35,471 bases of DNA, taken from positions 1-35,471 of IMG/VR virus record IMGVR_UViG_3300020455_000044. One strand, given 5' to 3'. Position numbers and translations under genes: made by a program. Positions 1-35,471 of the stretch are shown here, piece by piece; within the stretch, counting starts at the first letter, position 1, and every line of letters starts with the position of its first letter. The notes beneath the pieces are model-generated. The model saw only the letters and a list, made by a program, of their open reading frames with translations, ran no database searches and had not been told where the DNA came from. The stretch is from a virus.

Positions 1-111
1 AGGCAAGGACGTAAAATTTACTACTGTAGTAATGCCCGTTCTTTGTTGGTAATACAGAAATCCAACCTCCCACCCTACAACTCAATCGGAAGAGTTGGCG
101 TAAAGCGTTAA
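1..111 (+). CDS. C-terminal end of an unidentified gene (partial)
   Basis: The first reading frame is open from the window edge and encodes 36 residues before a TAA at 109-111. The fragment is basic, begins RQGRKIYYC and ends in SIGRVGVKR. Its composition resembles a real protein end rather than random AT-rich sequence. The beginning of the gene lies outside the window. No family is recognised, and no signature residues are visible. The next ATG follows 29 nt downstream on the same strand, so the two genes may be co-transcribed. It could also be a chance open frame, because 36 codons is short. Confidence 0.45.
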   Translation, partial: RQGRKIYYCSNARSLLVIQKSNLPPYNSIGRVGVKR

Positions 112-140
112 AAACCGAAATTGCACAATGCATATACAAA

Positions 141-1124
141 ATGCTGATATACAAAAAAATAATACCAGGACAATCACCCGATATTACTTGGTATGATCAA
201 CTTGAATTACCTGAGGGTAGAACTTATCGGGTTAAAAAGAGAGTTGTTCGTTCTCTAGACTCAGTTAACACTACTAACTCTGAAGGACTGGAAATTAACG
301 TTGCTCGTTCAGTTGGAACAGACAATGTTAACCAAGAACTAATCAAGAATAACATGGCAGTAAATGGTCTCTTGGTTAGCGTACAACCTGGATACCTTTT
401 CAAAGATGAACTTTATGACGGGTTTACTCGTTTTGGTTCCATGGTTGACCTTGGATGGTTAGAAGGAATCTTCAATGAACTTGAGTTGAAAGAAGGTTTC
501 ACTGAACAGGATATGCGTGATGAGATTGGTCTAGGTGCCAACAATCACCCTCCCTCTAAGAGTGCGACTATCAATGACTTCAAGAAGCGTCTAAACGGAT
601 ACATTTCTTCTTATAAGTCTCACAACAATCTTCTTCCTACTACTGGTAACTGCATTGATTGGGTAAATAACATTCCCCACTCATTTGTTCAGAAGCAGGT
701 TATTGACATGGTTGATCTATGCCTCAAGTCACATCGTTGTACCGCAAGCGTCGTTGCTTTTGACTCTGCAAAAACAAATAGCTTTGCAGCAAAACACTGT
801 AACGACCCTCTAAACACAATTCCTCTTAATGTTTCTGCTGCAAAAGGTGGTGGTGTTAAAGGAACTTACTTTGATCGTGCTTTAATAAAGTCACTATACG
901 TAGGAGGAGATCTATCCTTCCTTGGTTATACTCAAGGTATTGAAGCTGAGGAGGTTGGTTACTTCCGTGAAAAAGCACATGAACAAATTGATGCTGCTAA
1001 CAAAGCTTTTGAAGAAGCGTTCCAAAAACGTTTGAAGCAGGGCGAGAATTTCAAGATGTTTTCACTAGAGGGATTTGTTCCTCAAATTATTGGTGAAGAA
1101 GATCCAAAACAAATCGTCAAATAA
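141..1124 (+). CDS. Hypothetical protein with a possible ParB/sulfiredoxin-like N-terminal segment
   Basis: This codes for a 327-aa soluble protein with no signal peptide or membrane segment. Residues 75-106 read as a hydrophobic strand (GLLVSVQPG) followed by LYDGFTRF and a Leu-Gly. That layout resembles the ParB-like nuclease fold, where a strand leads into a DGxxR motif and a helix. The rest has no motif I recognise; the C-terminal third (from about residue 275) is rich in Glu, Lys and Ala and probably helical. The ATG at 141 is the first in frame after the preceding stop, but no Shine-Dalgarno sequence is obvious. A strong intrinsic terminator follows 7 nt after the stop, so this gene closes its transcription unit. 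The ParB-like reading is an inference from one motif. Partition or nuclease activity is not shown, and such folds in phages are often DNA-binding or DNA-modifying accessory proteins. Confidence 0.7.
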   Translation: MLIYKKIIPGQSPDITWYDQLELPEGRTYRVKKRVVRSLDSVNTTNSEGLEINVARSVGTDNVNQELIKNNMAVNGLLVSVQPGYLFKDELYDGFTRFGSMVDLGWLEGIFNELELKEGFTEQDMRDEIGLGANNHPPSKSATINDFKKRLNGYISSYKSHNNLLPTTGNCIDWVNNIPHSFVQKQVIDMVDLCLKSHRCTASVVAFDSAKTNSFAAKHCNDPLNTIPLNVSAAKGGGVKGTYFDRALIKSLYVGGDLSFLGYTQGIEAEEVGYFREKAHEQIDAANKAFEEAFQKRLKQGENFKMFSLEGFVPQIIGEEDPKQIVK

Positions 1125-1130
1125 TAACTC

Positions 1131-1155
1131 AAGGGGGTCGCAAGACCCCTTTTTT
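1131..1155 (+). terminator. Rho-independent terminator
   Basis: A perfect 6-bp GC-rich stem (GGGGTC at 1134-1139 with GACCCC at 1144-1149) is closed by a GNRA tetraloop, GCAA. It is extended by a G-T wobble and two A-T pairs. A run of six T (1150-1155) follows. It lies 6 nt after the stop of the 327-aa gene, exactly where an intrinsic terminator is expected. Confidence 0.9.
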
Positions 1156-1161
1156 AATGAT

Positions 1162-1512
1162 ATGCCTTACAAAAATAAAGAAGAAAATCGTAAATATCAG
1201 CGTGAGTGGGCTAGAAAGAATTCAAAGACTTATAAAGCAAATCAAATTAGTCATAAGAGAAGAAAGCAGATAGTAGAGGATGCAAAGAAGCATCCTTGTA
1301 TCATATGCAATAAAGATTTTAATCCTGTTGTAATGGATCTCATTCATGTGGATCCAGAACCTCAAAAATATAGTGTATCTAAGTTATTACAACTTGCGAG
1401 TTACAAAACACTAAAGGAAGAAATAGACAAGTGTGCTCCTATATGTGCAAATTGCAATAGATTACTACAGAATGGGTATGTAGAGCTACCCGAACTCATT
1501 GTTATGCCATAG
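1162..1512 (+). CDS. HNH-type endonuclease-like protein, altered motif
   Basis: This is a 116-aa protein taken from the ATG at 1162. The frame is open further upstream to 1075, but that part overlaps the previous gene and its terminator and reads as non-coding. The N-terminus is highly basic (MPYKNKEENRKYQREWARKN). It is followed by a zinc-knuckle HNH layout: CxxC at 46-49, an IHVD motif with His62 and Asp64, an EEIDKC helix, and CANC at 95-98 containing Asn97. Many small phage HNH proteins read CANCHR...H at the end of this module; here it is CANCNR with Gln at 103, so the last His of the H-N-H triad is missing. It may be an inactive or divergent nuclease, or a DNA-binding remnant. The start lies 7 nt beyond the terminator T-tract with no ribosome binding site, so expression may depend on read-through. 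Free-standing HNH genes are often mobile in T4-like phages. Confidence 0.75.
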   Translation: MPYKNKEENRKYQREWARKNSKTYKANQISHKRRKQIVEDAKKHPCIICNKDFNPVVMDLIHVDPEPQKYSVSKLLQLASYKTLKEEIDKCAPICANCNRLLQNGYVELPELIVMP

Positions 1513-1572
1513 GGTTCAAATCTTCTCATAAAGAAATCCTAGAACCACACAGTATTTTCAGTAGATAACTGG

Positions 1573-1580
1573 TATAAATA
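1573..1580 (+). promoter_or_regulatory. T4-type late promoter (TATAAATA)
   Basis: An exact match to the T4 late -10 box TATAAATA lies 31 nt upstream of the giant structural gene start at 1611. The intergenic gap contains no -35 element, as expected for promoters read by phage gp55-type sigma. Transcription would start near 1587, giving a leader of about 25 nt. Cyanophage late promoters use the same NATAAATA consensus. Confidence 0.85.
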
Positions 1581-1610
1581 AATCCGAGGATAAAAGTATA
1601 TTAGTAGGTC

Positions 1611-4600
1611 ATGCCATTAACACGTTTGGATAATCTTATCAGCAGTAAGACTGGTAAGTATCTTTATGTTTCACCTGATGATTTTAACGCAACGGATGCG
1701 TTATCAAACAGAGGTAATTCACCTGTCACGCCGTTTAAAAGTATTCAGCGTGCATTCTTAGAAATCGCAAGGTATTCATACCTTCCAGGATTTGGAAATG
1801 ATAGGTTTGACCAGTTTAGCATCATGCTGATGCCTGGTATTCACTACATTGATAATAGACCAGGTTTAGTAGATACAAGTGGTATTGATGTATTTGGATT
1901 TGACCAAGGCACTAATGCTTGGACAGATGATAGTATTTTAGATCTTTCTAATCCTGATAACGTATTCTATAAGTTTAATAATACTGAGGGTGGAGCCATT
2001 ATTCCTCGTGGTTCTTCTCTTGTTGGTTATGATCTTAGAAGAACTGTTATAAGACCTCTATTCGTTCCTGATCCTGCTGTAACAGAAAGAGAAATTCCTC
2101 GTTCTGCCATATTCAACGTAACTGGTGGTTGTTATTTCTGGCAGTTTACTCTTAAAGATGGTCAGACAACAGTTGAGTCTCCTCTATATGATGCAGCAAA
2201 AGGCACTGGTGAAGTTTACTATGACCCTACAGATTTCAGTAAGAAAGCTGCTCCTAATTATTCTCACCATAAACTAACAGTATTTGAATACGCAGATAAT
2301 GAAGAGCTAGGTATCTTCTATAGAAAGATTGCTAAAGCATTCTCTGCATTCCAACCAACTATTGACGATCCAGGCGAATTTGATACAAGAGTTCAAGAGA
2401 ACAGAATCGTTGGTCCTCTATCTGACTCTAGAGTTATTGAGTCACTTAAGTTTACTGATGCAACAACTGACCCAAGTATCCCTGCATCTACTACAGAAGT
2501 TGAAGTAACAACTAAAGTTGATCATGGTTATTTCCAAGGTCAATTTGTTGCTATTGCAAACACAGAAATTGATGATGTATTAGAAGGTATCTTCCAGATC
2601 AAAGAGATTGATCAGAATGATGCTCGTAAGTTTAAATATGATGTTCCTTTTGTAACAAGTGGAATTGGTAGTAATATTGTATCTGGTCAAACGATCAGTG
2701 TAGATACCACACCTGCATTAGGACAAAACGCACAAACATTAGCTGAAGTTGACTCAGTTGAATCTGCATCACCATATGTCTTTAACGTATCAATCAGATC
2801 TACATGGGGTATTTGTGGTATCTGGGCAAATGGTCTAAAAGCAACTGGATTTAAGTCAGTTGTTATTGCACAGTATACTGGTGTATCTCTACAGAAAGAT
2901 GATAGATCATTCATTAGATATGATGAGTATACAAATACATGGAACCAAGCATCGCTAACAGATGCATTTGCTACTGTTCCATATCACACCAAAGGTGACG
3001 CATACTGGAAAGATGAGTGGAGAAACTTCCACGTTCGTGCTTCTGAAGACGCATTCATTCAGTGTGTTAGTATCTTCGCTGTTGGTTTTGCTGATCACTT
3101 CCTAATGGAAAGTGGTGGTGATATGAGTATCACTAACTCTAACAGTAACTTTGGTAATACATCACTACATGCTATCGGTCATAAAGGTTTCTCCTTTAAC
3201 CAAGATAAAGGTGGATACATTACTGACATTGTTCCTCCTAAAATTGTAGTTGACAATACTGCTTCTACTAAGAAGATCAACTACTACACTATTGATATTC
3301 AAGGAACATTACAAACTTCTAGTAACTATACTAAGTTGTTCTTGGGTAGTGATAATCTAGGTGATCCATTAGATCGTCCAGCAGCAACAATTACAGGATA
3401 TAGAATTGGTGCTAAATCTGATGATAAATTATATGTTAAATTAGACAAAGCTCCTGGTACAGATGAGTTCTTTGATGTATCATTAGAACCAACTGGTTTC
3501 GTTAAGTATGTTGCTAAGGGTTCTATCCTTAATCCAACTGGCGGTGTTGTTAACAGTGTCTATGCTGATGCTGCTAACCTTATTGAATCTAACCGTCGTA
3601 TGATGCAGGAGGAAGTATTTGGTTACATCCTAGAAAAATATCCAAGACTTCAAAATATTCCTTATGTAAATCCAGGATTAAATCCTGCTGGTAACAGATT
3701 CTTTGATGCTCGTAATTTAATTCAAGCAAACCGTCAAGAGATTGTTGACCAAGCTTGGAATGATACTGTAATGACATTCCCTAACTCTGCTTCCACTGAG
3801 ACTAAGTGTAAGAGAGATATTGGTTTGATTGTTGACGCAGTATCAGAAGATCTTAAAGATGGTGGTAATGCAAATATAATAGCTGTTGCTAGAGAATACT
3901 TTGATGGTGATGGTAATCCAATTGTTAATGGTTTAGTTGGAGAAGAAAGACAAGGTGTATATGCTTTCAATAGAGCAAGAGATCTTTGTAAGCAAGCTAT
4001 TGCTAACTTACTAACAGTTAAGGCAGATCTTTATGATCCTGATTCTAATAGTAACTTAGCAACATATGGTATAAACGTTGGTAAGACTGGTTCTCAAGCA
4101 GAAGAGGATGGTGACACAACTAATGGTGTTACTATTGACCTTGCACAAAAGGTAGATCCTGCTTCTCGTTACAAAGATGCTCGTAACAGAGTTGTTGCTA
4201 ACAGAGAATTTATTCTTGATGCTGCACTTGCTGAAGTTACAGTATATCATCCAGATTTCTATCACTCTGTTGATGGACAAACAAACTCACAGTCAAGACT
4301 TGCTGATGCATTCCGTTTAATCAGAAGAAACTCAACAGAGATTAAGCATAAAGCACTAGCATCTATTGCTGTTGCTCATCCTAATTTTTATATTGATGGT
4401 GATCAACAAACTGATAGTGGTTCTAGATATGCATCTGCATACCGTTTAATTGCAGAGAACAGAGATCAGATTGTTGATACTGCATTAGCAGAAACTACTG
4501 TTGGACATCCTGATTACTTTATTCCTGGTGATCAACAAACAGATGCAAGATCAAGATATGCTGATGGTTATCGTTTAATTGTACAAAACAGAACTGAGAT

Positions 4601-7600
4601 TGTAAACACAGCATGGGCAGATATGCTTGTGTCATATCCTAATCATGGTGCTTATGAAGAGAAATGTAAGCGTGACTTAGGTATCTTTGTTGATGCTATT
4701 GCTCTTGACCTTTTTGTAGGTGGTAACAAGTATTCTCGCAAATTTATTTCTGAGTATTTTTCAAGTTCTACAACTTGGATCTCTGGTGGACTACAAGGAG
4801 AAGAGTCACAGAGTATAGAAGCATTCAACCAAGCAAGAGATCAGATGAAACTTGCTGTTGCTAACCAGCTAAGTATTCAAGATCTTACAGTTACTCCAGG
4901 TCCAGCACAATATAATGGTGGTGGTGGAGATGTTGCTAATACTAACTCTGGTGCTTGTGATGATGTACAGTCTGCTATCGTAACTCTTACTGATATAGTT
5001 ACCAGTTGTGTATCAAATGGTAATTTGAATAGTTTACCTGGCGAAACTTCTTATATCTCAGGTCCTGGTGAAGAGAAATGTCGTAGAGATATTGGTATTT
5101 TTGTTGATTCTCTTGCACTTGACTTATTCTTACAGAGTAATGTTTATAGTTATAGATTTGCAGCAGAGTTCTTTACTGATGCAACAACTCCTGTAATCAG
5201 TTATAACTCTGGTGTATACATTACCAATGTTAATAAAGCTGCAGAGTATGTAAAGAAAGCACTTACTAACCAACTTTACTTCAAAGATAATGGAACACAG
5301 GGAGCGATTGATAGAACTGCAGACAATGCACCTGGCTCAGCATATGGTCAAGTGTCTAAAGACTTTACACCACATGGTGCTACTTACACTGCATCAAGTG
5401 GAGACATGGTTCTTGACATTGCTAATCATGGATTAAGTAATGGTGATCGTGTTAAGATTGCAGACAACTCCTTAACATTTAATTGTCTCATGGATGGGGG
5501 AAGTTCTAATAAGACATATCCTCGTACATCTGACCCAGTATCAGGACAATACATTGAGATTACTTCATCTACAACAGATAGCATCACAGTCAACGTTGGT
5601 GCATCTCCTGAGGTAACATTCACACCAACTACAGGAACAACATATGATCCTAATACAGGATTGATGGTTCTTGAAATTGGTGCTCACAGTTTGACTGCTG
5701 GCACAAGTGTTAAATTAGCACCTAACTCACTAACATTTAGTTGTGGATTTGGTGGTGCTTCTGGTGCTGCTGCAGAGAAAACATATCCTAGATCTAATGG
5801 TAATGATCCATTCTATAATACTTCAATCAATATTGAGTCAGTAACTGCAACTACAATTACTCTCCAAGTATTAACAACTGTTCCTTCCACAAACACTGAT
5901 GCTCATACATTTGTATCTGCAACTGCTGGTGCTGTTATAACTGGTGGTAACTACACACATACATTTGTAAGTGCTGCAGCTGACGCAGTTAATTTTGGTG
6001 GTAACACTGAGAATGAATTGACTGATGCTCAACCATTCTTATGTTCTGATGTACAGTCTGCTGTTGATTCTCTAACAAGTATTGTTACTGGAATACTTGC
6101 TGATGGTGACCTTAACTCTATGCCAGTAGAAGTTAATTATGGTACTGGTAAAGGACCAGGTGAGATGAAGTGTGCTCGTGACATTGGATACTTTATTGAT
6201 GCTATTACTGTTGACATGTACTGTGAAGGTAACAAGCATACCAGAGCATTCACAGAGCAATACTTTACTAATGCTACTACACCATTAGCTAATGGTCTTG
6301 TAGGTGAGGAATCAGAAGCTGTAACTGCATACAATACTGCCATCAACGAGATGAAGAGAGCAGTTACTAACCAGTTATATTATAAGGATCTCACAGTTAC
6401 TGAAGGTTTAGCAATCTTTAGTGGTGGTAGTCCTGTAGGTACTCCAACTGCTGCAAATTATATTGCTTCAACTGGTGCTATCACATTAACTATTCCTGGA
6501 AATAGTTTACAGAATGGTGATAAGGTTAAGATTGTACCTAATGCACTTACATTTACATGTGACATGGGTACTGGTTCTCCACATACATGGGTAGGTGGAA
6601 CCGCATCTAATGCAGTAACAGTTAATGGTAGTGTTCAGAAAGACGTAACTGATGCAGCATACACACCTACAACTGGTATTCTTGAATTAACAATTGGATC
6701 TCATAGTTATACATCTGCTGATTCAATTACTATCGCAACAAACTCACTAACATTTACTTGTGATAAAGACCAGAATCAAACCACTCACACATATCCACGT
6801 GCTACTGACCCTGCACAGGGAACAACTCTTCAAATTATATCTGTAACTGGTTCAACAATTACAGTTAACGTTGGTGCAGTAACAGGATGGAAGACATATC
6901 CTCGTGAAACTGATCCAGCAGCTAATACTTGGTTGACAGTTTCTAATAAGTCTGGAGATCAGTTTGATGTTAACGTTGGTGCTTCTCCTATTGTAGCAAA
7001 GAATGTAACTGGTGCAGTTTACTCTGGTACAGATGGCACATTGGAACTAACAATTGGTGCTCATAGCTATACTACTCTACAAAGTATCTTCCTTGAACCT
7101 GCTTCATTGACATTTACTTGTGATATGGATGGTCATGCAACAGAGCATACATATCCAAGAGTTTCTGATCCAGCATATAATACTGCTCTACCAATCACTG
7201 CTGTAACTGCTACAACAATTACTGTTGATGTAGGCACAACACCTATTGTTAATCATGACGTAACAGATGCAACTTACGTACCTTCAACAGGTGAATTGGA
7301 ACTAACAATTGGTTCTCATAGTATTCCTGCTCCAACAACATTTACTCCTACTGATGTTGCATACGATCCTATCAGTGGTGTATTGACATTTACTCATACT
7401 GCTGGTGAAGGTGCATTTGAAAATGATGATGAAATTAAGATTGCTGATGATTCATTGACATTCAGTTGTGATGCTCCTATGGGAACACACGTATTTGTAC
7501 AAGGTCTCCCAAATGGTATTCTTGATAACCTAAGTGGTAATCATACTGCTGTAGCAGGTACCACATATACTCCTGCAACTGGTGTTCTAGAAATAGAGAT

Positions 7601-10600
7601 CGGATCACATACTCTTACAACTTCTAATACAGTTACTATTGCAGAAAATGCTGTTACATTTACTTGTGCTGCTGATAATAACGCAAGTAATCATGCATAT
7701 CCTCGTGCTACCGACCCTGCATTTGGACAAGCATTGGCAATTACTGCTGTAACTGCTACTACAATTACAGTTAACGTTGGTATTGCTAATGCTAGTACTC
7801 CTAATGGAAACGAAGGAACATATCCACGTGCTACTGACCCAGTAAGAGGTAAGTGGTTAACTATTTCTAATGCAACTGCTACAACATTTGATGTTAATGT
7901 TGGTGAAGCTAACGTAGGTAGCACACATACATTTGTTTCTGCTACAACAGGTGCTATTACTAAATCCAACGCAAGAATTAAGATTGGGGATGAGAAGTTA
8001 TCCTTCACTTGTGATTATAATGGTGATGGTAATAATACTGTTAAGTCTTATCCTAGAAATACAATTGATACTGCTACTGCAACAACAGGAACAACATATA
8101 ATGCATCAACTGGTCTTCTTAAAATTACTACTCTTAGCAATCATGGATTCCAAGATGGAGATTTCGTTAAGTTTGAAGATGGTTCTCTAACATTCAAGTG
8201 TGATGAAGATAGTCAGCAAACTAATCATGCATATCCACGTTCAACAGATCCTGTAAGTGGAGAGTGGATCAAGATTGATAACGTAACTGGTAATACATTT
8301 GAGGTTAATATCCTTCAAGGTACAACTCCAACAAATACAACAACTCATGTATTTGTGTCTGGTACTCAGTATGGTATCAAAGCTAAGCGTGACAGAGCAT
8401 ATGATCAAGCAATGACTGTTATTGGTACATCTGCTACTACAATTACACTTAACGTTGGTATCTCATCTGACACATCCACACATACATGGGCAGGTGGTAC
8501 ATCTGTTAATGCTATACAGTCTGGTGGTTCATATAATCATATCTTTGTATCAGCAACTTCTGGTGCTGTTAAGACTGGTGGTGATTACAACCACACATTT
8601 GTAAAATCAGCAGTTAATGCTATTACAACCACAACAGATACAGTTGAATCCAGAACAAGTCCGAATGCTTGTGCTGATGTTCAGTCTGCTATTGATACAT
8701 TAGGAACCATTGCTACTGATGCAATTACTGCTGGTAATATTACTGGTGGTATTTGGAACTCTCCAGTAAATAATGGAACCTTTATCACTGGTGAAGCTAA
8801 GTGTCGTAGAGACCTTGGTATTGTTGTTGATGCTGTTGCACAAGACTTGTGGTTTGGTGGTAATGAATTTACTATCTCTGCTACTAAGGAATACTTCCAA
8901 GGTAATCAGTTACTTGCAAATGGTATAGATGCAACTAAGGAAGTTGCTCCTGCAATTACTGCATTCAAGCGTGCTGAAGAATTAATGCAGCGTGCATTGA
9001 ATAACACATACTATGATCGTGATCTTAATATCACATTAGATGCTGGTGGAGATCCACCAATAGTATCCAATATTGAATGTGATGCTCATGACATAGTTCT
9101 TGCTAACAAAGAATTTATTGCTAAGGAAGCATACTTGAGAATGAAGGTTGCATATCCTTCATACACACCTTCTGCTGGAAATACAGAGCAAGATTGTTTA
9201 GATGATGTATATGATGTTTTACGTGAGGTAATGTGGGATGTTAAGTTTGGTGGTAACTATAAGACATATGATGTTGCTAAGGGTTACATCACTAATGACT
9301 TTAATGGAACAACATATCCTCAAATTCTTCAAGATGTTGAAAGGGATGAGGTAGCAAAGGTATTCACTGAAGTTAAGGATATTGCTATTCAAGTAATGAA
9401 ACAGGAGACAGTAACCGTTTCATCTGGTAATACTTTAGTTCAGAAAATTGATGATACTATTGTAGATGATTGGGATAATGATGAGTTGTTACCTAAGTGT
9501 GGAAGTGTTGCTTCTGCTTTAGATACTTTAATGGGTATTATTGTTCAAGCAATTGGAAATGATGGTGGTGTTGGTAATCTAAATGGAATACAAAGAAGCA
9601 CCTATGGTGGATCAGATCCTGCATGGAATACTTCTCTAAACATTATTTCTAAGACTGCTACATCAATCACAATTAATGTTGGTGTTGCAGCTGCTCAAGA
9701 TCAATTCGCTCACACATTTATATCTGCAGCAGCAGGTGCTGTTATATCAGGTGGTAACTATGACCATACATTTGTAAGTGCTGCTACTGGTGCAATCAAC
9801 GTTGTTAATGGATCTCAGATAACACCAAATAATGCAACTTATGATCCTGCTACTGGTTACTTAGTATTCTACTTTGGTGCACCACATGGTGTATTAGTAT
9901 CAGATCAGTTATCTATTGATGCTAACTCTTTGACATTCTCTTGTGGAATGGATCAGAATAATACCACTAAGACATATCCTCGTATTGGTACTGATCCTGT
10001 TGCTGGTGCAAACGTTAATCCTGTTTCTGTAACCACATATTCAATAACAGTTGATGTAGGTGCATCTCCTCTAGTTAATCATAACGTATCTAATGCAGTT
10101 TATGATGCTGCTACTGGAGATATCGCTCTTACAATTGGTTCTCACTCATTGGAAGTTGGAACTAGCATTAAACTTAGGGAAGAGTCTCTAGTCTTTAGTT
10201 GTACTAAGGATCAGAATAAGACTACACATGCATATCCAAGATCTGCTACTAAGTATCAACCATCTGCTTATGCTGATGGTAATTGTTCAGATGTTCTTGC
10301 AACAGTTAATGCTCTTGTTGATATTATTTGTACATCCCTTAATGATGGTAATCTTAATTCATTACCACCACTTAGTTCTGGTGAATGGGATTGTGCTAAC
10401 GTACGTTCTAGTATTGAGAACTTATACGATATTATTACAGAGGCAATTGAAACTGGGTCTCTTGATAATCTACCTGTACTCAACACAGGTGATTACACAA
10501 TTGACAATGAAGCATCCAAGTGTTTCCGTGATGTTACTTACATAGTTGATGCTATTGTTAATGACCTAAGACTTGGTGGAAACATTAATAGTATACAAGC

Positions 10601-13600
10601 TGGTGAAGCATACTATGTTGGAATGAATCTAGAGTATATTGATGGAGAGAAGACAGAGACATTAGATGCATGGAATTACACGGGTAGCATAGCAACTGCT
10701 GCTATGAGAAACTTTGATGTTCTTGCATTCAACTGTTCTACAACTTCTGGTTCTGCAATCATTGATGTTAATGATACTCGTGGCATAATCATTGGTATGA
10801 GTGTTAAAGAGTACGAAAATTCCCGTGGTCAAATTAATCCTTCAACACCTGCATTCGTTCATGGTTTACTTCAAGACAATGCTGTTGCTACATTTAGTAA
10901 TATTCCAGAAGGAACATACGTTAAGAGAATTGTAAGTAATACTCAAGTTGAGTTAGGTGTCAATGGTTCTAGATTAGCTGAAGGTAATACAGTAAATGCT
11001 CTTCAGAGTAGCACAACTACAGATCTTTACTTTGTATATGAAAGTGGAATATGGGCAGACACATTACCAACAACTGTAACTGTTGGTCCTGAGATTGATG
11101 GTCCTGATATTATTCAAGATACATTAACTTCAACATCTTATAGAGAGTGTAGTGGTACAGCTGATGCTATTGAAACAATTGTTGGAAACATTACCACTAT
11201 TATTAACAGTGGTTTAGGAACAGTTACTAGACAGGAACAAACAGTTAACACTGCACTTCTTGCATCTAGAGCAACTGTATTCACAATTGACACAGGTGGT
11301 AACCCATCTGACCCACATAAGTTTGAGACTGGAACTCCTGTAAGATTGGTTCCTAGACCTCGTTTTGATGTTGTAACTAAGACATATGTTGATGTTGATA
11401 AGCGTCTTGTTAGATTACCTAATGGATTTGAAACTAACAGAACATACTATGTAATTGCACCAGGTAGAGTTACACAACCAGAGAACTACGGTTCTACATC
11501 ATTCTTTGATGGAAATGATCAAACCAGATTGATGCTTGCAACATCTAAAGAGAACGCAGCAGCTGGTATCTACATCTATGCATCTGAAACTGATGCAATT
11601 GATAAGGATGTTGAGATTGATCTATACCAATTTGTTCTTGATGATAGTTATGATCTACACAACTACAAGTCACAGTTAAGTACAGCTATTGTTGCTGGTA
11701 TTGAAACTGATGTATCACACATCTTTGACAAACCATCTTCATCTATCGGTAGTTCTGAAGCACAGACAGTGTTTATTAGAGCTATTGAAGGTGGACTGTT
11801 GCCATTAGTTGGAACTCAGTTTGCAAGTAATTCAAGTGTTGCTGTAACTGATACTAGTGATGCTAATGTTGGTAGAATTAATCCTAACGTTGCATTCTTT
11901 GTAAGATATGCAAACAATAAAACATTTACAATTCACCAGACTTATGCTGATTCAATAAATGGTGCTAATCCAATTATATTTGCTACAGGTCAGGCAGGTC
12001 TAGTCTTTGATGTATTTGCGAATAAGCGTAGATCACCAATGAGGTTTGATCCTACCTTTACAGATAATGTAACTAGTACAGGTAAGTGGTATATTGCATG
12101 TAAGGATGAGGTAAGTGGACAACCAGAAAACGTCAAGAAGAATAATGTTTTCTGGAGAATTCAACTATCAGATTATGCTGATAGATCTAAGTCTACAGAT
12201 ATGTGGTATGAGCGTCTTGATGATACTCGTACAGCAGATGATAGAACATATAAGATTCGTTATGTTATACCTAAGTATCTTGAGAATGCGAGAGATCCTA
12301 TTAATGGATTTGTTCTTAAGACTAGAACTGACGACACACGTAAGTTAGTACCTCAGAAGGTACTATTGAAACCAGTTGTTGGTACTGTATACGGTGCTAG
12401 ATTTGAGAACCCAGTACAAGCTGGTGAATACATTGGTTATGATTCTAATGATTTCTTATCTAATAATCTAAATCTTGATGCAGCATACGATCCATATAAG
12501 AAGGATCTAACTGGTTCTGGTATTGAATATCGTGGGTTCGCTAGATTTACATCTGGTGTTCAGTCAACAATTCAATCTGGTCGTTATGTAGAAGATACTT
12601 TAGATCCTAGCATCAAGTATCTTGAGTTGACTCTTAATGATCACACAATTGATACTAAGAATTTCCCTGGATTAAGAAATGAGATCCTAACAACTATTAA
12701 GATCAATGCTCCTCAGGGTGGTAACTTCGTAGTAAGTAAGGTTGATAATCAAGCAAGTGATGGTAATGCAATATCATTCTCTGGTAATTCATCAGGTCTT
12801 GCTAATGTTCATGCTTACTATACTACTGCTGGTCAACATTATCTAATCATCAAGAATATTCGTGGTGGTACTTTAGAGTATAGTGAATACAACAACACTA
12901 GATTTACTCAAGGCACTGTCTTTGCTGACATGCTAGAGGATCAGGATAGTGGTAAGTCATTACCTCTCAAGACAAACATTGCTAAAGGTCTTACTCAGTA
13001 TTATTACAAGCAAAATGGTGCTAATGTTTACACCATTACTCCTGGTGATAGAATTCAGGATGATGCTGGTGTTGAATACTATGTTGCTAGTGTAGAAGAT
13101 ACAGGAATCATTGATGATACATTCTACATCTTTGGATATGAAACATTACAGAAACGTATTGCAGGACAGCAAGATGGTATCTACTACATAACTGCATTAC
13201 GTGGTAACCTTTCACCATTCCCAACAGGTGCTGGTGTAACAAATAACTTTAAGAAATTTAAGTTCTCCCAACCTGTAAGTAAGTTATATCCTCTAAACTT
13301 TAGAAATGATCCTCTATGGTTTAAGAATTCTGGTACAACACAGGAAGAAAAAGATTACTATGCTGGACTAATTGATCCACCAGCTACATTCTCTGCTGCT
13401 GATAACTATACACAAGGTTTAGTTACAGTTAACGACTTTAAGAATTCTCTAACTAGAGAACTTATTGGTGATTTTGTTGCTCAACCTGCATTTGTAGACA
13501 ATACATTTACATCTGGAAATCAGATTCAAGCACAGTCTGGTAATGCAACCTCTGGATCTGAAGATAGATTGATTCCTATCTCTGGTGATAGCACGGTACT

Positions 13601-16600
13601 ATCTGATCAACGTTACTACGTTGAACTTAGACGACCATCTATTGCTCGTGCAGGTAACCACACATTTGAATACCTTGGTTTTGGTCCAGGTAACTACTCA
13701 ACTGGTCTACCAGCTAGACAAGAAGTAGTTCTAACACCAGAAGAAGACTTCTATGCTCAGTCTAAGAAGCAAGATGGTGGTATTGTATTCTACACTGGTA
13801 TTAACTCACAAGGTGATCTATACATTGGTAATAAGAGAATCAATGCTATTACTGGTGAAGAAACATTCATTGATAAAGCAGAACTTACAGATGATGGTGA
13901 TGAGGATGATACAATTGGAGGTTTAGTTACCACATTTGACACCCCTGTAACATTCAACCAGAATATTACAGTTATTGGTGGAGATGGACAACTACCTAAT
14001 ACATTTGAATCTCCTGTTGTTATATCTGTACAAGATGGTGACTTCACACAGCAGAAGGATTCCCTAATCATACGTTCAAATGTAGATAGTACAGAAAATA
14101 ATCTCGGCCAAATTGAGCAAGATGAAGGTTTAGATAGAACTGCATTCTCTCCACCAACTGAAGGTGATATTAGAATCAGTAAGAATACTATCAGATCTGC
14201 TGTATTTGGATTTAATGCTAGAGGTAAAGGACAATCTTATAAATTCCAGACACATACAGTTGAAGGCGTAGCTTCTAATATTACGCCTAATCAGTCTCTT
14301 CTTATTGCTCAAGGTGGAACTACAATTGGTGCAGAGCAGGTTATCAACTATGGTGGAGTTCTTCCAATACCAGGTGACGTTCTCTTTAAGGGATCTGAAG
14401 TTGGTAAGAATGGATCCATTGCTTGGGTACTTGCAAACTACTTTGCTACGATTGCTAATGATAGTATTGATAACATTCAGTTTGATGGAACCAACGTTGT
14501 TAAACTTTCATTCAGAAACCTTCAAAGTGGCGTTGCACTTACTAACACTGATATTGGTATCACATCTGGATCACAGATTAGAATTAAGAACCTATATTAT
14601 GATAATAGACTTAATTTAACTTGGACAGTATATGCTGCTAAGCCTGGCGATCCATTCTCACCAACAAATACTTACGTTCATTTCCAAGTTATTGATCAGA
14701 TTCCTCAGGATATTCAAGCATGGGAAGATATTATTAGTGGAATTCCTGTTGGTGGTGACACTCCTACTATTGAATTCTCTAATGCTAACTTCAAGGAAGT
14801 TGGTGTTCTAGGTGCTGAGGCATTAAGAACTGAGACTGAAACAATTGGTGAATACAAGTTAGGTATTAACACAATTGTTAGATCTACACATGATGCATAT
14901 AAGAATGCATTTGTAGAAGATAATAACACTGATCCAAAAGCAAACTTAGATGTTGTTGGTAACGTATACATCAGTGGACGTAGAACAACAGATTACCTAA
15001 CATATACACAGTATGCTTCTCGTACTAAGGCAAGAATTAATGATGCATTAGTTGTTGGTGGAGATAGCGATGTTATTACAGATTACGCTACATTACGTGT
15101 TTCTACTGAAACATCAGTAATTACTGAAGCTACTCGTGGAAATAATGAAGGTAAGGTTGGTGTTAATGTAACTGATGCTGAATTAGATAGAGCATTAGTT
15201 GTTAAGGGTGATTCAAGATTCACTGAAGACGTTAGATTTGAGCGTGACATTGAAGTCAATGGTGATGGAACCACAGCTGAAATCAGAACTTCTGAGACAT
15301 CTGGAACATTCAATGCTATAAGTGATAACACATTCATAGGAACACTTAACGTTGGTGACTTTGCTTCAACCATTTCAATTGGTAATCAAAGAACTGAAGT
15401 AGCAACATTAAATCTAGTTGATGGTGTTACTGGTGATCAATATATTAACATTGGTCGCAACAGTTTCCATAGTAATATTAATCTAGGTACTACACCAAAT
15501 ACACCAATCACTAATATTTCTAAAGTAGAAATTGGTGGTGCATATGGTAATAATGAAACATTATCTTATACTCAGATAAGAACTAAGTCATTTAAAATTG
15601 CTGGTGATGTACAGCTTGGTACTAGTAGAGAACTTGAAGATACAGTAAACTTAACAACAACTGCTGGAACTGTTAATTTCTTTGGTGGCAATAGTAATAC
15701 TAATATACTTAATTTTGCTACTAATGCTTCCGATATTACCATTGCTGGTCAGGGTGGAACAACTAGAGTTAGAAACAGTTTAATCGTTGATGCATCTGCT
15801 AGATTTAACTCTAGCATGACATTATGTGGTGGATTCTCATCATTCTCCTTTACTGCAGACAGAGCAAGATCTGGTTCTGAGAAGATTAACCATAGTTCTG
15901 GTATCTTAGGTAATAACCTATACAATAACAACGTTGATATTGTTACTGTTGATAGAGTAGCAACAAGTTCATCTAAGTATTGTACTGTTGACACTGCTGG
16001 TACTGGAAACTGGGGTGGTATTCAATATCAAGATGCTATCACCAATATTGGTGGTAACCCACAGATTGAACCTCAGGAACTTGTTCAATTAACAGGTAAT
16101 CAGGTTTACATACCATTAGGTCAATCTCCAGTTGATGAAAATGGTTCACCATGGTTAAAAGAAAATGATTATATTATTATAGATTCACCTGAGGGTGTTG
16201 GTGAAAATTATACCACACTTGCAATGGCTAGTGAAACACTAGGTGCCATTAGTTCAGGTGGTAGCTTCCTTGGTGTTGTTGGTAATGTATCAATTGCAGC
16301 AACTACACCAGGTGCTAGTGGTTCTACTGGTGGATTCAATACAAATCAGAATTATATTTGGTTCTCTGAAGGAGGATCTGGTAGTAGTTCATCTGGATCT
16401 GAAAGATCAGTTGCATTCTCTCCCGTAGATGGATCTAATCTTGGTGGTGCTGGTCCTATTTCTAGATTTGAAATAGATGCTATTGTAGGTAATAACACTA
16501 ACGGTGGTGAATATCCAGACGTTACTGATCCTTCAAGTGCAGAACATTTAGAACTACGTTATAGTTTAGATGCTTATAGCGTTGGTATTGCATCTGCTAC

Positions 16601-19115
16601 ATGGGTATTGATTGATCAAATAATTCCAATCCAAGACCTTAACACTATGGCTCCTGGTGTATCTAAGTTTACATTAGATGTTCCAGTTGCTGCACAACAG
16701 GCAAATGTAACCTTCCAGCTATATCAACCAAGTAACACTGGTGTAGATAACTATGGTATTACAAATGTAAGATACTTCAGTGCATCTAACTCTGGTGGTT
16801 TAACTCACGTTGAATTCTTGAAAGTTATATCTACTCCAAGAATATCAACTGCTCCATATTATATTGTTGCTGAGAGAGAACCATTTGGTACTTTCACAGG
16901 TGTAAGAAATGACCATCCTGATGGAACAGCAATCTACAAGTGTAACGTACAGTTTGACGCTACATGGATTACTGATGTAATTGATAATGTTGGTGATACA
17001 GAGGATGTATATCTTGCAGAATTTGGAGGCATCATTGCTACTAACGATTACGTTATCATTAGTAGAAGTGCTTCTGTTACAGATGTAGAACCAATTGTAT
17101 ATGATATTGGTGAGGTATTCCAAGTTAAGACCACACTTACACAAACAACTAAGAGTTTCACTGTTTCTAGTGGATGTGATGGTGGTGCTGCTAATGATGT
17201 ATTCACTATTGATTCAACAACTGGTGATACTTACATTGGTGGTGATCTAGTCATCAATAATAATCTTGATATATCTGGTGGTTGTGGAAGCACTGATAGA
17301 GGAACATTCCAAGGTAACCTTACAATTAATGCTGGTGAGGAATTTACATTCTTTATCAATAATATTAGCACTGCTGATCTTGCTAAGTTAAGTGTTAATG
17401 ATTTAATCTCGTTTGAATCTAACTTTGGTGGTGCATTATTACTTCCTGATACTAGAATTACAGAGATTGATGCAGATAAGGTTAAAGTTTCTAGAAACAT
17501 TCTCAGCACTCAAAACTTAACTAACGTTGTATTCAGAGCAGTAGTTAACGAAGAGTTTACTATTAAGAATGGTAATGATCAAAATACTCTTTACTTTGAT
17601 ACATGTGCTGCTACCATGGAAATTGGTAATCAGTATAGAAGACTTGATATTAGTAGGGTACTTCCAAGTACAGAAGCTACTTCTGTATCATATGCAAGAT
17701 ATGAAGGTAACGAGAGTACTATTAGATTATACTCTTATTGGGAAGATCCTCTATCAATACAGGCTAATGGACCTACTACTACCTTAACAGCTAATGCAAC
17801 AACAGGTGCAATTGCAGGGTCAGTTTACTTACAGGTTGACCAACTTGGTGAAGGTACTGGTGCATTTGCTGTTGATGATTTAGTTAGAGTTAATACAGCA
17901 TCAGGTGGTACTGGTGTTTGGGAGATGATGAAAATTGCTGCAGTTGATGTAGCAGGTAAGATTTTAAGATGTCTTCCTGGACAAGAAGGAACTGCTGCTA
18001 ATGATATTGCTAACTATGTTCAAGCAACTACTGATGTAGTAAGAATTCTTAAGCATGGTAAGTCTTCAAATCTTGTAGATATTGATTTACGTCAACGTTC
18101 TGGTGTAGATTATATTTCTGCTATCATTGACAATGGTATTATTGTACAAACTAAGTTAGATTATACTAACTGGTTACGTTTATATGATAAGAACACAGGA
18201 AATAGTGAATACTTCTTAGTTAACTTAGCACTCTTTGGTACTGTTCATACAGCTACCATGAATGAATTAGGTCAAGATGGAACTATACCATTCAGAAGAG
18301 GTAACTTAACTGTAAATGGTGAACTTACATCATATGGTGGTGGAGTTAATATCTTAGATTCTGTAGGACAGACAAGCATTGTTAAGGTAATTAATGATGA
18401 TGGTCATGCTGATCACTCTGGTTCTATATACTTTGATGCTGGTGTGATTGGTAGAGGTGATATTAAACTCTACTCATCATTTGGTCCTGAAGAAGTTCTA
18501 ACACTTGGTAACCAAGTTACATTTGCTGTTGATGTTTATGGTGATGCAGAGATAAGTAACTCTCTTACAATTAGAGGAACTGCTGCTGAGTCACCATCTA
18601 AGAGTCCACAGTTTAGCGTAACTAATCTTGGTATTAACGGTGCAAATTCATTCACAGTTAATAGAGATCAATCTATTGATGCATTTGGATTAACTAACTT
18701 CTATACTAAGACTGGTGGTAGACACTCACGTTACATTACTAATGGATCTGATCCTACTGATCTAAATCTAAAAGCAAATGTAACATACTTTGTTAATGTA
18801 ACAGATGCAAGTAGTTTAATTGTATACTTACCTGAATCACCAACTACAGGTGATGAAGTTAGAATTGTTGAAGTTGGTGGAAATCTTGGATTTGATACAA
18901 TGTTGGTTATGAGAGCATTAACTCCAAATACTAAAGTACAAGGAGATTCAACTGGAACTACAATCGGATTGAGTGGTACTACACCATACAATTCAGGTGA
19001 ACTTGTAGTACAGACAGCAAACGCTGGATTCACATTGGTATACCTAGGAGGAACGGATTCACAAGGCACCATCGTTTCTTCCTCTGTACAAGGATGGTGG
19101 CTAAGAGAGGTCTAA
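1611..19115 (+). CDS. Giant modular virion structural protein (5,834 aa)
   Basis: This protein of about 5,800 residues is probably a distal tail, baseplate or fibre component. Its N-terminus (MPLTRLDNLISSKTGKYLYV, then VSPDDFNATD) matches the type that opens large cyanophage virion proteins. Residues 1-640 look beta-rich, possibly beta-helical. Residues 650-3000 interleave two module types. One is helical, with NRxEIVDxA segments and CxRDxG...VDAxxxDLxxGGN blocks (Cys at about 733, 1019, 1157, 1521, 2398 and 2971, and a degenerate one at 2529). The other is a beta module with SLTFxC and YPRxTDP. The section after 3000 resembles fibre-shaft repeats. Residues 5672-5834 form a compact end domain with VRIVEVGGNL, SGELVVQT and a terminal VQGWWLREV. 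There are no transmembrane segments. It is driven by the TATAAATA box upstream and followed after 3 nt by collar-type genes. The structural role is confident; the exact virion position is inferred. Confidence 0.9.
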   Translation: MPLTRLDNLISSKTGKYLYVSPDDFNATDALSNRGNSPVTPFKSIQRAFLEIARYSYLPGFGNDRFDQFSIMLMPGIHYIDNRPGLVDTSGIDVFGFDQGTNAWTDDSILDLSNPDNVFYKFNNTEGGAIIPRGSSLVGYDLRRTVIRPLFVPDPAVTEREIPRSAIFNVTGGCYFWQFTLKDGQTTVESPLYDAAKGTGEVYYDPTDFSKKAAPNYSHHKLTVFEYADNEELGIFYRKIAKAFSAFQPTIDDPGEFDTRVQENRIVGPLSDSRVIESLKFTDATTDPSIPASTTEVEVTTKVDHGYFQGQFVAIANTEIDDVLEGIFQIKEIDQNDARKFKYDVPFVTSGIGSNIVSGQTISVDTTPALGQNAQTLAEVDSVESASPYVFNVSIRSTWGICGIWANGLKATGFKSVVIAQYTGVSLQKDDRSFIRYDEYTNTWNQASLTDAFATVPYHTKGDAYWKDEWRNFHVRASEDAFIQCVSIFAVGFADHFLMESGGDMSITNSNSNFGNTSLHAIGHKGFSFNQDKGGYITDIVPPKIVVDNTASTKKINYYTIDIQGTLQTSSNYTKLFLGSDNLGDPLDRPAATITGYRIGAKSDDKLYVKLDKAPGTDEFFDVSLEPTGFVKYVAKGSILNPTGGVVNSVYADAANLIESNRRMMQEEVFGYILEKYPRLQNIPYVNPGLNPAGNRFFDARNLIQANRQEIVDQAWNDTVMTFPNSASTETKCKRDIGLIVDAVSEDLKDGGNANIIAVAREYFDGDGNPIVNGLVGEERQGVYAFNRARDLCKQAIANLLTVKADLYDPDSNSNLATYGINVGKTGSQAEEDGDTTNGVTIDLAQKVDPASRYKDARNRVVANREFILDAALAEVTVYHPDFYHSVDGQTNSQSRLADAFRLIRRNSTEIKHKALASIAVAHPNFYIDGDQQTDSGSRYASAYRLIAENRDQIVDTALAETTVGHPDYFIPGDQQTDARSRYADGYRLIVQNRTEIVNTAWADMLVSYPNHGAYEEKCKRDLGIFVDAIALDLFVGGNKYSRKFISEYFSSSTTWISGGLQGEESQSIEAFNQARDQMKLAVANQLSIQDLTVTPGPAQYNGGGGDVANTNSGACDDVQSAIVTLTDIVTSCVSNGNLNSLPGETSYISGPGEEKCRRDIGIFVDSLALDLFLQSNVYSYRFAAEFFTDATTPVISYNSGVYITNVNKAAEYVKKALTNQLYFKDNGTQGAIDRTADNAPGSAYGQVSKDFTPHGATYTASSGDMVLDIANHGLSNGDRVKIADNSLTFNCLMDGGSSNKTYPRTSDPVSGQYIEITSSTTDSITVNVGASPEVTFTPTTGTTYDPNTGLMVLEIGAHSLTAGTSVKLAPNSLTFSCGFGGASGAAAEKTYPRSNGNDPFYNTSINIESVTATTITLQVLTTVPSTNTDAHTFVSATAGAVITGGNYTHTFVSAAADAVNFGGNTENELTDAQPFLCSDVQSAVDSLTSIVTGILADGDLNSMPVEVNYGTGKGPGEMKCARDIGYFIDAITVDMYCEGNKHTRAFTEQYFTNATTPLANGLVGEESEAVTAYNTAINEMKRAVTNQLYYKDLTVTEGLAIFSGGSPVGTPTAANYIASTGAITLTIPGNSLQNGDKVKIVPNALTFTCDMGTGSPHTWVGGTASNAVTVNGSVQKDVTDAAYTPTTGILELTIGSHSYTSADSITIATNSLTFTCDKDQNQTTHTYPRATDPAQGTTLQIISVTGSTITVNVGAVTGWKTYPRETDPAANTWLTVSNKSGDQFDVNVGASPIVAKNVTGAVYSGTDGTLELTIGAHSYTTLQSIFLEPASLTFTCDMDGHATEHTYPRVSDPAYNTALPITAVTATTITVDVGTTPIVNHDVTDATYVPSTGELELTIGSHSIPAPTTFTPTDVAYDPISGVLTFTHTAGEGAFENDDEIKIADDSLTFSCDAPMGTHVFVQGLPNGILDNLSGNHTAVAGTTYTPATGVLEIEIGSHTLTTSNTVTIAENAVTFTCAADNNASNHAYPRATDPAFGQALAITAVTATTITVNVGIANASTPNGNEGTYPRATDPVRGKWLTISNATATTFDVNVGEANVGSTHTFVSATTGAITKSNARIKIGDEKLSFTCDYNGDGNNTVKSYPRNTIDTATATTGTTYNASTGLLKITTLSNHGFQDGDFVKFEDGSLTFKCDEDSQQTNHAYPRSTDPVSGEWIKIDNVTGNTFEVNILQGTTPTNTTTHVFVSGTQYGIKAKRDRAYDQAMTVIGTSATTITLNVGISSDTSTHTWAGGTSVNAIQSGGSYNHIFVSATSGAVKTGGDYNHTFVKSAVNAITTTTDTVESRTSPNACADVQSAIDTLGTIATDAITAGNITGGIWNSPVNNGTFITGEAKCRRDLGIVVDAVAQDLWFGGNEFTISATKEYFQGNQLLANGIDATKEVAPAITAFKRAEELMQRALNNTYYDRDLNITLDAGGDPPIVSNIECDAHDIVLANKEFIAKEAYLRMKVAYPSYTPSAGNTEQDCLDDVYDVLREVMWDVKFGGNYKTYDVAKGYITNDFNGTTYPQILQDVERDEVAKVFTEVKDIAIQVMKQETVTVSSGNTLVQKIDDTIVDDWDNDELLPKCGSVASALDTLMGIIVQAIGNDGGVGNLNGIQRSTYGGSDPAWNTSLNIISKTATSITINVGVAAAQDQFAHTFISAAAGAVISGGNYDHTFVSAATGAINVVNGSQITPNNATYDPATGYLVFYFGAPHGVLVSDQLSIDANSLTFSCGMDQNNTTKTYPRIGTDPVAGANVNPVSVTTYSITVDVGASPLVNHNVSNAVYDAATGDIALTIGSHSLEVGTSIKLREESLVFSCTKDQNKTTHAYPRSATKYQPSAYADGNCSDVLATVNALVDIICTSLNDGNLNSLPPLSSGEWDCANVRSSIENLYDIITEAIETGSLDNLPVLNTGDYTIDNEASKCFRDVTYIVDAIVNDLRLGGNINSIQAGEAYYVGMNLEYIDGEKTETLDAWNYTGSIATAAMRNFDVLAFNCSTTSGSAIIDVNDTRGIIIGMSVKEYENSRGQINPSTPAFVHGLLQDNAVATFSNIPEGTYVKRIVSNTQVELGVNGSRLAEGNTVNALQSSTTTDLYFVYESGIWADTLPTTVTVGPEIDGPDIIQDTLTSTSYRECSGTADAIETIVGNITTIINSGLGTVTRQEQTVNTALLASRATVFTIDTGGNPSDPHKFETGTPVRLVPRPRFDVVTKTYVDVDKRLVRLPNGFETNRTYYVIAPGRVTQPENYGSTSFFDGNDQTRLMLATSKENAAAGIYIYASETDAIDKDVEIDLYQFVLDDSYDLHNYKSQLSTAIVAGIETDVSHIFDKPSSSIGSSEAQTVFIRAIEGGLLPLVGTQFASNSSVAVTDTSDANVGRINPNVAFFVRYANNKTFTIHQTYADSINGANPIIFATGQAGLVFDVFANKRRSPMRFDPTFTDNVTSTGKWYIACKDEVSGQPENVKKNNVFWRIQLSDYADRSKSTDMWYERLDDTRTADDRTYKIRYVIPKYLENARDPINGFVLKTRTDDTRKLVPQKVLLKPVVGTVYGARFENPVQAGEYIGYDSNDFLSNNLNLDAAYDPYKKDLTGSGIEYRGFARFTSGVQSTIQSGRYVEDTLDPSIKYLELTLNDHTIDTKNFPGLRNEILTTIKINAPQGGNFVVSKVDNQASDGNAISFSGNSSGLANVHAYYTTAGQHYLIIKNIRGGTLEYSEYNNTRFTQGTVFADMLEDQDSGKSLPLKTNIAKGLTQYYYKQNGANVYTITPGDRIQDDAGVEYYVASVEDTGIIDDTFYIFGYETLQKRIAGQQDGIYYITALRGNLSPFPTGAGVTNNFKKFKFSQPVSKLYPLNFRNDPLWFKNSGTTQEEKDYYAGLIDPPATFSAADNYTQGLVTVNDFKNSLTRELIGDFVAQPAFVDNTFTSGNQIQAQSGNATSGSEDRLIPISGDSTVLSDQRYYVELRRPSIARAGNHTFEYLGFGPGNYSTGLPARQEVVLTPEEDFYAQSKKQDGGIVFYTGINSQGDLYIGNKRINAITGEETFIDKAELTDDGDEDDTIGGLVTTFDTPVTFNQNITVIGGDGQLPNTFESPVVISVQDGDFTQQKDSLIIRSNVDSTENNLGQIEQDEGLDRTAFSPPTEGDIRISKNTIRSAVFGFNARGKGQSYKFQTHTVEGVASNITPNQSLLIAQGGTTIGAEQVINYGGVLPIPGDVLFKGSEVGKNGSIAWVLANYFATIANDSIDNIQFDGTNVVKLSFRNLQSGVALTNTDIGITSGSQIRIKNLYYDNRLNLTWTVYAAKPGDPFSPTNTYVHFQVIDQIPQDIQAWEDIISGIPVGGDTPTIEFSNANFKEVGVLGAEALRTETETIGEYKLGINTIVRSTHDAYKNAFVEDNNTDPKANLDVVGNVYISGRRTTDYLTYTQYASRTKARINDALVVGGDSDVITDYATLRVSTETSVITEATRGNNEGKVGVNVTDAELDRALVVKGDSRFTEDVRFERDIEVNGDGTTAEIRTSETSGTFNAISDNTFIGTLNVGDFASTISIGNQRTEVATLNLVDGVTGDQYINIGRNSFHSNINLGTTPNTPITNISKVEIGGAYGNNETLSYTQIRTKSFKIAGDVQLGTSRELEDTVNLTTTAGTVNFFGGNSNTNILNFATNASDITIAGQGGTTRVRNSLIVDASARFNSSMTLCGGFSSFSFTADRARSGSEKINHSSGILGNNLYNNNVDIVTVDRVATSSSKYCTVDTAGTGNWGGIQYQDAITNIGGNPQIEPQELVQLTGNQVYIPLGQSPVDENGSPWLKENDYIIIDSPEGVGENYTTLAMASETLGAISSGGSFLGVVGNVSIAATTPGASGSTGGFNTNQNYIWFSEGGSGSSSSGSERSVAFSPVDGSNLGGAGPISRFEIDAIVGNNTNGGEYPDVTDPSSAEHLELRYSLDAYSVGIASATWVLIDQIIPIQDLNTMAPGVSKFTLDVPVAAQQANVTFQLYQPSNTGVDNYGITNVRYFSASNSGGLTHVEFLKVISTPRISTAPYYIVAEREPFGTFTGVRNDHPDGTAIYKCNVQFDATWITDVIDNVGDTEDVYLAEFGGIIATNDYVIISRSASVTDVEPIVYDIGEVFQVKTTLTQTTKSFTVSSGCDGGAANDVFTIDSTTGDTYIGGDLVINNNLDISGGCGSTDRGTFQGNLTINAGEEFTFFINNISTADLAKLSVNDLISFESNFGGALLLPDTRITEIDADKVKVSRNILSTQNLTNVVFRAVVNEEFTIKNGNDQNTLYFDTCAATMEIGNQYRRLDISRVLPSTEATSVSYARYEGNESTIRLYSYWEDPLSIQANGPTTTLTANATTGAIAGSVYLQVDQLGEGTGAFAVDDLVRVNTASGGTGVWEMMKIAAVDVAGKILRCLPGQEGTAANDIANYVQATTDVVRILKHGKSSNLVDIDLRQRSGVDYISAIIDNGIIVQTKLDYTNWLRLYDKNTGNSEYFLVNLALFGTVHTATMNELGQDGTIPFRRGNLTVNGELTSYGGGVNILDSVGQTSIVKVINDDGHADHSGSIYFDAGVIGRGDIKLYSSFGPEEVLTLGNQVTFAVDVYGDAEISNSLTIRGTAAESPSKSPQFSVTNLGINGANSFTVNRDQSIDAFGLTNFYTKTGGRHSRYITNGSDPTDLNLKANVTYFVNVTDASSLIVYLPESPTTGDEVRIVEVGGNLGFDTMLVMRALTPNTKVQGDSTGTTIGLSGTTPYNSGELVVQTANAGFTLVYLGGTDSQGTIVSSSVQGWWLREV
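3558..10640 (+). repeat. Repeated helical modules inside the giant virion protein
   Basis: Two related helical units recur. The first is about 45 residues long, with an (S)RYxDAxRLIxxNRxEIVD core followed by HPDFY and GDQQTD; four clear copies lie at 4165-4640 with more divergent ones at 3558 and 3700. The second carries CxRDIGxxVDAIxxDLxxGGN, then a YF and a GLxGEE...AFNxAxxxMKxAVxNQL tail. Its Cys codons lie at about 3807, 4665, 5079, 6171, 8802, 9195 (degenerate) and 10521. The copies are diverged, so they are recognised in protein rather than as near-identical DNA repeats. Confidence 0.8.
5385..10250 (+). repeat. Array of about eleven beta modules with SLTFxC and YPR motifs
   Basis: A unit of roughly 60-100 residues recurs. 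It contains YxPxTGxLELTIGxHSL, then an xNSLTFTCDxD segment, then a HxYPRxTDP motif, then TATTITVNVG, often followed by HTFVSATxGAV. I count eleven SLTFxC-type strands from about 5470 to 10200 and eleven YPR motifs. One Cys per unit is kept throughout. The array is interrupted by helical modules near 6010-6410 and 8640-9550. Spacing and linkers vary, which suggests gain, loss and divergence of units. Confidence 0.8.
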
Positions 19116-19118
19116 CAC

Positions 19119-20549
19119 ATGGCATTCTATAATAGAATCAAATCAGGGAAACTCGCTCCAATAGGTACAATAATGCCTTGGGGCGGTGCTTCTCAGCAAG
19201 GACAAAGTTTAGCTAATGTACCTGCAGGTTGGATTGTTTGCAATCTTGCTTCTGTTGCTCTTAATGCTGCAGATTATCCTTTACTTGCTGCTACATTAGG
19301 TAATGAGTATGGTCCATTCCCAGAAGAAGGTAGTGGATTTCAAAATGGTGTTAATTTTGGTATAGTTAATGATTTTCCATATAATAAAGATGAAGGTATT
19401 GGTCATGTAGATGTGTTTGGTTTACCTAATCTAAATCAACTTGCATTAGTTGATATTGAAGGACAGAGACAACAACCTAATAGCAGTAGTCTTACTGGTG
19501 CAGATAAAATTGAAATGGGTCAATATGTTGGTATAAATGGTCCTGATGCAACACAACCCCCAACACTTATTAGTTCTGATGTAGATATTACATTTACATT
19601 AGAACCATCTAATACACTTGCTGGTAGAATAACTGGTATTACAATGGATGATCCAATCTATTTTGATACCACTTATGTTGTACCTAGAAAATTAGGTGTG
19701 GATCATACTCCAGAACATAGTCATAGACCAGATACTGATTCTGAGTTTGATCAATTTTATTCATCTTTTGCACAAGGAAACGGGATACAAGAATTTCTTC
19801 CAGGTAAATCAGAGTTTGATGAAAATGGTTCAGTCCAATATGGTGCTGTTGCTCCTGCAGGACAGTCTGGTGATGGAACACCTGCTGCCAGATGGTTAGG
19901 AAGTGCAGGTGAAAAAGATATTTCATGGTATGATGAATTTGATGGTGGAATAAGTTTAATAGATGGTCTTCGTAGAAATTATGTTAATCCTCAATTAGAA
20001 ATAATTCCTGCAATTCCAGCATCACCTAGAGCAATACCTCAGAGATATTATCAGTATTCTGGAACTTCAACAACTACTAACTTTGCCTATAATGATGATA
20101 ATAGAGCAGTAGAAAATGTTCAAACTTCAGCACATACAGGAGCATTTCCTCCTGCTGGATATTATAGTGGTGCGAGAAATTATTACAAATCAATAGATAT
20201 TCCTGAAAATCAGAGAGGGGAAACAATGCCTTTGAATGATATTCAAGATATGCCTTATGATCCTTCATTAGGAGAGATGCAACCAATAAATACAGCTGTA
20301 ACAGATACGTACATGACAACCCTAAACCATAAAGGTGAAAACTGGGGTACTACTGATCTGAGATCACATACTCATGATGCTATGGAAGTTACTATGGTTA
20401 GGGGTAGTTTATCAGTACCATCAACCATTCTTGTTAATGATATTTCTACGGGAACATCAGCACCATTATCTGTAGCAACTGCATTAAGTGTACAGATTAA
20501 TCCAAACACACCTTCGTTAACAATGATGTACATAATAAGGGCGTACTAA
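19119..20549 (+). CDS. Tail-collar-domain fibre protein
   Basis: This 476-aa protein has a classic phage tail-collar N-terminus. Residues 14-65 read PIGTIMPWGG, VPAGWIVCN, DYPLLAATLGNEYG, the pattern of PF07484-type domains in T4 gp12-like fibres. A second collar feature, GLPNLN, lies near residue 100. The C-terminus has a His-containing HTHDAMEV motif near residue 418 and ends in a short hydrophobic strand (MMYIIRAY), typical of collar proteins whose trimer ends in such a strand. The start has a good Shine-Dalgarno (GAGAGG near 19106) and lies 3 nt after the stop of the giant gene. The middle section has no recognised domain and probably forms the fibre body. It is the first of three adjacent collar-type genes. 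It is probably a host-binding short fibre; the receptor is unknown. Confidence 0.85.
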   Translation: MAFYNRIKSGKLAPIGTIMPWGGASQQGQSLANVPAGWIVCNLASVALNAADYPLLAATLGNEYGPFPEEGSGFQNGVNFGIVNDFPYNKDEGIGHVDVFGLPNLNQLALVDIEGQRQQPNSSSLTGADKIEMGQYVGINGPDATQPPTLISSDVDITFTLEPSNTLAGRITGITMDDPIYFDTTYVVPRKLGVDHTPEHSHRPDTDSEFDQFYSSFAQGNGIQEFLPGKSEFDENGSVQYGAVAPAGQSGDGTPAARWLGSAGEKDISWYDEFDGGISLIDGLRRNYVNPQLEIIPAIPASPRAIPQRYYQYSGTSTTTNFAYNDDNRAVENVQTSAHTGAFPPAGYYSGARNYYKSIDIPENQRGETMPLNDIQDMPYDPSLGEMQPINTAVTDTYMTTLNHKGENWGTTDLRSHTHDAMEVTMVRGSLSVPSTILVNDISTGTSAPLSVATALSVQINPNTPSLTMMYIIRAY

Positions 20550-20550
20550 G

Positions 20551-22014
20551 ATGGCAAGTTTTTATACAAAAGAAAAAGCAAAACATGGAACTATGACTGG
20601 TTCTATTATATCATTTCCTATAGAAATAAGGGAAGTTAATCCTAAAGACCCTGTTACTAGAAAATTATTACCTGCTGGTTATTTAAGATGTGATGGTAGT
20701 GTTCAGTTTGCTAGAGAATATCCAGAATTAGCAATAGTCTTAGGAGTGGGTTTAGAAACAAAGTACGCAAAAGATGGTCAAGTTCTTACTAACGATGAGT
20801 TTCAACTTCCAGATCTAAGGAATAAACATATTAGAGCTACAACATCATCTAATATTGGTTTGTATAATGATTTAACTGTGCAAGATGCAAATGATCAAAC
20901 TCAGTTTAAATCTGGTATTGGCTTAGATGTTGTTCAAAATATTGATAGTCCATATCAATTGAATTATACAGGAGATTTTTATATACCACCACAAACAATA
21001 GAATTAAGAGGTGAACCAAGATTTACTGTTGATACTGGTGTGTATACTGCAACAGCTGAAGTTCCTCAAAATGCTTTTCAACCACATTTACATAGAACAT
21101 CAACTAATCAACATAGACAAAAAGATAATAGTGGTAATTTCTTTAGAACTAGACAACGAAATCATAAATCATCAGTAAGTACATTAAATATATGTCCATG
21201 GTTTACTAATACTGCTCAACCATTATGTAAACATCAATGGGAAAATGAAATGCAAGTAGGTAGATTTCATGCTGTTGATCAACAACAAGGTGCTATGGAT
21301 TATGATTATTATGGTGCATGTTTTAGTGGTTGTCTTAATTTTGGTACTGCTGGATATTGTCTCTGGCCAGAGCAAGGATTATGTGCTGATGAACCAGAAG
21401 CTGCAAACCAATGGCAGAATGTTACTTGGCAAAATAGACAAGCAAATGAAGGAGATGGTGCAGACGATCAAAGATATTGTGGATCTGCCCCAAAAACTTC
21501 TGACTTAACTGGTAATGAAGGTCCAGGTCAAGGTGTTACCTTTGGAAATATTTTTTATGAAACTACATTATATCAAAAATGTGATTGTGGTTTTGTTATC
21601 TTTGATAATCCAATCAACTGCGATATGGATGGTCAAGATAATACAGCTGTTTCTTCCTCAGTTTTAGAAAATTACGGTCCTAATAACAATTATCCTGGTA
21701 ATTATGAGAGTGTTGGTTCTACCGCAAAGAATTTACCATTTAGTAGTAATGATGATGAAAATTATGGTGTCGCTTACTCTGGAGTTACTAATACAGTTAC
21801 ATTATCAGGTGAAAATGGTAATGATGGTTCTCATAGACATAGAATAGGTTTTGATTCTGATGAAGAACATACGTATAAAATGATAACAAGAGCTGGGTTT
21901 GCTAGAGCTGATAGTGGACTAGTTTCTAAGATTACCATAGAGAAAAATAACTCTAAGAAGGCAGATAAATACATACAGCCATACATCGTCACGGAATATC
22001 TGATTAAAATCTGA
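20551..22014 (+). CDS. Tail-collar-domain protein with Cys-rich central region
   Basis: This 487-aa protein is a second collar-type protein. Residues 16-66 carry TGSIISFP, then LPAGYLRCDGS, then EYPELAIVLG, followed by the QLPDLRNKHIRA strand expected after a collar domain. A His-rich stretch around 179-190 (HLHRTSTNQHRQ) resembles the metal-binding or fibre-core His of gp12-like proteins. Residues 215-365 hold most of the cysteines (for example near NICPWF, ACFSGC, YCLW and KCDCGF), an unusual density for a phage fibre that could mean disulphides or bound metal. The C-terminus ends in QPYIVTEYLIKI, a collar-type final strand. The gene starts 1 nt after the previous stop and overlaps the next by one base (TGATG), so the three are translationally coupled. 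Confidence 0.82.
   Translation: MASFYTKEKAKHGTMTGSIISFPIEIREVNPKDPVTRKLLPAGYLRCDGSVQFAREYPELAIVLGVGLETKYAKDGQVLTNDEFQLPDLRNKHIRATTSSNIGLYNDLTVQDANDQTQFKSGIGLDVVQNIDSPYQLNYTGDFYIPPQTIELRGEPRFTVDTGVYTATAEVPQNAFQPHLHRTSTNQHRQKDNSGNFFRTRQRNHKSSVSTLNICPWFTNTAQPLCKHQWENEMQVGRFHAVDQQQGAMDYDYYGACFSGCLNFGTAGYCLWPEQGLCADEPEAANQWQNVTWQNRQANEGDGADDQRYCGSAPKTSDLTGNEGPGQGVTFGNIFYETTLYQKCDCGFVIFDNPINCDMDGQDNTAVSSSVLENYGPNNNYPGNYESVGSTAKNLPFSSNDDENYGVAYSGVTNTVTLSGENGNDGSHRHRIGFDSDEEHTYKMITRAGFARADSGLVSKITIEKNNSKKADKYIQPYIVTEYLIKI
21964..21971 (+). promoter_or_regulatory. Possible internal late promoter (GATAAATA)
   Basis: GATAAATA matches the cyanophage NATAAATA late box and lies 42 nt upstream of the ATG of the 2,168-aa gene, inside the end of the preceding gene. 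The position fits a late promoter giving extra transcripts of the longest collar gene. It may also be a chance match in a Lys-rich coding end. Confidence 0.4.
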
Positions 22015-25000
22015 TGGTACAATATAGATCTCCTTATAAAAATTTTTATAGCGATAAAACTGGTTCCTATATGACTATAGGTGCTATCGTTCCTTCATTG
22101 GTAGATAGTTATTCCACATCTGTAAGTTCCTCAATAACTGGAGAAGGTGTTGGTGGAGAAGATCCATCGTATAATTATAAAAACTTTCTTTATTGTGATG
22201 GAGAGAAATATAGTATTAAAGACTATCCATTATTATATGAAAAAATAGGTAATGAATACAATTTAACAGAAGAAGCAGTATCAAATAATTCTATAAGATC
22301 TGAATCATCAGGTGCACCTGGTACAGTTTATAGGACATTCGTAGATAATGGTAATGTGTTTGCTGAGATACATTCAGAACCAATACCAAATACTACTGAA
22401 TATAAAAGATTAATTCCAAATAATGCTCAATTAACATTTGAATTATTAAATGATTATCCTACTGCTAATGGACAAGTTGTACAAGGAAGACAATATATTT
22501 TAGAATATTCAGATACATTTCAATCACTTGCATCACAAGCTGATACACATGTCTTTAGAATATTAATAAATTATGATGCTGCAAATAATACAGGTGGTGC
22601 TCCAGGTGGTACTGTTAACTGGGTTCTAACATCTATAACATTAATACAAACATCAGATGTAAATTATCCTCTTATATTACCAGAGACTAATTATGGTACT
22701 GTACCTGCTCTAGATCCAGGAACATTTGATCCTTTAACAGGAACAGGTTATCCTACAGGTTATTCTCAATATGGTAATGCTAATAATGATACACCAGCAT
22801 TTTCATGGGCAAATTTGAGTGGATTACCTGCAAATGTTAATGTAGATACTTATGAAATATTAATTGAAGACTTATCTACAGATGTAAGAACTAATTGGCA
22901 TGTTCAAAACATACCAAGTACAACTACATCTTTTTCTGTTAATCAACAACTTCCTGGTGGTTCTACACTTCAACAAAATACAGTTGAGCAATCATCTATT
23001 GGTTCTGCTCCTGAATGGGTTAACAATGGTTATTCAGGACCACAACCACCAACAGGTCAGAAGCATATCTATAGATTTCATGTACAAGCAACATTAAATA
23101 ATTCACAGCAGATTTGTACATATCAAGATTTTACAGCTGGTGGTGGATCATTAATACCATTATATAATAGAAGTCCTCAGTTAACAGAAAATTATACTGT
23201 TACTGGTGGTAATTCTGGTATTGTAGACACAAGTTTAGATGTAATTATTGGAGATTTAACTAATCAACCACGTATTAAAATAAGAAAAGCATTTAGTATT
23301 TCAGATTTACCACAGGTTCTTGGAGAGTTTAGAGTACCTGATTATAGAGATAGAAAATTAATTGGGTTTGGTCAAGGTGTTGATGGTGCTGGTACTCCTT
23401 TAGTAGGAGATAGAATTACCATGGAAGTTGGTGATGTTGGTGGACAATGGTTTATTGGTACAGATACTATTGAAGATCCTGCTGAGTTTTATGAGATAAG
23501 TGATGTTCTTACTACAGGATATACAAGCGTTAATACATTAGTTCAACCATATCTAACAGGTGAAAAGAAATATACTGTAGGACCAGTTGAAGACTATATT
23601 TTTGCAAGACCACCAGCACACCAACATAATGTATTAGGAAGTGAACCAGATGATACTACTGAAGCTAATCCAGTGGGTGTTGATAGATTTACTACAGGAT
23701 ATAGTAGAGTAAAAGGATATGTTGAAAATTTCATACCTAATTTACCTAGTGGAGAAACATTAGGTCATGCTCATGGATTATTAGGATATAGACCATTAAG
23801 TCCAAGGACTTCTACGTATGGTAATGTAGCAGGTATTGGTGAAAAAATACCAACTAATGCATTAGATGATTTAACATGGGATGTAGATAGTGCTGAACTA
23901 ACATGGACATTGAGTGGTACTGCTTTACTTGATTGGGGTAATGGAGTAGGAGAAGTTGGTGGATTCCTTAGTCCTGGTAGTGGGACAAAATATCTAGGAT
24001 TTGGTAGTACAGGAAATACAACATTTGCAACTCATCAAGCAACTAGAGATGCATCATTTACTTTAACTGTTACAGGATATACTAAATTCTTTGCATTGGG
24101 TATCATGGGTAATGATATCAATGGTGGTGAGAGATGCAATGATACTACTGATAATCTTAAAATAAGATTTACAGGTGCTGGTACTGCTGCAACATCACCA
24201 TGGTATGAATTGATGGAATCTGCTGGTTCATATAATATAAACAATAATAGTACTGGATTTGGTGCATATGACGCTGTTTATCAAGTATGGAAAAATAGAG
24301 AAGTTGATATACCTGTAATATATCAAGATGCTGCAGAACAACCTATAACTATAGAATTGCAACAAACATCTGATAGTGGTGTATCAGGTGCTGATCCAAT
24401 TGGTGAATATGTAAGTGCTAATAATATTACTGGTACATTGAATGATCCTGTTGGTGCTGCTTTCCATCCTAATGGTTATGATGCAGTTGGTGTTGCAAAG
24501 ATTGGATTGAGAGCAGGTTCAGAAGGCACTTGGGATAATTGTTATAATTATAAGATTACAGAACCAGGATCACTTCCAATTGTTAGTGCTTCTTCTGGAA
24601 GTGGCGTAATGACAATAATATTTGTAGGAACACATACATTTGAAGTTGGTGATAATGTAATATTACAAAACACACTAACTGATTTGGATGGTGCATATAC
24701 TATCTTAGCAGCTAACTTTACACCATCATCATTCCAAGTATTGTGCGACGTAACTGACTCTGCTGGTTTTGGTTCAGTTAGATTAGCGTCAGGATATTTT
24801 ACTGATGTACCTGTTACACCAACACCAAGAGTTTGGGTAGTTGATGATACTACAACTATTGGTGGTAAAGAGATAATTGTTACTACACCAGGTGAAGGAG
24901 AAGAAAGATTTCTAAACACATATGATAGTGGTACTGCAAACTTAGCATCAAATGCAGGTGGAGAAAACATTACATCTTATACCATTAGAATGACTGGTGG

Positions 25001-28000
25001 TGGTGGAGGAGGAGGCGGTTCCTCAGGTTCGGGTGGAAATGGATTTGATACATCTGTAACTTTAACAGTTGATGGTAATCCATATACTATTACTGCAGGT
25101 GGAGGATTAGGTGGACAAGCTGGATCTAATGGAGGTCAAGGTGGACAAGGAGGTACATATACAATACCTGCAGCGATATTCAATGATCCTAGATTTACAT
25201 TTAACATTAGTTCAAATGGTGATAATGGAACTACAGGTGGTGTAGGAAATGGTGCAACTCCTGCAGGTGGACAACCAGTTTTCTGGAATGATAGAGGTAA
25301 TGGTGGTGCTGGTTCATATGATAATTTTACCAATACAGGATCTGCATCACAAACATGGTCAACATCAACTACTAGTTGGACACAAGTATATGGTCCTGAT
25401 TATAGTGCTGGAACAAATTATGTTGAACTAACAGGACAATCTACTGGATCGTGGGTAAATACATGGCCATGTAATATACAAATATCACCAGTTCGTACAG
25501 CTGATATTAAAACAACTGCAGTTAATAGTCCTAATGGTTTAGGACAGTCAAATATTTGGAAGGTTCAACCAACTGTTCAGTGTGGTTTAAATTGGGATTT
25601 AGGATCTGCTAATGCAATTCAAGGTTCAACTATATTTGGACAACCAAATAGTTGGGTTAATGTATATGGACCTAGTGCCAACACTGCTGCAGGAAACTTT
25701 ATGGAAACCACATCAAATGGTGATGGTTTGGTTATAGATCCAGTAAATCCTGATGCAGCAAATAAATCTGGTATGATGGGATTCCATTTTTATTATGAGG
25801 GAGTTTTAAGAGCAATCAACCCATATGGAAGAAATGGTCCTTCATATGAAAATGGTACATGGAACTATTGGGGTTGTTATAGATTCAAAGGAGGAAATCA
25901 ATTAGCAGGTACTTCTAATATTGCTATAGCATTTAATACAAATGGTGATATGGTTGTTACTGGTCATGGATTTGCCCAGATAGATTTTAATTTTGAATGG
26001 TTAGACGGTGGATCTAATGGATATGCATTAGGAACTGTATCATGGCAGATTGGAGGACAAACTGTATCATTTACTCAGAATCAGGGGCAAACTTCTGGTC
26101 AAGATAATACTAGTTTTACTAACATAGCAGTAACAGCTAATAACACTTATCCTTGTACTATAACAGGTGCTAATGGTGCTGGATTTACTGTTATTTCTGC
26201 ACCAGCATTTCCTGGTTTATGTTTCAAAGATGGTTCTGGAAGTGATTGTAATGCCAAAGTAGAAGTTACTGCTATTAATAATCAATCACAAACTAGGTAT
26301 CAACTAGAAGTAGAACAAATGCAGTTCCCTACTTATGAACATTCTCCAACTCAAAGGTTTGATGTTTGTGAAGTTAGTACAATATCGGGAGCCTTTTCCA
26401 ATTCTCATACTGAGACTACACAAATGAATTGGGTTTGTGATGTATCAGAGGAGCAATTACAAGGTGGTGGTGGAGGTGGAACATACACATATTATTATAA
26501 TGGTGCAAGTGTTGGTTCTAACGCAGATGGTGCACAGATAGTAACTGGAACTACTGCTGGTTCATACAGATATAGTAAGGGAGTGAGTGCAGGTACTAAT
26601 CTATGGGAGATTAGGGTAGAACAATTAACAACTACTGGTTCAAGTGCTACTACTGGTAGTATTGATGTTAATGATATTCCTGGAGTGCCAGATGAAGAAA
26701 ATGCTTCAGTCGCATATGTAGACATTGATATTTCTGGTGGTGCTGGTGGTAATGGTCCTGGTAATGGTATAGGAGGATGTGTTGGTTATGGTGGTGGTAC
26801 TGCATCACCAGGTAGAAGAGTTACAGGAAGATTAAATGCTTTTAATGGTGTACTTGATTGGACTATAGGACAACAAGGAGATCAAGGTGTAAACCAACAA
26901 GTAGCAAATAGTGGTGAACCAGCAGCTAATGGTGGTAGTGGAGCAGATGGAGTAGGTAATGGTGGTAATTCAGGATCAGGTGCATGGGGTAACGGTGGAT
27001 CTGGTGGAGGTGGCGGTGGTGCCACTGGTTTGTATATTGGGGGTTCTGCAATCGCTGGTGCTGGAGGCGGTGGCGGTGGCGGTGGTTCAGGTGGAGGATG
27101 GAACGGTGGTGGTATCACTGACCCATGCTGGACTGGTGGTGCAGGTTTAGGACCAACACAAAGTTTATATGAATCAACTCTATTCACATTCCAACCTGGT
27201 GGAACAGGTGGATCAAAAGGATGTACCTCTGGTGGTGGAGGAGGAGGTGGCGGTGGTGCTGGTCCTTCTTCTGGAGGTGCTGGTGGTTCTGGTGGTGTCG
27301 CTGGTGCTGGTCATGTTAATACGGGTTCAGGATCTGGTGGTAATGCAGGTAGATCGGCAATTAGTACAACTTGGGTCACTTCTCCTAGTGAATCAGCTGG
27401 ATCCACAGGTGGAGGATATGTTACACTTACTGCATATTTTGAAGAAGATGGAGCAAATCCATCTGGTGGTGGAGGAGGAAGTGGTGCTGGATTAAACATA
27501 GGAATGCAACCATTAACTACTTCAGATGATATATCAACATCATTCTTTGTTGAAGTTGGTAATGGTGGTGCAGGTGGTGCAGGTGGTCAAGGAGCAGCTA
27601 CAGCAAATGGTAATCCAGGTAGAGTAGAAATAGGATGTTATGGAAGATTGCCTGGTGAAGATGATGTAACTGGTATATCAGTTCCAAAAGGAGTATATTA
27701 TGAAGTTCCAAACTTCCCAGATGGTGCTTATGATATATCACAAGCAGGTGCAGGTATTACAACGACTGCTGCTAACATATGGCATTCAGCAAGTGAGGAA
27801 ATAAGTGTTGTTGGATCTGTTGGTGATAACTTTGCAGTTGCAAGTAATATCAGTAATGGTATGGCTAATAGACATATTAGATACACTGGTCTAGGCAATA
27901 GATTCTTACAAATTGGTCCTTTAAACTTACTTAATGCTGATAAGGTTACATTTGGTGTTATTAAAGGTAATGGATCTAATGGTGGTGAAGCACCAGAAGA

Positions 28001-28520
28001 AGCAATAGATTGTTATTATAAGGTATCATTAGATGCTACATCTGAAAGTATTCTTCAAGCTGTGGCAACACCACAAAATGTAAGTACATCAGGGTGGGCA
28101 AACTATACAATTGATATTGATGAAGAAAGTGATGCAAGAATAAATGGTGCATATTTAATAATAAGACAAACAAGACCAGATGGTTCAGGAGATAACCCAA
28201 ATGAACAGGGTGGATCTGTTAATGATAACTGGGGTCTTGCAATGGTTGGTGTTAGGTATGCAACTTATACTGAAAGAATATTTGTTCCAACATTAAATGC
28301 ACAAATTCCTGGTAATGTAGGTGATTGTGGACCTGAGGATGGTATTGATGAGATTAGAAGAGTAGTTACTGCAAAAGATTCTAATATTAGATTCACTGAT
28401 GGTACATTAACTCTATCTTCATCTACACCAATATCTGTGAACGGTACTGCAAGTGTTCAGGATAGTATATCTCTAATCACTAAATACCATCGTTCTAAAT
28501 ACCTCATCAAAGCGATGTAG
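22014..28520 (+). CDS. Large collar-type fibre protein with polyglycine-rich adhesin-like segments
   Basis: This 2,168-aa protein is the third collar-type protein. Residues 21-83 show TIGAIVPS, then FLYCDGEKYSIKDYPLLYEK and GNEYN, a collar domain with an insertion. Two His motifs (HQHNVLG near 536, GHAHGLLG near 584) resemble the metal-binding region of T4-like short fibres. Between and beyond lie beta-rich segments. Polyglycine tracts occur at about 993-1050, 1483-1490, 1576-1770 and 1818-1863, with runs of up to eight or nine Gly. Comparable Gly-rich motifs form a polyglycine-II sandwich at the receptor-binding tip of gp38 adhesins in T2/S16-type phages. The C-terminus ends in a hydrophobic YLIKAM. 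The start overlaps the previous stop by one base. The structural role is confident; calling it the receptor-binding tip is an inference. Confidence 0.87.
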   Translation: MVQYRSPYKNFYSDKTGSYMTIGAIVPSLVDSYSTSVSSSITGEGVGGEDPSYNYKNFLYCDGEKYSIKDYPLLYEKIGNEYNLTEEAVSNNSIRSESSGAPGTVYRTFVDNGNVFAEIHSEPIPNTTEYKRLIPNNAQLTFELLNDYPTANGQVVQGRQYILEYSDTFQSLASQADTHVFRILINYDAANNTGGAPGGTVNWVLTSITLIQTSDVNYPLILPETNYGTVPALDPGTFDPLTGTGYPTGYSQYGNANNDTPAFSWANLSGLPANVNVDTYEILIEDLSTDVRTNWHVQNIPSTTTSFSVNQQLPGGSTLQQNTVEQSSIGSAPEWVNNGYSGPQPPTGQKHIYRFHVQATLNNSQQICTYQDFTAGGGSLIPLYNRSPQLTENYTVTGGNSGIVDTSLDVIIGDLTNQPRIKIRKAFSISDLPQVLGEFRVPDYRDRKLIGFGQGVDGAGTPLVGDRITMEVGDVGGQWFIGTDTIEDPAEFYEISDVLTTGYTSVNTLVQPYLTGEKKYTVGPVEDYIFARPPAHQHNVLGSEPDDTTEANPVGVDRFTTGYSRVKGYVENFIPNLPSGETLGHAHGLLGYRPLSPRTSTYGNVAGIGEKIPTNALDDLTWDVDSAELTWTLSGTALLDWGNGVGEVGGFLSPGSGTKYLGFGSTGNTTFATHQATRDASFTLTVTGYTKFFALGIMGNDINGGERCNDTTDNLKIRFTGAGTAATSPWYELMESAGSYNINNNSTGFGAYDAVYQVWKNREVDIPVIYQDAAEQPITIELQQTSDSGVSGADPIGEYVSANNITGTLNDPVGAAFHPNGYDAVGVAKIGLRAGSEGTWDNCYNYKITEPGSLPIVSASSGSGVMTIIFVGTHTFEVGDNVILQNTLTDLDGAYTILAANFTPSSFQVLCDVTDSAGFGSVRLASGYFTDVPVTPTPRVWVVDDTTTIGGKEIIVTTPGEGEERFLNTYDSGTANLASNAGGENITSYTIRMTGGGGGGGGSSGSGGNGFDTSVTLTVDGNPYTITAGGGLGGQAGSNGGQGGQGGTYTIPAAIFNDPRFTFNISSNGDNGTTGGVGNGATPAGGQPVFWNDRGNGGAGSYDNFTNTGSASQTWSTSTTSWTQVYGPDYSAGTNYVELTGQSTGSWVNTWPCNIQISPVRTADIKTTAVNSPNGLGQSNIWKVQPTVQCGLNWDLGSANAIQGSTIFGQPNSWVNVYGPSANTAAGNFMETTSNGDGLVIDPVNPDAANKSGMMGFHFYYEGVLRAINPYGRNGPSYENGTWNYWGCYRFKGGNQLAGTSNIAIAFNTNGDMVVTGHGFAQIDFNFEWLDGGSNGYALGTVSWQIGGQTVSFTQNQGQTSGQDNTSFTNIAVTANNTYPCTITGANGAGFTVISAPAFPGLCFKDGSGSDCNAKVEVTAINNQSQTRYQLEVEQMQFPTYEHSPTQRFDVCEVSTISGAFSNSHTETTQMNWVCDVSEEQLQGGGGGGTYTYYYNGASVGSNADGAQIVTGTTAGSYRYSKGVSAGTNLWEIRVEQLTTTGSSATTGSIDVNDIPGVPDEENASVAYVDIDISGGAGGNGPGNGIGGCVGYGGGTASPGRRVTGRLNAFNGVLDWTIGQQGDQGVNQQVANSGEPAANGGSGADGVGNGGNSGSGAWGNGGSGGGGGGATGLYIGGSAIAGAGGGGGGGGSGGGWNGGGITDPCWTGGAGLGPTQSLYESTLFTFQPGGTGGSKGCTSGGGGGGGGGAGPSSGGAGGSGGVAGAGHVNTGSGSGGNAGRSAISTTWVTSPSESAGSTGGGYVTLTAYFEEDGANPSGGGGGSGAGLNIGMQPLTTSDDISTSFFVEVGNGGAGGAGGQGAATANGNPGRVEIGCYGRLPGEDDVTGISVPKGVYYEVPNFPDGAYDISQAGAGITTTAANIWHSASEEISVVGSVGDNFAVASNISNGMANRHIRYTGLGNRFLQIGPLNLLNADKVTFGVIKGNGSNGGEAPEEAIDCYYKVSLDATSESILQAVATPQNVSTSGWANYTIDIDEESDARINGAYLIIRQTRPDGSGDNPNEQGGSVNDNWGLAMVGVRYATYTERIFVPTLNAQIPGNVGDCGPEDGIDEIRRVVTAKDSNIRFTDGTLTLSSSTPISVNGTASVQDSISLITKYHRSKYLIKAM
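26737..27600 (+). repeat. Glycine-rich low-complexity coding region
   Basis: GGN/GGA codons dominate this stretch within the 2,168-aa gene. There are at least three homopolymeric Gly runs, near 27005, 27062 and 27236, and many Gly-Gly-X or Gly-Ser-Gly-Gly units. GGC codons appear inside the runs, raising local GC relative to the flanking sequence. The region is prone to slippage and recombination, which would change adhesin loop length. Confidence 0.8.
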
Positions 28521-28528
28521 GATAAATA
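28521..28528 (+). promoter_or_regulatory. Late promoter (GATAAATA)
   Basis: GATAAATA, one base from the T4 late consensus and fitting NATAAATA, begins immediately after the stop of the 2,168-aa gene. It is 22 nt upstream of the next ATG at 28551. It occupies nearly the whole 30-nt intergenic gap, which supports a real site. Confidence 0.72.
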
Positions 28529-28550
28529 ATATATAAAGATCAAGATACTG

Positions 28551-29555
28551 ATGGCAACGTCTTCAACTGCACAAATGATTTTTAATGCCTTTGATAGGAT
28601 AGTTTCATATCAGGGTGTTAAAAAACAATTCAATGATGATTACTGGAATTCTGAAATAGATCCAATCATCACACCTCTATGGAATTCTGATAAGGATGCA
28701 TTAGAGTTGTTTGTCTATCATGCTGATGGCACATATTTAATACAACGTAGTAAGTATAAACGAGATCACAAGACTCAGACAAGTAAGTGGTCCAGTTATG
28801 AATTTGATCCATCTGGTGTATCTGAATATGATGTAACAGCATTATTTGATGCATTGAAAGCAAAGTTCTTTGATTATAAGGACATAACTGAGGCAGAGTA
28901 TCAGAAGGCAGTTGAAAGAAAGATTCAAGCTAATAATACATTAACTTGGGAGAAACTTAATCTTGTTAGAGTATTTCTTCTCAGAGACTGTGATTGGACA
29001 CAACTACCTGATAATGGATTAAGTGCAGATGAAGCAGCTCAGTGGTTAGCATATAGAGCATGGATTAGAAACAATCCTAAACAGAATGCACAAGGATCAG
29101 AAGCACAGAGTGCAAATGATGTTATATTCCCTATTACACCTGATGAATATAATACAAGAAAAACAGTAGGTCTTAGTGTTGCTTCAATAGCAGCATTTGG
29201 TCAGCAAGGTAATGATGAGGATTATTTAGATAGTACATTCCATTTCTGGAAATTGTCATCTAACTCTCTATCATACTTCGCTCAGAAGATGACAACATAT
29301 CTTGTATTATCAACGATAACACAGAAACAAGCAGAGTATGGTACATTGGGTAGAATAGAGGTTGCTAAGTATCAAACACGAGATATAAAACATCAACCAT
29401 CTAATACTAGTGAAGATTACTATACTAAAACAGGAGACCAAACATTGTCTGCAGAGACAAGAGAAGCAGTTAATATGACAGATGCACAGATAGAAGCTAA
29501 GGGTGAAGAATGGTTAGAAAGTTTAATTGAACGTCTTGAAAGAGGTGAAATATAA
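28551..29555 (+). CDS. Tail-fibre assembly chaperone-like protein
   Basis: This 334-aa soluble protein has a motif at residues 138-172: an Arg/Leu-rich helix leading to RDCDWTQLPD, then a Trp and a YRAW segment. That is the signature of phage tail-assembly-chaperone proteins, which usually read LLxxSDWTxxPD...WxxYRxxLR. Such proteins help fibres fold or trimerise and are commonly encoded just after fibre genes, as here. Residues 1-110 and 195-334 have no recognised domain; the last 40 residues are acidic and probably helical. The family member domain is short, so this protein is much longer than a minimal chaperone and may have extra virion contacts. It is driven by the GATAAATA box and overlaps the next gene by one base. 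Confidence 0.75.
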   Translation: MATSSTAQMIFNAFDRIVSYQGVKKQFNDDYWNSEIDPIITPLWNSDKDALELFVYHADGTYLIQRSKYKRDHKTQTSKWSSYEFDPSGVSEYDVTALFDALKAKFFDYKDITEAEYQKAVERKIQANNTLTWEKLNLVRVFLLRDCDWTQLPDNGLSADEAAQWLAYRAWIRNNPKQNAQGSEAQSANDVIFPITPDEYNTRKTVGLSVASIAAFGQQGNDEDYLDSTFHFWKLSSNSLSYFAQKMTTYLVLSTITQKQAEYGTLGRIEVAKYQTRDIKHQPSNTSEDYYTKTGDQTLSAETREAVNMTDAQIEAKGEEWLESLIERLERGEI

Positions 29556-29914
29556 TGTTAGTATCAATGAATGCACAGAGACTATATGAGGTAGTCCATT
29601 ACTTTGCAAAGAATAAAAACAAATACATATTGGTTATTGATATATCTGATTGGATGTTATTAGGTGATACTAAGAAAGCAACAGTTAAAACATACTACGA
29701 GGATTTCATACCAGTAGATGAGATTGGTGAGGTATTTGCCAATAGATATACATTCTATGAGTTTGATAGTCAAGCAGCAGCAATAGAGACAGCAGGTGAT
29801 TGGTTCCCACTATCAACTGACTTAACAGATATGGAATACTTTGTTGAGTGCTATGTTATGAATCCAAGTGGGTCACAACCATATGGTAACAAAGTACCAG
29901 CAAATCCAGGTTGA
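29555..29914 (+). CDS. Hypothetical protein at the end of the late module
   Basis: This 119-aa protein is acidic and has no membrane segment or signal. It starts on TAATG overlapping the upstream stop and has a strong Shine-Dalgarno (AGAGGTGA about 8 nt upstream), so it is translated with the chaperone-like gene. The sequence alternates hydrophobic strands (YILVIDISDWMLL, TFYEFDS, EYFVECYVM) and ends in a Pro/Gly-rich tail. No family is recognised. Its position suggests a tail-related or fibre-assembly role, but nothing in the sequence proves it. Its stop codon lies inside the -35 box of the next promoter. Confidence 0.8.
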   Translation: MLVSMNAQRLYEVVHYFAKNKNKYILVIDISDWMLLGDTKKATVKTYYEDFIPVDEIGEVFANRYTFYEFDSQAAAIETAGDWFPLSTDLTDMEYFVECYVMNPSGSQPYGNKVPANPG

Positions 29915-29939
29915 CACACACCTTGACGTGTGATAGAAT
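29911..29939 (+). promoter_or_regulatory. Sigma70-like early promoter
   Basis: TTGACA (29911-29916, perfect -35) and TAGAAT (29934-29939, five of six -10 bases) are separated by exactly 17 bp. Transcription would begin near 29946, about 15 nt before the first early gene. A 5-bp inverted repeat, CACAC at 29917-29921 and GTGTG at 29928-29932, lies in the spacer and could be an operator. The -35 box includes the stop codon of the last late gene, so this marks the late-to-early boundary. Confidence 0.82.
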
Positions 29940-29960
29940 TATTACATTAGCATTATTTGA

Positions 29961-30191
29961 ATGACACATATGACTGCAGCTCCACATGAGTTGATGCATT
30001 ATAAGATCCAAGCGGTCATGAGGGATAATAATATTCCTGAAGATCAAATTAAATACATTGGTGAACGTGAATATCCATCAGACTTTGCTGGACATCCAGA
30101 ATTACATGGTACAATGCAGCATTGGTATCTTATTGATGGACATGAAGTTCCTGTATGTGATATAAGTAACTTTGATGCAGTTGATGATTAA
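29961..30191 (+). CDS. Hypothetical early protein, 76 aa
   Basis: This is a small protein rich in His, Asp and Met (for example HELMHYK, AGHPELHGTMQHWYLIDGHE) with no signal or membrane helix. The several His residues could bind a metal, but no defined motif is present. It is the first gene after the sigma70-like promoter, with a predicted leader of only about 15 nt and no clear Shine-Dalgarno. A second in-frame ATG at 29970 is an alternative start. The stop is 1 nt before the next ATG, so it is co-transcribed with what follows. Function unknown. Confidence 0.75.
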   Translation: MTHMTAAPHELMHYKIQAVMRDNNIPEDQIKYIGEREYPSDFAGHPELHGTMQHWYLIDGHEVPVCDISNFDAVDD

Positions 30192-30192
30192 C

Positions 30193-30411
30193 ATGACAAC
30201 AAAACATGAAAAACGTAGAGATGGTCTTACTCTTTTATTAGAGTCTTTACATAAACCTGATACTAAATTAAGAGGTTGTGCACATAATCAAGAGTGTTTC
30301 AATGAATTGATGGAGTGGAAAGATGAGGTTATTGAATTTCTTGAAAAACGTCGTAAAGAAGAGTTTGGTTTAGACAATTACATACCACCTACATTACCAT
30401 CTAGATACTGA
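30193..30411 (+). CDS. Hypothetical early protein, 72 aa
   Basis: The start is taken at the ATG at 30193, one base after the previous stop; the frame is open to 30172 but that would overlap the upstream gene. The protein is helical and highly charged, with two Cys (GCAHNQEC) and a long Lys/Glu-rich helix (EWKDEVIEFLEKRRKEE) before a short PPTLPSRY tail. No family is recognised. The next small gene starts 1 nt after its stop, continuing a tightly packed operon. Confidence 0.75.
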   Translation: MTTKHEKRRDGLTLLLESLHKPDTKLRGCAHNQECFNELMEWKDEVIEFLEKRRKEEFGLDNYIPPTLPSRY

Positions 30412-30412
30412 T

Positions 30413-30586
30413 ATGCGTACAGAGAAAGAACGCTTACTGTCAGCATTGACACAACTAAATAATGTCATTGAACTGACCTGTGATAATCAAGATAAAGCTT
30501 TTATTCTTGATCACATATCTTCAGTTGAATCTGAATTACACCGTCAATTATACCAATTAATCTGTAATGAAAGAGAACGAATTTAA
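30413..30586 (+). CDS. Hypothetical early protein, 57 aa
   Basis: A complete short gene from ATG at 30413 to TAA at 30586 fills what would otherwise be a 155-nt gap. The product starts MRTEKERLLSALTQLNNVIE and continues with amphipathic helix sequence to ERERI. It begins 1 nt after the preceding stop and overlaps the next gene by 20 nt, the usual spacing of this block. The continuous open frame in the exact gap and a helical, non-repetitive product support it. Function unknown; a coiled-coil or small binding protein is possible. Confidence 0.72.
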   Translation: MRTEKERLLSALTQLNNVIELTCDNQDKAFILDHISSVESELHRQLYQLICNERERI

Positions 30587-30764
30587 AGATGCTATTAACA
30601 ACATCTTAATGCTTCAGAATAATAATGATCATAACTTTCAAATACTGCAAGCACAGATAGATAAATTAACTAAAGAATTAGCAGAGCTCAATGATCTGAA
30701 AGAGATGTTCAGATTACCTAATCCAGCAAACAAGGATAGGAAAGAGTTTGATGTCGTTGACTAA
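30567..30764 (+). CDS. Hypothetical coiled-coil protein, 65 aa
   Basis: This is a short, strongly helical protein. Residues 8-48 have heptad-like Leu/Ile spacing (INNILMLQNNN, FQILQAQIDKLTKELAEL), so it probably forms a coiled coil or a dimer. The C-terminus is basic then acidic. It overlaps the previous gene by 20 nt and the following one by 14 nt. No family is recognised. Confidence 0.75.
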   Translation: MKENEFKDAINNILMLQNNNDHNFQILQAQIDKLTKELAELNDLKEMFRLPNPANKDRKEFDVVD

Positions 30765-31080
30765 TCCACAATACGATCCTCAAGTTGGTGACTACGTAGT
30801 ATGGGAACGTGAGTATTGGGGTGGCACCATGGTTGATGAGGGATGGGTTTACTTTAAATGTGATCCAGTAGAACCAAAGAGAGGTTTTCCAACACCCTCA
30901 AGATATATAACTATTGAAACTAATGTTAAAGACAAACACACGTGTATATACACTAGTGGTAAGGAAATGAAGCATAAGAAGATTCATACATTACTATTAT
31001 GCAATGAGGACTGTTGGGGTCAACTCAAATACATAAAGCATCGTAGAGAAACAAATGAAACTAAAGAAATTCATAGTTGA
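30751..31080 (+). CDS. Hypothetical protein, 109 aa
   Basis: The start is the ATG at 30751, with an AGGAAAGAG Shine-Dalgarno region upstream; a TTG one codon earlier is less likely. The protein opens with a beta-rich segment (VGDYVVWEREYWGGTM) that looks like a small SH3-like barrel. It continues with KRGFPTPSRYITIETN and a C-terminal half holding HKKIHTLLLC and WGQLKYIKHR. It resembles conserved uncharacterised proteins of cyanophages in my recollection, but I cannot assign a function. It overlaps the genes on both sides. Confidence 0.75.
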   Translation: MSLTNPQYDPQVGDYVVWEREYWGGTMVDEGWVYFKCDPVEPKRGFPTPSRYITIETNVKDKHTCIYTSGKEMKHKKIHTLLLCNEDCWGQLKYIKHRRETNETKEIHS

Positions 31081-31321
31081 TGATAAAATATATAACGAAC
31101 GATTGGCAATATGTCATGGATGTGAGCATCTTAATAAGGTACAGTTAGATTACTGGAAAGGATGGATACCAGACAGAGAAGGGAGGAGGACTATCAAAGA
31201 TGCTAGTTCTCTTGGTGTTCTTGATAACTGCAAGTTATGCGGTTGTCTGATGACCATCAAGGCAAGATTCTCAACTGCTGCATGTCCTCATAATCCTAGA
31301 AAATGGGATTATGAGCAATAG
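31055..31321 (+). CDS. Zinc-ribbon-like small protein
   Basis: This 88-aa protein has a Cys pattern that suggests zinc binding: CxxC at 20-23 (ICHGC), CKLCGC at 59-64 and a final Cys at 77 followed by P and RKW. The order RxxIC..C ... CxxCGCxMxxK ... CPxxxxKW is a recurring small phage/bacterial protein type of unknown function, possibly a DNA- or protein-binding adaptor. The region between the two clusters is basic. It overlaps the preceding gene by 26 nt and is the last gene before a promoter-bearing gap. Confidence 0.75.
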   Translation: MKLKKFIVDDKIYNERLAICHGCEHLNKVQLDYWKGWIPDREGRRTIKDASSLGVLDNCKLCGCLMTIKARFSTAACPHNPRKWDYEQ

Positions 31322-31330
31322 AGGGTGTGC

Positions 31331-31344
31331 CAGTTTACAAACTG
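31331..31344. repeat. 14-bp inverted repeat, possible operator
   Basis: CAGTTT and AAACTG flank two central bases, forming a near-perfect dyad just upstream of a TATAAT box. A two-base spacer is too short for a good RNA hairpin, so a protein-binding site is the more natural reading. No repressor gene is identified. Confidence 0.4.
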
Positions 31345-31377
31345 TATATTATTGTTCCGCATTCACTCTGTATGCAC

Positions 31378-31383
31378 TATAAT
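31378..31383 (+). promoter_or_regulatory. Promoter -10 box TATAAT
   Basis: A perfect TATAAT lies 26 nt upstream of the ATG at 31410 in an 88-nt gene-free gap. The -35 is weak: TTGTTC at 31352-31357 is 20 bp away and TTCCGC at 17 bp is poor. The promoter may need an activator such as the dyad-binding protein suggested upstream. A good Shine-Dalgarno (CGGAG near 31399) follows. Confidence 0.55.
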
Positions 31384-31409
31384 AATAAGGTAAAGACACG
31401 GAGTTATTA

Positions 31410-31604
31410 ATGCAAGTTGAACTCTCAAAGACTCAACTCACTACAATTCTAGATGCACTAATGGTTTACGACAAATCTGAACCATCACTATTCTACGCAC
31501 TACAATCTAGATTATACACTCACAACTATCTTGAGGATGGTGGTGTGGAGCTAGAAAATGTGACTGATGACTGGTATGACGCAGACGGTAACCTAATTCC
31601 TTAA
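31410..31604 (+). CDS. Hypothetical early protein, 64 aa
   Basis: This acidic small protein has a Leu-rich helical first half (LSKTQLTTILDALMVY) and a second half ending in DDWYDADGNLIP. There is no signal, membrane segment or known motif. The GGAG Shine-Dalgarno lies 6 nt before the ATG and a TATAAT box lies 26 nt upstream, so it heads a transcription unit with the nuclease-like gene 5 nt downstream. Function unknown. Confidence 0.77.
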   Translation: MQVELSKTQLTTILDALMVYDKSEPSLFYALQSRLYTHNYLEDGGVELENVTDDWYDADGNLIP

Positions 31605-31609
31605 TCATT

Positions 31610-32146
31610 ATGTTTCAAGATCAATTCCAAGACGGTAAACTCCGCACTTACATAGATTCAAACGTACAAGATCCTTGGCAAGATACACCATTCAAGGGTT
31701 ATGTGTACATGTCACCCAAACAGAAGGGTGAATTTGGAGAGCGTTTTGTATCATATTATATGCAAGAGTTGGGTTATGCTATCAATAGAGCACCAACATC
31801 AACTGCTGGACATGATAGAGTGATTGATCAGATAAGAACAGAGATTAAGTTCTCACTTGCTACACGTAACAAGAAGGGAGGAGTGAATGAAGATCAGTTC
31901 ATCATCAATCATGTCAGTAAAGATAAGGATTGGGAGAGACTGGTATTCTTTGGCATCAACCCAGATGAGGATGATTGTAGACTAGTATGGTTTACTAAGG
32001 AAGATTTCCTTAATAATGTAGACTCTGCTGATAGTTTGTTCGCTCATCAACAAGGTGGCAAGGGTATTAAGAATGATGATTTCATTTGTACTAAGGTCAA
32101 AGAACTATTAAAACAAGATTGGGTAATGGATGTAGCACTATGGTAA
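31610..32146 (+). CDS. PD-(D/E)XK-like nuclease candidate
   Basis: This 178-aa protein has residues laid out as in the restriction-endonuclease-like fold. An N-terminal helix holds GEFGERFVSYY (Glu44). Asp69 or Asp73 follows in GHDRVIDQ, and then comes the TEIKFS strand with Glu78-Ile-Lys80. A later beta strand, LVFFGIN, fits the core. This pattern (E...D...ExK) suggests a metal-dependent DNA endonuclease or a resolvase-like enzyme. It could act in host DNA degradation, recombination or DNA packaging control. The family is highly divergent, so an inactive relative is possible. It overlaps the next gene by 7 nt. No ribosome binding site is seen. Confidence 0.65.
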   Translation: MFQDQFQDGKLRTYIDSNVQDPWQDTPFKGYVYMSPKQKGEFGERFVSYYMQELGYAINRAPTSTAGHDRVIDQIRTEIKFSLATRNKKGGVNEDQFIINHVSKDKDWERLVFFGINPDEDDCRLVWFTKEDFLNNVDSADSLFAHQQGGKGIKNDDFICTKVKELLKQDWVMDVALW

Positions 32147-32352
32147 ACAAGTATTATTATGACATCGTTTGGACAGACTATCAGTATGAAAAGGAACTGA
32201 CTACTGCACAAATGCAAGAAAAGGAACACGTTGATGAAATGATCACTCGTGTAAAGCATCTTCAATGGCAAGATGAGCAACGTAGTGCATGGATGGGTGG
32301 AGAGTCACCACAAATCCCTACGTTTGTTATACCAGATGATTGTCCATTCTAA
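32140..32352 (+). CDS. Hypothetical early protein, 70 aa
   Basis: The start is taken at the ATG at 32140 (MVNKYYYDIVW), overlapping the preceding stop by 7 nt; an earlier in-frame ATG at 32119 would overlap more. The protein is rich in Tyr, Trp, Gln and Glu, with a predicted helix in the middle (KEHVDEMITRVKHLQW) and a Pro-rich end. No family is recognised. It ends the transcription unit before a 243-nt gene-free gap. Confidence 0.75.
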   Translation: MVNKYYYDIVWTDYQYEKELTTAQMQEKEHVDEMITRVKHLQWQDEQRSAWMGGESPQIPTFVIPDDCPF

Positions 32353-32390
32353 CCACCATGATGGACAGTTGAATAAGTGCACACTAGCTA

Positions 32391-32419
32391 CTGACACGGA
32401 CGTTGAAATATACTATTAT
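32391..32419 (+). promoter_or_regulatory. Sigma70-like promoter of the structured leader
   Basis: CTGACA (32391-32396) and TATTAT (32414-32419) each match five of six consensus bases and are separated by exactly 17 bp. The expected start, seven bases after the -10, is at about 32426. That is the first base of the 5' strand of the long helix described next. Confidence 0.72.
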
Positions 32420-32425
32420 ATAAAT

Positions 32426-32569
32426 GTTGAGAGATCACTAGGTTTCTAACTACTCTGACAAAAGCAAGGATCTATGGTTGTCTCTGTTCAGCAGAGAAAT
32501 TACGTCCTTTAAGTCTAATAGAAGCAGAGACATGACGTTAAAGTAATTTACTTACCCTAGTCTCTCAAC
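32426..32569 (+). ncRNA. Candidate structured RNA or 5' leader, unknown class
   Basis: The 144-nt segment is closed by a long interrupted helix. GTTGAGAG (32426-32433) pairs with CTCTCAAC (32562-32569), and after a 3-nt ATC bulge ACTAGG (32437-32442) pairs with CCTAGT (32556-32561). Inside, TCTCTG/CAGAGA (32481-32486 with 32492-32497) forms a hairpin with a TTCAG loop. A second CAGAGAC (32525-32531) can pair with the same GTCTCTG. CTTTAA/TTAAAG (32507-32512 with 32538-32543) and AATTA/TAATT (32498-32502 with 32544-32548) extend it. A 12-codon open frame with an AAGGA lies at 32474-32512. No intrinsic terminator follows, so it could be the leader of the gene at 32596. No known riboswitch or phage RNA class is recognised. 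Confidence 0.55.
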
Positions 32570-32595
32570 ACTCAATTCAATTCTAATTATTTTAA

Positions 32596-33045
32596 ATGAC
32601 CAAAACTCAATTCATTCCTGTAACTGATACTGTTAGACAGTACACTGAGGAACTATGTGAAGTGTTGGGCAAGCAATATGTTAATTACAGTATAGCATCT
32701 CATGAGAGAACTCTAGCTAGAGGTGAAGGATCAAACTATTCCATTAATAGACTGAACGCTCTCAAAGATGGTACTGAGAAAGATGTAATTACATTTAGAA
32801 TTGAAGAAGGACGCAAGTATCACAAGATTATACAAGTAGAGTACGATACATTCCAGAATAGAAATGAGTATAAAGACTCTGGTGTACATGCATTTGTTGA
32901 CAAGAAGACTGGTGCAGTTTATAAACCTGCATCATGGAAGTCTCCTCACACTAAATACGTACGCTTCAATCTATTAGATGAGCAGTCTCGTGTTGATTGC
33001 TTTAATAGAGCAGACTGGGCAGGTGGTTACCTCTATCTTAGATAG
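32596..33045 (+). CDS. Hypothetical protein, 149 aa, behind a structured leader
   Basis: This 149-aa protein is soluble and basic to neutral. It has an N-terminal helical part (TVRQYTEELCEVLGKQYVNY) and a C-terminal beta-rich half with HAFVDKKTGAVYKPASWKSP, ending in ADWAGGYLYLR. That C-terminal pattern recurs in uncharacterised phage proteins I have seen, without a known role. It is the first gene after the candidate structured RNA, about 170 nt from the predicted transcription start. No Shine-Dalgarno is visible, so the leader may control access to the start. A new promoter follows 3 nt after its stop. Confidence 0.8.
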   Translation: MTKTQFIPVTDTVRQYTEELCEVLGKQYVNYSIASHERTLARGEGSNYSINRLNALKDGTEKDVITFRIEEGRKYHKIIQVEYDTFQNRNEYKDSGVHAFVDKKTGAVYKPASWKSPHTKYVRFNLLDEQSRVDCFNRADWAGGYLYLR

Positions 33046-33047
33046 GG

Positions 33048-33076
33048 TTGACCTTTTACCCATTTCATACTATACT
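33048..33076 (+). promoter_or_regulatory. Sigma70-like early promoter
   Basis: TTGACC (33048-33053, five of six) and TATACT (33071-33076, five of six) are exactly 17 bp apart in a 51-nt intergenic gap. The predicted start is near 33083, about 14 nt before the ATG at 33097. It would drive the following overlapping genes to the end of the window. Confidence 0.78.
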
Positions 33077-33096
33077 ACATACATTCATCACTCAAA

Positions 33097-33351
33097 ATGA
33101 AACCAAATCCACTTGCAGACTACATCAAGACATTAGTTGAACCATTCCCTACTAAGTATATTACTGGGGAGTATTCATTTGCTGTCACCCCTCGTGTAGA
33201 TATAGATGAGGATGGAGAGTTACGCTACTGGCGTGCATTCAGGAAGTTTCCAAATGACTTCGCTGCTGCTCTCAACCGTATGCTACCACGTGACGTACAA
33301 TTTGTCTCGTACGATCATTTATCTAACACATTGACTGTTGTAAAGTTATGA
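33097..33351 (+). CDS. Hypothetical early protein, 84 aa
   Basis: This is a basic-to-neutral 84-aa protein with a beta-rich middle (YSFAVTPRVDIDEDG, LRYWRAFRKFP) and a C-terminal SYDHLSNTLTVVKL strand. There is no membrane segment or known motif. It is the first gene after the promoter at 33048, with a very short leader. Its end overlaps the next small gene by 4 nt (ATGA). Function unknown. Confidence 0.78.
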   Translation: MKPNPLADYIKTLVEPFPTKYITGEYSFAVTPRVDIDEDGELRYWRAFRKFPNDFAAALNRMLPRDVQFVSYDHLSNTLTVVKL

Positions 33352-33506
33352 ACACTGACAAACAACTTGTAGAACTCATGGAGATCATGGAGGATACAGT
33401 TGAATACTTTTGCGACCAACATATCATATCTGGTGAAACAGTATGGACTATGGTTGCATCTCTTGCTCAAGCTAAACTAAACGTGGAGTTCCCTACCAAT
33501 GAATGA
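33348..33506 (+). CDS. Hypothetical early protein, 52 aa
   Basis: A complete 52-aa gene fills the gap between two longer ones. It starts with ATGA overlap on the preceding stop and ends 8 nt into the next gene. The product (MNTDKQLVELMEIMEDTVEY...) is acidic and helical with a hydrophobic second helix, TVWTMVASLAQAKL. The coupling pattern matches the rest of the block, which supports a real gene. Function unknown. Confidence 0.75.
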   Translation: MNTDKQLVELMEIMEDTVEYFCDQHIISGETVWTMVASLAQAKLNVEFPTNE

Positions 33507-33723
33507 TGACCAAACTATAGTATCTGCTCAACGTGATGACATTCATGCATGGGTATGTACTAGATTCAATCAACTGATGACAGAAGAGCGTATTGATGAC
33601 GCTATGGCATTCGCTGATGAGTATTTTGAGTGGTTAGACCCTGATCAATGTAACGAAGAGGAAACTCTGTATCACAATGAAGAAGAAATTCAAGGATACT
33701 ACCAAGAACTCATTGGCAATTGA
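33499..33723 (+). CDS. Hypothetical acidic early protein, 74 aa
   Basis: This is a very acidic protein: the second half is dominated by Asp and Glu (DEYFEWLDPDQCNEEETLYH, then NEEEIQGYYQEL). It has no basic patch, membrane helix or known motif. Highly acidic small phage proteins sometimes mimic DNA or bind host factors, but that is speculation here. Its start overlaps the previous gene by 8 nt and its end contains the likely start of the following small gene. Confidence 0.77.
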   Translation: MNDDQTIVSAQRDDIHAWVCTRFNQLMTEERIDDAMAFADEYFEWLDPDQCNEEETLYHNEEEIQGYYQELIGN

Positions 33724-33823
33724 TGAGATGCGGTTGCTCATCCTTAAGTATGCTGAAGCATATAATAAGGGTGACCATGCATCTGCTGAAGCTATTCTAC
33801 ATGAGATCAATCAAAACAAATGA
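33677..33823 (+). CDS. Hypothetical early protein, 48 aa (nested start)
   Basis: A 48-aa reading frame runs from ATG at 33677 to TGA at 33823. It overlaps the end of the acidic gene by 47 nt and the next start by 4 nt (ATGA). The product opens MKKKFKDTTKNSLAIDEMRL and has a helical tail, KYAEAYNKGDHASAEAILHE. A later in-frame ATG at 33728 would give 31 aa with less overlap. The product is clearly protein-like and bridges the gap exactly. Function unknown. Confidence 0.65.
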   Translation: MKKKFKDTTKNSLAIDEMRLLILKYAEAYNKGDHASAEAILHEINQNK

Positions 33824-34422
33824 ATGCTACATCACAATTGAATGTAACACCTATCTTTAGTTCGTTCCTATGTGAAGGAGAACTGAACATTGACCATGAT
33901 AAGGTGTTGAGTTGGATACGCAACCAACAGAGTGATGTAAATGGTAGAATCAGGTTAGGACTCGCAGAACCTGAACTCACAGAGTACTATGCGGAGTTAC
34001 GTGCGATCTTTAATGATCTGCACATGCAATTAGGTCTTAAGAGACAGTATTATCAGGATCTTAAGAAGGGATGGGTGAACACAGATTGGAATGTACGCTT
34101 TGGTGTTGCCCATAGGCACATTGAAGCAACATTTAATTCAATCTATTATCCATATGTTGAAGGTGATGAGGTAGGACACTTAGAACTAGTCAATCCTAAT
34201 ACTAGTTTGCCCTATGTGATATCATCTGAAGCTAACGAGAACTCGGTAGTGGATAAATTCAACATATATAATGCAAATCTATGGAGAGTCGCCCCAAAGA
34301 GTGGCATGATAGTTATTATACCCAGTTGGGTAGAGCACTTCGCCACACCTAATGGTAAAGAGAGTAATGTAAGATATTCTATTGCACTTGACAGTATTAT
34401 TAAACACCGTAATCGCAAATGA
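33820..34422 (+). CDS. 2OG-Fe(II) oxygenase-like protein
   Basis: This 200-aa protein has the double-stranded beta-helix oxygenase layout. HRHIEATFNSIYYP at residues 98-111 supplies a His-x-His start of the metal site. HLELVNP follows near 120, then MIVIIPSWVEHFATPN with His173, and Arg185 in VRYSIALD as the expected 2-oxoglutarate contact. Proteins of this type (the PF13759-like group) are common in cyanophages, where the substrate is usually unknown; protein or nucleic-acid hydroxylation is possible. Iron and 2-oxoglutarate dependence is inferred from the motif. The first ligand pair reads H-x-H rather than the more common H-x-D/E, so activity is not certain. ATGA overlaps couple it to its neighbours. 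Confidence 0.72.
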   Translation: MNATSQLNVTPIFSSFLCEGELNIDHDKVLSWIRNQQSDVNGRIRLGLAEPELTEYYAELRAIFNDLHMQLGLKRQYYQDLKKGWVNTDWNVRFGVAHRHIEATFNSIYYPYVEGDEVGHLELVNPNTSLPYVISSEANENSVVDKFNIYNANLWRVAPKSGMIVIIPSWVEHFATPNGKESNVRYSIALDSIIKHRNRK

Positions 34423-34625
34423 ACTCTATTACATTCACACCAGTGCACAATCGCTCACGCACTCGGCGGTCTGGATCTCACATAAGATGCCCACAGTGTG
34501 GTACAATTAAGAAGGTATATCACCTCTATTGGTCTGCACTCACATGCAACCATTGCACACAAATGATAGAAAAGGAAGACTGGTACATTGAAACTACGAC
34601 CTCACACAAAAAGAAAACAACCTAA
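34419..34625 (+). CDS. Zinc-ribbon protein, 68 aa
   Basis: Two Cys pairs, CPQC at 24-27 and CNHC at 43-46, are separated by 15 residues containing HLYWSALT. This is a typical single zinc ribbon. The N-terminus is basic (NRSRTRRSGSHIR), and the C-terminus ends in THKKK-like basic residues, which suggests nucleic-acid binding. It could modulate host or phage transcription, but no specific relative is recognised. It overlaps the oxygenase stop by 4 nt. Its last 38 nt overlap the likely start of the following gene in another frame. Confidence 0.78.
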   Translation: MNSITFTPVHNRSRTRRSGSHIRCPQCGTIKKVYHLYWSALTCNHCTQMIEKEDWYIETTTSHKKKTT

Positions 34626-34749
34626 GAATGCCACGGACACAAAAGTCACTCAACAGCAATCTAACGACGCTGACTACTTCAAATGGTTCAACGACCAAGA
34701 AAAGGAACGTAACCAAAAGAAAAACAAGTCCAAAGGTAGTGAACAGTAA
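34588..34749 (+). CDS. Hypothetical basic protein, 53 aa, TTG start
   Basis: A frame from TTG at 34588 to TAA at 34749 encodes a 53-aa basic protein beginning LKLRPHTKRKQPKNATDT (Met at the start if initiated) and containing DYFKWFNDQEKERNQKK. The TTG is preceded at 9 nt by AAGGAAG, one of the better Shine-Dalgarno matches in this block. The product is protein-like, whereas the overlapping frame reads as a low-complexity Thr/Ser/Lys/Asn string. I infer this is the real gene across 34588-34749. No function is assigned; the charge suggests nucleic-acid binding. Confidence 0.6.
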   Translation: MKLRPHTKRKQPKNATDTKVTQQQSNDADYFKWFNDQEKERNQKKNKSKGSEQ

Positions 34750-34930
34750 AAAGAAAGAACTGTTCCCACACTTACCTAGATTTCCATATGCATTCTTTCC
34801 AGGAAAGGAACATGAACATCATCTCAATAAGGCATGGTTTGATGACCTTGATAGGATAGAAGATTGGATAAGGAAACAGAAACTAAAGCAGGATGAATAC
34901 ACTGCTTATCATTATACAGGAAAGAAATGA
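34739..34930 (+). CDS. Hypothetical protein, 63 aa (GTG start preferred)
   Basis: The frame is open from an ATG at 34628, which would give 100 aa, but its first 37 residues overlap the 53-aa gene and look out of frame. From the GTG at 34739 the product is 63 aa (MNSKKKELFPHLPRFPYAFF...). It has an aromatic-rich segment followed by a charged helix, DLDRIEDWIRKQKLK, and a YHYTGKK tail. It overlaps the preceding stop by 11 nt and the next start by 4 nt. No family is recognised. The start is uncertain, the stop is not. Confidence 0.65.
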   Translation: MNSKKKELFPHLPRFPYAFFPGKEHEHHLNKAWFDDLDRIEDWIRKQKLKQDEYTAYHYTGKK

Positions 34931-35118
34931 CAAACAACGTAACTAAAGCACGTAACCAAGTGAAAAGTAAATTCTATTACATCTTCTGGGGTGTTGCAAC
35001 ATTCAGTGTGCTAGCTGGTCAACTGTACGTAGGTAGTGGATACAGAGCATATGCTAATGCATTACTGAGAATATATGAATCAATTGAAGTCTCAGTTGGT
35101 CGTCCTAATTATTACTAA
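34927..35118 (+). CDS. Small single-pass membrane protein, 63 aa
   Basis: This 63-aa protein has a basic N-terminus (NNVTKARNQVKSK) followed by one hydrophobic segment at about residues 17-38 (FYYIFWGVATFSVLAGQLYV). The positive-inside rule predicts the N-terminus in the cytoplasm and a short Tyr/Ser-rich external tail. The helix is too hydrophobic and aromatic for an obvious signal peptide. A holin-like or host-membrane-interacting role is possible but not shown. It overlaps the previous stop (ATGA) and lies 2 nt before the next gene. Confidence 0.75.
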   Translation: MTNNVTKARNQVKSKFYYIFWGVATFSVLAGQLYVGSGYRAYANALLRIYESIEVSVGRPNYY

Positions 35119-35120
35119 CA

Positions 35121-35435
35121 ATGAAAGCTAATTCAAATGCAACTAACAGTGACAACTATAAGGTAGTCATCACACCAGACAATGTAACCATGGATTGTAC
35201 TGATGAACTCATGGAATGTATGTCAGACAAATCTAATGAAGAATGTGTAGATGAATACAATGAATGTGTTATACCTAAGGTAGATGAAGGAGAAATCATT
35301 AGTGAGTTGTTAACACTTACATCACTATTAGATGGTAAGATGGAGAGGTTAATCACTAGTAATTCATCAGGTATAACATCAAAGAAAATAATAATAGAAT
35401 ATGATATCAAAGAAAGAGATCAAGGATCATCTTAA
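35121..35435 (+). CDS. Hypothetical acidic protein, 104 aa
   Basis: This is an acidic protein with a Cys/Met-rich middle (MDCTDELMECMSDKSNEEC near residues 24-42, then a further Cys in NECV). The four Cys in about 25 residues could bind a metal or form disulphides. The C-terminal half is helical (EIISELLTLTSLLDGKMERL). No family is recognised. It begins 2 nt after the previous stop and overlaps the next partial gene by 35 nt. Confidence 0.72.
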   Translation: MKANSNATNSDNYKVVITPDNVTMDCTDELMECMSDKSNEECVDEYNECVIPKVDEGEIISELLTLTSLLDGKMERLITSNSSGITSKKIIIEYDIKERDQGSS

Positions 35436-35471
35436 ATATCTTAAGAGATTAAAACATGACTTGATGAAGGG
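35401..35471 (+). CDS. Start of a hypothetical gene, cut by the window edge
   Basis: An ATG at 35401 opens a frame that continues to the end of the window (MISKKEIKDHLKYLKRLKHD and onward). The product so far is basic and helical. It overlaps the preceding gene by 35 nt, in line with the overlaps seen in this block. The end lies outside the window, so length and function are unknown. Confidence 0.55.
   Translation, partial: MISKKEIKDHLKYLKRLKHDLMK

Follow-up and report, generated by a model that had tools for sequence, protein, structure and literature searches.

A promoter-coupled, modular structured RNA in a gene-free gap of a T4-like cyanophage: a candidate 5′ leader

Introduction

T4-like cyanophages are among the most abundant viruses of the ocean, but almost nothing is known about the RNA-level control of their genes. 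The question treated here is raised by a gene-free gap in a viral record of 35,471 bases, the whole of which is hereafter referred to as the window: does the gap encode a folded RNA and, if so, what kind of RNA is it likely to be? The DNA and PHROG/Pfam matches identify the record as that of a T4-like cyanomyovirus, the DNA matching the Prochlorococcus phages P-SSM2 and P-SSM5. A sequence-only reading had proposed that a sigma70-like promoter in this gap is aimed at the first base of a long helix, and that the transcript is a candidate undescribed phage RNA, acting either as a cis-regulator of the following 149-aa gene or as a free RNA.

Results

The gap and its outer helix

The gap lies at 32353–32595 and has the proposed length of 243 nt. 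The helix is also present as described: GTTGAGAG (32426–32433) pairs with CTCTCAAC (32562–32569) and, after a 3-nt bulge, ACTAGG (32437–32442) pairs with CCTAGT (32556–32561), which gives 14 bp. The assertion that such a helix is unlikely to occur by chance was borne out, since the best Watson-Crick helix of the gap reaches 15 bp, against a mean of 9.3 (sd 1.2) in 150 dinucleotide shuffles, only one of which attained that length. The fold of the gap is moderately stable (MFE −38.7 kcal/mol, z = −2.5). The features discussed below are listed in Table 1.

Table 1 Features of the predicted leader and its flanks (window positions)
Feature	Position	Strand	Evidence or remark
Imperfect palindrome GACAGTT-GAAT-AAGTGC (GACAGTTGAATAAGTGC)	32364..32380	+	Conserved element upstream in the promoter; possible operator/activator site; begins 50 nt ahead of the −10 box
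CTGACA, claimed −35	32391..32396	+	Unconserved in relatives
−10 box TATTAT	32414..32419	+	In 45/68 elements, a −10-like hexamer precedes P1 by exactly 6 or 8 nt
TATAAAT, T4-late-like motif overlapping the −10 region	32419..32425	+	Sequence; alternative late promoter
P1 5′ strand GUUGAGAG-AUC-ACUAGG	32426..32442	+	First base = predicted +1
P2 5′ strand UUCUAAC	32444..32450	+	Covariation; one C-A mismatch with 3′ strand
P3 5′ strand CUCUG, conserved UA before	32453..32457	+	Covariation
Socket 5′ rim GAC	32457..32459	+	
Module K (GCAAGGAUCUAUGGUUGUCUCUGUUCAGCAGAGAAAUUACGUCCUUUAAGUC), 52 nt, separate RNA domain in P3 loop	32464..32515	+	Covariation
Socket 3′ rim GAAG	32521..32524	+	>20 different inserts between GAC and GAAG
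P3 3′ strand CAGAG	32525..32529	+	Covariation
ACAUGAC, conserved internal-loop strand, P3–P2	32530..32536	+	
P2 3′ strand GUUAAAG	32537..32543	+	Covariation
Joining strand UAAUUUACUUAC, P2–P1	32544..32555	+	UAAU-like sequence conserved
P1 3′ strand CCUAGU-CUCUCAAC	32556..32569	+	
Spacer to start codon, 26 nt, U/A-rich	32570..32595	+	G-free, single-stranded, no Shine-Dalgarno
149-aa gene, PF24835 DUF7717, phrog_818	32596..33045	+	Downstream of leader; unknown function

A covarying scaffold inside the helix

The sequence-only reading was right about the outer helix, but it missed two inner helices, P2 and P3, and a 52-nt core (module K). The structure built on the outer helix is hereafter referred to as scaffold A: its base is P1, the 14-bp helix described above, and inside it follow P2 (7–8 bp) and P3 (NNCUG/CAGNN); conserved UA/ACAUGA and UAAU strands connect the helices. 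About 100 occurrences of scaffold A were found in the DNA of myoviruses of Prochlorococcus and Synechococcus, among them S-SSM4, P-SSM7, and P-SSM2, and the RNA occurs in more than 100 viral DNA fragments as well as in the cultured phages P-SSM2, P-SSM5, P-SSM7, and S-SSM4. It should be noted that the pattern used in searching for the scaffold contained ACATGA, which bears on the apparent conservation of the ACAUGAC strand.

All the scaffold helices covary. Because the lengths of P1 differ, P1 was evaluated by comparing own-arm with cross-arm duplexes, and P2 and P3 were evaluated in an inner alignment; the P1 starts were set from anchors, local helix extension having run into promoter sequence. 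In the alignment of 35 sequences, 99.0% of the P2/P3 cells are paired, with 76 compensated cells as compared with 20 in shuffles, while the slid controls stay at or below 41%. P2 occurs in more than 35 sequence combinations, nearly all of them paired and most with 7–8 bp. Since one parser required the P3 pairs, these were re-tested against circularity without that requirement, and the variable pair was complementary in 81 of the 82 elements even though complementarity was not demanded. For P1 (17 arm clusters), the mean duplex energy is −18.5 kcal/mol with the own partner, −12.75 with the partners of other types, and −12.5 with shuffled ones; in a few clusters, for the most part those of hybrid three-way elements, the own-arm value is no better than the cross-arm one. 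A conserved RNA is expected to show compensatory helix changes in excess of both shuffled and slid controls, and this is the case here. The claim of a structured RNA therefore survives one of the checks on which it had been made to depend, namely covariation of the helix strands among relatives.

The energy model gives a different picture of the interior. For the window copy, the covariation-supported fold has −25.0 kcal/mol and the MFE fold −37.0 kcal/mol, and the mean pair probability is only 0.06 for P2/P3, as opposed to 0.90 for P1 and 0.88 for K. The MFE fold was nevertheless rejected as the true interior structure, because P2 and P3, which it omits, covary. As the model disfavours P2/P3 in this copy, a partner or a switch is possibly needed: these helices may be transient, supported by a protein, or part of a switch.

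Two other interpretations of the distribution were discarded. A repeat dispersed within each genome was rejected, since none of the models gave more than one match in any record; likewise, A and K each occur at most once per complete phage genome or larger contig searched. A loose pattern gave at least 119 matches in bacterial genomes, of which only two among those listed meet the TA + P3 rule, and these are regarded as chance occurrences because they sit in unrelated taxa. No scaffold copy in host genomes was seen among the matches listed, although this search was non-exhaustive.

Module K and the P3 socket

In a distant DNA search against phage records, 32461–32515 proved to be 98% identical to stretches in unannotated gaps of P-SSM2 and of marine single-cell virus records. 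Pattern scans of viral contigs found 69 stretches with the exact K core and, as a lower bound, more than 119 with a relaxed core; in the fetched loci, 154 copies of K were counted in at least four contexts. The variation of the K sequence tracks pairing, and the idea of a leader peptide or coding sequence was set aside for this reason. Among 55 sequences, 92% of the cells are paired, 87 cells are compensated on both sides as compared with 29 in shuffles, and 10 of the 21 pairs are altered on both sides, whereas sliding the partner by 1–3 columns lowers the pairing to 49% or less. The pairing-preserving variants include GGAU/GUCC, GGGU/GCCC, GAAU/GUUC, AGAU/GUCU, and GACU/GGUC, and further CUCUG/CAGAG, CUCAA/UUGAG, CUUGA/UUGAG, and UUUA/UAAG. 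The variable pairs were not part of the K search pattern; TCTATGGTTGTC and GAAATTACG were, so that their invariance is partly imposed.

The P3 loop behaves as a socket, which depending on the phage is bare, filled with K, or filled with one of more than 20 other inserts. In S-SSM4 and P-SSM7 the scaffold lacks K, and the P3 loop is only UUA. Among the parsed elements, the socket holds 3 nt in 38, K in 19, module N in 19, P in 6, and the large element C in 5, besides more than 12 further inserts. Scaffolds that are at least 95% identical carry different contents (K/N, N/bare, P/bare, and others). K also occurs in the loop of element C (14 copies), in hybrid elements (9), and on a variable stem of its own (101), 37 of the last group preceding module B.

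Several of these partners were noticed in passing. Modules N (a hairpin, CTTAATTAGACT-covarying stem-AGTTAGNATAG) and P (AGTAAACCGCCCGAAGCG...) are candidate RNA domains of P3 sockets without an Rfam match; examples of socket inserts are found in L062, L203, L165, and L072. Element C (GGGTTCAGGTGTAAGCGATTCCC...GTAAATTTGGGC...) is likewise a structured leader; it has an outer helix of its own and a socket that holds K or module D (GGTATGGTGAGAGTCCATACT...). It occurs at L005:2270-2480 and L007:2300-2480, in L004 and L070, and in other loci; those that were scanned gave no Rfam match.

Module B (GAGGAGATGGATGTGCCTC-covarying hairpin-AGAACTAACATCC; e.g., L001:2553-2615 of P-SSM2, L007, L036, and L012) is a candidate pseudoknot, which in other phages is often found behind K and which is absent from the window. 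In 105 of its 107 distinct copies it is followed by a palindromic hexamer, of which there are seven (GCTAGC, CACGTG, CTATAG, CCTAGG, CCATGG, GCATGC, and TCTAGA), and the two exceptions, CCTTAGG and CCATTGG, are palindromes around a central T. The rule held in 49 of 51 cases in a test set of newly fetched loci. This suggests the formation of an RNA dimer or a two-fold DNA site.

A promoter at a fixed distance from P1

Judged by consensus alone, a sigma70 promoter is not beyond chance (20 sites versus 22.6 expected in shuffles). It was retained only because the spacing of its −10 box is conserved among relatives. A −10-like hexamer lies exactly 6 nt before P1 in 34 of the 68 distinct elements and 8 nt before it in 11, while any other offset is found in at most 4. 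With the usual six-base discriminator, these spacings place the +1 on the first base of P1 or two bases before it, and transcription should accordingly be expected to start at, or within two bases of, that base. A leader requires an upstream promoter whose +1 falls at the RNA; this is fulfilled in 45 of the 68 elements, on sequence alone.

The aim of the promoter at the first base of P1 is thus upheld, and the hexamers CTGACA and TATTAT, 17 nt apart with a predicted +1 at 32426, do exist; the "−35", however, is not conserved. No conserved −35 was found in the Prochlorococcus-type leaders compared, and the assignment of CTGACA as a sigma70 −35 lacks support. An exception is formed by the S-SSM4-type leaders, which read TTGACA, 17 nt, TATAAT, and 6 nt, followed by P1. 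The promoter type of the window copy is ambiguous, because a TATAAAT resembling the T4 late promoter motif (quoted in PMC3037559) overlaps the region; this late-like motif is absent from most other P1 types.

What is conserved upstream is an imperfect palindrome; in 40 of the 56 distinct leaders it begins 49–51 nt ahead of the −10 box, irrespective of whether the intervening DNA is coding or a terminator. A sequence resembling an intrinsic terminator directly precedes the promoter in 17 of the 56 leaders, as compared with a background of 8.7%. In P-SSM2, about 15 promoters of the palindrome class were detected with a weight matrix, nearly all at 44–69 kb, where about 0.3 per strand would be expected randomly; they lack scaffold A except for one at 55,810. 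A class of this kind suggests a dedicated regulator, and it may reveal a transcription regulator of the phage or the host.

In general form, the class consists of the palindrome GTGCCAGTT-N4-AACTGGCAC at the above distance from TATAAT-like boxes. The window contains a second member at 31329–31383 (GCCAGTTTACAAACTG, with TATAAT 49 nt on), which precedes a 64-aa gene at 31410; its leader is short and unstructured.

About a dozen distinct scaffold A elements, of the GTGAGAAAC/GTGAGAGAC/GTGTAAGACAG type, have no −10 box at 6–8 nt. They share an upstream GGGGGACGC-TAAAGTGT-N5-TAGTGAG (e.g., L019, L037, L163, and L203), and possibly use another type of promoter or lie internally in a longer transcript.

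The relation to the downstream gene

The distance from the 3′ end of P1 to the ATG of the next ORF is 13–29 nt in 39 of the 56 elements; in the remainder, mostly further modules (K or B) intervene. The elements thereby have the position expected of a leader, on the same strand as an adjoining gene, although co-transcription is inferred from sequence alone. The spacers that were read contain no terminator ahead of the start codon, so that the 3′ end of its own that a trans-acting sRNA should have is missing; nor did a conserved expression platform, by terminator or by SD sequestration, come to light there. The spacers are poor in G (6% versus 17%), and an SD-like sequence precedes only 12% of the scaffold-led starts, as compared with 24% of all ORFs. 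The latter is weak evidence, because SD sequences are generally rare in these genomes.

The genes that follow the leader are diverse among the phages, being mostly those for small unknown proteins and including a DNA methylase; the shared pathway expected downstream of a riboswitch is not found. Of the two roles suggested by the sequence-only reading, a cis-acting leader is favoured over a free RNA because of the tight distance to the start codon. The tie to the 149-aa gene does not hold, since relatives carry the leader before many different genes.

Relation to known RNAs

The gap has no match in Rfam 15 at E ≤ 5, nor does the bare scaffold; the statement that no known class is recognized is thus confirmed and, together with the covarying helices, supports a candidate undescribed phage RNA. 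In the 16 related loci searched, neither scaffold A nor K was matched, and the bare-scaffold loci yielded only a tRNA and a chance match far below the gathering score. Judged by these comparisons, the gap RNA is real, folded, and uncatalogued, and it is part of a larger system than had been seen.

Structured 5′-UTR RNAs are known in cyanophages (PMC2864571, PMC9964418), namely the cis-regulatory candidates manA (RF01745), wcaG (RF01761), and glnA (RF01739). They share with scaffold A and K the location in the 5′ UTRs of T4-like cyanophages, but scaffold A and K differ from them in sequence and architecture, in the modular socket, and in the absence of a common gene theme. As cited in PMC4503421, the promoter early stem-loops (PeSLs; Arbiol 2010, Comeau 2014) are promoter-hairpin cassettes of T4-like phages. 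The present leader resembles them, so described, in combining an early-type promoter and hairpins before genes of plastic regions, where PeSLs are linked to shuffling; PeSLs appear, however, to be promoter-terminator composites, while the leader is a covarying scaffold that extends from the +1 into the next gene and has exchangeable modules. Structured mRNA stabilizers such as the ompA leader share with it a stem at the very 5′ end and an unstructured ribosome site behind, but they consist of one hairpin each and are not known to have a conserved scaffold, a socket, or modules that plug in.

No description of the scaffold or module elements was found in the literature, large lists of predicted viral RNAs being outside the scope of the search. 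Within this reach, a scaffold that is locked to its promoter and has an exchange socket is undescribed; it may sit unnamed in such lists.

One known RNA lies elsewhere in the window: manA, at 1–76, is the only Rfam match in the window to reach threshold. It is cut by the window start and is located upstream of a 327-aa gene (phrog_27790).

Discussion

We consider the RNA to be a cis-acting, modular, structured, and promoter-coupled 5′ leader of a cyanophage message, with a probability of about 0.5. Its cis position is well supported. Comparison of the related elements establishes the fixed promoter spacing, the covarying P1-P2-P3, the exchange socket, and the G-poor, unstructured spacer of 13–29 nt as sequence features; the mechanism is inferred, and so are the expression, the 5′ end, and any binding partner of the leader, for which there are no RNA data. 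According to the mechanism that we propose, the 5′ end of the transcript would be sealed in P1, which would hinder 5′-end-dependent decay of the RppH/RNase E type, and the open spacer would serve as a landing site for ribosomes. The conserved internal loops, together with the plugged-in module, might form the surface recognized by a ligand or by a protein of the phage or the host, and the bound partner would then set the stability or translation of whichever gene follows. A leader whose start site is locked to its first helix and whose socket takes exchangeable domains would provide a testable system for the control of phage mRNA stability and translation and for the shuffling of RNA domains.

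The partner might be a small molecule. A riboswitch-like aptamer, in which conserved loops of scaffold A, of K, or of both would recognize a metabolite or an ion and switch translation or transcription of the gene, the exchange of modules being an exchange of ligands, would account for highly conserved loop sequences inside covarying helices of a 5′ UTR and for the two competing folds of the window copy, and other candidate riboswitches (manA and wcaG) occur in cyanophages (PMC2864571). We regard it as possible but unlikely: the downstream genes lack a metabolic theme and differ between phages, no conserved expression platform was seen between P1 and the ATG, and some of the loop invariance was imposed by the search patterns. 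Nor is it probable that the RNA is a free, trans-acting regulator, decoy, or structural RNA that merely happens to precede a gene in a compact genome. The presence of at most one copy each of A and of K in the genomes searched suits such an RNA equally well and counts against the leader reading to that extent, and the RNA has its own promoter, an unconserved downstream gene, and, in 17 of 56 cases, the upstream terminator-like sequence of an independent unit; what weighs against it is the absence of a terminator behind the element, the narrow range of distances to the next ATG, and the frequent order of K, another module, and then a gene.

Two further possibilities start from the promoter. The put RNAs of phage HK022 are structured and lie immediately downstream of an early promoter, and the present RNA has the same position, conserved loops, and a region in which terminators are common; a processive antiterminator RNA, which would attach to the polymerase soon after initiation and enable it to read through terminators further along, is thus conceivable. 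It is nonetheless very unlikely, since the architecture differs, neither a sequence nor a structural relation to put was seen, there is no evidence of antitermination, a genome usually has one such leader, and most promoters of the class have none. Slightly less remote, though doubtful, is the idea that the promoter-hairpin unit is kept mainly for recombination or insertion in the manner of PeSLs, the modules being small mobile elements. The terminator-promoter-hairpin architecture, the exchange of modules on near-identical scaffolds, the presence of K in several sockets, and the precedent of PeSLs in T4-like phages (cited in PMC4503421) would agree with this. A pure recombination site, however, would not need the selection on RNA folding that is implied by the strong compensatory evolution of P1, P2, P3, and K, and nearly all of the P-SSM2 promoters of the same class lack the RNA.

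Returning to the cis-acting leader, we tentatively extend it, with less than even confidence, to a combinatorial system. Its scaffold would be locked to the promoter and offer a standard socket, and many autonomous RNA domains (K, N, P, C, D, G, and others) would be plugged into it and swapped among phages; one sister module at least, B, would assemble into symmetrical RNA dimers by way of its interchangeable palindromic hexamers. Such a set could constitute an undescribed toolkit of phage RNA regulators.

Other features of the window

Two further observations concern proteins. An ORF of 5,834 aa occupies 1611–19115, upstream of the tail fibre and collar genes, and the sole Pfam match within its first 2,300 aa is a weak one to Phycobilisome over a 47-aa stretch. 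The region 22014–28520 encodes a virion protein of 2,168 aa, which carries a phosphatidylethanolamine-binding (PBP/PEBP) domain at residues 254–360.
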